Positions 1 through 46,595 of a stretch of 46,595 nt of DNA are shown one piece after another. The stretch lies in NCBI GenBank assembly GCA_039801505.1, contig JBDRUV010000008.1, positions 1-46,595 of the forward strand, written 5' to 3'. The stretch comes from a candidate division WOR-3 bacterium (lineage in GTDB: Bacteria; Hydrothermota; Tepidihabitantia; Tepidihabitantales; CAIPLT01). The notes beneath the pieces are model-generated. The model was not told the origin of the DNA, ran no database searches, and was given only the letters and a program-made list of their open reading frames with translations. Positions within the stretch are counted from its first letter, which is position 1. Each line of letters starts with the position of its first letter. A program made the translations under genes and the position numbers.

Positions 1-1
1 C

Positions 2-283
2 AGGCGAGTACCAAGTGATGACGGGTATTATTGCACGACGCGTATTGAGTTGATTGCTGCGCCTATTGAGAAGGCGATTAGTATGGAGATTACTATAGAT
101 ACGCGTTGGGTTGCAGTGACGTTGTGTGCTGCAGAACATACGACATTGCTGCTAGATAGTCTCTTCGTGCGTATAGATAAGCACGGGATTAGTTTGCACT
201 TTGAGGGGGACAATGAAGAACTTGCTGAATTACGAGAGATGTTAATGGTGCTCAATGGTGAGTACCGCAAGTATATTGGGTAG
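2..283 (+). CDS. Small array protein, 5'-truncated by window edge
   Basis: The reading frame is open from the first bases of the window to a TAG at 281-283, so the true start lies outside; a TTG at 50 is only an internal candidate. The C-terminal ~75 residues align by eye with the C-terminal half of the protein at 5108-5473: both have a (I/L)ELIA strand, then a M(E/S)I(T/E)(I/L)D strand, then a F-E-G turn followed by an E-rich helix ending in (G/Q)EYR. By that alignment roughly 35 N-terminal residues are missing. Function is unknown. Composition is about 50% G+C, clearly richer than the paralog at 5108. Confidence 0.7.
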   Translation, partial: RRVPSDDGYYCTTRIELIAAPIEKAISMEITIDTRWVAVTLCAAEHTTLLLDSLFVRIDKHGISLHFEGDNEELAELREMLMVLNGEYRKYIG

Positions 284-308
284 CACTAACAACAGAGGAG
301 AACGTGCT

Positions 309-671
309 ATGAAACTCATGAGAATTGTTGTACGCCTGATGCTCGAGAACGCGACAAGTGAATTGTTCGAGACGGAGCGCAATGTGTATCTGTCTGCAGA
401 TGTGCGTACTAGTAACGACGAACGCCCGTATGCATGCATTGTGTTGAACGTGTATGCGAAAGGGGATAATGATACGCGCGTATTCTTCGATTGGGATACC
501 GTAGAGGGATTCTTCTGCGGGATATCGATTGGGTACACGTATGAGCGTATCCCCATCGAGAACATATCAATGTTCACTCCGGAAGACTACGACGACGAAA
601 ATGTTGTTCGTATAACTGTGAACAATCGCAATGACTTTGAACGTATCAAGAACTATCTGAGCATCATCTAA
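309..671 (+). CDS. Small array protein, family A
   Basis: 120 residues. The start at ATG 309 is chosen because GAGGAG at 295-300 sits 8 nt upstream; the frame is open further 5' but without a ribosome site. The protein begins MKLMRI and shares layout with the products at 690 and 2225: an N-terminal hydrophobic strand, a central VYAKG-type strand and turn, and a C-terminal amphipathic helix with a D-F-x-x-(I/V)-K core. No known domain, signal peptide or membrane segment is visible. It sits in a same-strand run with short CAACA-rich spacers, so it is probably co-transcribed with its neighbours. Function unknown. Confidence 0.8.
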   Translation: MKLMRIVVRLMLENATSELFETERNVYLSADVRTSNDERPYACIVLNVYAKGDNDTRVFFDWDTVEGFFCGISIGYTYERIPIENISMFTPEDYDDENVVRITVNNRNDFERIKNYLSII

Positions 672-689
672 CGAGAAAGGAGAATGACT

Positions 690-1046
690 ATGCAAACGAT
701 GAGCGTTATCGTGAATCTTATGCGCAGCGATAACAATGAGAAGATAGAAATCGAACGCCCGGTGCAGATATATCTGCGTGTGCTGCGCCTGAAGCATAGC
801 AATCCCAATACCGGGGTGAGTATATACATCTATCACAAGAGTAGCACGAGTAGTTACGTGTACTTTGTGACTAACGACAACACTGAACTGTATTGCAAGT
901 ACTACATCAACGGAAAAGAGGGAAGTAAGGAACTCAGATATGCTTCACTCTATACCTCCGAGAGCACGAAAGTTGACTACATCTTGCTCAATATGTGGGA
1001 TGAAGAAGAATACAATTTCGTGAAGAGTGCGCTAGAGAAACTGTAA
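690..1046 (+). CDS. Small array protein, family A
   Basis: 118 residues. Two in-frame ATGs exist at 684 and 690; the AGGAG at 678-682 is 7 nt from 690 but only 1 nt from 684, so 690 is the better start. The C-terminal pattern (acidic turn, E-x-x-F-V-K, helix) matches the products at 309 and 2225, indicating old duplications. Mostly beta-type sequence with many Tyr and Ser, predicted soluble. No known family recognised. Confidence 0.78.
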   Translation: MQTMSVIVNLMRSDNNEKIEIERPVQIYLRVLRLKHSNPNTGVSIYIYHKSSTSSYVYFVTNDNTELYCKYYINGKEGSKELRYASLYTSESTKVDYILLNMWDEEEYNFVKSALEKL

Positions 1047-1078
1047 TACAGTAACAACAACATAGAGGAGATAGAACT

Positions 1079-1405
1079 ATGAAGACGCAAATTACAATCA
1101 ATCGAAATCAGTTTTATGCGTATTGCAAAGTACAATACGCACATGAGCGATTTTACATAGAGGGTGTATGTATAGATACGAATCTTCAGAAGATTCGTAT
1201 TATATACAACACTTCTAATGGGAAAATTACAATCGCCATTACTAATTCAGCATATATCAAAACTATATATGGTGAGGGGGTAGTATACTTCACCAGTGAA
1301 GATGGAGATTATATAGCGTGGTGCCATGTAGACTTTACCCCTGAAAATGATAATGAAGAATACTTAGCGGAAATAGAGAAACTTGGGTATAAGTTGCCTG
1401 AGTAA
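1079..1405 (+). CDS. Small array protein, family B
   Basis: 108 residues, start fixed by GAGGAG at 1065-1070 (8-nt spacing). The N-terminus (MKTQITINRNQFY) is closely similar to the product at 2634 (MKVQVTLNHRKFY), and both carry a middle (K/R)ITI(A/T)IT-like strand. A YGEGV motif near residue 65 recurs in the GC-rich gene at 44886, hinting at a link between the left and right small-gene clusters. Soluble, beta-rich, ending in an acidic helix. Function unknown. Confidence 0.8.
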   Translation: MKTQITINRNQFYAYCKVQYAHERFYIEGVCIDTNLQKIRIIYNTSNGKITIAITNSAYIKTIYGEGVVYFTSEDGDYIAWCHVDFTPENDNEEYLAEIEKLGYKLPE

Positions 1406-1439
1406 GAATAGAAGCAACAACATAGAAGGAGAACACATC

Positions 1440-1640
1440 ATGAAAGTATTCAAGAACAAGTATTACACGTCAATCAAGGGAAACATTGAACGAGCCCCGA
1501 TTGTGTATGTGTATCACGGGGATGTGTATTCAGTTTTCCCGGAGAAGAAAGAATATCTTGAAGATACGATAGAGCATCTTCGAAGCATTAAGCATCTGTA
1601 TATCGTGAAGGTATGTGGGAAGAGTAAACTAATCATATAA
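1440..1640 (+). CDS. Small basic array protein
   Basis: 66 residues, Lys- and Tyr-rich. ATG 1440 is preceded by AAGGAG at 1426-1431 (8 nt), which is why the longer open frame from 1383 is not used. It contains an acidic helix (EYLEDTIEHLRSI) between two hydrophobic strands, a short version of the strand-helix pattern seen across the array. No recognised domain. The stop at 1638-1640 is followed by a GAAA microsatellite leading to the next gene. Confidence 0.65.
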   Translation: MKVFKNKYYTSIKGNIERAPIVYVYHGDVYSVFPEKKEYLEDTIEHLRSIKHLYIVKVCGKSKLII

Positions 1641-1650
1641 CACAACAACA

Positions 1651-1675
1651 CAAAAGAAAGAAAGAAAGAAAGAAG
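1651..1675 (+). repeat. GAAA/AAAG microsatellite in a spacer
   Basis: A run of about five AAAG units lies directly upstream of the GAGGAG ribosome site (1675-1680) of the gene at 1688. It is purine-only and of a type prone to slippage. Being non-coding, length change would alter only leader length, so any effect on expression is speculative. Confidence 0.6.
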
Positions 1676-1687
1676 AGGAGAAGAACT

Positions 1688-2194
1688 ATGAGTAACAAAC
1701 AGAATCATGTAAAAGCAGAAAACGAACAAAAGAAAGAAAAAACAAAAAAGAACAAGGAGATTCCAAACATGAACATGCGCAATCTAGAGTATCACGTTGT
1801 AAAGAGTTATCTGAAGTATTGGGAGCAAAAAGAACAGCAGAAGAAAACAGAGAAGTATACGTATTGGGATGAGTATGCGCAAGATATGCTTGCGATTAAT
1901 CCCCCTCGATGTTTAAGAGTATGGGCACGATTGAAGTGTAAGCCCAGTCAGGAAGAGAATGCGGGGGATTATGTACAGCAACTAAAGAAAGCGATTGAGA
2001 ACGATGAAGCACAAGTAGATGTGCTTGTTAGTTACAACGATACAACACATAGTATAAACATCCCTCAAGAGTTCGTTAAGAAGTACGTTAGCATTGAGGG
2101 GTTCAATACGGATGTCGTTGAGTATGACAGAATACGCGATGAGATTACATGCGATTCATTTGATGTGTATCTGCATCGTAATGAAGTAGCATAA
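1688..2194 (+). CDS. Array protein with charged N-terminus
   Basis: 168 residues, the longest member of the left array. GAGGAG at 1675-1680 lies 7 nt before ATG 1688. Residues 1-27 are almost entirely Lys, Glu, Asn and Gln, probably disordered. After that comes a W- and Y-rich helical part, then a beta-rich C-terminal half ending with a D-x-F-D-V-Y-L strand. The N-terminal tail looks like an addition to the common array fold. No enzymatic motif seen; function unknown. Confidence 0.72.
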   Translation: MSNKQNHVKAENEQKKEKTKKNKEIPNMNMRNLEYHVVKSYLKYWEQKEQQKKTEKYTYWDEYAQDMLAINPPRCLRVWARLKCKPSQEENAGDYVQQLKKAIENDEAQVDVLVSYNDTTHSINIPQEFVKKYVSIEGFNTDVVEYDRIRDEITCDSFDVYLHRNEVA

Positions 2195-2224
2195 CAATAG
2201 CAACAAGACGAGAGGGAAAAGAAT

Positions 2225-2656
2225 ATGAAAATAATGCGCATTCAATTCAAGTTTATTAAACCACCTGAAGAAGAGAATCTATTAATTAATCGCCGTGCAC
2301 ATATTATGCTCAACGTAACGCGAGGGGAGGGGGTAAGAAACAGAACATTATGCACGATGTATGTCTTCGCTAAGGGTTCGCTTAAGAAGTACATATGCTT
2401 TGAAATAGAAGGGGATAATGAGTTTAGATTAGTGAGCAATATAAACGGGGAGAATGAGATAACTCCATTGACGAGAATATCTTTGCGTACCCCTAAGTAC
2501 CCTGAAGGTGAAGACATAAGCATATTCATGTATGATGAGAATGAGTTTAACAAAGTAAAAGAGTGCCTTGAACGCATGATGATAGAAGAAGAGAAAATAG
2601 AAAAAGAAAAACAAATGCAAAAGGAGAAAGAATATGAAAGTGCAAGTTACGCTTAA
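2225..2656 (+). CDS. Small array protein, family A, extended tail
   Basis: 143 residues beginning MKIMRI, like the product at 309 (MKLMRI); both share the V(F/Y)AKG strand-turn and a (D/N)(E/D)F(N/E)(K/R)(V/I)K helix. Here the C-terminus is extended by about 25 Lys/Glu/Met/Gln residues, and this extension overlaps the next gene (2634) by 23 nt and contains its ribosome site. The extension may therefore be a by-product of gene packing. Function unknown. Confidence 0.78.
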   Translation: MKIMRIQFKFIKPPEEENLLINRRAHIMLNVTRGEGVRNRTLCTMYVFAKGSLKKYICFEIEGDNEFRLVSNINGENEITPLTRISLRTPKYPEGEDISIFMYDENEFNKVKECLERMMIEEEKIEKEKQMQKEKEYESASYA

Positions 2657-2963
2657 TCATAGAAAATTCTACATAGATGGGGATATAGGGTGCTTGTTTG
2701 ACGCCTTCAATGTAGAGGGAAAATATATAGCACTTCACAATAAAAATAGCAAAATAAGAAAAATACATATTCGATATAGCGCAGTTGTTGGACGTACAGT
2801 AATAACAATTACAAAAGAGCAAGAGCAATTGAGATTAGAGGGGTATGCTGAAATGTACTTTGAAAGTAAGAAATCTAAATATTACGATTTGCGATTACTG
2901 ATGACATTTAATTCTTTTGATGAAATGAAAGATTTAGCAAATAAAGAAATTGCTAAACTATAA
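2634..2963 (+). CDS. Small array protein, family B
   Basis: 109 residues; AAGGAG lies inside the tail of the preceding gene, about 7 nt before ATG 2634. N-terminal strand and central threonine/isoleucine-rich strand match the product at 1079. Local composition (about 37% G+C at 2641-2700) is already well below that of the first array genes. Overlap with the upstream gene suggests translational coupling. Function unknown. Confidence 0.78.
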   Translation: MKVQVTLNHRKFYIDGDIGCLFDAFNVEGKYIALHNKNSKIRKIHIRYSAVVGRTVITITKEQEQLRLEGYAEMYFESKKSKYYDLRLLMTFNSFDEMKDLANKEIAKL

Positions 2964-3009
2964 TACAGTAAAAAGAGAAAATAGAAAACAATATAGAGGA
3001 GAATATGCT

Positions 3010-3435
3010 ATGCCTATCTCAGCTGAACTAAGCGGGTTTAACATCAACGATGAAGAGCAATATCTATTACTCCCCATTCTCATTACAAGCGACGACAAAT
3101 ACTCGTTCACCATACTAGGGGATTTCTTTGAGTGTGAAGTCGTACAAGGTCGTAAAGATACCTTGACCATAACGACATACTTAGATGAAGAACATCTTGG
3201 TAAAGTAATAGACGTACACGGCGTTGAGATAACGAACGACGCAACAGAGAAATTCAAAGGGGTACTTGATATTAAATATCAATTTGCTGATGCCTTTGAG
3301 GGGCGTAAGTTAGTATTGTACAAAGTGAACATAAGTACTTTTGATGATGAGTTAATTAGATATCTCAACGCTATAGCGTATTTGCACTTTCAACATGAGA
3401 TGAACAAGAGTCTTGAGCAAATTAAGAAACAGTAA
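3010..3435 (+). CDS. Small array protein
   Basis: 141 residues. ATG 3010 has GAGGAG at 2996-3001 with 8-nt spacing; the nearby ATG at 3005 is out of frame. The sequence is beta-rich with acidic turns and ends with a helix rich in His, Gln and Lys. It is not clearly paralogous to families A to C, but size, spacing and leader match its neighbours. No known domain recognised. Confidence 0.75.
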   Translation: MPISAELSGFNINDEEQYLLLPILITSDDKYSFTILGDFFECEVVQGRKDTLTITTYLDEEHLGKVIDVHGVEITNDATEKFKGVLDIKYQFADAFEGRKLVLYKVNISTFDDELIRYLNAIAYLHFQHEMNKSLEQIKKQ

Positions 3436-3460
3436 GAGAGAAGATGAGAGGAGAGTAGAT

Positions 3461-3796
3461 ATGAAAATGCAAATTGAATATTACGACTACAAAACTATGA
3501 GCAAGCGTGAAGAGATATACGAAATAAACGCATACGTTGTGTACGATAGCAACTTACTAACTTTAGTAAGTAAAAACTTTGAAATGACTCACAAAAGATA
3601 TGGGGGGATTTACATTAAAGATGAGATAGTACTTGAACGACTCGATTCTCATTATAGAGTGCATGGAGAATGTGATGGTGTCCATTATGATGGGTTACAA
3701 GACACATTTAGAATTAAACTCAACAATAATCAAAGCGAACTGTATAGAGTTTTATCAGAAGCAGTACGAGAACAAACAAAAACAAACACAAAATAA
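3461..3796 (+). CDS. Small array protein, strand-helix C-terminus
   Basis: 111 residues, start at ATG 3461 behind AGAGGAGAG. The C-terminal segment (LQDTFRIKL then an acidic-polar linker and helix) has the same layout as the product at 3816 (LTDTLNIVF then helix), suggesting the two adjacent genes are diverged duplicates. No catalytic motif or membrane segment. Function unknown. Confidence 0.75.
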   Translation: MKMQIEYYDYKTMSKREEIYEINAYVVYDSNLLTLVSKNFEMTHKRYGGIYIKDEIVLERLDSHYRVHGECDGVHYDGLQDTFRIKLNNNQSELYRVLSEAVREQTKTNTK

Positions 3797-3815
3797 CACA
3801 TAAGGAGAAAAAATT

Positions 3816-4154
3816 ATGAAACTAAAAATATCAAAGAGATTGCAAATAAGTAAATTAGTTCTATACACTCGTGAAGTTGAATGTGAATGCTATGTGTCTT
3901 TCGATAATGTTAGCATAGATGTATTCTTTCACGAGTACAGACTAGAACTAATACAGAATCATGGGTGCTTCTTTTATGAAGCAGAACTTAAAAAACACAA
4001 TGAAGTAATAGCAACAGATATAGTAGACTATATATCGTTCAATCAACTAACAGATACACTAAATATAGTGTTCTCTGGGCACAATGATGATATGATAAAT
4101 CAACTAATCAAGATAGCAGAAGAAAGCAACAACACAAAGGAGAAAGCATCATGA
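3816..4154 (+). CDS. Small array protein, strand-helix C-terminus
   Basis: 112 residues with an AAGGAG site a few bases upstream. The segment LNIVFSGHNDDMINQLIKIAEE parallels LIFEGTEEQLEKLRNMLKIL of the product at 5108, so family C features recur here. The tail overlaps the next start by 4 nt (ATGA at 4151-4154), a typical translational-coupling arrangement. Function unknown. Confidence 0.77.
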   Translation: MKLKISKRLQISKLVLYTREVECECYVSFDNVSIDVFFHEYRLELIQNHGCFFYEAELKKHNEVIATDIVDYISFNQLTDTLNIVFSGHNDDMINQLIKIAEESNNTKEKAS

Positions 4155-4504
4155 AGAAAAGAATTCTAATCAGAGATGAACAGTGTGTGTATCAGTATGC
4201 CTACGATATTGACATTATTGATTTCATTGACGACCAAACGTCGATGAGATTAGTATGTCACAATAAGCGCTTCGATAAAATAATTCAACTCTTTTATGAT
4301 AGAAGTATCGATACGCTTATGATACAGATAGAGAAAGATAAAGAATACCTCAACGATGCATACTGTAATGTATACATCAAGGGTAAAACAGAGATGATAT
4401 TTGAAGTCGTATGTAAGGAAAGTAAAACATCATTGCATCTGCATAATCTGATAAGAGATGTTCCTCTTTGGGTAGAGCAAAGTGTAGAGGAGAATGTACA
4501 ATGA
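4151..4504 (+). CDS. Small array protein
   Basis: 117 residues, coupled to the gene before (ATGA overlap) and to the gene after (overlap at 4501-4504). An AAAGGAG site lies 11-17 nt upstream inside the previous gene. Beta-rich N-terminal two thirds with charged turns, then a helical C-terminal tail rich in Glu and Val. No recognisable family. The tight double coupling suggests that the three proteins 3816, 4151 and 4501 are made in fixed proportion. Confidence 0.75.
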   Translation: MKKRILIRDEQCVYQYAYDIDIIDFIDDQTSMRLVCHNKRFDKIIQLFYDRSIDTLMIQIEKDKEYLNDAYCNVYIKGKTEMIFEVVCKESKTSLHLHNLIRDVPLWVEQSVEENVQ

Positions 4505-4737
4505 GTACACACTACTTGAGAGATGTAGACGTAAGAATAGACGTTGAAAGTAAAACTGTGTCTATTCTTGTAGAGTATGCAGATTTAGAATTGAAACTCA
4601 ACGTAAGCGATATAGACGAAAGTCTCATTGAAAAGTTCAAACATGACAGAATAGAACGAGAATCATTTCTTGATGAGATGTTAAAAGAGAAACAAGAAAC
4701 ACAAAATATTATACAAGAGGGAGCAGAATATGATTAA
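4501..4737 (+). CDS. Small acidic array protein
   Basis: 78 residues. ATG 4501 lies 9 nt after AGAGGAG, and the start overlaps the previous stop. The N-terminal half has two short strands (VRIDVES, VSILVEY, LELKLNV); the C-terminal half is a highly charged helix. The stop overlaps the next start region (4730). Function unknown. Confidence 0.72.
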   Translation: MSTHYLRDVDVRIDVESKTVSILVEYADLELKLNVSDIDESLIEKFKHDRIERESFLDEMLKEKQETQNIIQEGAEYD

Positions 4738-5089
4738 CATAAACACTAAACTGTACACTGTTTGTTTTTACTTGAAGTACGATAATGAAGAGAATTACTT
4801 TTATGAGACGTCTAGCATTACCCGGGAACGTTGCGTGATATATGCTGAAGATAATATAATGCACATATATCTCGACAAAGACAACGTGATAAAAATAAGC
4901 GATTATTATATCATACACGAAAGCCCTGAATGTAAAATGACATGTCAGATATACAATGCTGAACTTGAAATACAACTGGAGAATCTAGACTTTGGGGATA
5001 TTTACATCTATCTAACGTACACATTCTCAAGCGATAAGAACGTTGAAAATGCTATTGATGCAGTTAATTATGTAGCAAGTAAAATATAG
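4730..5089 (+). CDS. Small array protein, Tyr/Ile rich
   Basis: 119 residues with GAGGGAG just upstream, overlapping the preceding gene by 8 nt. Strand-rich sequence with many Tyr, Ile and Asp, then a short C-terminal helix (VENAIDAVNYVASKI), again the terminal strand plus helix theme. No known domain. Confidence 0.74.
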   Translation: MININTKLYTVCFYLKYDNEENYFYETSSITRERCVIYAEDNIMHIYLDKDNVIKISDYYIIHESPECKMTCQIYNAELEIQLENLDFGDIYIYLTYTFSSDKNVENAIDAVNYVASKI

Positions 5090-5107
5090 ACAAGAAGGAT
5101 ATACATT

Positions 5108-5473
5108 ATGATTGAAATCGTACTATATGGTTATTATTCAACTGAGAAGTATCTAGCATTAGAGTACAAAGTTTCTAGCAAACTTTATCTTGATAATGGT
5201 GAAGCACGTAGCGATTATTACCTGGAGTTAATTGCTTCCAAAAAAGAAAATAAAATATATATGAGCATCGAACTTGATAAAAATTGTACTGTTATTAAAT
5301 TGCACACAGATGAAGAAGAAGAAACAGCGCTGATAACATCTGAGATTATTATAAATGTTAAACGTTATTCTGTTGAATTGATATTCGAGGGTACTGAAGA
5401 ACAACTTGAAAAATTGCGCAATATGTTGAAGATATTGCAACAGGAGTATCGCAATCGTTGGGATAGATACTAA
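5108..5473 (+). CDS. Small array protein, family C (paralog of first gene)
   Basis: 121 residues with an AAGGA site 10 nt before ATG 5108. Its C-terminal half aligns with the truncated gene at the window start over about 75 residues, including the LELIA strand, an acidic patch and the FEG turn with a leucine-rich helix ending QEYR. The two genes bracket the left array and differ in composition (about 50% versus about 35% G+C), giving an internal measure of the gradient. Function unknown. Confidence 0.8.
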   Translation: MIEIVLYGYYSTEKYLALEYKVSSKLYLDNGEARSDYYLELIASKKENKIYMSIELDKNCTVIKLHTDEEEETALITSEIIINVKRYSVELIFEGTEEQLEKLRNMLKILQQEYRNRWDRY

Positions 5474-5479
5474 CAATAC

Positions 5480-5553
5480 GCCCCGATGGCTCAATCGGAT
5501 AGAGCAACAGATTTCTAATCTGTGCGATGTGGGTTCGAATCCCACTCGGGGCA
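5480..5553 (+). tRNA. tRNA-Arg (anticodon UCU)
   Basis: A complete cloverleaf can be drawn: acceptor stem 5480-5486 with 5546-5552 (seven pairs), D stem 5489-5492 with 5502-5505, anticodon stem 5507-5511 with 5519-5523 around a 7-nt loop whose middle bases (5514-5516) are TCT, and T stem 5529-5533 with 5541-5545 around TTCGAAT. The discriminator base is A5553; CCA is not encoded. It should read AGA and AGG, which the AT-rich phage genes use heavily. It lies between the small-gene array and the replication genes and could also end or process the array transcript. Confidence 0.96.
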
Positions 5554-5586
5554 CTTTAAACAACAACACACGAAAGGAGACATATT

Positions 5587-6006
5587 ATGAACGAGAATCA
5601 AAATAAAATCAATACAATTTTGAGTTACGACACTTTTCTTGACAGCGAGAGAATGCTTCTATCTGTAGCACAAAACATTATGTACGAACGCGATGTAAAA
5701 TTAATAATCCCAATGAAAGACAAAGAGAATGTTCTGAAAGACTACATAGATGCAATACAGAATAAGAGCGCTTATCTCTCTTACATAAACACCTATGAAG
5801 AAAAAGCAAATATTGAATTCCCATTTCAAGCTAAGTTAAAATATCGAGTACAGTTCTATGTAGATGATAGAACTAACACAGGTGAGTATAAGAATAAATG
5901 GGTATTGAAAGTAATCTCTTTGAGTATATTCCCTGATGAGCAGTTTGATTATGATGAGTTCACCGAAGAGCTCGACAATAAGTTCACGCTCTGGGGTAAG
6001 AACTAA
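5587..6006 (+). CDS. Unknown protein upstream of resolvase
   Basis: 139 residues, with AAAGGAG upstream and a CAACAACACAC leader as in the array. It ends at 6006 and the resolvase starts at 6007, so the two are in one operon. The first half is helical and charged; the second half is beta-rich with an acidic segment (PDEQFDYDEFTEELDN). Perhaps a recombination accessory protein by position, but nothing in the sequence shows that. Confidence 0.75.
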   Translation: MNENQNKINTILSYDTFLDSERMLLSVAQNIMYERDVKLIIPMKDKENVLKDYIDAIQNKSAYLSYINTYEEKANIEFPFQAKLKYRVQFYVDDRTNTGEYKNKWVLKVISLSIFPDEQFDYDEFTEELDNKFTLWGKN

Positions 6007-6450
6007 ATGCGAAAGAACAAATACGTATTTGTGCTAGACGATATAACACCAGCCCCCAAGGGTAGTTTCAACACAACGTTGATATCTACCCCTGGTGGTA
6101 AGAGAATAGCACTATACCCTCAGAATAGCGCTGAACTAATGAAGTACACGAAAGCACTAAAAGAAAAATTCAGAGAAGTAATGAGCAAGTACAATCTTAA
6201 AATAATCGAGAATACAGTTCATGTAATATGCAAGTTTAGATTTGAGATAAAGAAATACAAACAAAAAGAAATCAGCAAGAGAGAAAATAAATATCACGAT
6301 TGCACCCCTGATTTAGATAAACTGCTAAGAGCAGTGCTTGATGCATTAACCAATGAAGTTATCGTTGATGACAGAAAAGTAAGCGTAATAACAGCAGAAA
6401 AGAAATACGCAGATAAGTCAGGGGTGTATATAGAGATTATCCCTCTATGA
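6007..6450 (+). CDS. RusA-family Holliday junction resolvase
   Basis: 147 residues, within the usual 110-150 of RusA enzymes. RusA is a dimeric, metal-dependent endonuclease that cuts four-way junctions during phage recombination, replication or packaging. The family core is clear at residues 100-125: P-D-L-D-K-L, then a DAL helix, then I-V-D-D-R-K-V. Asp102, Asp104 and Asp121/122 fit the catalytic acidic residues and Lys105 the conserved lysine. It abuts 5587-6006 and overlaps the next gene by 4 nt (ATGA). With the YqaJ-like exonuclease it forms a recombination set. A four-way-junction-forming element occurs later (11554-11660), but any link is speculative. Confidence 0.9.
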   Translation: MRKNKYVFVLDDITPAPKGSFNTTLISTPGGKRIALYPQNSAELMKYTKALKEKFREVMSKYNLKIIENTVHVICKFRFEIKKYKQKEISKRENKYHDCTPDLDKLLRAVLDALTNEVIVDDRKVSVITAEKKYADKSGVYIEIIPL

Positions 6451-6902
6451 AGATAGTACTGTACGAGAACTGCTTTGCTCTCTTTAAGAAGAAAATGAGA
6501 GATATATGTTCCCCCAGTATTATCTGCAAGTATAGAGTTGATTATTACATAAGCGATTTACTAAACAAAGACGAGCAAGAAAAAGAACAACTAAGAAAGA
6601 AATATCTCTCTGAGATTGTTAACATAGTGGAGTCACTCAATGAGAAAAGTACCTTAGATATCTACATCAGCAACATGTTTACCCCTTATTGCTTTCTAAG
6701 CAATTGTTCCGAACAAGACCTGAATCACGTACTAAGCAAACTATCAAAGTACAAAGAAGTACTGCTATACTACAAATTAGTTGACAAGAATGATAAAGAT
6801 GAGTTTATAAGGAGATATCATGTTGGGATAAACGAAAGATTCAATGATGTAATTAGACTGATGAAGTGCTTTAATGTTCACGTGAAAGCAGTATCAAGAT
6901 GA
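6447..6902 (+). CDS. Unknown protein between resolvase and exonuclease
   Basis: 151 residues, coupled to the resolvase gene through an ATGA overlap. Mainly helical, rich in Lys, Leu and Cys (six cysteines), with no clear zinc-binding spacing. By position it could be a partner of the exonuclease, since YqaJ-type nucleases usually work with a single-strand annealing protein, but it does not resemble RecT, Erf or Rad52-like proteins to my reading. Confidence 0.72.
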   Translation: MKIVLYENCFALFKKKMRDICSPSIICKYRVDYYISDLLNKDEQEKEQLRKKYLSEIVNIVESLNEKSTLDIYISNMFTPYCFLSNCSEQDLNHVLSKLSKYKEVLLYYKLVDKNDKDEFIRRYHVGINERFNDVIRLMKCFNVHVKAVSR

Positions 6903-6929
6903 AAAAGAAAACAGATTAGGAGTTTAGCA

Positions 6930-7676
6930 ATGTCGTACGAAGACATACTCGAAGAAGAATTCAGTGTTGCTGTACACGACAAGACAAAAGAGATTACATT
7001 CAACAATGCAAAGATTGTACTCTTCAACAATGAAGAAGAGTGGGTAAGATTTAGAAGGCATAGAGTCACCGGGACAGATGTAGCTAAAATTCTACAATAC
7101 ATCCCTGGGATTGAAAAAGTATATCTCGATAAGGTATGTCCTTGTGATGAGATGCAAGTAAACGAAATGTCGCCTAGAATGATTCTGGGTAGAGAACTCG
7201 AACCACGCCTTCCCCATGTATGCAATCTTCTGTTCAATCTGAAGTTCAAGCATATAGGACACTTTAACAGCGTTCTTGGGGAATATAAGGGGGTACCCTT
7301 GAGTGTTTCATTAGACGGGTATCTGGTGGAAGACAACACAATATACCCCGTAGAAGTAAAATGCACCTCCCCATATTCTCAGCTTGGGAAGGCAAGAAAC
7401 ATTGAAGAAGTCCCCAACTACATCAAAGCACAAATAGGGTTGCAATGTCATCTGCTGAACGTAGACAAACTCTACCTCGTACGATTCACGCACATCGACA
7501 ACAACGGGTTGGTGGTGTTCATCTACCGGCACAACCGGGAGGAGTACGAGAAACAACTTGAAATCGTACGAGAGTTTTGGGTAAAATACGTTATTGGTGG
7601 TGAAGTCCCCGAATTTCTTAGAGCACAAAACAAGACACGAACACAAGATGAAGCAAGTAACACACAAACGTTCTAA
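6930..7676 (+). CDS. YqaJ-like PD-(D/E)XK exonuclease
   Basis: 248 residues; AGGAG about 9 nt before ATG 6930. The family pattern is complete: R-H-R-x-T-G-T-D near residues 43-50, G-R-E-L-E-P at 87-92, a catalytic Asp at 129 (SLDGYL), the E-x-K pair at 142 and 144 (VEVKC), and the following Q-x-x-x-Q/H helix near 168-174. Such enzymes are lambda-Exo-like 5'-3' nucleases that make single strands for recombination. Start and length fit phage members (200-330 residues). It is the last gene before the long non-coding block. The annealing partner is not identified; candidates are the products at 6447 and 9436. Confidence 0.9.
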   Translation: MSYEDILEEEFSVAVHDKTKEITFNNAKIVLFNNEEEWVRFRRHRVTGTDVAKILQYIPGIEKVYLDKVCPCDEMQVNEMSPRMILGRELEPRLPHVCNLLFNLKFKHIGHFNSVLGEYKGVPLSVSLDGYLVEDNTIYPVEVKCTSPYSQLGKARNIEEVPNYIKAQIGLQCHLLNVDKLYLVRFTHIDNNGLVVFIYRHNREEYEKQLEIVREFWVKYVIGGEVPEFLRAQNKTRTQDEASNTQTF

Positions 7677-7685
7677 GCCCTCAAA

Positions 7686-7797
7686 GCCGGCCCGAGGGGT
7701 GACATTCCTCCCCTCACCTTCAGCCCAGACCCACAGTCACAACTCTCTCTCTACGTCTATGCCTCACGTAGACCCACTCCCCGCCCCTCGGGCTGGC
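7686..7797 (+). repeat. GC-rich inverted repeat with alternative pairing
   Basis: Left arm 7686-7699 and right arm 7784-7797 pair over 14 positions with one G-T wobble. Inside are a 7-bp hairpin (7750-7756 with 7766-7772) and a competing 6-bp hairpin in which 7694-7699 (GAGGGG) pairs with CCCCTC at 7710-7715 instead of the identical CCCCTC at 7784-7789. Two mutually exclusive folds are thus possible. It could be an RNA switch or a DNA structure for an initiator or activator; no family is recognised. Confidence 0.6.
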
Positions 7798-7809
7798 ACG
7801 CTTCTTGCA
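7794..7809 (+). promoter_or_regulatory. Sigma-54 (RpoN)-like promoter
   Basis: TGGCACG, 4 nt, TTGCA matches the -24/-12 consensus (TGGCACG-N4-TTGCW) at every conserved base, with the invariant GG and GC at the correct 10-bp separation. Transcription would begin near 7820 and run through the palindromic AT-rich block into the helicase gene. The -24 element is part of the right arm of the GC-rich inverted repeat. An activator site would be needed upstream; none can be named. Confidence 0.5.
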
Positions 7810-7840
7810 ATTAATAAGAGTTATAATTTAAGTTTTAGTT

Positions 7841-7993
7841 TAACTAATAAATTAATTAGTTATAACTTAGTTACTAAGTTAATTAACTTAGTTAATAAAC
7901 TAAAGAGACTCTTACTCTTTAAGAGTAAGAGTCTCTTTAGTAAAATAACTTTAGTTAACTTAGTAATTATAACTAAAGTTACTAATTTAGTTA
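7841..7993. other. Candidate replication origin (iterons plus palindrome)
   Basis: Seven heptamers flank a long palindrome: TTAGTTA at 7856, 7867, 7888, 7951 and 7987, and its complement TAACTAA at 7841 and 7970. The segment is very AT-rich and lies directly upstream of the DnaB-like helicase gene, the usual place for a phage origin. No initiator gene is recognised, so this stays an inference. Confidence 0.45.
7900..7940. repeat. 41-bp perfect palindrome
   Basis: Positions 7900-7919 and 7921-7940 are exact reverse complements around a single central T. As RNA it would fold into a long hairpin without a following T-run, so it is not a standard terminator; as DNA it could extrude a cruciform. 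Confidence 0.9.
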
Positions 7994-8261
7994 CTGAGTA
8001 CTTTACTAAAGTTATAGAAACATATAGAGATTTATATATCCCTTTAGAAGTATTAGATAATAAATATGATAAGTATATAAGTCATAAGTATAGTAATCAA
8101 ATACTAAATAGCTATTCAAAAAGTACTTCAAGTAAGAAAAGAGTTCTAAATAAGAAAACAACAAGAAGAATAAACAATAAGAACAGTAACAGTCTAAAAT
8201 GTAATCATACAGAAGAGTTATAGAACAAACACTAACATCTATGCTCAAGGAGAATAACATC

Positions 8262-9428
8262 ATGCCAGACAATTCTCTCACTGTTGAACAAGCGTTCATA
8301 TCGTATCTCCTGCTCAACCCTGAGAAAATAGACAACTTCTCTTACGTTAAACCCGAATACATAACTAATCACTCTCTTAGAAGAATATATGAAACAATGA
8401 TAAAATACAAGAATGAATATAAGAATTTTGATGAAGTATTGTTAGCTCAATATGCTAATGTTGATGCTGAATACATTAAGCAATTATCTTCTAACTTATG
8501 TCTTTTAGGGGAACAATATGCAGCTGCTATATGTGATAACTATTGCCTAAAACATGTTAATCAAGAGATAGTAAATCTATCTAATAAACTAAGAACTAAT
8601 AACATACTATACTCAGAGTATCATACAGAACTATCTTTGTTGCTTAATAAATACACTCCTATTAGAAGAAATAAAGCTAATAAAATATGCTATGATATTC
8701 TTAAAAGTGATACTCATTACAACAGAAGATATAGCACCGGGTTAAAAGCGTTAGACAACATTATCGACTACATAGCCGGTGGGGAACTCATTGTAATAGC
8801 CGGTAGGCCCGGGGATGGGAAAACATCTCTTGCGATATTCATATCATCTCACTTTAAGAACGTAATGTTCATCTCTTTAGAGATGACTATTCAATCTATT
8901 GCTAAAAGATTCTATGCGTCTAAACTGAATGCTACAATCAAAGAACTTGAAGATGAAGAATTGCTCGACTCTTACAGAGAGAAAATACAAAGCATTGATT
9001 GCAACTTCTACGTTGAGAGTGGGGCAAGAACAATAACTGATATCATTGAAGTAATAGACAATATGAGTAATGAAGTAGAGATAGTTGTTATTGATTACTT
9101 GCAACTTGTTGAAGGATTAGACGCCCAAACAAGAGTACAAGAGATAGGGCAGATTACAAGATTACTCAAGTTGAAAGCTCTTGAAAAGAATATCCCAATT
9201 CTGCTATTATCACAGCTGAACAGACAATACGATAGCTCTTCCCCTAAGCTCTCTAATCTAAGAGACTCAGGGTGTATTGAACAAGATGCAGACATGGTGA
9301 TATTCATAATAGGAGGAGTAAGCAATGACGTACTAGCAGAAACAGAAATTAGAGTTCTAAAGAATCGACGTGGTAAAATAGGAAGTGCAGTGGTAGTCTT
9401 TAATAAAGAGACACAACGATGGAGCTAG
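8262..9428 (+). CDS. DnaB-like replicative helicase
   Basis: 388 residues from ATG 8262, chosen over ATG 8241 because AAGGAG at 8246-8251 lies between them. Residues 1-130 match the DnaB N-terminal helical domain. The RecA-like ATPase follows: Walker A G-R-P-G-D-G-K-T-S at 181-189, S-L-E-M at 205-208, Walker B V-V-I-D-Y-L-Q-L at 275-282, S-Q-L-N-R at 317-321, the D-S-G-C-I-E-Q-D-A-D motif at 335-344 and a basic finger K-N-R-R-G near 367-371. It unwinds DNA at the fork as a hexamer and would recruit host primase. It is somewhat shorter than bacterial DnaB (about 450-470) but normal for phage. No phage loader is evident. Confidence 0.95.
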   Translation: MPDNSLTVEQAFISYLLLNPEKIDNFSYVKPEYITNHSLRRIYETMIKYKNEYKNFDEVLLAQYANVDAEYIKQLSSNLCLLGEQYAAAICDNYCLKHVNQEIVNLSNKLRTNNILYSEYHTELSLLLNKYTPIRRNKANKICYDILKSDTHYNRRYSTGLKALDNIIDYIAGGELIVIAGRPGDGKTSLAIFISSHFKNVMFISLEMTIQSIAKRFYASKLNATIKELEDEELLDSYREKIQSIDCNFYVESGARTITDIIEVIDNMSNEVEIVVIDYLQLVEGLDAQTRVQEIGQITRLLKLKALEKNIPILLLSQLNRQYDSSSPKLSNLRDSGCIEQDADMVIFIIGGVSNDVLAETEIRVLKNRRGKIGSAVVVFNKETQRWS

Positions 9429-9435
9429 AAGAGAT

Positions 9436-9972
9436 ATGAGAATCTATTGCGATAACGACATTATGTACGACAAAATGATTAAGCGCCTTCAAGATAGAAA
9501 CATCGATATTGAATGCAACGACAAAGTTAGAAGCATATGCGTAAAGATGTTTGAAGAATTATGTGATGAGATTAAACAAGATAACCCTGATGAAGTGTTC
9601 TATGCTGTCTACAAAAAGAGAGCACAAGGGAGAAAGAGAAGTAGAACGTCTCATCACGTTACTGTTCTTGTACCGCTTGAGAATCTTTCGCATTCAGAGC
9701 GATATGTTGAAGCGATGAAACTCATGGAGAGTATATACGGGAAAGATAAATTTCAACTTCCCGAAGGTGGGTTATCTCTCAAGGAACAATACAAACTACG
9801 AAAGATTTACTCTGTTCAGAAAAATAGAAATGTGTACATAAATGAAGAACTACTGAATGGAGATGGAAACAACGTTAAGAATTTTGATGATATAACAACT
9901 ACAAGCAATACTGAAGATGTTATTAGCTCATCTTACGATGAAGAAGATGATGAAGAAGAAATACCATTTTAG
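9436..9972 (+). CDS. Protein with SSB-like acidic tail
   Basis: 178 residues starting 7 nt after the helicase stop. The C-terminus is a low-complexity acidic tail ending D-E-E-D-D-E-E-E-I-P-F, like the DDDIPF tip through which bacterial SSB contacts partner proteins. The N-terminal part is charged and helical, with a basic segment (KKRAQGRKRSRTSHH) followed by a hydrophobic strand; I do not see a plain OB-fold signature. A replication or recombination single-strand-binding role is likely from tail and position, not from a recognised domain; an annealing protein for the exonuclease is an alternative. Confidence 0.7.
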   Translation: MRIYCDNDIMYDKMIKRLQDRNIDIECNDKVRSICVKMFEELCDEIKQDNPDEVFYAVYKKRAQGRKRSRTSHHVTVLVPLENLSHSERYVEAMKLMESIYGKDKFQLPEGGLSLKEQYKLRKIYSVQKNRNVYINEELLNGDGNNVKNFDDITTTSNTEDVISSSYDEEDDEEEIPF

Positions 9973-9983
9973 GAGGCATTCTG

Positions 9984-10409
9984 ATGTACAAGAAGCAATT
10001 CGATAATCACGACAAGATTAGTCTTATCCCCAACACTCTTGTACGCGACAAAATAATCAAACTGTTGCGCAAGGAGTATTTTAAGTTTACAGAACATAAG
10101 GGGAAAATTATCGTGAACTCTAACGACCTTAACGAGATTCAAAAAGTACTTCGCAAGAATAACATAGGGGTATTTCTCAAATGCTTCGACCCTCAGAAGA
10201 GTAGAGAGTTGAAGTTTGATTTCGAGAACGTGAATCTAGAAGAAGTACCTTATACCGCTAAGGTAAGCATGTACAAACGATTCCACAAGAAACTCTACAA
10301 CGAAACCCCTCATGAATTCCCTGACTCTCAGGTGATTGATGAGGAACTAAACAATCTATATTCTCAACTCAAACAGAAAGAACAAGAACAGCAAGATGAA
10401 GAAGAATGA
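9984..10409 (+). CDS. Unknown protein with acidic C-terminus
   Basis: 141 residues. AGGAGG at 9971-9976 overlaps the previous stop and is 7 nt before ATG 9984. Basic N-terminal two thirds, then a tail of Gln, Glu and Asp. Position suggests a replication role; nothing specific is recognised. Its stop overlaps the ATG at 10406. Confidence 0.75.
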   Translation: MYKKQFDNHDKISLIPNTLVRDKIIKLLRKEYFKFTEHKGKIIVNSNDLNEIQKVLRKNNIGVFLKCFDPQKSRELKFDFENVNLEEVPYTAKVSMYKRFHKKLYNETPHEFPDSQVIDEELNNLYSQLKQKEQEQQDEEE

Positions 10410-10477
10410 AAACACTATGCATGTTTCTAATGTGTGTATCTGTCTACAATAGCACAAACTTTGAAAGGGATGTTTCC

Positions 10478-11032
10478 ATGAGTAAGTTCACCGATGTGTA
10501 CTCCTTCGTGCGTTTTATGCTCGAGGGTGGGTACGTAAATCACCCCGACGATAAAGGTGGGGAAACTTGGTGTGGGTTAACTAAGAAGTTCCTACAAGAT
10601 AATAACATCAGAATACCACCCGGTGAGGAAGACATATACAATGGGTACAGTATAATCTATGAATATCTTCTAGACCCAATTAAGAAAACACCAGTGCTTA
10701 ATGATTTACCCTATGAAGTATCTCTGTGCATATTCGATATGCTCGTGCACATGGGAAAAACAAATGCTATCAAGAAACTACAACAAGTACTAGGGGTAAA
10801 AGTTGACGGGAAATATGGAATGGAAACACACAATGCGCTAATGCGTGAAGTGAAGAACAATAAGCTCGCCTTATGCAATAGACTCATATCAAGCAAGCTA
10901 AAACACTACACTGAGATTTGGAAGAAAGATAAGTCTCAACTTGTATTTGCACGGGGTTGGGTACGTCGTATGTGTGATATCATCGACGAAATAACCCCAG
11001 GTGCTAAGAAACCACCCGCAAACGAAGCATAA
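10478..11032 (+). CDS. GH108 muramidase (N4-type endolysin)
   Basis: 184 residues from ATG 10478, which has AAAGGG upstream; an in-frame ATG at 10406 would add 24 residues (MKTLCMFLMCVSVYNS...) that are mildly hydrophobic and could be a weak signal-anchor, as in the N4 muramidase. Start therefore uncertain. The family motif E-G-G-Y-V-N-H-P-D-D-K-G-G is at residues 16-28, with the catalytic Glu16. A C-terminal peptidoglycan-binding part (L-P-Y-E-V-S-L, F-D-M-L-V-H-M-G, V-D-G-K-Y-G) fits PG_binding_3. It cleaves the glycan backbone of the cell wall for lysis; a holin-like gene follows 0.7 kb downstream. Confidence 0.9.
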   Translation: MSKFTDVYSFVRFMLEGGYVNHPDDKGGETWCGLTKKFLQDNNIRIPPGEEDIYNGYSIIYEYLLDPIKKTPVLNDLPYEVSLCIFDMLVHMGKTNAIKKLQQVLGVKVDGKYGMETHNALMREVKNNKLALCNRLISSKLKHYTEIWKKDKSQLVFARGWVRRMCDIIDEITPGAKKPPANEA

Positions 11033-11051
11033 CGTAAAAGGAGATTCAACT

Positions 11052-11540
11052 ATGCTTATCATTACTCACGACGAAGAATCTTTTCAGAAGCTTGTTTCTC
11101 TTGGTATACATACCAAATGCGATGAGGAAAAGCATCGCTGGGTAACAATCAAGAGCGCTGAATTCGACAAGATTACACTACAACTCAAAGATGATTTTGC
11201 GTTTAAAGTCGATATGCGTCTTAAGGGTACAAGCAGTAAGGGTAGAGTTAAAAGCGATAAGCAAAGCCCTTCAGTCAATCAACAATTATACCCCTCATTC
11301 TACTTCAAGAAGACTCAAGATTTAACCCCTGATGAACGCGTTAAAATGATAGAGGGGATGAGTAAAGATTTAAACATCTCCCCCAACAAAGATATGTCTG
11401 ATAAGGAACTAAACGCCTTACGCTACAAGTGGGGTCAATGGCGAAAAGAAAAACAACAATCCCCAGGGAATAAACAGCAATCAGAGAATGTTACAGAAGA
11501 AAAAGAAACACTTGATTCTGAACCTCCATTTGATATATAA
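11052..11540 (+). CDS. Unknown protein with acidic E-P-P-F tail
   Basis: 162 residues; AAGGAG at about 11038-11043 precedes ATG 11052, so the longer open frame from 11001 is not used. Two beta-rich halves with Lys/Asp-rich loops, then a Gln/Glu/Ser linker and the tail L-D-S-E-P-P-F-D-I. The tail resembles an SSB-type interaction peptide but does not end in P-F. Lies between the muramidase and the structured RNA. Function unknown. Confidence 0.75.
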   Translation: MLIITHDEESFQKLVSLGIHTKCDEEKHRWVTIKSAEFDKITLQLKDDFAFKVDMRLKGTSSKGRVKSDKQSPSVNQQLYPSFYFKKTQDLTPDERVKMIEGMSKDLNISPNKDMSDKELNALRYKWGQWRKEKQQSPGNKQQSENVTEEKETLDSEPPFDI

Positions 11541-11553
11541 TTAAATGAAATTC

Positions 11554-11660
11554 GCAGGATGCCCGGGATGCATAAGTCTAGTTTTATGCGGTGCTCGGCA
11601 GGTACAAGCGGGCATGAGTCATTCAACTGAGGTGTTGTATGATTCTCCTGGGCACCCTGC
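11554..11660 (+). ncRNA. Candidate structured RNA, perfect four-way junction
   Basis: This 107-nt element lies between the gene ending at 11540 and the holin-like gene at 11700. Closing stem: 11554-11568 with 11646-11660, 15 positions with one A-C mismatch and one G-U pair. Three hairpins fill the interior with almost no unpaired bases between them: 11570-11575/11584-11589 (six pairs), 11591-11597/11609-11615 (seven, two wobbles), and 11616-11622/11639-11645 continued after a U-U mismatch by 11124-type inner pairs 11624-11627/11634-11637. It lacks a T-loop signature, an anticodon arm of normal form and a U-tract, so it is neither tRNA nor terminator. Strand is inferred from the flanking genes. 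No Rfam family is recognised. Confidence 0.65.
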
Positions 11661-11699
11661 TCGCTCTATAGATGAGATGATATGTAGAGGGGATTGATT

Positions 11700-11921
11700 A
11701 TGAAATACGATGCTAAGAAGTCTTTTAAGAAAGCCGCTATTACCGCGATGTATGTAGCAGGTAGTATGCTTGCTACTAACCCTGAGACAGTACTAACACC
11801 CTTTGGTGGGCTTACAATATTGGGGGTTTTTCTTGCACGCTTCGCTCAAGACTGGGTGAAGAATAAAGACCTTGTAAATAACTACAAGGTGTATGACTTC
11901 ACTAACAAGCCCCGTAAATAA
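11700..11921 (+). CDS. Holin-like small membrane protein
   Basis: 73 residues from ATG 11700, with GAGGGG at 11687-11692. Basic N-terminus (KYDAKKSFKK), then two hydrophobic stretches (about residues 11-27 and 33-49) separated by a short N-P-E-T-V turn, then a charged tail. Size and topology fit a two-span phage holin or a similar lysis protein, and it lies just downstream of the muramidase. No family-specific motif. Confidence 0.6.
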   Translation: MKYDAKKSFKKAAITAMYVAGSMLATNPETVLTPFGGLTILGVFLARFAQDWVKNKDLVNNYKVYDFTNKPRK

Positions 11922-12025
11922 TCCCTAGAGCGAAGAATATCCCCCATTCACATATTCTGTAAAACCATTTAAAGAACGTATCCCAGTCCCAACTACCTCT
12001 CAGTATATGCTTAATCTCATTAAAC

Positions 12026-12379
12026 ATGACAGAAGACTCCTCTAAAAAAGATAAACTAGTAAAATCTTTTATGTCTGTATTATACTATGTTTCTGTGGAA
12101 ATTGAAAGACAAGAATGGAAGGGGCTTGGGTATAGTAGCACTGTCGTTATCCCCATCTTGAACAGAATCAGAATGTATCATTTGGGTGTGATAGATTTAG
12201 CAAATCTTACCTTCTATGAGATAATTGTAGAAATAAACAATACAATAGACGATATGATTAAATCACTCAAGAAACTAAGAACGCTCACAACAAAGAGAGT
12301 ATTAACAAGTCTTTCTTTGACACTTAGTAAATGCATCAGTATTCTTGAGGCATATAAAGATTTACTTTCTCTGATTTAA
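12026..12379 (+). CDS. Unknown helical protein at the convergent junction
   Basis: 117 residues, mostly predicted helix with hydrophobic heptad-like spacing. No good ribosome site precedes ATG 12026, so the start or even the gene is less sure. Its stop (12377-12379) overlaps the stop of the giant gene on the other strand (12376-12378). By position a lysis accessory is possible; there is no sequence support for that. Confidence 0.5.
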   Translation: MTEDSSKKDKLVKSFMSVLYYVSVEIERQEWKGLGYSSTVVIPILNRIRMYHLGVIDLANLTFYEIIVEINNTIDDMIKSLKKLRTLTTKRVLTSLSLTLSKCISILEAYKDLLSLI

Positions 12380-15300
12380 TTAAGCTTCAATATATTGTAA
12401 AGCATTGGGTTATCTTTCTTGAGATACTCTACAAACATATTCCCCATATTCTCTTTAACGTCAAGCTTAGTATCGAGCAACCCTTTAGCATGCAACGCAG
12501 ATACCATTGTGCTCTTGAATCTCTCTTCGTCTTCTTTTGATATCCCCTTTAGCTCATCGTTCTTCGCTTTATTAAGTATTTTGTTCACGACTCTACTTAG
12601 CTCTTTTCTGTTCTTAATCTTCCCATATTTGGGGTCATCAAGCATAGTGTAATCAAAATACTTCATCCCAACTTTTCTGTAATTGTACAGTTGAGTATCT
12701 CTTACAACAATCCACTTAGAATATTGACGATATAGTTCTTCTTTCATACCACCGTTAGAGTATAGAACAAGTCTCGACACACCGGGCATAGAAGACAGAG
12801 TATACAAGAACTTGCTTATCTCATCACCCTCTTTACTTGGTTTTGTTTTACCCTCAGCGTTGTATTTAATGAAGTCAAATAAATCCTGAAGGAACTCTCG
12901 CTTTGGTAAGAACCCACCAAATATCTGAAATGTAGAGTACAGCATTAAGCGCCCATACGCTTCAGCATCAGACGCCTTAAATACTTTATCATCAATGATT
13001 ACTCGCCCGGTGAATGGGTCTATGGGGTTGTTCCCCGTAAGCATACTTGTAAGTGAAGATACCAAATTGAGCATTGGGTTAAGGTCTTCGCTCTTCCCTG
13101 GGAAATCAGTAACTACAGCATGAAGAAGATTGTTAAGTAGTTTTCTGTAGGAATTCATCTGATATGCTTCTACAGCCCCATAAGCAACAGCGTTAATAAA
13201 GCTACCAACTGTATCATCTACGAAGCGCACAGCAAGCGTTTTATCATCATTAACATCGAGATACAAAGGAATAACCGTAGAGGTCATCAGGTGATACTTA
13301 GGAATGTTTCTATACAACTTCATGAACTTAGCGTCTTTGCTATCATAGTTCTCTCTACCCAACAATATCTCAAGCAGTTTATCAAGTAACCCCGATATGG
13401 CAAGAGCCGCAATAGACTTAGGGACAAAATCTAAATACAAACTTCTAAACAATACTCTCTGAAGATTCTCTTTGTTCTTACTTAGATAATCCCAGTTCGC
13501 AAATATACTCTGTATTCTTGGGTTGAAGAACACGAATATTCTGTTGAGATATACTGTGAATATACCCTTCTTAGTAATATCAGGGGTACCGGCATATCTA
13601 CGTACAAACTCAGCAATATCTTCAAGTTTGAGATTATTCTGTCCACTCTTAGAACGTCTATAGAGATACAACGCCGCTGAGTATTTCGTAATTTTATCAG
13701 ACATGTCAACGAAATTCTTGAACTTCTCAAATATAGAATCATGAATGAATTCACCTATGCTCTCTTCTTCGGTCATGAATTTGCTTTTATAATTTGAAAT
13801 TTCTGTTCTAACTATGTCTCTCACAGCGCTCATGGGGTTCCCGTCTATAATGCTCTCAGAGAAGTCACGCAATAAAGCCCCACTCTGCTCAAGCGCTCTG
13901 AAGAATTCCGCCTCATCTTGATTTAGATATTTAGAATATTCACTCACCGATACATCATAGAAAGATTTATAATAAGCAAATCTAGCAGCATCTCTATAAG
14001 CAAGCTTCAATTCACTCATGTTGATAGTATCGGGGAGAAGGCGTATCATTTGCTTAGTATCACGTGTTATATTAGTAGCAACGAAGAATGGGTTATACGT
14101 CACCCAAATCTTCTTGAATGCATCAATAGCAAAAGATAATAGTTGAAGCATGTAGGGTGTATGTGTTACACGATTATTTAAAAGCCCCACCAAGTCATAT
14201 CGCCAATCAGCCGCATGCTGCGCTAATCTATATACGTACGGTACGCCTTCCTCATACACAAGAACGTCTTTAGACCCATCATACAGCGCCTTACCAGCAT
14301 ATTTTCTCTTAGCAAACTGAGTTGGTATGTCTTCACTAAGTTCTTCTTGTACCTTATCAATAATTTCCCTCTTGAATTTATTACTGTAACTCATCTCAAC
14401 AATAGCAGCCCAGTGTTCTAATGTTCTAGCTAATATCTCTAGTGGGTTGTTCGTGGGAACTAGATTCTTAGGTCTATCTGATGCTGTGAATGGTACGTTA
14501 TTCCAGGGTAAAGCCGGGTGTAAAGGCATATTAAATACAAGAAGAGGTATTCGTTCAGGGTCATAGTCAGCTATCATCCCGCTGTCTTTTAGTTCTTCAT
14601 ATATCTTAGCAATCATATTTCTGAATGCTTCTTCAACAATTTCTCTCTTTTTCTCTGCGTCTTTTATCATGTAGAAATCATGAAACACTTTATCATAGTC
14701 TTCTCGTGTTAAATTCAAGAATATACTAGCTACATTTTCATCGCCCTCCTCAGCGCCCAACATCGCCTTAATAGCACTATTAAACTCCCCACGATGCTCC
14801 CAGGCAACTCTCATTAATATAACCCCAGCCTCTTGTGGGGTAATATTATTATTCGACAATGAAGATATAAACTCATTAATGTAAAACTTAGAATAGTCTG
14901 AACTTCTCAGAAGACGAGCATATGTGCTCTCTATTCTTGCTCTTATCTCTTCAGGAAGAGCATAAGATACATCCTGCAGATATGTTCTAACGCTTCTGTA
15001 GAATTTGTATATAGTACTTTTTATGCTATCCCCAGTGATTAGATTTCTAAACTCATCTATCATGTAACTCAACATTTTCTTTTTTCTTTCTTCTTTTGTT
15101 TCAGTTAACCCACTCGGAGATAGAAGTTTAAGAGTACTTTCGGGTATAGTTTCAGTATCTTCGCTATATAGAGTTTTTGCGCTTATCACCCCAGTTGTTT
15201 CATTTTCTAAGTACCCACTAAGTATACCAACAGCAACGTCAATAATCTTTTCTCTTTTGAGCTCTTCTTCATCATCATAGGGCCAATACCCACTCGAGTC

Positions 15301-18300
15301 TGTTCTTATCTTACTTGCAAGCTTCTCCACTACTTCATAGTTATCTCTCAATTGTGCTAACAATATTTTTAAATCTTTTATATAGGCAAGTTGTTCTGGT
15401 GTTACTGCAGCCCTCTCAAGAGAATTATCTTCATCATCCATAATGGCGTGCAGTAATTCATGCAGCAATAGATATTGTGTAAACCCTGAAGATGCTCTAC
15501 CATTCTCATCAATCTCTTTTCTACCTATTACAACAACACTACCAACCTCCGTAGCTACACCCGGCGCTAAACCCTTAGCAGTACTTCTTGCAAATCTGTT
15601 AAAGGTGAAATACTGTCTCCCATTTTCACGCATTGCATTTATTTTGCCTCTATTCTCTGATGTGTTAATCTTCCACCAATTGTTCTTCTTATCTTCAAGA
15701 AGAATGTTCAATAAGTTATTCAAGTCCCTATAGAAAGAATCATCACTCCTCCAGTCTCTACCTCTACTCTTGTAGGCGTCTATTATTACACCTACTGCAT
15801 ATTCAAGCATTTCTGTTACATCTCTAACTTGATTCGTTACATAGATTAACTCAGGAATAGAAGATGGGGATGTAGACCCAATCGGGTGTCGTATTATCTT
15901 CACGCCCTCTTGCGATGATTGAATATATTGTGATATCACCGTCCCAACATTTTCAATTTCGGGACTAAGACTCTCTATGTTAAACGCATCAAGATACTTA
16001 CTAAAATCAAGAGGTTCAAGTCTTATGTTAAGTGTCGCTATCAACGATTGCAATCTTGAATAGCTAACATTGTTTCTCAGTTTATCAATTAACCCCTGAG
16101 CTATAGGGTTTTTAATATGCGCCATTATGGCGTTCTTAGCAAGTCTCTTAAGTATTGTTCTGAAAGATACATATTTACCTCCACCACTCTTTTTCTTGCT
16201 TTTCCGCCCTGATTTCTTCTTCTTACCAGTAGGCGTAACACCCTCAAACGGTAATTTAACCTGCTTAATAGGAGCACCATGGGGCCCTATATTAGATATC
16301 GGTGATTCCTCGCTGGGCGCAGGAGATTGCGATTCCTCGCTCTCATTCTCGTTTGTCTCACTTTCCGTTCCGGTGGGTGTTTGGGTGGGTGTCTCTTGCT
16401 GTGTTTCTTGTGATTCTACATCTTCCTCTTCAGCAATCCCCGACTCTGATGTTAAATCAGTATCAATAATCTCATCAAATATCTTTGCGAACTCTTCATA
16501 CCCATCATCAATATCTTCCTCAGGAGATTGAGTATTCGTCGAACTCTTATTCGGCGTTTTCTTCTCAGAAGTCTCTGCTGTATTTTCTTCCCCCTCTATC
16601 TCTTCATTATCACCACCAAATGCCTTCTTCCATAATTTAAGATATTCTTCGGTCTTGACAGCCCTCCCCTCAACACCTTGGGATGTGCTTCTTCTTAAGG
16701 CAGACATTGCAAAATGTATGTCTAACAGTTGGTCTACTATACTATTAAACAGTCTCCCCTGTGTACTACTTAAAAGTTCTTTGTAATGTGTATATAAAAA
16801 CTTATGAATATTTAGTTTTCTTCTAAAATCTTCTTTAACTTTCTCATCTTCTATTTCTTCGATTTTTAACTCTAACTCTTTAATCAACTCAGGGTCAGAT
16901 AGAAATTCTAATAGCTGCTCTATTTTAGTAAAATCAACATAGTTAACTTTTGCTTTACCCTTTGATGAAATATTTTTTTTTCTTATTCCCAATTCCCTTG
17001 CAACATCATCACCCTCTGTAAGTGTGTAGAAGAAATCTCTGTATCTACTTCTATCTATAAGCCCAAGAAGACTCTGCCTCCATCCCAATAACTCCTCATA
17101 CATTACTTTCTCAAATCTTTTTTGCGCCCATCTTCTACTTAAATCTATTTCATCAGTTACGTCATCCCCCCTTGAGGCTATGTAATACACGCTTTTCTTT
17201 CTATAGTTATATTTCTCCCCCGTTTTCTTATCTTCCCAAAGAGGTGAATCTTCACGTATTATGAATATACCATCGCTCTCATCTCTATTCTCTAATGTTA
17301 CGAGCAATCTGATGAAATCCATTTCAGATACCATGTCATTCGATGGGGAATGTAAATTATATTTCAAATAAGTCATAAAAGATGTTGTTATTGGGACTAT
17401 ATTCGTTAATTTTTTATCCCTTAATAGTGTAAGAATTTTCTTAAATGTTTTATTGGTATTTGAATAATTAATGTATAAAGCCCACGCCCTTTTAATTGCA
17501 CTATTCAAATAATCTTTCGGGTTGAGAATTTTCTCTTCTCTACTCCTCGTAGTTTCATTGTAAAAGCTTACCAATAACCCAGTATCAGACATTACCGTCG
17601 AAAATACTGGGAGTTTTAAACTAGACTCCTTCGATTCCGGAGCCCAGAAAACGAAATACTGCTTGAGCAAATACTCTAATAATTCATTACGCTCTTTCTC
17701 GTTATTTGTATAAACAATAGCATTAACTTTATCTCTTAAATTTTCATTAAGTAATACATTAAACAATATCTGTCCCGCAATTGCAGATGTAGCAATATCA
17801 TCTAAATTTGTTGGTTTAACTTTAAAGAATGCGAGAGCATATGCAAGTTTCTTAATATAGTTTATATTTTGAGGGTCTTGAGTTGTTGTATAATACCCAT
17901 AATGTGGGTCGTCTCCACCATTGTACTCATCAAGTGTTTTCGTTATTAATTTAAGCAAATTCTCAAATCGCGTTAAAGATTCTGTACTATCTTTACCTAA
18001 TGCCCTTAACAGCAAAGCCCTTGCAAGCGTGTGTGCGTCTAATAATATCTCACCCTCTTTATCTTTGAAATACTCGTTGTTTGTTATTCTCGTTAGTAAT
18101 CTATAATACCAAGGCATGAAACTAAATACTTCTGCAACGTTATTCGCAAGCTCAGTAATTTTAGTAGATTGTTTAACCCCGTCAAGAGTTATAGAGCGAA
18201 CCTCATCAAACACATTAGAAAGATTATTCAATATTACACGCGTTGAAACGAGAAACGCTTTTCTTTTATTATCTAGTGGGTCTGTATAAACTACAGCAAA

Positions 18301-21300
18301 AACATACGGTGAATAATCTGTTTCATTAATAAATATTGGGCGAAATGTTATGTCTTCATACCCTCTTTCAATCAGCAAATTTTCTATAGCATCAAAAAAC
18401 TTTTTATCAGTATGTATAGGTTCAGCATTCTTTTTTCTTAAGAGTCTATGAATCCCAGCACCTATCGCATTTAACTTGCTATTCTTTTTCGTATACTCAA
18501 TTACAGTACTCTCATCATATTTCCAGGAATAATCATCGCCTATGCGAAATTCTTCAACATTTGAAGTTGCTTGAGAGACCCCAACTTTCTTTTTACCCTC
18601 AAACGCAGACTTACCCGATACAGTCTTGAGTCCCATTGACTCATCTAAATTAGATGTATCAATATCAACGAAGTCAACACCATCGGGCAAATCATTAACT
18701 TTAGTTAATAATAGCTCATGGACAAAGACATCAGATATAGCCCCGTTCACTTGAACTCTTGCGGATTTTTTATACTTAGTAATAGCATCCCACCCAATAT
18801 CAACATTAATATTAGAGTTTAATAATATGTATCTCTTTTTAGGAGCCCCAGAAGTACTTTTGTAATTAAGAGCTATTTCTGCATTTTTTGTGGGTTTGTA
18901 TTTATACTCTATCGCGTATACTTCATTAGAAATTCGTTGAATACCTGTAAACTCAAATATAGAAGCAATCTTTAGAAGTAAATCGCCAGGGTTAGTTGGG
19001 ACGATGGGGACTGGGTATTCATTGTCTTCAGCATCTTCTCTTAGATTTCTCATGAACGTTACAAATTCTCTTGCACGTTCATTTATAGTATCAGAGTCAA
19101 CTTTCCCCAGCGATTTAGTTAAATCATGTACAAGAGCATAGATTTCATGTCTACCCTTAGTATCAGAGAATGAGCGGTCAGGTGGAATATTCTTGTATAT
19201 ATTAAAATCAGTGAGAAGATTTAATGTTGCTAACAGATGCTCTAAAGAATAGGGGAAAACTATAGGGTTAATATCGTCAAATACATCCCCGTTAGGCAGA
19301 GTCTTAAACCCAAGAATACCTCTATAATTCCCCCTCGGGAATAAAGCAAGAGTATTATCTACAAGCTTAAGTAATTCATCACTCGTTAAATTATGTCTCT
19401 CTAATACAATATTAGTTGGGATTACACTGAATGCATAATCACCTATTTGTATTATGTTACCATCTGTATCTTTTATTACATTATCAACTTTCTCATGTTC
19501 AATTATATTGAATTTTATTTCATAATCATTTTCAATCTTCTCTTTTAACTTTCTTATATTCTCTGGGACTTTATTCCAATCATCTATTCTTAGCTCAATC
19601 TCTGTATCGTCTTTTACGTTCCTCCCCTCTTTTAATGAATATTTGATTCTAATCTCTCTGAAATACTTTATCAGGTCAACCAGCGCATTCCTCACATCCT
19701 CCGGGAGCATTTTAAAATTATAAACTATTCTTGCGCCATTTGAATTAGTAATCGCTATTTCAGCGTCAGAAATATTACTCATAGATATTACTTCTGATAA
19801 ATTTGTACGCTCTAATATCTCATTATTATTACCCTCTCTTATTTCAATATCATATTTCTTAAGTGTTCTCTCAATATTCTTTATTGTGTCTACACCGGTG
19901 TAATTGGGGTCTCTATACGCTATTAAAGAAACTCTTGTTATGGTGTTTGTATTTGCATCAAAATGTCTTCTTAATTTAACTATGTAATTATTGTTGAACA
20001 ACGCCTGAATGGCATAGAAAAGCTCTGAATATTTTTTTATTTGAACTTCACTCTTTTTATTTACATCGCCATCTGTGGCGATAAATACATACTCTTCACC
20101 AAAATTATTCTTGTCTAAAACGATGTCTTTAATAAACTCTCTTGCATTCGTTGGTGTATTATTATCACTATCTTCTTCAGGTTCACTATCCCCCGCCTTC
20201 TTCTTTTTCTTCTTCCCCTTACTACCTCCTCCACCTCCTCCATCACTCTCATCATCCACTTCTATTTCTTCTTCCACCTCCTGCCCGTCTATGACTCTCT
20301 TAACCCTTACCGTCTTCCTACCACCACTACCAAACCCACTATCAAGTTTAAAATTAACTAACTTAATTATTCTAATTAAATTTTTGTATGCTCTTAATAC
20401 GCTCTCAAAAGAATATTTATTCGCTTTTCTCAGAGATACAAGCAATGCCTTACCCTGCTCAAGTCTACTAAGATACCCCGCCAGTTCTTTGGGCGTGGTG
20501 AATATATTCAAATTGGGTGGGCCATCCGTCCCGTATATTTCTCTCTCTAATTCTTTTAATTCAATCTGCGTAATATACTCAGAAAGCTTCTTAAGTGTAT
20601 CCCCAATGGGTGTAGAATATAATGCAGCTTGCATTCTTATTGACTTATAAAAAGATACAATATCATTCAGATTTGCATTTTTCTTTCTTCTTAATTCGCT
20701 ATCGCTAATCTCATCAGGTATGGGAACTTTAAATCTATATTCCTCATCCCCCTTAATTTTATATCTAACAATCATGTTAAGCCCATCACGAGATGGTTTT
20801 AATGTAATTCTTTGATATTCAAATCTAACATCTGGGAATGTAGTAATAATTTTCCTGGCGGTATCTACATCACCAAGAGCATATGCGACGGCAGCATATA
20901 GCTGAGCATTCCCCTTTGTAACACTCACACCACGAAAATCAACACTAGCGCCTTCATTACCTTTTGCATAATTCTGTACTAATCTATGAAGGTCTTGTAA
21001 ATTAGAGAAAGATAGATTTCTTAACAATATTCTTCGAATGCCATCAAGACTTTCACGCACTATCTGTGAATGAGTCTTATCTTGGGTATTGGATAATTTA
21101 CCTAATATATCATTAATTTCAGGGTAGAAATTACTAAATACTGAATCTGTTTTGAATTGCTCAAGATTTTTAAATAGTTCCCTCGCTACATCCTCAAGTG
21201 TTACAGGAACTATCTCTTCTTGCTTTTTCTTTTGTTCTTCCTCACTACCAAGAACATCTTTCCCCTCTTCAAGCTTTTTTAATTCTTCATCTAAATTAAT

Positions 21301-23922
21301 TGCTTCCTGAGCTACTTGTTTTTCTCCTTCTAAATATTTCTGCAGTTTCTCTGTAATCGTTTTTATATTTTCAACAACTTGAACTATACCATCGTGCGTT
21401 GTCTCTCGCGTGAATGGAGTAACCGCTCTACCAAAACTCAATGCTAAATCTCTTATGTTTGCAAATACAGGGACTAATCGAGTGAACCCTTTAACTTTTT
21501 CTTTGTCTTGTTTTATTACTTCTCCAATAGCTTCGCTTAATGCGCTTAGACCATCAAAAGCTATATTTCTGCGTTCCCCACTGAAAACGCTTTTAATTGC
21601 CCTAACAGCCTCCTGATTATCAGATGCGTTTTCTATGAAGTATAGCGCTATAGCATTCTGTATTGGAGTCTTATTGTTTGCTTTTACACCATAACTTCTT
21701 AGTCTATCAACTACACTCTGCGACGCCTCGCTATCGGGAGTTAGAGCAAGAAGCGGGACACCACCCGATGTAAATATATCTTTCGCGCTATGTCCACCGC
21801 CAACATTACCTCGAGCAATCACACGTTGGAAGAAATACCCTAACCCTCTATAATCTATAGATTGCTTATCAACAGCAAATGCTTTGATTATTGGTGGGGT
21901 ATCTTCTTTAATTGTAGATTCAGTTTCCACACCATACAACGTACCCAACGGAGACACGAGAAAAGAATCGCGTGATAGTTCATAAGAATCACCTTTAACA
22001 TTGATATTTAATATTGGGACAAGAGCACCCCATACATCACCAAGAGTAACATCTTCACTGTGCTGTATAGTTGGGTTATAAAATTTATCTAAATCAAAAT
22101 GTACAAAGCTTTCACCTACATTGTATTTGTTCATTCTTACATATATCGCATTCCCCTCTTGTTCGCTACCAACACGGAAATAATATGCAAGCTTACTCTC
22201 AGCAATTTTTTTAATCGGGGTTTTCTTTGTCTCAGGCGTATTAAGCCCAAAAGAACTTCTAATATTATCTATAGCACTATTTAAATTTACTTTTCTATCG
22301 GATAAATCAGCATCATTTCTTTGCTCCGCATCAATTACTTGAGATATTTGAAATTGATTCTCCGCTTGAACAATATCACCAATCAGCGCTATCGGGTCTA
22401 TATCTTGATTGTTAGCTCTTGCATCTGACACTCTATTGGCGACATCAATAAGATATCTAGCATTAGGGTTTATAATTATTCCATTCTGTACTGCTTTTGA
22501 TAATTTATTATCAACTTCCTGATTAAATACATCAGGGTTTATACTCTCAAAATCTCCATTATTAGATAACAATCTAGACGTTTTGTTTACTATGTTTCTA
22601 AATCTACCAAGCGCTACAGCATAATCACCCGCCTTTAATAGCCCGCCAGTAATCATAATTGTAGACATTGTTAATGCAAATGTTCTTGTATCAGTGATTA
22701 ATTGATTCGCGGGCATCTTAGGGTCTACACCTGCTATCACCTGGTCTACCATATTCTCTGCTATTTGCTGCATGTATTCTTCACTGAATTCCGCTATAAG
22801 CCCATCCCACGGGGCTATCTTTCTCATTTCTTTTATTTGTTTAAGTGCATTATCTACAAAATCTTTTCTAATATTAATATCTTTTAGCATTTCTACATTC
22901 GCAATTTTACTCTCCATCTTGGCGAATGCATCACCAACAGAATTATAAATTTTATTGTCTTTCAATACATCGGGGATTACTTTATTCACCTTCTCCAATA
23001 ATTTGTATCTATCAGCGGCTTTACCCAATATTTTCCCTATAGCACCACCTACTATCCCCCCACCCCATACTTCTATTGCCTCATTTATTGTTGCAAATAC
23101 TGTTGATGCAAATAGTTTGGTACTCTCAGGAATATTGGGAGCTTCAACAGTTAATACTTTATTCCCATTCTCATCTTCATTTGATACTATCTGGGGGGTT
23201 GTATAATCAACATATTTCCCAGCCACCTGAAGCGCTATAGACCCTAGCATTCCCGCGGCCAATGATGTAACATTACCCCATGTAGCGGGGTTACCTAATA
23301 TAGCCTTGGAAATATAATATGGGGCCGTATACGTAAGAGATGTAGCAACGCTACTAGCAATATCAGATACAATAGAATGCTGAGCGGGTTTAATCGCTTC
23401 AAGCTTAGAAATATTCTCAAGTACTGTTTTCTGTTCTTCTTCCGGAAGGGCCGATAGCGATTGCTCATTTACCTCATTAATCCCATACTTATTCAATATC
23501 GCAAGTACGTTCTGCGCATATTGTAATTGTTCTGATTTTGAAAAATAATATGGTATCTTTGTTAATGGAAACTCGTCTTTCCAATACGACGCGGGACGTT
23601 CTTGAGCAATCTCAGCAATAACGGGGTCTATACGAATTGTCTTAACAGCATTCTCAGATACAGGGATAGCATTCCCACTTATAACATTCTGTACGTACTC
23701 ATCGTATTCAACAGATTTAAAGAATAAATCAGAAGTAATCGGTGGGGCGTAATTAACACTGTTTCGTAATTTCTCAGCACCATCTTTGATTATTGCTTCT
23801 TTTTGCTTAAGTCTCTTATATTCTTCTTCTAAAGATGCATACCCCTCATCACCAATAGATACATCTGGGACAACATCTTCTTGTGGCGTAGGTACACCTA
23901 AGACATCATCAAACTTCATCAC
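12376..23922 (-). CDS. Giant ejection/internal virion polyprotein-like protein with metallopeptidase motif
   Basis: 3,848 residues, a quarter of the window. Seen in order: two hydrophobic segments near residues 183-235 and 411-438; a Gly/Lys-rich low-complexity linker near 1218-1254; a long Ser/Thr/Glu/Pro linker with a Lys-rich end near 2434-2590; a zinc-peptidase motif H-E-L-L-H at 2821-2825 with a possible third ligand in D-E-F near 2955; and a region at about 3270-3515 (Y-N-P-F-F-V-A-T-N-I-T-R-D-T, M-S-D-K-I-T-K) like the large polyvalent protein-associated domain LPD38. Such proteins occupy the T7 gp16 or N4 vRNAP position and are injected with DNA. I found no RNA polymerase signature. 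Linkers suggest modular, perhaps cleaved, domains. Last gene of the late operon. Confidence 0.88.
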   Translation of the reverse strand: MMKFDDVLGVPTPQEDVVPDVSIGDEGYASLEEEYKRLKQKEAIIKDGAEKLRNSVNYAPPITSDLFFKSVEYDEYVQNVISGNAIPVSENAVKTIRIDPVIAEIAQERPASYWKDEFPLTKIPYYFSKSEQLQYAQNVLAILNKYGINEVNEQSLSALPEEEQKTVLENISKLEAIKPAQHSIVSDIASSVATSLTYTAPYYISKAILGNPATWGNVTSLAAGMLGSIALQVAGKYVDYTTPQIVSNEDENGNKVLTVEAPNIPESTKLFASTVFATINEAIEVWGGGIVGGAIGKILGKAADRYKLLEKVNKVIPDVLKDNKIYNSVGDAFAKMESKIANVEMLKDINIRKDFVDNALKQIKEMRKIAPWDGLIAEFSEEYMQQIAENMVDQVIAGVDPKMPANQLITDTRTFALTMSTIMITGGLLKAGDYAVALGRFRNIVNKTSRLLSNNGDFESINPDVFNQEVDNKLSKAVQNGIIINPNARYLIDVANRVSDARANNQDIDPIALIGDIVQAENQFQISQVIDAEQRNDADLSDRKVNLNSAIDNIRSSFGLNTPETKKTPIKKIAESKLAYYFRVGSEQEGNAIYVRMNKYNVGESFVHFDLDKFYNPTIQHSEDVTLGDVWGALVPILNINVKGDSYELSRDSFLVSPLGTLYGVETESTIKEDTPPIIKAFAVDKQSIDYRGLGYFFQRVIARGNVGGGHSAKDIFTSGGVPLLALTPDSEASQSVVDRLRSYGVKANNKTPIQNAIALYFIENASDNQEAVRAIKSVFSGERRNIAFDGLSALSEAIGEVIKQDKEKVKGFTRLVPVFANIRDLALSFGRAVTPFTRETTHDGIVQVVENIKTITEKLQKYLEGEKQVAQEAINLDEELKKLEEGKDVLGSEEEQKKKQEEIVPVTLEDVARELFKNLEQFKTDSVFSNFYPEINDILGKLSNTQDKTHSQIVRESLDGIRRILLRNLSFSNLQDLHRLVQNYAKGNEGASVDFRGVSVTKGNAQLYAAVAYALGDVDTARKIITTFPDVRFEYQRITLKPSRDGLNMIVRYKIKGDEEYRFKVPIPDEISDSELRRKKNANLNDIVSFYKSIRMQAALYSTPIGDTLKKLSEYITQIELKELEREIYGTDGPPNLNIFTTPKELAGYLSRLEQGKALLVSLRKANKYSFESVLRAYKNLIRIIKLVNFKLDSGFGSGGRKTVRVKRVIDGQEVEEEIEVDDESDGGGGGGSKGKKKKKKAGDSEPEEDSDNNTPTNAREFIKDIVLDKNNFGEEYVFIATDGDVNKKSEVQIKKYSELFYAIQALFNNNYIVKLRRHFDANTNTITRVSLIAYRDPNYTGVDTIKNIERTLKKYDIEIREGNNNEILERTNLSEVISMSNISDAEIAITNSNGARIVYNFKMLPEDVRNALVDLIKYFREIRIKYSLKEGRNVKDDTEIELRIDDWNKVPENIRKLKEKIENDYEIKFNIIEHEKVDNVIKDTDGNIIQIGDYAFSVIPTNIVLERHNLTSDELLKLVDNTLALFPRGNYRGILGFKTLPNGDVFDDINPIVFPYSLEHLLATLNLLTDFNIYKNIPPDRSFSDTKGRHEIYALVHDLTKSLGKVDSDTINERAREFVTFMRNLREDAEDNEYPVPIVPTNPGDLLLKIASIFEFTGIQRISNEVYAIEYKYKPTKNAEIALNYKSTSGAPKKRYILLNSNINVDIGWDAITKYKKSARVQVNGAISDVFVHELLLTKVNDLPDGVDFVDIDTSNLDESMGLKTVSGKSAFEGKKKVGVSQATSNVEEFRIGDDYSWKYDESTVIEYTKKNSKLNAIGAGIHRLLRKKNAEPIHTDKKFFDAIENLLIERGYEDITFRPIFINETDYSPYVFAVVYTDPLDNKRKAFLVSTRVILNNLSNVFDEVRSITLDGVKQSTKITELANNVAEVFSFMPWYYRLLTRITNNEYFKDKEGEILLDAHTLARALLLRALGKDSTESLTRFENLLKLITKTLDEYNGGDDPHYGYYTTTQDPQNINYIKKLAYALAFFKVKPTNLDDIATSAIAGQILFNVLLNENLRDKVNAIVYTNNEKERNELLEYLLKQYFVFWAPESKESSLKLPVFSTVMSDTGLLVSFYNETTRSREEKILNPKDYLNSAIKRAWALYINYSNTNKTFKKILTLLRDKKLTNIVPITTSFMTYLKYNLHSPSNDMVSEMDFIRLLVTLENRDESDGIFIIREDSPLWEDKKTGEKYNYRKKSVYYIASRGDDVTDEIDLSRRWAQKRFEKVMYEELLGWRQSLLGLIDRSRYRDFFYTLTEGDDVARELGIRKKNISSKGKAKVNYVDFTKIEQLLEFLSDPELIKELELKIEEIEDEKVKEDFRRKLNIHKFLYTHYKELLSSTQGRLFNSIVDQLLDIHFAMSALRRSTSQGVEGRAVKTEEYLKLWKKAFGGDNEEIEGEENTAETSEKKTPNKSSTNTQSPEEDIDDGYEEFAKIFDEIIDTDLTSESGIAEEEDVESQETQQETPTQTPTGTESETNENESEESQSPAPSEESPISNIGPHGAPIKQVKLPFEGVTPTGKKKKSGRKSKKKSGGGKYVSFRTILKRLAKNAIMAHIKNPIAQGLIDKLRNNVSYSRLQSLIATLNIRLEPLDFSKYLDAFNIESLSPEIENVGTVISQYIQSSQEGVKIIRHPIGSTSPSSIPELIYVTNQVRDVTEMLEYAVGVIIDAYKSRGRDWRSDDSFYRDLNNLLNILLEDKKNNWWKINTSENRGKINAMRENGRQYFTFNRFARSTAKGLAPGVATEVGSVVVIGRKEIDENGRASSGFTQYLLLHELLHAIMDDEDNSLERAAVTPEQLAYIKDLKILLAQLRDNYEVVEKLASKIRTDSSGYWPYDDEEELKREKIIDVAVGILSGYLENETTGVISAKTLYSEDTETIPESTLKLLSPSGLTETKEERKKKMLSYMIDEFRNLITGDSIKSTIYKFYRSVRTYLQDVSYALPEEIRARIESTYARLLRSSDYSKFYINEFISSLSNNNITPQEAGVILMRVAWEHRGEFNSAIKAMLGAEEGDENVASIFLNLTREDYDKVFHDFYMIKDAEKKREIVEEAFRNMIAKIYEELKDSGMIADYDPERIPLLVFNMPLHPALPWNNVPFTASDRPKNLVPTNNPLEILARTLEHWAAIVEMSYSNKFKREIIDKVQEELSEDIPTQFAKRKYAGKALYDGSKDVLVYEEGVPYVYRLAQHAADWRYDLVGLLNNRVTHTPYMLQLLSFAIDAFKKIWVTYNPFFVATNITRDTKQMIRLLPDTINMSELKLAYRDAARFAYYKSFYDVSVSEYSKYLNQDEAEFFRALEQSGALLRDFSESIIDGNPMSAVRDIVRTEISNYKSKFMTEEESIGEFIHDSIFEKFKNFVDMSDKITKYSAALYLYRRSKSGQNNLKLEDIAEFVRRYAGTPDITKKGIFTVYLNRIFVFFNPRIQSIFANWDYLSKNKENLQRVLFRSLYLDFVPKSIAALAISGLLDKLLEILLGRENYDSKDAKFMKLYRNIPKYHLMTSTVIPLYLDVNDDKTLAVRFVDDTVGSFINAVAYGAVEAYQMNSYRKLLNNLLHAVVTDFPGKSEDLNPMLNLVSSLTSMLTGNNPIDPFTGRVIIDDKVFKASDAEAYGRLMLYSTFQIFGGFLPKREFLQDLFDFIKYNAEGKTKPSKEGDEISKFLYTLSSMPGVSRLVLYSNGGMKEELYRQYSKWIVVRDTQLYNYRKVGMKYFDYTMLDDPKYGKIKNRKELSRVVNKILNKAKNDELKGISKEDEERFKSTMVSALHAKGLLDTKLDVKENMGNMFVEYLKKDNPMLYNILKLN

Positions 23923-23949
23923 AACACCCCATATCGTTCAAGTGGTGTA

Positions 23950-25581
23950 TTAATAACCCCAAGCATTAACATAACTAATCCACCCACCTGCACCACTGTC
24001 TGTGTTATTTTTTCTTCTCGATTTAATTCCCTTTATGTATTCATCTAATTTACTCTTAATCTCGTTTTTTCTTGCTGTATCATTTTCTTTATCTTCAAGA
24101 AATAACATTTCAGCGCCAGTATCACCAACGTAATTTTTAATTTGTCCTTTGTAATTTTCAATCATTTTACTAAGACTCTCTAAATACAATGGAAGACGCT
24201 TATAATTCTCTAATTCCTTAGGACTTAAACTATTCTTATTCTCATCTATCAATATGATTTTATCTTCCAATTCTCTCTTTCTTAAATTCGCTAATCCCAA
24301 TATACCAAGCTCAGGGCGAGCACTCAATGCTCTCTGTAGCTCCTGAAGTGGAATTTGTGTTATTTGAGCATTCTGAATAAGCAAATCACTATTTGGGTGG
24401 TTAACTATTTCATCAATATTTAAAGCACCTACCCCAGGGATTTTGATTAAAAAAGATGGGACTGCCTTCGTTAGTTTTAACTCATTAGCAACGCTCTTAA
24501 GGAAATCAGATTTCTCTTGTAAAGACATCCCCCCCCAATTATCAGGTAGATTTTTTATTTCAATTTTTTGTTCGCTACCACGCTCTTTTATATATTTATT
24601 ATCCTCATCAAATACATATTGAGGTTTCTCTTTCAACTCTTTAAAGCTACTATTCATAGCCTCCCCAAGCTGAGATATAGTAACGTCGAGCATGTCTAAA
24701 TCTTTTTCAGGGGATTGTTGTAATTGATTCTGTAATTGATTCGCTCTCTCTTGATTAAATGTTGCTAAAGATTCATAATATTTAGCTTGAGCGCCTTTAA
24801 GACTACGCTCTATATCAAGCTGACTCCTATCTAATTGCAATCTCCCTAGCTGTATAGCATTACTCCCTGCATTCTGAGCAATATTCGCCAGAGACGATAT
24901 TATCCCCGTTATATTAGATATCGCTTTATCTTGTCTATCAGGGAGCGCAGTAAGAGCCGTGAGATAAGACGTAAACCCCTCTTTTCTGATAGACGCTAAA
25001 TCTTTCTCAAGCTCTACTTTCTTATCTTGTATGTCTTTAAGCAAATCTACATATCTAAATACAGCCACTTGTTCTAATTGTCTTTGTTGTAGTTTAAGCT
25101 TCTCCTGCTCAACAAGCTGAGACAACTTAGTCGCATACATTCTCTGCTCATACTCATTACTTCTATTAAGCTGCTCATCTATTGCTTGCGCCGCCTCTCG
25201 TCTAATCCCATACGTGACAGGAGATACACGCTTAACGGGTTCAGGGACAGCACTTAAAAGATACGCAATATTCACACGTTGAGACGCATATTGATTCATT
25301 AACGCTGCAATGTTATTCATCCCTTGCATATACATAGCAAGAGATAAACTTCTATCTTTTACATATGGGTCTAGAAATTGATTGTATGCTTCTTGATATG
25401 CCTCTTGAATAAATTTCTTCTGCTCTTCTACATCAAGACGCATATCTTCTACACCAAGAGCCATCTCACCTAAAGCGCCCGCAGCAGCAGAGGCGGCCCT
25501 CTGTGAATCACCATAGTCTATAGCAGTTGTTATTTCGTTTATTAAATCTTCATAGTACTTGCTCGCCTTAGTACCCGCCAT
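23950..25581 (-). CDS. Internal virion (ejection) protein, coiled coil
   Basis: 543 residues, nearly all helical, with long Gln/Glu/Lys/Leu heptad stretches (about residues 140-290) and Ala-rich N-terminal part. No enzymatic motif. Together with the hydrophobic product at 25568 and the giant at 12376 it mirrors the T7 gp14-gp15-gp16 set that forms the DNA-ejection channel. It overlaps the upstream gene by 14 nt. Function by position and composition. Confidence 0.65.
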   Translation of the reverse strand: MAGTKASKYYEDLINEITTAIDYGDSQRAASAAAGALGEMALGVEDMRLDVEEQKKFIQEAYQEAYNQFLDPYVKDRSLSLAMYMQGMNNIAALMNQYASQRVNIAYLLSAVPEPVKRVSPVTYGIRREAAQAIDEQLNRSNEYEQRMYATKLSQLVEQEKLKLQQRQLEQVAVFRYVDLLKDIQDKKVELEKDLASIRKEGFTSYLTALTALPDRQDKAISNITGIISSLANIAQNAGSNAIQLGRLQLDRSQLDIERSLKGAQAKYYESLATFNQERANQLQNQLQQSPEKDLDMLDVTISQLGEAMNSSFKELKEKPQYVFDEDNKYIKERGSEQKIEIKNLPDNWGGMSLQEKSDFLKSVANELKLTKAVPSFLIKIPGVGALNIDEIVNHPNSDLLIQNAQITQIPLQELQRALSARPELGILGLANLRKRELEDKIILIDENKNSLSPKELENYKRLPLYLESLSKMIENYKGQIKNYVGDTGAEMLFLEDKENDTARKNEIKSKLDEYIKGIKSRRKNNTDSGAGGWISYVNAWGY

Positions 25582-26365
25582 ATAACCCAGCCCCTATTAG
25601 ACCCATCAGAGCACCCTTAAGAAAACTATCTCTTAAAAGAATATTTCTAAACCCTGGGTCTTGATAAAACTGCATTCTCAAATCGCTAGGGACATACGCC
25701 CATTGAGCCTTAATCACATCAGTATTCCCACTGTTGTACGCACTCAAGAAGTATTGGCGTCTATCTTGTTCACTCATGGCGAATAAATCTTTAGGTGTTT
25801 TAATGGAGAAGCTTTGCGGGGAATTACTCTCAATAGCGCCCTGAACCCCACCCTGAATTGGCGCCCCGGCGTTTACTTGAGAGCTAGCAACAATAGCATC
25901 AGTCGGGGATGTATTCATAGTGTCTACAGCATTTCCAATAGCTTTAGTTCCTGCGCTAAGCATACCACCTAATCCAGCACTCAACCCAAGTGTAGCAAGC
26001 TGTCCTATCATTTCGTTCTTAGTTGCATACCCTACACCACTACCCAATGCGCCAATCGCCATAGACCCAGCACTCCCAAGCAAACTCGAAGATACAACAC
26101 TACTCACCGGGGCCAAAGCTAACCCAGCTCCCCCCGTTAAGAGCGCCAACCCACCAGTACTCAGAATAGATTGAAGCTGTTTCTTTCTTTGTTCTTTCTT
26201 CGCTTTCTCTTCAGCTTCTTTCTGCGCTATTTTCTGTACACTACCTTCTGCAGAACTCAGTAAATATTCCCCGAACGCTTTCTGACCAGGGGAATATTGA
26301 GAAAATTGCTGCGACATTCCCGCCAACATCGCAGCTAACTCCATCATGCTACGCTCTTTACCCAT
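25568..26365 (-). CDS. Gly/Ala-rich membrane-active virion protein
   Basis: 265 residues. Residues about 50-150 are a long Gly/Ala/Ser/Leu segment with several hydrophobic stretches, flanked by a charged helix (EKEAEEKAKKEQRKKQ) and a polar middle; a second hydrophobic stretch is at the C-terminus (LKGALMGLIGAGLYGGY). This resembles T7 gp14-like proteins that insert in the outer membrane during ejection. Start at ATG 26365. Confidence 0.6.
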   Translation of the reverse strand: MGKERSMMELAAMLAGMSQQFSQYSPGQKAFGEYLLSSAEGSVQKIAQKEAEEKAKKEQRKKQLQSILSTGGLALLTGGAGLALAPVSSVVSSSLLGSAGSMAIGALGSGVGYATKNEMIGQLATLGLSAGLGGMLSAGTKAIGNAVDTMNTSPTDAIVASSQVNAGAPIQGGVQGAIESNSPQSFSIKTPKDLFAMSEQDRRQYFLSAYNSGNTDVIKAQWAYVPSDLRMQFYQDPGFRNILLRDSFLKGALMGLIGAGLYGGY

Positions 26366-26376
26366 ATCAAAAACCC

Positions 26377-27417
26377 CTATCGATTAAAGAACTCAACGCT
26401 CCACAAAGACGCCCCAAGATTCAACATACCCGCAAGCAACCCTATCTGCGGGTTCTTCGTACTCAACCCCGCCTGTATCCCAAGAGATGCACTCTGTGTA
26501 AGAGAACTCAACAATCTCTCACCTTTCGTCTGTCCTCTCTCCATCAATGTCCCACCAAATAAACTCATTACAGATTGCACGTAAAGTGTTAATAGTGATT
26601 CATTGTATCTAAATAACACATCACTTTCTTTGAGTATTTTCTCTAATGCATCAAAACGTAATGTTATTAGTTTATTTCTCATCTCTAATCTTTCTCTATT
26701 GTATGCTTCCTGCAACTTAGCAAAATTCTCCTTGTAAGTCAATAGTTGTTCGAGAATTCTGCTTAGTTCTTCGTTGATTGTCTGAGAAATTGTCCCCTCA
26801 TATTTAAGAGCAGTAGAAAATGCATCAGAATAATAAATCTCTGCAATAGCGTTCTGTAGATTAGTTGAAGTACTCCAACCCTCTCTGAACGCTTTTGTCT
26901 TTAACTGTCTTATTTGTATTAACTTACCAAACTTTTCTGTCTGAAAAATTTTATCAACTTGAGCGGGTAGAGTATTACTGTTGAATTCCGTGTATAGAGT
27001 ATTAAGAGCATTATTGATTACAGTTGATACTTCATTTGTTAAATTACCCCCATCAAACGATACCGGTAAAAGGGTAGACTCTATACCAGTAAGCAAATCT
27101 TGAATGCTAAAAGAGGGTAAATACTCTTTAAGAAATCTCTCCTCGCTCCACCCGAAATACATAGCATACTTAAATATGTTTATTGCTCCAAGTGTTGAAT
27201 ACGTAGCTATAAGCTCATGCCCATATGGTATAGAAAAGAATGAACTATAATATCTACCACCTGTCTCCGCTGGTATTTCTTCTGCCTGTATCGCCTGACT
27301 ACCAAACGTTAAAACACTCCACCCGGCAAATATTTCGCCTGGATAGTATAATGTAGGAGAGCTATTGGGTATAACGTCTATTCTTGTCGCCCCACCCCAG
27401 TCTCTATTGTGAAACAT
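26377..27417 (-). CDS. Virion protein with shared hydrophobic C-terminal module
   Basis: 346 residues; GAGGGTG precedes ATG 27417. The N-terminal two thirds are mixed, the next part (about 190-290) is helical. The last ~45 residues contain S-L-T-Q-S-A-S-L-G-I-Q-A-G-L-S-T-K-N-P, nearly identical to the C-terminus of the next gene's product (27431). Probably a tail or ejection component; the module may anchor both proteins in one complex. Confidence 0.6.
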   Translation of the reverse strand: MFHNRDWGGATRIDVIPNSSPTLYYPGEIFAGWSVLTFGSQAIQAEEIPAETGGRYYSSFFSIPYGHELIATYSTLGAINIFKYAMYFGWSEERFLKEYLPSFSIQDLLTGIESTLLPVSFDGGNLTNEVSTVINNALNTLYTEFNSNTLPAQVDKIFQTEKFGKLIQIRQLKTKAFREGWSTSTNLQNAIAEIYYSDAFSTALKYEGTISQTINEELSRILEQLLTYKENFAKLQEAYNRERLEMRNKLITLRFDALEKILKESDVLFRYNESLLTLYVQSVMSLFGGTLMERGQTKGERLLSSLTQSASLGIQAGLSTKNPQIGLLAGMLNLGASLWSVEFFNR

Positions 27418-27430
27418 AGAAACACCCTCA

Positions 27431-28984
27431 CTACAACGCTAGCGCAGACATCACCAAATTCAACGCACCAAGCCCTACACCTATAGCTGGGTTCTTTGTA
27501 GCCATACCAGCCTGAATCCCCAAAGAAGCGCTTTGTGTAATCGCCGCACCTAGTCTCTCTCTACGCGTAAGGGGGCGCTCCACCAACGGGAGACGTGAGT
27601 ATCTACTAATAGTATTCAATGTCGCCGATACTACATCAAACTTCGCCATCTCCATATTAAGTATATACTGAAGCTTCTTCTCACTATAGTCATACATGTT
27701 TATAAATTCAAACAAGTCAATATCAAAATCTAATCTCTTCTTCGCCATGTTTATAGATGTATTCAATAGGTCATCTCTTACTTTATACGCTCTTGCTTGA
27801 GACTTTAACGAATGCTCTATGTCTCTCTTTATCATCTCGTGTCTACTAGAGAAATCGCTCTTGAATATATTCGCTACATAGTTCTTATAATTTACAGAGT
27901 TATTCTGGGCAGCTCGTAAAGGCGAATAAAGACTCCCGGTGAACAGATTATTATAATCACTATCAACAATACTCAATACATTGGAATGGAGTGAATACAT
28001 TTTAGAATTGATATTTGTATCCGCCTTAACCCCGATAGCAAAACTATCAGCAAACGAAGATATGTCTGTCTCTGTTAAAGACACAGGGGCATATGCTGCT
28101 GGAAGCGACGCATTAATCAAAGCATTAAAATCATTTTTCACCTTATTAATATTATATGTTAACGTTTGCTGAAGATATGGGAATCTGGGGACATTTTTTT
28201 CTGTAAATATATGAACATAATGATTATCATTCTCACCATCCCCCCACTTCATCTTGAGATAAATTTTAACCGCAGCATTACCCGAATTACCAACCAACCA
28301 ATCGCCCATTGTGCTTGCATTACTACCAACATTATAAAACATCCAATTACCTAATGCGATTGCTACATCGCCGAAAAGATATCGAGCCGCTTCGAAATCA
28401 TCTTCATCACCCCAGACCTCCCAGGGTTTTAATTTGTAAATGCCAGGCTCGATGGTACTATTAAAATCAGTAAACGGCCCATTAAAATCTATTACAACCT
28501 CGGCGTTATTATCAATTAAGAATTTTATACCCTTAACACCTGTATAATCCCCCCATTTCTTTCCCCCAACCCCAGAAGGCGCATCTGGTCTACATTTTAA
28601 AATTATTATTGGGTACAGTTTATAACTAGTATCGCTATTAAGATTGTATTTCATTAAAAAAAATACACTTACGGCGAAATCACCAGGCAAACTTGCTTCG
28701 ACTGATGTGTAACTTCTGTTAAATATTTTGTAAAAATTATTATCTTGAGCGCCCGCTGGAATTTCAAAAGAAGAGTTTACAAGCTCCCGAACGCTAGTTT
28801 TATAAGATGAATACCACGCCCCTACAATACTTTTCCAAGCAGTATTACTAACAGCATAATCAAAATTAACAAACTTATTAAGTGGTACGCCAGAAACAGT
28901 AACAAATGGAGAATAGAAATATGGGGGTACTTGTTTATTAGGCCCCTCAGCTGGGTTATTCATCCACTGTCTTACACCTAACAT
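27431..28984 (-). CDS. Virion/tail protein with shared hydrophobic C-terminal module
   Basis: 517 residues. N-terminal ~300 residues are beta-rich with many aromatic residues, like a tail or receptor-contact protein; residues about 370-460 are helical; the C-terminus carries the T-Q-S-A-S-L-G-I-Q-A-G-M-A-T-K-N-P-A-I-G module shared with the product at 26377. Size difference and shared C-terminus suggest a module duplication rather than a whole-gene duplication. Confidence 0.62.
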   Translation of the reverse strand: MLGVRQWMNNPAEGPNKQVPPYFYSPFVTVSGVPLNKFVNFDYAVSNTAWKSIVGAWYSSYKTSVRELVNSSFEIPAGAQDNNFYKIFNRSYTSVEASLPGDFAVSVFFLMKYNLNSDTSYKLYPIIILKCRPDAPSGVGGKKWGDYTGVKGIKFLIDNNAEVVIDFNGPFTDFNSTIEPGIYKLKPWEVWGDEDDFEAARYLFGDVAIALGNWMFYNVGSNASTMGDWLVGNSGNAAVKIYLKMKWGDGENDNHYVHIFTEKNVPRFPYLQQTLTYNINKVKNDFNALINASLPAAYAPVSLTETDISSFADSFAIGVKADTNINSKMYSLHSNVLSIVDSDYNNLFTGSLYSPLRAAQNNSVNYKNYVANIFKSDFSSRHEMIKRDIEHSLKSQARAYKVRDDLLNTSINMAKKRLDFDIDLFEFINMYDYSEKKLQYILNMEMAKFDVVSATLNTISRYSRLPLVERPLTRRERLGAAITQSASLGIQAGMATKNPAIGVGLGALNLVMSALAL

Positions 28985-28985
28985 A

Positions 28986-29549
28986 TCACAGCTCCAATAA
29001 GTATTTAGTTATCGCAATCAGTTTCTTTTTGTTCGCTCTTGAGTAATCTATTATCTTCTTCACAAACCCCACTTTCTTTATACTCGTATCAAACTCTATA
29101 AACTTCTTATTCAGTAAATCACACTCTTCTTTCGCTATCTTCATTAGAGAATTAAACATATCTTCATTGAAATCTACAAACATCACTAATGCCTGAATAT
29201 AAATACTATCATACGTCTCCTTAAACGCTATAAACCCTACATGCTCTAACACATCTTTACGCGATATAAACGCACATCTCACTATCCCACTGCGTATTGA
29301 ATTCTCTAAAGCACTCGTTACTTGATAATTAATCATCCCATCAGGAAGCGTACTTAAACACAAACTCATTACACGCTTGAACAAACGCTCATCTCTCAAA
29401 TCCATTTGAGAGATATCAATAAGCGTTAGCTCATTCTGCAATGGCGTTGGGGTCTGCACCTCTTGGCGCATACCCGCCGTGGATGTTTCTTCGCCCAACT
29501 TTCTTCGTGTGATATTCGAAGTACGTGATTCTCGCTTTCCTTTGCGCAT
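28986..29549 (-). CDS. GNAT-like small virion-cluster protein
   Basis: 187 residues. The ATG at 29549 has GGAGG about 10 nt upstream, which supports this start even though it lies 119 nt inside the preceding gene in another frame. A strand pair (V-G-F-I-A-F-K, I-Y-I-Q-A-L-V-M-F-V) followed by a helix and a late V-G-F strand recalls the acetyltransferase (GNAT) fold found in some podovirus virion-cluster proteins, but the acetyl-CoA loop is not clear. Activity not shown. The basic N-terminus (RKGKRESRTSNITRRK) is the overlapping part. Confidence 0.6.
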   Translation of the reverse strand: MRKGKRESRTSNITRRKLGEETSTAGMRQEVQTPTPLQNELTLIDISQMDLRDERLFKRVMSLCLSTLPDGMINYQVTSALENSIRSGIVRCAFISRKDVLEHVGFIAFKETYDSIYIQALVMFVDFNEDMFNSLMKIAKEECDLLNKKFIEFDTSIKKVGFVKKIIDYSRANKKKLIAITKYLLEL

Positions 29550-30876
29550 TACTCAATCCCTCCGTTTCTAACCCTATCTTCATGTTCAGTGCCACGCATG
29601 GCACTCTTGCACACCCATCTCTATTCAATAACACACTTTTTGTTTTCTTATACGTAGAATCTCTTTCTGTCGTATACTCTAAATATATCTTAGGGTTAAC
29701 TAAATTCTCACACACCACATAAACATTATCGATTGTTCTTGTGCCAGCGAAATACGTGTTTCTATTCGTTAAAAAAGCAAACTTCTTTGTCCCGGTGTAC
29801 ATGCATATCTTATCCCCTGATATGTATTTAAAGTACACCGTCTCACTATTCCATTTCCCCTCTGAATTCATTCTCAGCGTGAGCGTTAGAGTAGAACCCA
29901 ATGATATATAAAACGCATCACTCACCGCTGTATATATAGAATTCTGATAAATCACTCTCTCAATCCAATGAGAAAATCTTAATAATCTCATCTCTTCAGG
30001 GGATATCATCAATAAATCTTTATTGTTAGTTATGAATATTGTTAACCCAGCAAAATTCTCCACTCTACCCCTCAAGAATAACCCATGAGGTATAGTATCA
30101 ACTTTCACATATTCTTTATCTACAACATATACATCTGTTCTATTGGGATAGAAAACATACAACTTCTTCCCATCGTATGAATATTTTACATCCATAATAT
30201 CATCAGCAACAGGGATAAGATTAAACACTTTATTATCAAACATCTGAAGTATGACTGGGTGAAGAGTACTATTAGTAAAGAAATTCAGCGTGTGAGCGAG
30301 TATGTGATATGGAATATCTTTTTCAACATTCATGTTATACACAAGCAAAAACTTTTGCTGTAGATTATGGTCGCTAACAACCCCCATATAATTTCTTCGC
30401 CACGCTTCAAAATAATCTTGATTAAAGAAATCTTTCGTAAACGCCCCCACACACACCATCCCAAGCGCTTCATTATAATCACCCATTCTCGCTTCTGTAG
30501 ACGTAGCACCATATAAATAATCTTCTATACGTATATGCCATCGTGTATCCCCAAACAACATAAAATGTTTATTTGGGAATTCTATATACTTATAGTACTC
30601 CCCTATTTCCGTTTTGGGCCCCATCTGTGTTAATTCATAATCATCAACAAGAACTCTAGTATTTAATCCATCCCATAATTGAATTCTTACAGTAAATCTG
30701 TACCCGAAAATATGAAGAGTATAAGAAGGTTCCAATACATAATTAGGGGTAGACACAAGCACCCCATCTATGCTCTCGAACCCATCTAATCTCTCAAAGA
30801 ATTCATAATTATCATTGAGAGATACACTCATCCCATTGCGTAAATATTGTTGCGCTACTATACCTGTAGAACGCAT
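29431..30876 (-). CDS. Beta-propeller-like tail protein 3
   Basis: 481 residues, rich in short strands with Y-V/D-G-K turns (for example Y-S-Y-D-G-K-K-L-Y-V-F-Y-P near residue 233), as in podovirus tail-nozzle proteins. It ends with I-T-Y-F-E-Y-H-T-K-K-V-G-R-R plus a short tail, similar in layout to the end of the product at 32624. It and the genes at 30894 and 32624 form a run of three such proteins. Its last 119 nt overlap the start of the next gene. Confidence 0.55.
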   Translation of the reverse strand: MRSTGIVAQQYLRNGMSVSLNDNYEFFERLDGFESIDGVLVSTPNYVLEPSYTLHIFGYRFTVRIQLWDGLNTRVLVDDYELTQMGPKTEIGEYYKYIEFPNKHFMLFGDTRWHIRIEDYLYGATSTEARMGDYNEALGMVCVGAFTKDFFNQDYFEAWRRNYMGVVSDHNLQQKFLLVYNMNVEKDIPYHILAHTLNFFTNSTLHPVILQMFDNKVFNLIPVADDIMDVKYSYDGKKLYVFYPNRTDVYVVDKEYVKVDTIPHGLFLRGRVENFAGLTIFITNNKDLLMISPEEMRLLRFSHWIERVIYQNSIYTAVSDAFYISLGSTLTLTLRMNSEGKWNSETVYFKYISGDKICMYTGTKKFAFLTNRNTYFAGTRTIDNVYVVCENLVNPKIYLEYTTERDSTYKKTKSVLLNRDGCARVPCVALNMKIGLETEGLSNAQRKARITYFEYHTKKVGRRNIHGGYAPRGADPNAIAE

Positions 30877-30893
30877 ATTACATTACCCCATTA

Positions 30894-32609
30894 CTATGTA
30901 ATCCATTTTCTCATTCCGTATGTCGGGGACGGGTACAGAATAACATCACTTACTCTGTATAACCCCTGCGGTTCTTTACGCAGCGTTTGACCTGAAGGGG
31001 TATCTACCAATTGGGATTTAAACTTCCCACCTACACTTATTGCCCATCCCGCAACGTTAACATTCGCTCTACCTCTTGGGTCTATCGTAAATTCAGGGAA
31101 ATCTTTCTGCGCCCCACTATACGTTAGAACAGACGATATGAGTAGTTTATGCTCTAACGATTGTTTCTCTGTGATTATATCTACACTGCCCAAATTCCAA
31201 ATATCTCTACCGGGTGTGAAATACTGTATTTTAAACGTATGATAAACATACTGATTCCCCCCGCTTGTTTCGTCGGGTTTCCATTTAAAATACCCATAGT
31301 TCTTCCCTTTAAATATCTCAAACCCATATGACTTCGCCTTCAATATCCCAACACCCGTTTGCGATATAAACATTGTAAAGAAATTGTCTCTTGAAGATAC
31401 ATAATATGTACCCGGTAGAAATCCCGTGTTTATTAGATAAAAATCACTATAATCAAAATATTGATTGTAGCGTATTACTTTTGTTGGGATTGCATTAAAC
31501 GATACAAATCCCCACTTGAATCTATCAACCGCTCTACCCACCGCCACCAATCCCGCCTTTGTTAAATAAATACTTTCTTCTATATCCCCATAAACCCCAG
31601 AAGCATACAACGCCCCTATATCAGATATTCTTATCTCATTCCACCCATTCTCATCACGCGTTAGATAACTTACACCTCTATCCCCGTACACCAACAACCC
31701 ATTCTGAAAACGCTTCATCTCAAGTATTCTTCCGGTGTGCTTGCATCTAAAAAATTCTATTAACCCCTGTTCAATCATTGAATAAATAACGGGTTTGTAT
31801 ACATCATTATATGTTGTATCGCTCACAACGCTTGAACTAAACAGATTCATCCCAGCAAGAAACGATACATACGGAAGGTCTATATCACCACCCGCCGGCG
31901 GGGATATAACACACCAGTCATTAGTGCTTGTACCAGCAGTTATTTGCTGAATAGCCGTATCATCAACAACTTCTCTTTTAGGTTGTATTCTCCACTTTTC
32001 AAACATATCGCGTAATCTATTATTAGGGTCAGCATCCGTTAAAACCCCCCCAAGCACAAGTCTATCATTAATAAATTCACATGCTGATATATATGTAGGG
32101 TAGCGAGGAGAAGCACTACCATACCACTGTTTCCCACTTTGCGTTTGAATATTATTCAGTCTCATCGCATAAACACCAGAGTTCGTTACAAACGCATAAG
32201 ACCCATTTACAGCATAACTAACTAAATGATTTAAACCATTAATAAACCCAGCACCCAAATCTGTTCCCGTTATTGCGCTATATGTATCATTTGAATTATC
32301 TACCTGATAAATATTCCCGTTATACGTGAAATATAACGCATCTGATACCTCGAAAAATCTTACAAAAAACTTTCCCGAGCTTGTAAGATTGAAATTCGCA
32401 TCAACAGCAAAATCGAGCGGCGTACTCCCCGACGTTCTCAAATAGCTATCGGGTTGAAGCGGGCGCAATAACCCTCTATCGCTCGGGAGAAAATTGTAGC
32501 ACTCAAGCAAATATTGCGAACTATACGGGAAATTACCATCAGGCATTAACCCGTTCGATAGCGCCTCACGTAACGATATCGCTCTATCGTTATTCACATC
32601 AGCACTCAT
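30894..32609 (-). CDS. Beta-propeller-like tail protein 2
   Basis: 571 residues. Residues about 25-50 (Y-L-L-E-C-Y-N-F-L-P-S-D-R-G-L-L-R-P) match the entry motif of P22 gp10 or T7 gp12-like nozzle proteins, which describe a start of a propeller. Repeated strands with Tyr and Gly follow, then a C-terminal region of likely beta-sandwich. Likely part of the tail tube below the connector. No enzymatic motif. Confidence 0.62.
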   Translation of the reverse strand: MSADVNNDRAISLREALSNGLMPDGNFPYSSQYLLECYNFLPSDRGLLRPLQPDSYLRTSGSTPLDFAVDANFNLTSSGKFFVRFFEVSDALYFTYNGNIYQVDNSNDTYSAITGTDLGAGFINGLNHLVSYAVNGSYAFVTNSGVYAMRLNNIQTQSGKQWYGSASPRYPTYISACEFINDRLVLGGVLTDADPNNRLRDMFEKWRIQPKREVVDDTAIQQITAGTSTNDWCVISPPAGGDIDLPYVSFLAGMNLFSSSVVSDTTYNDVYKPVIYSMIEQGLIEFFRCKHTGRILEMKRFQNGLLVYGDRGVSYLTRDENGWNEIRISDIGALYASGVYGDIEESIYLTKAGLVAVGRAVDRFKWGFVSFNAIPTKVIRYNQYFDYSDFYLINTGFLPGTYYVSSRDNFFTMFISQTGVGILKAKSYGFEIFKGKNYGYFKWKPDETSGGNQYVYHTFKIQYFTPGRDIWNLGSVDIITEKQSLEHKLLISSVLTYSGAQKDFPEFTIDPRGRANVNVAGWAISVGGKFKSQLVDTPSGQTLRKEPQGLYRVSDVILYPSPTYGMRKWIT

Positions 32610-32623
32610 TTCATATCTCCTCT

Positions 32624-33988
32624 CTAACGTCTTGTTTTGGGAATATCAAACTCAAATATAATCTTGTTCAATACAAATGTATCATCTGTAGTCTCTATGG
32701 TATACTGAAAACTCTCCACCGGAATATTATCACCATCCCATACCCCTCTGTCATCAATACTCAATGTAGATGTATTATAACTCAAAGTACGCTTAATTCT
32801 ATAATGCAATTTAAACGTAAACGTCCCTACAGCATCAACAATAATTCTCTTCAACGTCATCTCTGGGTACGGCGGAAGAATCACAGAAGACTTATACACA
32901 CTCTGTGGTAGTGCTACAGATATAGCATCTACATGTTGTAGTGGAATAAGTAAAGCATCAATTTCTACATATTCTTTGTTTTGTAAATTAATTACATAGG
33001 TTTTATTCTTTGATGTTACATTAGCTAAATAAATAGCATCGAATGCTAAATCGTTCATGTCTAATGTTCTTATAAATGGAGTGTATATCCCCGATGCTAA
33101 GAGATTCAATGCAGGGGTTAACGCAACAATCTCCCCATCTTCCGTTATTTTTCTTATTGTCTTATCAATCCCCACATACAATGAATCATATTGCGATAAA
33201 GCGCTTATTATTCCATTATCGCTCAATATTCTCTTATCATACCCAACGCTACTTCTTGATGGCGCGATAAGTATTACTCTATTATTCGAATACAAAATAA
33301 AAACATTTCTATACTTGCTCAACATGCTATACGTTAACTTGGGAAAATATAGCGCCCCTCTCTCTCCAAGTTCATCAAATCTCGCACTCTCGCTATACGA
33401 CTTAAACCCCGTATCAAAATCAGTATGCAATTGTAAATTGTCTAATTCATCAAAAGATGAATAATGCAAAGCGGGGTAATCAGTTGTGTTTAAATCTGTA
33501 GATGCATTCTTAAAATATAACAATCTCGCATTCTGTTCATCCGCAACAAATTTATCATTCGTATCGGTGGTCGTCTTTAATGTCTGCGTATACGTATCAT
33601 AATACTTACTCTTCCCCACATAAAACCCAACACCATTACAATTCGCTACCGTTATATACGAATCCGTCCAATCACCACTGAAAACAGTACTCCACGCAGC
33701 TGTCTCTCTATTCAATGAACGAACATTCGTCGTGGAATTCCTAAAGAATAAACTTCTCTTATAATTCCCCCTATAATCATATGTACTTAATTCTGTCAGC
33801 AATACACTATTAAAAATATACGCACGAGACAGTTTATTGTTCACAATAAAAATATTCTTACACGTCTCAGCATACGTAGACCCATCACGCAATAAAGACT
33901 TTGCTGCATTAGGCGAGTTTAAATTAATAATGGGGACAGCATTGAACTTATCTACAACTAATCTCTCTAATGCAGTCGCAGCGGGCAT
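32624..33988 (-). CDS. Beta-propeller-like tail protein 1
   Basis: 454 residues, strand-rich with repeated S-x-Y/V-x-I turns, and C-terminal F-x-F-D-I-P-K-T-R-R. It starts 2 nt before the end of the connector gene and is the first of three similar genes, so it is the best candidate for the tail protein that contacts the connector (T7 gp12 or P22 gp10 position). Assignment rests on order and composition. Confidence 0.6.
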   Translation of the reverse strand: MPAATALERLVVDKFNAVPIINLNSPNAAKSLLRDGSTYAETCKNIFIVNNKLSRAYIFNSVLLTELSTYDYRGNYKRSLFFRNSTTNVRSLNRETAAWSTVFSGDWTDSYITVANCNGVGFYVGKSKYYDTYTQTLKTTTDTNDKFVADEQNARLLYFKNASTDLNTTDYPALHYSSFDELDNLQLHTDFDTGFKSYSESARFDELGERGALYFPKLTYSMLSKYRNVFILYSNNRVILIAPSRSSVGYDKRILSDNGIISALSQYDSLYVGIDKTIRKITEDGEIVALTPALNLLASGIYTPFIRTLDMNDLAFDAIYLANVTSKNKTYVINLQNKEYVEIDALLIPLQHVDAISVALPQSVYKSSVILPPYPEMTLKRIIVDAVGTFTFKLHYRIKRTLSYNTSTLSIDDRGVWDGDNIPVESFQYTIETTDDTFVLNKIIFEFDIPKTRR

Positions 33989-33989
33989 A

Positions 33990-34631
33990 TTACGTAAACT
34001 TTCTGTCTAAAGCACTCGTAGCATTCAAGCCCTCATAATAATACTTCTGTTTTATACCCGTTATAATATCATTAATATGCACCTTATACTCCTGAGCCTC
34101 ATTAAGATTTCTATCAATGCTCATCGCTATCTCATACTTTATTTGCGCTATCAATAACTCAGGGTGATACTTGCTCCACCAAGTCTCATTTTCTAAATTA
34201 CTATTCGTTATCTCCGCAACATGATTACACCCCGATATCTCAAGCGTATAGTCCCTATCCGCATACACATCAAAATACACTCTACGCTCTAAGTCTTCTT
34301 TAAAACAGAAAGATAACGGTAACCCAGTATATATCGCCGGGTCGGGGTTCAACGGAAAATATTGCTTCCATACTAATTCATGATTGTTTATTTTAATGCT
34401 ATGTATATAGTCAAACGGACGAACTATATAATTGCTATCTTTCTGCAACGTTACATACGTAGACTCAGAGAAAATAGCAAAGCGCACAGCAATATCTAAA
34501 TATCGCTGTGCGCTATTCGCTAGTCTCAGTAACGTATTCGTAGGGGTTATAGTCGTATCTGTGACATTATCAGCTAAGTCATACCTTCCGCTTTCCTGCA
34601 CAACGCTTATAAGAATTTCTTTGTTTTTCAT
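33990..34631 (-). CDS. Head-tail connector (adaptor) protein
   Basis: 213 residues. The helical start (L-L-R-L-A-N-S-A-Q-R-Y-L-D-I-A-V-R), beta middle with aromatic patches and a helical end (L-L-I-A-Q-I-K-Y-E-I-A-M-S) fit the P22 gp4 / T7 gp11 adaptor family that extends the portal. Position directly after the capsid gene agrees. Assignment by pattern, not by close identity. Confidence 0.62.
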   Translation of the reverse strand: MKNKEILISVVQESGRYDLADNVTDTTITPTNTLLRLANSAQRYLDIAVRFAIFSESTYVTLQKDSNYIVRPFDYIHSIKINNHELVWKQYFPLNPDPAIYTGLPLSFCFKEDLERRVYFDVYADRDYTLEISGCNHVAEITNSNLENETWWSKYHPELLIAQIKYEIAMSIDRNLNEAQEYKVHINDIITGIKQKYYYEGLNATSALDRKFT

Positions 34632-34645
34632 TCATCTTCTATCTC

Positions 34646-35965
34646 TTACTTCGCTACACCAAGATTCTCAAGAATCGCGAACGAATTTGGCTTCACAATC
34701 TTATACGTTTCGCTCACAGTCCACCCACCCTTCATCGCAGTGGTGTACGTAGCGCCGTCTTGATTCGCCGGTTCGCTCCAGGGAATCTGTCGCAATTCCC
34801 CATTCTTCAGATATCTGCGTTGAATGTTCTCAGGGTTAATTATGTAAGCACAACGCTTACGAGCCTCATTCACGTTAAACAGGGGCTCTTCCCAAATCTC
34901 AAGCTCTTGGTCTAGCCCACGAAGCGTAAGAATGTTAGGCATACCCCAACGATTCGTTTCATACGAAATTTCATAGAATCGACCAGGGATATTATACACA
35001 CATTCGTTCAAGAGTGAACGCACATACGCACTCGTAATCATAACTTTGCGCTGTGTAGGGTTATCCCAAGTACGCAAATATTGCATCACTCGCGCAATGA
35101 ACATCAACGTATCAGGTACGGGATTATCTGTAGGCGAAGAGAACGCCGTATCAGTTTTCCAGTTTATAACATTCGTAGGTGCATATTGACTTACGAAATA
35201 GCGAACACCACCCGCATAATAACGTGTGCCCGCCTTATACTTAATCCCATCCAGACACGCGGCTTCTTTGCGCTGATACAAACGAATCAGCGATTCAAGC
35301 TCGCGCTCTTTCTTCTTGTCTTCCATGATACGCGTATCAACAGTATACTCAAGAAGAGAAATCTCATGAGCTTCAGTCATCGTTTGGACATAGTTCGAAT
35401 ATTCAGTTTCATGTTCCGCTAGGCCCTCAGGGAGCTCATGCACCTCTTCCTCAGTACGGCCAAGCACCGTCCAGTAAATCTTCGGGGATGTCCCACCATT
35501 AATCGCAACAGCCCCATCAATTACGGTAATCACGAAATGCGCATTACTACCACCAGGGTATACAGCCGTTACAATACCAACAACCTTAGCAGTGTTGGTG
35601 CTATTCCAAATTTCAATCTGGTCGCCAGCGCGAACATTATATACCTTAACGATATCATCCGTAGTGGGTTTAATATACAGCGTCTCACCTACGCTTGTAT
35701 TCCCACTCTTAGCGGATGACAGCGCCGTATCAGTGAAAATACCGCCAATCTCACCGGTGAGGGTGTTGAACGGTTTTTCCCACCAGTGAAGAACTACGTC
35801 GCCCACCGGCGGCCCGCTTGGTACCTTGTCGAAGTACATTTGTAGCGGGAATTGGTCTAGCGGGAAATAACGAGTTAAATCACTATCCCATACTTCGGGA
35901 TGTATATTTTGAACTCTATCATCTCTAACTAGGACACCAGGGGTAATATGAACCTTCGGGGGCAT
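34646..35965 (-). CDS. Major capsid protein
   Basis: 439 residues, right for an HK97-fold capsid protein. N-terminal arm about 1-60, a beta-rich segment at 85-170 with two V-x-G/V-x-V strands that could be an inserted domain, a charged long helix at about 175-245 (spine-like), then an alpha/beta core with a conserved-looking M-L/V-I-T-S segment near 310 and a final P-domain-like strand set. It lies downstream of portal, scaffold and a small beta protein. G+C is higher here (about 45%) than in neighbouring tail genes, as is common for highly expressed capsid genes. Confidence 0.8.
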   Translation of the reverse strand: MPPKVHITPGVLVRDDRVQNIHPEVWDSDLTRYFPLDQFPLQMYFDKVPSGPPVGDVVLHWWEKPFNTLTGEIGGIFTDTALSSAKSGNTSVGETLYIKPTTDDIVKVYNVRAGDQIEIWNSTNTAKVVGIVTAVYPGGSNAHFVITVIDGAVAINGGTSPKIYWTVLGRTEEEVHELPEGLAEHETEYSNYVQTMTEAHEISLLEYTVDTRIMEDKKKERELESLIRLYQRKEAACLDGIKYKAGTRYYAGGVRYFVSQYAPTNVINWKTDTAFSSPTDNPVPDTLMFIARVMQYLRTWDNPTQRKVMITSAYVRSLLNECVYNIPGRFYEISYETNRWGMPNILTLRGLDQELEIWEEPLFNVNEARKRCAYIINPENIQRRYLKNGELRQIPWSEPANQDGATYTTAMKGGWTVSETYKIVKPNSFAILENLGVAK

Positions 35966-36000
35966 TTAAAAATCTCCTCTCTCTCTAATTAGCTCACTCA

Positions 36001-36366
36001 CTAAGCTAACCCTACCTCAGCAAGCACAACCCAACGCTTACCCAACGACCGCACAACAATGCAATCGTTAACGCTATTAAACACCTTATCAGTGTTCACT
36101 CCATCATTAAACTTCAAGGTACACGTCCCAGTACCATCAGTCTTCACCGCAACAATATTAACATCATGGCCCGGAGCAACACCAGGGTCAGGTAGATGAA
36201 TGTTAATATTCCCACTCGCGGGAAGAACAAGAAATACTTTATCTCCCTCTACATTGTAATCTGTTTCTGTCCCATCCATAGAAATGGTTTGAAAAAACGA
36301 AGACTTAATCCCAAGAATGTATTCGTCGTTGCTTGCATCGCTCTGCAAAGAATATCTCGAACTCAT
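36001..36366 (-). CDS. Small beta-rich head protein (decoration candidate)
   Basis: 121 residues. Almost entirely strands and Gly/Asp turns (N-I-H-L-P-D-P-G, C-T-L-K-F-N-D-G), with no membrane or catalytic motif. The start overlaps the scaffold stop. Between scaffold and capsid genes a decoration or head-fibre protein is usual, but no family is recognised. Confidence 0.55.
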   Translation of the reverse strand: MSSRYSLQSDASNDEYILGIKSSFFQTISMDGTETDYNVEGDKVFLVLPASGNINIHLPDPGVAPGHDVNIVAVKTDGTGTCTLKFNDGVNTDKVFNSVNDCIVVRSLGKRWVVLAEVGLA

Positions 36367-36998
36367 TACGCTCTACCTCCCCTAACGTACCAGGTACGCA
36401 ACTCAGTTAAACGGTCAAGCGGTTTATCTTCAACACGAGTATTCTGTCTCGTGTTAACGCTTCTCGCTTGATTCTTAGCAACATTCACCTTACCCCCTTC
36501 TACTTTCTTAATCTTATCTACAACAGGGGCTAGTTCTTTCTTTAGTTCTCTAGCTATTCTCAACTCACTCCAATCAGGGTGAGAACGCTTCATCTCAAAC
36601 GCCATCATTTTAATCTTGTCTGCTACTTCTTTCTTCGTAAACGCCGGGTGCATATCAAACACATCTTTCAGCGCCACAGCCACTGGAAGAGCACTATCAA
36701 GCATCGCCGCCATTTCTATTCTTGCTTGTACAAGAGCATTGTGAGTAATCGCCTCACTCAACTCTTTAAATAGCTGCTTCGCACCCTTTTCATCACCCTC
36801 AAGCAAACTAGACAATTTATCTTCCGTTACAACACTGTCTAGATTTCTCGGGGCGAGATAACTCTCAAGCTCTTTAATAACTTTATCACCTTGTAAACTA
36901 TTCTTCTCTTCAATCGTCTTGTAAATTTCACTAGCTTCTTCTTCAGTGTATTCCTGTTCTTCAGTCTCGTTTTCATTCTTGATGTCTTCATCACTCAT
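36366..36998 (-). CDS. Scaffold protein
   Basis: 210 residues with a strongly acidic N-terminus (M-S-D-E-D-I-K-N-E-N-E-T-E-E-Q-E), a helical middle and a basic C-terminal end containing K-N-Q-A-R-S-V-N-T-R-Q-N-T-R. Acidic-helical-basic order between portal and capsid genes is typical of assembly scaffolds, which are expelled or digested before packaging. Confidence 0.7.
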   Translation of the reverse strand: MSDEDIKNENETEEQEYTEEEASEIYKTIEEKNSLQGDKVIKELESYLAPRNLDSVVTEDKLSSLLEGDEKGAKQLFKELSEAITHNALVQARIEMAAMLDSALPVAVALKDVFDMHPAFTKKEVADKIKMMAFEMKRSHPDWSELRIARELKKELAPVVDKIKKVEGGKVNVAKNQARSVNTRQNTRVEDKPLDRLTELRTWYVRGGRA

Positions 36999-37013
36999 GC
37001 GTTAATCTCCTCG

Positions 37014-37355
37014 CTACTCGTAAATCTCTTTCTCTATTTGCTCATAAATATTAACTTCTGCGTTTTTCGCGATATCTTCATAACACATGTCATATAAAAA
37101 GTCAAGTCTTTTTATTTCAAGCATCTGACATATTGTACGCAGTCTCGATTTATTCTCGAGAAATTCTTCGTAACTCTTTGAAGCATAATAACTTTCGTTC
37201 GCCTCTTTAAGCATTTTTAACAGTACGCTTATCATGATTCTATAGCACGGGTTCTTTTTAAATTCTTCTATGTCTCGCAATTTAATGTTATCATTTTCTA
37301 ATTCTTTATCGAGTACTTCGTTTATATACTTTACAAACAAATAGTTATTTATCAC
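37014..37355 (-). CDS. Unknown small helical protein after portal
   Basis: 113 residues, all-helical and acidic, with four cysteines. Its ATG overlaps the portal stop (TAATG), so translation is coupled. Could be a head accessory; no domain recognised. Confidence 0.65.
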   Translation of the reverse strand: MINNYLFVKYINEVLDKELENDNIKLRDIEEFKKNPCYRIMISVLLKMLKEANESYYASKSYEEFLENKSRLRTICQMLEIKRLDFLYDMCYEDIAKNAEVNIYEQIEKEIYE

Positions 37356-39274
37356 TACACTAACTCCTCTTGTGCTTGTTGTAATGGGACGATATTCCCC
37401 TGCTGTACTTGTTGCTGTACATTAGATAACACTTGTTGTGGGACTGCTTGCACTTGTTGTTGCGGGGGATTTATATAATTAATCTCTTCCAACCCTATTG
37501 TTCTGAAGTATTGCTGAATAAACTTGAACAACCCCTCTTGCCCTAAAACGTTCATGAGTATCTCGGGGGATTGCATTAACACCGTAGCTATTTGAGTCAT
37601 AGCGGGAATATTTCTACCATAATCACTTGTTTTCAGTATGGGTAGAACTTCAAGATTGGGGTCTAGCTCTATACTCTGTAATCGCATCATCCCATCCGGT
37701 GAAACGTTATAATACGCCCCAACAATATCAAGTTCATCCCCAAGCAGTTTAACGTTAAACTCCATTTCCCCAAACTGTGTCGCATTGCATAACATCTGAT
37801 ACCCCATTTCAACATGACATTGCTCATCAATAATCAACGCTAATCTCCCCAATCTACTCAAAGCGCTATTCTGTAATGCCTGAATCCCCACCGCCGTAGG
37901 ACGCTCGGGTAATCCCTTGAATGTACCCGTTACAAGCTCGTTTATCCCACTACTCTCTTGAATCAAATTAATCAACAACGATATATCATTCCAATGCTGC
38001 GCTGTAACATCAGGGGAATTAATAGGGAATATTGCTCTGCTTATATCAACGGGTATATGAGATGGGCGCTTTCTGATAATCATAGGGGCGCCCGGGGTAC
38101 TCTCTTTAAAATCTTTCCACTCAATAATCTCAGGGTCTACAACATATCTACCATTCAACAATAAGTCTATATTATCAAGTCGTCTCTTAACGAGATAACT
38201 AACGGCTTGTTGCATCCCCAGATTTAACATGCTCATCGATATTGGCGTTATTTCATGACTTCTCGCCGTGGGCGCACAACATACCACCGGAATCCCGCCA
38301 TGGCGATATAGCACCGGAAGAGCACGCACAATCGTGTTATTGCATATGCTAAACATCCAAAGCGGAATGTTTTGGAAATTCATACGTACAAAAAGATTAA
38401 TCACTTCACGCTTACTTGATTGCATATATCTATTCTGTGACTCTACGCTTCTATATTGATTCTCCATCATTAAGCGTACAGCACCACCTCCTATGTTGCT
38501 ATATCGCATATACTCAATGTTCATGTACCCTTCATCAAGTAAATCGCTCTCGTTCGAAATATCTACAAGGTCTATCCACCCAAAGAACTCACTATCTTGG
38601 AAATTATCAGGGGTAACTTCTGGGTCGATGATTACATTGTAGGGGTTCAGATTAACCCACTCTGTACCCTCCCAAGCGATATAATCCCCGCTCAGCATTC
38701 TCACATCAGTTCCAGGAGGTAGCTGTGATACCTGAGCCGTAATCTCATCTATCGTGAATGTCTGATATTCGGGCTTCTTTACTACTCTCCATTTCCCGTA
38801 CGCATACCCCCTACCATATACAAACGCATCACCCCAAAGCTTATCAAGCACTCTTCGCTCTTTAAACCATTGAGAGTGATACTGAATAATCTTCTGTGCT
38901 AATACTGCTTTCGCTTCACGCTCAGCACTCCCATCCCCCTTGTAAAAGTGTATCGTCGGGGTTGATGTAAATATTCTATGCATCGCAGTGAGAAACACTT
39001 CACGCAATTGCGCCAACACCGGGATAACAATCGTCGTAGGGCGTCTACGGTCTTTACTCTTGCGTATTTTGTCTATCTCATCCGCAGGCATGTAAACGTC
39101 TAGGCACTCTTCTACTTCTTTCCATTTGCTTAGAAGTCTACGATTCGCGTTCAACCCTACATCAGATATCTGCAGTAACTTGCTCACCAACGCCGCATGT
39201 AATCGAGACGTAGGGGTTAAAAGTAAATCTTCCTCGGTAAGCGTTGTAATGTCGTAGAAATCTTCAATTCGCAT
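37355..39274 (-). CDS. Portal protein
   Basis: 639 residues. Size, position after the terminase, a helix-rich middle, and a Gln-rich C-terminal tail (residues about 600-639) fit podovirus portals, which form the 12-subunit ring for DNA entry and exit. The central H-G-G-I-P-V-V-C-C segment and the following hydrophobic helix (M-L-N-L-G-M-Q-Q-A-V-S-Y-L) resemble portal-core segments. A 68-bp gap with no gene separates it from the terminase gene. Confidence 0.85.
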   Translation of the reverse strand: MRIEDFYDITTLTEEDLLLTPTSRLHAALVSKLLQISDVGLNANRRLLSKWKEVEECLDVYMPADEIDKIRKSKDRRRPTTIVIPVLAQLREVFLTAMHRIFTSTPTIHFYKGDGSAEREAKAVLAQKIIQYHSQWFKERRVLDKLWGDAFVYGRGYAYGKWRVVKKPEYQTFTIDEITAQVSQLPPGTDVRMLSGDYIAWEGTEWVNLNPYNVIIDPEVTPDNFQDSEFFGWIDLVDISNESDLLDEGYMNIEYMRYSNIGGGAVRLMMENQYRSVESQNRYMQSSKREVINLFVRMNFQNIPLWMFSICNNTIVRALPVLYRHGGIPVVCCAPTARSHEITPISMSMLNLGMQQAVSYLVKRRLDNIDLLLNGRYVVDPEIIEWKDFKESTPGAPMIIRKRPSHIPVDISRAIFPINSPDVTAQHWNDISLLINLIQESSGINELVTGTFKGLPERPTAVGIQALQNSALSRLGRLALIIDEQCHVEMGYQMLCNATQFGEMEFNVKLLGDELDIVGAYYNVSPDGMMRLQSIELDPNLEVLPILKTSDYGRNIPAMTQIATVLMQSPEILMNVLGQEGLFKFIQQYFRTIGLEEINYINPPQQQVQAVPQQVLSNVQQQVQQGNIVPLQQAQEELV

Positions 39275-39342
39275 AGCAAGAATCTCTCATAATTGAATCG
39301 TCGCTTATCTCAATCATCACACACTCTGTACAATAATCACTC

Positions 39343-40962
39343 TCATATACACCACTGCAAACTTCTGAAGAAGACCCCACTCTCCTCATACTCTTTTTCA
39401 CGTTTTATGTACTCCTCATCATTCGTGTTTACTAAATATATCCCATGTATCCCCATAATGTCAACAATATAACTCAACGCATCAAGCATGTGCCATTTCG
39501 TTACGTTGTACGGGAACTCTAACAAATACTTCTCTAGATTACTATTCATCAACTTTGTACTATGAAATACACATTTTCTCTTGTAGTACGGGAGAATCTG
39601 TAACATTCTGTTCTGTTTACTTGTCTCTAATGAACCCTTACTCGCTCTCGCCTGCACCCACCCAAGCGATATGTCGTATGCATTATTGTTTATCAACGCC
39701 TGCTGTAACGATATTTTTAGAACATCCCCCAACCCCGTTTCCTCATAGTACAAATATCTGCAATTATATCTACGACATAACGCTATCGTGTAGTCATATA
39801 ATTCGTCCGTTCGCATTTTAACTATCTCTGCATGATTAATAAATATCCCTCTGAACGGGTGAATATGCGCTACAACAATACCACTTTCTCCCGTACTCAC
39901 ACGCGCCGGGTCTACGATACACACACTCAATGCATCGTTCAAAAACTCACTCTCTTCCGGGTCGAAATATTTAAAATCTTCTCTTTCAAAGAATACACTT
40001 GTAAGCGAACGTATCTCACACAAATACTCTTTGAAGAATACATCAGACAATGCTCTCTCTTCATAGTCTTTGTATAGTCTTCTCAATGCACTCGTGCTTA
40101 TCGTAGAGCTCGCTATTAGCTCATTGTTCTCATTGAAATACCCCGCCGGTGCAACAAACGTGCTAAATAGATTGCTTTTCATATATCTCACAAAGCATGA
40201 ATCTTGATGCTTAGGGGTATCAAGAAGAACTATTTTCCAAGGACGCTTATCGTTATACTTCTGTAAATCCCAACGTGAACTATCATCATCAACCCCGGGT
40301 TGCTTAGACGTGTCTATGCACGGGAATAATTCCCCTTCTAAATACTCTTGCACATTCACTCTATACTCAGGGTTATGTATTTGTTTTCTGTCTTCAAAAT
40401 CATCAAGCACTATCAAATCGGGGCGTACTAGTTTATCCCCTACAAAAGCTATACTCCCGTTCACGGGTTGATTCATACCTCTCGGGGATACTACACAGAA
40501 CACCTCACCGGTCTCAGGGTCACTCAAATTCCAGGCTTCTCTTGAGAATGTTATCATCTGTGTCGCTAACTTCTGCGGTTTGAGCGCCCCAAAGAAGCTC
40601 ATTATCTTTGGGGAGAGCAATATGTTTCTCAAGGCTTCTGTACGTCTGATTGCTATATCTTCCGTTGTCCCCACAAACAATACAAATTTACACTTACGCA
40701 GTACTATCTCTCTCGCTATGTAGTACAACGTAAGTGTTGTTTTCCCAAACCCACGATGACAGCAAAACAATTGTCGAGCAACAGAGTCATCATCAATACG
40801 CTTTAAGAAATTTATTCTACTCTCTGTAAATGAATTCTTTTTGATATCACTCGAAAACAATATTGAGAATAGCAATGTCCCGGTAGGTTTATTGATGTTA
40901 TCCGTCGTGGGGTGAATTAAACGCTTTAAAATGTTCTCTTTGTCTTTATCAAGATTTTTCAT
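39343..40962 (-). CDS. Terminase large subunit
   Basis: 539 residues. ATPase: Walker A C-C-H-R-G-F-G-K-T-T at 67-76, Walker B L-I-V-L-D-D-F-E at 183-190. Nuclease (RNase H-like): C-I-V-D-P-A near 345, Y-L-Y-Y-E-E-T-G-L-G near 400 and the late H-M-L-D-A-L-S-Y segment near 510. It packages DNA into the procapsid. The start ATG at 40962 overlaps the preceding stop by 4 nt. Confidence 0.95.
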   Translation of the reverse strand: MKNLDKDKENILKRLIHPTTDNINKPTGTLLFSILFSSDIKKNSFTESRINFLKRIDDDSVARQLFCCHRGFGKTTLTLYYIAREIVLRKCKFVLFVGTTEDIAIRRTEALRNILLSPKIMSFFGALKPQKLATQMITFSREAWNLSDPETGEVFCVVSPRGMNQPVNGSIAFVGDKLVRPDLIVLDDFEDRKQIHNPEYRVNVQEYLEGELFPCIDTSKQPGVDDDSSRWDLQKYNDKRPWKIVLLDTPKHQDSCFVRYMKSNLFSTFVAPAGYFNENNELIASSTISTSALRRLYKDYEERALSDVFFKEYLCEIRSLTSVFFEREDFKYFDPEESEFLNDALSVCIVDPARVSTGESGIVVAHIHPFRGIFINHAEIVKMRTDELYDYTIALCRRYNCRYLYYEETGLGDVLKISLQQALINNNAYDISLGWVQARASKGSLETSKQNRMLQILPYYKRKCVFHSTKLMNSNLEKYLLEFPYNVTKWHMLDALSYIVDIMGIHGIYLVNTNDEEYIKREKEYEESGVFFRSLQWCI

Positions 40963-41246
40963 AAACGCTCAAGCATCTCATCAAGTATTTTTTTACTATG
41001 AGCATTCATCGTTACATTCGACAATATCAACTCAAGAAACGTTTTTAAATTACTCATCAACAACTCTTGCTGACCCAGGCGTCTGTTCAGTTCATTTATC
41101 GCAACATTCAACTGATGAATACTATCATAAAAACGTTTATGCTCTTTAAGTATTGTATCTATTCTATTCAACAAAAACATATAAAAAACACCCAATACGC
41201 TAAATATAATCGTAAACAGAGCAAAAACAACATGCTCAAACGTCAT
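40959..41246 (-). CDS. Small membrane-anchored coiled-coil protein
   Basis: 95 residues from ATG 41246, which overlaps the previous TGA; a GTG at 41249 is the only longer option. Residues about 5-27 form one strong transmembrane helix (V-V-F-A-L-F-T-I-I-F-S-V-L-G-V-F-Y-M-F-L-L), followed by a coiled coil with leucine heptads. Could be a spanin-like or holin-like lysis protein, though it sits among packaging genes. Confidence 0.7.
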   Translation of the reverse strand: MTFEHVVFALFTIIFSVLGVFYMFLLNRIDTILKEHKRFYDSIHQLNVAINELNRRLGQQELLMSNLKTFLELILSNVTMNAHSKKILDEMLERL

Positions 41247-41533
41247 CACTCACCCCCCAGCTCACTAACAGTAGTCGTTAAATCCTCGAGCAGTCTCGTC
41301 GTAATGGGTGTATCAAACTTCTGAAATAGATTAATGCTCGCTTTCTTATCTGTGTCTGTTACATCACTCTGTGTGCACTTCAATATCTCAAGAAGCGTCT
41401 TCGTGTCTAACTCATCTACTTCATTCATCAATTTCTCTATCACACGTCGACGCAGCTCTATCGCATCAATGCGCGTCTGCAATCGCTTTATCGCATAACT
41501 CTCAACAGAAACAATCTCGTCTTTCTTACTCAT
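41246..41533 (-). CDS. Candidate terminase small subunit
   Basis: 95 residues from ATG 41533 (MSKKDEIVS); an upstream in-frame ATG at 41551 would add six residues. 41533 is preferred because a promoter-like element lies just upstream (see 41539-41568) and would place transcription start near it. Charged helical protein with a possible helix-turn-helix spacing in its first half. First gene of the late operon and just before the large subunit, the usual place of the small subunit; no clear sequence proof. Confidence 0.55.
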   Translation of the reverse strand: MSKKDEIVSVESYAIKRLQTRIDAIELRRRVIEKLMNEVDELDTKTLLEILKCTQSDVTDTDKKASINLFQKFDTPITTRLLEDLTTTVSELGGE

Positions 41534-41538
41534 ACTTA

Positions 41539-41568
41539 CATATAACAACATATCTCATCAAAAGTCAA
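41539..41568 (-). promoter_or_regulatory. Sigma-70-like promoter for late operon
   Basis: On the minus strand TTGACT (41568-41563) and TATATG (41544-41539) are 18 nt apart. The expected start site falls 5-7 nt further, at or one base from the ATG at 41533, which would make the first mRNA leaderless. The -10 match is modest. Confidence 0.4.
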
Positions 41569-41724
41569 CACATATCATCGAGTTAAACTCATTTAAAAAA
41601 GTTAAACGCATTTAACTTTTGCACTCGCGTGCAATGATTTTTGAACGCTTTGGGTCAATTTTGTAAAGAATTGATTTTTTAAATCTCTCAATATCAATCA
41701 CTTACAAAGAGCAAAAAATTTAGC

Positions 41725-41754
41725 TTGACAAGGGGGTAGCAGTTATGCTATGCA
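41725..41754 (+). promoter_or_regulatory. Sigma-70-like promoter for methyltransferase cluster
   Basis: A perfect -35 TTGACA (41725-41730), 18-nt spacer and -10 TATGCA (41749-41754) preceded by an extended-10 TGC. Transcription would begin near 41761, at the edge of the mirror repeat, and give a ~290-nt leader before the first start codon at 42053. Confidence 0.5.
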
Positions 41755-41761
41755 TAGGGTG

Positions 41762-41811
41762 CTTTTCTTTTTCTTTTCTTTTTTACCCTTTTTTCTTTTC
41801 TTTTTCTTTTC
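41762..41811. repeat. Perfect homopyrimidine mirror repeat (H-DNA type)
   Basis: The + strand reads C T4 C T5 C T4 C T6, then ACCC, then T6 C T4 C T5 C T4 C. The two 23-nt arms are exact mirror images (not reverse complements) and contain only pyrimidines. This is the classical requirement for an intramolecular triplex. A terminator is unlikely because no GC hairpin precedes the T tract. Confidence 0.9.
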
Positions 41812-41830
41812 GGGAAGTGAGAGAGTTAGT

Positions 41831-41867
41831 TTACTGATTCCTCGAACGTAGTGAGAGGAATCAGTAA
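41831..41867 (+). repeat. 13-bp hairpin in methyltransferase leader
   Basis: Positions 41831-41843 and 41855-41867 are exact reverse complements around an 11-nt loop. No T-run follows, so it is probably a regulatory or protective leader hairpin rather than a terminator; an operator dyad is also possible. Confidence 0.7.
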
Positions 41868-41968
41868 TAGATAGCTATTAAGAGTATTCCTCAGTTAGTG
41901 TCTAAATACTCATTAGTTAGTAGCTAGCTATTAGTTAGTACTTAGCCCACCTGGAAGGTAATAGTTCT

Positions 41969-41992
41969 TACCCCCTCCCCTAAGAGGGGGTA
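41969..41992 (+). repeat. 9-bp GC-rich hairpin in methyltransferase leader
   Basis: TACCCCCTC (41969-41977) pairs with GAGGGGGTA (41984-41992) around CCCTAA. It lies 60 nt upstream of the first start codon. The GAGGGGG arm could otherwise resemble a ribosome site, so it may be a masking structure. Not followed by T-run. Confidence 0.6.
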
Positions 41993-42052
41993 GTTAAAAC
42001 TTGAATCTAATAAAGAGTTAGTAGTAAAATAATTCTAAAAGGAGATTAGAGT

Positions 42053-42166
42053 ATGAATAACCCAATTCAAACATTCGAGGTAATAGTTATGTCTATAGCT
42101 CTCTTTCTTAGTGTAACTCTATCTTTATTCTGTATAATAGTTAATCTAATTCAAATATTCTTCTAA
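42053..42166 (+). CDS. 37-residue single-span membrane peptide
   Basis: ATG 42053 is preceded by AAAAGGAG (7-8 nt away), a strong ribosome site, and the frame closes at TAA 42164-42166, 2 nt before the first methyltransferase ATG. The sequence is a short polar start (MNNPIQTFE) followed by about 27 mostly hydrophobic residues rich in Ile, Leu, Val and Phe. It may be a small membrane protein or a leader whose translation couples to the methyltransferase gene, which lacks its own ribosome site. Confidence 0.65.
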   Translation: MNNPIQTFEVIVMSIALFLSVTLSLFCIIVNLIQIFF

Positions 42167-42168
42167 GT

Positions 42169-43029
42169 ATGTCTAAACTCATTAAAAGCGTTATACCCTA
42201 TGTAGGGGGTAAATATTTCATGCTCAAACATCTTCTCCCTCTAATACCTCCTCATAATATCTATGTAGAAGTATTCGGAGGAGCAGCTAATCTATTACTC
42301 AATAAACCCCCCTCAACTATAGAAGTATACAATGATATTAATAGCGAACTAGTCACTCTATTTAGAGTTATTAGAGATAAAGATAAATTAGAAGAACTTA
42401 AACGTTTACTTTATCTCACACCCTTCTCTAGAGATGAATATAATCATCTACTCAATCAAGATATATCGTCTCTATCTGATGTCGAAAGAGCTTACAGATT
42501 CTACTACATATGCAGAACATCGTTCAATGGGATACCCGGAAGAAGCTTTGCTTACCCAACACCCGGGAGAAATAGAACTATATCTTATCTGAACTCTATA
42601 GACAAACTAGATTTAATCTATGAACGATTTAAATACATCACAATAGAAAATGACTCCTTCGAGAAAATCATACCCCGTTACGATTACCCCGACACTCTCT
42701 TCTACTTAGACCCGCCCTATATCCCAGATACTCGTAAAGATAATCGCTTCTATCAACATGAAATGTCCTATGAACAACACGAACAATTAGTCTCTCTACT
42801 TCTCAACATAAAAGGGATGTGTATATTGTCTTGCTATATGCATGATATGTATAATATTCTCATAGAGAACAATTGGGGCGTTATTGAAATAGAATCTGTT
42901 GCTCACGTTAAGGGGTATAAGAAATATACCCCAGAACATATTAAAAACAAAAAACTACACGATAAAAGAACTGAGGTTATACTTATTAACCACAAATGTG
43001 TTAAGGCAATTGAATATGAAATTTATTAA
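42169..43029 (+). CDS. D12-class adenine-N6 DNA methyltransferase 1
   Basis: 286 residues, usual size for Dam-type enzymes. SAM-binding motifs: P-Y-V-G-G-K at 10-15, E-V-F-G-G-A-A-N-L-L-L at 34-44, Y-N-D-I-N at 54-58; catalytic D-P-P-Y at 181-184. The variable part between about 115 and 145 (G-R-S-F-A-Y-P-T-P-G-R-N-R) lies in the target-recognition zone. No own ribosome site; likely coupled to the peptide gene. No cognate restriction enzyme is near, so it is an orphan enzyme, perhaps to protect phage DNA or mark it for packaging. Confidence 0.95.
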   Translation: MSKLIKSVIPYVGGKYFMLKHLLPLIPPHNIYVEVFGGAANLLLNKPPSTIEVYNDINSELVTLFRVIRDKDKLEELKRLLYLTPFSRDEYNHLLNQDISSLSDVERAYRFYYICRTSFNGIPGRSFAYPTPGRNRTISYLNSIDKLDLIYERFKYITIENDSFEKIIPRYDYPDTLFYLDPPYIPDTRKDNRFYQHEMSYEQHEQLVSLLLNIKGMCILSCYMHDMYNILIENNWGVIEIESVAHVKGYKKYTPEHIKNKKLHDKRTEVILINHKCVKAIEYEIY

Positions 43030-43873
43030 GAGCGTTATTCCATACATAGGCGGTAAATACTATATGCTCAAGCATTTACTTCCTCTGCTACCACCTCATA
43101 ATGTATATGTAGAGGTGTTTGGCGGGGCAGCGAATCTCTTAATCAATAAACCCCCATCGCATATAGAAGTCTATAACGACATCAATAGTGACTTGGTAAC
43201 TCTCTGGAGAGTTGTAAGAGATAAAGAAAAACTTGAAGAATTAAAACGCTTACTCTATCTCACACCTTACTCAAGAGAAGAGTTCAATTATCTCAAATAT
43301 CAAAATACAGAAACATTATCAGACGTTGAAAAAGCTTACAGATTTTATTATATATGTAGATGCGCTTATAACGGAATGGCAGGAGTAAGCTTTTCAGGGA
43401 GAGCATTTGTAAAAAATAAAGCTGTTTTTTACTTCAATTCAATAGATAAATTAGATATCATCCATGAACGATTTAAATACGTAATAGTAGAAAATCAATC
43501 TTTTGAAAAATTAATACCTCAATTCGACGACCCTCATACCCTCTTTTATCTAGACCCACCCTATATTCATGAAAAACGCCACTCTAGTAAATATTATCAA
43601 TATGAAATGAAAAATGAACAACATAAACAACTCGTATCTATTCTACTAAACACTAAGGGTATGTGCATCCTCTCAGGATATATGCACGAAATATATCAAC
43701 CCCTACTCGATAACAATTGGAAGAAGATTGAAATAAATGCAGTGGCCTATTCAAAATGTGTACCAAGACAAGAACAGCAAATGCAAAAACGCTCAATAAT
43801 TCTTAATGAAGTTGTCTTTTTAAACCCTCAATGTATCAATGCTTTAAAGCAATCTAATATTCTCTCTAATTAA
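43016..43873 (+). CDS. D12-class adenine-N6 DNA methyltransferase 2 (tandem paralog)
   Basis: 285 residues from ATG 43016, which overlaps the previous gene by 14 nt; the frame is open back to 42899 but only as a shadow. Motifs are Y-I-G-G-K at 10-14, E-V-F-G-G-A-A-N-L-L-I at 33-43, Y-N-D-I-N at 53-57 and D-P-P-Y at 180-183. Identity to the first enzyme is high outside the region about 120-140, where this one reads A-G-V-S-F-S-G-R-A-F-V-K-N-K. The C-terminal part is also different. A tandem duplication with possible change of target specificity is likely. Confidence 0.93.
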   Translation: MKFIKSVIPYIGGKYYMLKHLLPLLPPHNVYVEVFGGAANLLINKPPSHIEVYNDINSDLVTLWRVVRDKEKLEELKRLLYLTPYSREEFNYLKYQNTETLSDVEKAYRFYYICRCAYNGMAGVSFSGRAFVKNKAVFYFNSIDKLDIIHERFKYVIVENQSFEKLIPQFDDPHTLFYLDPPYIHEKRHSSKYYQYEMKNEQHKQLVSILLNTKGMCILSGYMHEIYQPLLDNNWKKIEINAVAYSKCVPRQEQQMQKRSIILNEVVFLNPQCINALKQSNILSN

Positions 43874-44237
43874 TTCCCACCTCTTATTTCCCTCAATTCT
43901 AATTATACCCCGCCCACTCTGTCTCTCATCAGAAAAACTCTTTACACATCTGCTAAATATGTAAAAGATTATCATCCCCCCTAAATATAAAAATTTTCTC
44001 TGCGGGGGAATACAGAAGCATAAAAAAATTCTCTGTAGGGGTAGTTCAAAGACGCGCGTCAGCGCGTATCCCCCCGTAGGGGGGGGTATACGTAGAGCTT
44101 TCTACGTATACCGCTTTGCGGTCGAGAAACCTGTTCGGATAATCGGCGGCGGCCAGGATAGTCGGACGGCCGGATTTGTCGGCGGCCGCGGTGGCCGCGG
44201 TTCGGCCGTAGGGTTCCGCAACGATAAGGAGCATCAT
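43874..44237. other. Non-coding AT/GC transition segment
   Basis: 364 bp with no supported gene. The first half is AT-rich with two related elements near 43989-44012 and 44022-44043 (A/T run, TCTCTG, then a G run). From about 44045 the sequence turns GC-rich and holds a cluster of dyads (44051-44122). The final part carries the ribosome site (AAGGAG, 44226-44231) of the next gene. Confidence 0.7.
44051..44122 (+). repeat. Cluster of overlapping dyads at composition boundary
   Basis: Seen: a 10-bp palindrome GACGCGCGTC (44051-44060); a C6/G8 hairpin with a GTA loop (44070-44086); a perfect 12-bp stem 44085-44096/44101-44112 with a GCTT loop; and a 5-bp stem 44110-44114/44118-44122. The last three share bases, so they exclude each other. 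No T-run follows, so a simple terminator is not supported. Confidence 0.7.
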
Positions 44238-44579
44238 ATGGAACTCAAGGAACCTGTCAAAGTTAAGTTCTTCAGTTCTCCAGATGCAAAACTGAAAAAG
44301 TTTTGCGCCGTAGTCGGGTGCCGTAGTACGGCGCCGGATGAGGTCGCGCGCGCGTTGTTATCAGAGTGTTACGCGTCGGGCGACATGGACGCGGCGCGTC
44401 CAGGTTCGCGGTTCTCCGTGATACCTTTCAGTTATTACGCGTCGGCCGTCGCGGGCGTAATATTTGAGTGTATCGCTGAGCTCGGCGGCGGACTTGTTGC
44501 GTGCGCCGGCGTTGTCGCGTTGGACGTGAAAAAGCTCGATGAGCTTCGTTCGAAAAAGTCCGTCCAGTCGTTCGACTAA
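44238..44579 (+). CDS. GC-rich small array-type protein 1
   Basis: 113 residues; AAGGAG at 44226-44231 is 6 nt before ATG 44238. Composition about 62% G+C with GC-rich third positions, very unlike the neighbouring methyltransferases. The end of the protein (V-V-A-L-D-V then K-K-L-D-E-L-R) has the terminal strand plus charged helix seen in the left array. Ala- and Val-rich centre may be mildly hydrophobic. Function unknown. Confidence 0.72.
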   Translation: MELKEPVKVKFFSSPDAKLKKFCAVVGCRSTAPDEVARALLSECYASGDMDAARPGSRFSVIPFSYYASAVAGVIFECIAELGGGLVACAGVVALDVKKLDELRSKKSVQSFD

Positions 44580-44658
44580 TACAGTTGCGGCCGTTCTGTT
44601 CAACGTACGCGGCCGGCGCGTCCGGCGCCGGCCGCGTCAACAATTTGGAGGACACAAC

Positions 44659-44874
44659 ATGTCTAAGCGTGAGATAATGGATTTGGCCGCGCAATGTGCG
44701 GCCGACGCGTCAAGCTTGGTTGTTGGCTTGAAGTTCGGTGTCGACATGCGACATGGTGTAGTGTATTGGTCTTCGCGCGTGGGTGATTATGTCACGCTGT
44801 ACGCGCGTGGCGGGCGCGAGGTTGAGTTGGCCGACATGATTCGGTCACGGTTTGGTGTTGAACCTATACTGTAG
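44659..44874 (+). CDS. GC-rich small array-type protein 2
   Basis: 71 residues from ATG 44659 with GGAGG at 44647-44651; the longer frame from 44539 overlaps the previous gene and has no site. The C-terminal strand (Y-V-T-L-Y-A-R) and helix (E-V-E-L-A-D-M-I-R-S-R-F-G) match the general plan of left-array proteins such as that at 1079. Function unknown. Confidence 0.7.
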   Translation: MSKREIMDLAAQCAADASSLVVGLKFGVDMRHGVVYWSSRVGDYVTLYARGGREVELADMIRSRFGVEPIL

Positions 44875-44885
44875 GAGGATATCGT

Positions 44886-45176
44886 ATGCGTGTTTTCAAG
44901 TTTAAACTTGTGCCGTCGGCCTTTGCATTTAAGGACGGGTGGTTTCTGGTTCACATTCCGTCCGACACGGACGCGGGCGGCGCGTCGGTTATGTTTGACG
45001 GCGGCCGCGTTACTGTTAACTTTTCGCGCGGCGGCGCCTATAGTGGCGCCGGCGGTGTGGATTACGGCGAGGGTGTGTTGGCCGTATGGATTCAGTTACG
45101 GCCGGCCGCTGCTAAACGTCTTCTAAGTGAATTGGTCGAAAACTACACGGAGGCCGTCTTAGAATGTGTATTCTAA
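44886..45176 (+). CDS. GC-rich small array-type protein 3
   Basis: 96 residues; AGGAGG lies about 8 nt before ATG 44886, the strongest site of this cluster. A strand G-G-R-V-T-V-N-F, then Y-G-E-G-V-L-A-V-W-I-Q-L and a C-terminal helix resemble N-G-K-I-T-I-A-I and Y-G-E-G-V-V-Y-F of the AT-rich gene at 1079, suggesting homology across a large composition difference. The similarity is by eye and short. Directly followed by the tandem repeat. Confidence 0.72.
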   Translation: MRVFKFKLVPSAFAFKDGWFLVHIPSDTDAGGASVMFDGGRVTVNFSRGGAYSGAGGVDYGEGVLAVWIQLRPAAAKRLLSELVENYTEAVLECVF

Positions 45177-46591
45177 TTGTGGCCGCGTCGGACGCGACAT
45201 CCGGCGCGTCGGCCGTGTCGGCCGTGTCGGCCGTGTCGGCCGCGTCGGACGCGTCGGCCGCGTCGGACGCGACATCCGGCGCGTCGGCCGTGTCGGCCGC
45301 GTCGGACGCGTCGGCCGTGTCGGCCGCGTCGGACGCGTCGGCCGTGTCGGCCGCGTCGGACGCGTCGGCCGTGTCGGCCGCGTCGGACGCGACAGCCGGC
45401 GCGTCGGCCGTGTCGGCCGCGTCGGGCGCGTCGGCCGTGTCGGCCGCGTCGGGCGCGTCGGCCGTGTCGGCCGCGTCGGACGCGACATCCGGCGCGTCGG
45501 CCGTGTCGGCCGTGTCGGCCGCGTCGGACGCGACATCCGGCGCGTCGGCCGTGTCGGCCGCGTCGGACGCGACAGCCGGCGCGTCGGCCGTGTCGGCCGT
45601 GTCGGCCGCGTCGGGCGCGTCGGCCGTGTCGGCCGTGTCGGCCGCGTCGGACGCGTCGGCCGTGTCGGCCGTGTCGGCCGCGTCGGCCGCGTCGGACGCG
45701 ACATCCGGCGCGTCGGCCGTGTCGGCCGCGTCGGACGCGTCGGCCGTGTCGGCCGCGTCGGACGCGACATCCGGCGCGTCGGCCGTGTCGGCCGCGTCGG
45801 ACGCGTCGGCCGCGTCGGACGCGACAGCCGGCGCGTCGGCCGTGTCGGCCGTGTCGGCCGTGTCGGCCGCGTCGGACGCGACATCCGGCGCGTCGGCCGT
45901 GTCGGCCGTGTCGGCCGCGTCGGGCGCGTCGGACGCGTCGGACGCGTCGGCCGTGTCGGCCGCGTCGGACGCGACATCCGGCGCGTCGGCCGTGTCGGCC
46001 GTGTCGGCCGCGTCGGACGCGTCGGCCGTGTCGGCCGTGTCGGCCGCGTCGGACGCGACAGCCGGCGCGTCGGCCGTGTCGGCCGTGTCGGCCGTGTCGG
46101 CCGCGTCGGACGCGTCGGCCGTGTCGGCCGCGTCGGGCGCGTCGGCCGTGTCGGCCGCGTCGGGCGCGTCGGCCGTGTCGGCCGTGTCGGCCGCGTCGGA
46201 CGCGACATCCGGCGCGTCGGCCGTGTCGGCCGTGTCGGCCGTGTCGGCCGCGTCGGACGCGTCGGCCGTGTCGGCCGTGTCGGCCGTGTCGGCCGCGTCG
46301 GACGCGTCGGCCGTGTCGGCCGCGTCGGACGCGACAGCCGGCGCGTCGGCCGTGTCGGCCGTGTCGGCCGTGTCGGCCGTGTCGGCCGCGTCGGACGCGT
46401 CGGCCGTGTCGGCCGCGTCGGACGCGACAGCCGGCGCGTCGGCCGTGTCGGCCGTGTCGGCCGTGTCGGCCGCGTCGGACGCGTCGGCCGTGTCGGCCGT
46501 GTCGGCCGCGTCGGACGCGTCGGACGCGGCGAACGCGTCCAACGTTTCCCTGATGTATGCCCGTTGCGTACATCAGGAAATCGGAAAGTAA
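45164..46591 (+). CDS. Possible low-complexity Ser/Ala/Val/Asp repeat protein
   Basis: 475 residues if translated: a short start, then repeats of A-S-(A/D/G) and V-S-A with 15 inserts of A-T-(S/A)-G, then a non-repeat end (about 15 residues). GGAGG at 45149-45153 is 10 nt before ATG 45164. Against it: the repeat contains no T-A or T-G-A combination, so all six frames are open here and openness is no evidence. It overlaps the preceding gene by 13 nt. Confidence 0.25.
   Translation: MCILIVAASDATSGASAVSAVSAVSAASDASAASDATSGASAVSAASDASAVSAASDASAVSAASDASAVSAASDATAGASAVSAASGASAVSAASGASAVSAASDATSGASAVSAVSAASDATSGASAVSAASDATAGASAVSAVSAASGASAVSAVSAASDASAVSAVSAASAASDATSGASAVSAASDASAVSAASDATSGASAVSAASDASAASDATAGASAVSAVSAVSAASDATSGASAVSAVSAASGASDASDASAVSAASDATSGASAVSAVSAASDASAVSAVSAASDATAGASAVSAVSAVSAASDASAVSAASGASAVSAASGASAVSAVSAASDATSGASAVSAVSAVSAASDASAVSAVSAVSAASDASAVSAASDATAGASAVSAVSAVSAVSAASDASAVSAASDATAGASAVSAVSAVSAASDASAVSAVSAASDASDAANASNVSLMYARCVHQEIGK
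45181..46530. repeat. Hierarchical GC-rich tandem repeat, 9-bp and 12-bp units
   Basis: About 1.35 kb built from the 9-mers GTGTCGGCC, GCGTCGGCC, GCGTCGGAC and GCGTCGGGC. Fifteen 12-mers GCGACA(T or G)CCGGC interrupt it, always between a GCGTCGGAC and a GCGTCGGCC unit (nine with T, six with G). Each GGCCGTGTCGGCC can fold as a 5-bp stem with TGT loop, so a single strand or RNA would be a chain of hairpins. Because it reaches nearly to the window edge, copy number may be an assembly limit. Confidence 0.92.
46545..46580 (+). repeat. Hairpin at the right edge after the repeat
   Basis: Arm 46545-46557 (TTTCCCTGATGTA) pairs with 46569-46580 (TACATCAGGAAA) over 12 pairs with one bulged C and an 11-nt loop. 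No T-run follows within the window. It could end transcription of the repeat or mark a DNA boundary. Confidence 0.65.
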
Positions 46592-46595
46592 TAAC

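What the first reader, a model, noticed from the sequence alone, without database searches (positions are those of the whole stretch)
11554..11660. Compact four-way-junction RNA element next to the lysis genes
A 107-nt intergenic stretch folds into a closing stem of 15 positions and three hairpins with almost every base used and no spare linker, a cloverleaf-like four-way junction. It has no tRNA signature and no terminator T-run. This much exact pairing in about 100 nt is unlikely by chance and I recognise no known family. It might be a phage RNA with a role in lysis timing or packaging, or a DNA cruciform that the phage's own RusA-like resolvase could recognise; the latter is speculation.
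Basis: partly seen in the sequence, partly recalled or inferred. Interest (0 to 1): 0.85.

Follow-up and report, generated by a model that had tools for sequence, protein, structure and literature searches.

The report
Orphan structured RNA before holin-like gene
A 107-base gap in a virus of bacteria really does fold into a tight four-armed RNA shape just before a likely cell-lysis gene, but no related copy could be found, so it is best read as an ordinary kind of RNA control element of unproven function.

Summary
The fold is real. Window 11554-11660 (+) forms a closing stem (14 pairs over 15 positions, one A-C mismatch) and three hairpins around a four-way junction with two unpaired bases: -52.8 kcal/mol, z -6.3, 1 of 20,000 fixed-position shuffles as stable. 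Over the whole contig it is less exceptional: it is one of several strong structures, and shuffled contigs sometimes match its z-score, though none in 20 matched its energy. No Rfam family, tRNA or terminator matches. The contig (C8 of a 1.94-Mb bacterial assembly) is a tailed-phage genome. The element fills a 159-nt gap before a 74-aa holin-like gene whose Shine-Dalgarno lies in a second hairpin. Searches of own genome, 147 genomes of the phylum, phages, plasmids and pattern scans of viral and bacterial contigs found no homologue. The same gene on another phage contig of the host (59-61% identity) has no comparable fold upstream, so conservation and covariation are untestable here. Five G-U pairs against one A-C mismatch favour, weakly, a + strand RNA over a DNA cruciform. 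Best reading: a cis-acting intercistronic/leader RNA that holds back the holin-like gene, a known kind of control (T4 gene e). Function is inferred.

The parts
11554..11660 (+). structured element, four-way junction RNA fold, GC 54% in a contig of about 37% GC
11554..11568 (+). 5' arm of the closing stem (GCAGGATGCCCGGGA)
11570..11589 (+). hairpin 1, 7 pairs, loop UCUAGU
11591..11615 (+). hairpin 2, 7 pairs, 11-nt loop
11616..11645 (+). hairpin 3, 7+4 pairs with a U-U mismatch, loop UGAGGU
11646..11660 (+). 3' arm of the closing stem (TCCTGGGCACCCTGC)
11661..11692 (+). second hairpin (-9.6 kcal/mol) that covers the Shine-Dalgarno (GAGGGG) of the holin-like gene
11700..11921 (+). holin-like gene (73 aa from this ATG, two hydrophobic stretches); no Pfam or PHROG hit; 59-61% identical to an ORF on contig C13 of the same assembly
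11512..11541 (+). sigma-70-like promoter match (TTGATT-18-TATAAT) whose predicted start would be a few bases before the element; such matches occur at chance density here
11052..11540 (+). upstream neighbour, 162 aa, unknown function
10406..11032 (+). GH108-type endolysin

Best explanation
It is a cis-acting structured RNA in the transcript of the lysis genes of a tailed phage. The lysis genes follow the replication genes on the + strand, opposite to the structural genes, so transcripts of the replication genes would run into them. The four-way-junction RNA, followed by a hairpin that covers the Shine-Dalgarno, separates the holin-like gene from the upstream gene: ribosomes finishing at 11540 cannot simply re-initiate, mRNA ends may be protected or processed there, and new initiation must open a hidden ribosome site. 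The result would be low or delayed holin synthesis. Shown: the predicted fold, the position, the predicted covering of the Shine-Dalgarno, and absence from known families. Inferred: that the sequence is transcribed, that the downstream protein is a holin, and the effect on expression.
For: Fold far more stable than shuffles and kept in context. It fills a 159-nt gap in a genome of mostly abutting genes. The + strand is the better RNA folder (-52.8, z -6.3, against -43.4, z -5.5), and 5 pairs are G-U on + with 1 A-C mismatch, which on the minus strand would be 5 A-C and 1 G-U (binomial p about 0.11). Ribosome site of the holin-like gene: opening energy 8.4 kcal/mol, 4th highest of 37 starts examined. 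Precedent: T4 lysozyme gene e, where RNA structure over the ribosome site in early transcripts cuts lysozyme synthesis about 100-fold (PMC3014915).
Against: No homologue, so no covariation. The homologous gene on C13 has an unremarkable leader (z -1.2; no alignment above shuffles) and an average ribosome-site opening energy (4.8 kcal/mol). The four-way junction itself does not change predicted access to the ribosome site. No expression data.
Confidence: 0.5

Rival explanations
1. A discrete trans-acting small RNA of the phage, made from the promoter-like site at 11512-11541 and cut or ended after the closing stem.
For: Compact self-contained fold; a 10-of-12 promoter match ends 12 bases upstream.
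Against: Promoter matches occur at chance density (17 found, 17.7 expected); no terminator after the element; no family.
Confidence: 0.13
2. A chance or functionally neutral fold, picked out because it is among the best of a 46-kb window.
For: Several other long structures of equal or lower z in the same contig, and 4 of 20 shuffled contigs have one of equal z; related phages also have many; C13 leader lacks it.
Against: 1 in 20,000 at that position; no shuffled contig reached its energy; it lies in the small intergenic fraction, between lysis genes.
Confidence: 0.2
3. A DNA-level element: cruciform or single-strand DNA structure used in replication, recombination or packaging, for example recognised by the RusA-like resolvase.
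For: 15-bp near-perfect inverted ends; both strands fold as DNA (z -4.4 and -3.3); RusA gene present.
Against: G-U/A-C asymmetry leans to RNA; a branched cloverleaf is not the shape a simple cruciform extrudes; the likely origin is elsewhere, 7.68-8.24 kb; the terminase is far away.
Confidence: 0.1
4. A small inserted mobile element of the MITE kind with terminal inverted repeats.
For: 107 bp, 15-bp imperfect terminal inverted repeats, GC content unlike its surroundings.
Against: Single copy in the assembly and none in 147 genomes of the phylum; no clear target-site duplication on reading the flanks.
Confidence: 0.04
5. A short coding gene (ORF 11545-11697, 50 codons, or 27 codons from 11614), the structure being secondary.
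For: Open frame ending two bases before the holin-like ATG; the last 27 codons score like real genes (0.04 bits per codon).
Against: Over all 50 codons the score is poor (-0.27 bits per codon); no obvious Shine-Dalgarno at 11545; no PHROG hit.
Confidence: 0.03

Closest known systems
T4 gene e (lysozyme) leader structure (PMC3014915)
   Same: RNA structure just before a phage lysis gene; ribosome site paired; lysis genes reached by earlier transcripts
   Different: T4 uses a simple hairpin over the start site and a late promoter inside it; here a four-way junction stands in front of a separate hairpin, and no late promoter within the structure was identified
T7-type RNase III processing sites and REP-like intercistronic stabilisers (from general knowledge)
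   Same: structured RNA between genes of a phage or bacterial operon
   Different: those are mostly single irregular hairpins; RNase III cutting was not tested
lambda S holin sdi stem-loop (from general knowledge)
   Same: RNA structure that tunes holin translation
   Different: lambda's is a small stem-loop choosing between two starts; no dual start was looked for here
phi29 pRNA (from general knowledge)
   Same: phage-encoded compact branched RNA of 100-200 nt
   Different: no Rfam match here, not beside the packaging genes, different phage type

Membership tests
any Rfam 15 family | match to a covariance model | tested here: not met
   the only gathering-level hit in the window is a tRNA at 5480; best weak hit near the element is Chlorobi-1, 11.5 bits, not overlapping it
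tRNA/tmRNA | ARAGORN or Rfam tRNA call | tested here: not met
intrinsic terminator | stem followed by T-run | tested here: not met
   no site at the element on either strand
T4 gene e-type lysis leader | Shine-Dalgarno or start codon of a lysis gene held in an RNA helix | tested here: met
   hairpin 11661-11692 covers GAGGGG (prediction only; lysis role of the protein is inferred)
T4 gene e-type lysis leader | late promoter inside the structure giving transcripts without it | tested here: inconclusive
   one search shows no + strand sigma-70-like site within 11554-11700; promoter types of this phage are unknown
T4 gene e-type lysis leader | measured repression of translation | not testable with these tools
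   needs reporter assay
MITE-like element | multiple copies with target-site duplication | tested here: not met
   one copy
conserved structured RNA | compensatory changes among homologues | not testable with these tools
   no homologue found

The most novel reading that the evidence does not exclude
A new class of phage lysis-control RNA: a four-way-junction leader that senses something (ion, ligand, protein, or a dimer through its palindromic loops CUAG and GUAC) and sets the time of lysis.
Probability: 0.07. Interest if true: 0.7.

Novelty: new member of a known kind. Interest (0 to 1): 0.3.

Why it matters
If the element controls the holin-like gene, it would add an RNA-level timing device for lysis in a poorly sampled phage lineage whose lysis genes follow replication genes. 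As it stands it is one orphan sequence: useful as a seed for homologue searches in metagenomes, not yet a class.

Tried and rejected
(1) C13 leader as a diverged homologue: by eye it shares ATGCCC, ATGAGT and ATTCT, but fold z is -1.2, the model gives no significant match and alignments do not beat shuffles (local p 0.6-0.7, global p 0.07-0.23). (2) Closing-stem pattern scans: 45 viral loci and one Micromonospora contig; the model hits are very GC-rich (71-76%) and match only the selected stem. (3) Loop-2 15-mer in viral contigs: 93 stretches, 80 loci scanned, no model match. (4) Protein-led searches for close relatives failed: holin-like gene, endolysin, terminase, upstream gene; DnaB and terminase/portal gave only distant phages (about 24-34% identity). 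(5) A 10-codon upstream ORF (11639-11671) with SD-like GAGG in loop 3: poor codon score (-0.97 bits per codon, n=10), left as an idle possibility.

Full report
OBSERVATION. The stretch 11554-11660 (+) folds alone into a four-way junction: closing stem of 5 pairs, one A-C mismatch and 9 pairs, then hairpins of 7, 7 and 7+4 pairs, two unpaired junction bases, -52.8 kcal/mol, z -6.26. Of 20,000 dinucleotide shuffles one was as stable, and none of another 10,000. The fold is unchanged in longer natural context. The topology by itself is only mildly rare (about 1% of shuffles); the stability is what stands out. In a contig-wide, z-scored local-fold scan it is one of several strong structures, and block-shuffled contigs produce a long fold of equal z in 4 of 20 cases, although none as stable in energy. 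The distantly related Desulfofustis phage and a 48.5-kb phage contig of the same bacterial phylum also contain strong folds.

SETTING. The window is the whole contig C8 of a 1.94-Mb, 57-contig bacterial assembly. It is a tailed-phage genome: portal- and terminase-like proteins on the minus strand, a 3848-aa protein encoded at 12376-23922 on the minus strand, and on the plus strand RusA, a YqaJ/RecE-type exonuclease, DnaB and a GH108 endolysin. The element lies 13 bases after the stop of a 162-aa gene of unknown function and 39 bases before the ATG of an ORF of about 74 aa with two hydrophobic stretches. I call that ORF holin-like on size, hydropathy and its place near the endolysin; no Pfam or PHROG model matches it. 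A 59-61% identical ORF lies on contig C13 of the same assembly, together with an endolysin fragment 54% identical; the other window proteins gave no match on C13.

NO FAMILY, NO RELATIVE. Rfam at gathering and lax thresholds gives nothing; ARAGORN finds no tRNA there. DNA comparison finds one copy in the assembly, no match in plasmids and only short, weak chance-level matches in phages. A covariance model of the single sequence finds only itself in the own genome and in 147 genomes of the phylum. Pattern scans for the closing stem or for loop 2 produce only matches expected from the selection. Protein-led searches of the viral and genome collections found no close relative of this phage. The C13 leader does not resemble the element in fold or sequence beyond chance. 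Covariation is therefore untestable here.

RNA OR DNA. Of 39 pairs five are G-U on the plus strand and one further position is an A-C mismatch; on the minus strand the counts would be reversed. With equal odds this or a more extreme split has p = 7/64, so it only leans towards a plus-strand RNA. The plus strand also folds better than the minus strand. DNA folding of both strands is also better than shuffles, so a DNA role is not excluded.

MECHANISM. Directly after the element a second hairpin (11661-11692, -9.6 kcal/mol) covers the Shine-Dalgarno of the holin-like gene; the energy needed to open that ribosome site, 8.4 kcal/mol, is the fourth highest of 37 starts examined. The four-way junction does not itself change the predicted access. 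The most economical reading is a leader or intercistronic RNA that insulates and restrains the holin-like gene in transcripts coming from the replication genes. The principle is known from T4, where a structure at the start of lysozyme gene e in early transcripts cuts synthesis about 100-fold (PMC3014915). Transcription, protein function and effect on expression are inferred, not shown. The promoter-like match at 11512-11541 is no evidence, because such matches occur at chance density.

VERDICT. Observation confirmed; interpretation partly supported. An orphan example of a known kind of phage RNA control, interest 0.3.

Noticed in passing
window 7677-8240: Long gap before DnaB with very strong AT-rich nested inverted repeats (7834-8015; local fold 7856-7977 z -14.5); probable replication origin, although a 209-codon frame (7594-8223) crosses it with a poor codon score.
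   Followed up: partly
window 7686-7798: A second GC-rich intergenic stretch of 113 nt closed by a 16-pair stem (+ strand, z -6.3), 9 bases after the exonuclease stop; its inside is mostly unpaired and pyrimidine-rich, unlike the four-way junction.
   Followed up: partly
window 44100-46595: The right end jumps to 56-76% GC and carries a 1.3-kb array of a 9-bp unit (CGCGTCGGC, 45205-46539) with small GC-rich ORFs before it; possibly a chimeric join or foreign segment.
   Followed up: no
window 42169-43873: Two overlapping, similar D12-class adenine methyltransferase genes in tandem.
   Followed up: no
window 12376-23922: A 3848-aa protein on the minus strand, a quarter of the contig.
   Followed up: no
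window 11855-11904: Strong hairpin at the end of the holin-like gene, terminator-like on the minus strand (ACCTTGTAGTTATTTACAAGGT then CTTTATTCTT), which could end late transcripts.
   Followed up: no
L010 5910-6107 and 11-316 (contig C13): A second phage-like contig of the same host (tape measure, primase) shares only the holin-like gene and an endolysin fragment with this phage, as if lysis genes were exchanged between phages of one host.
   Followed up: partly
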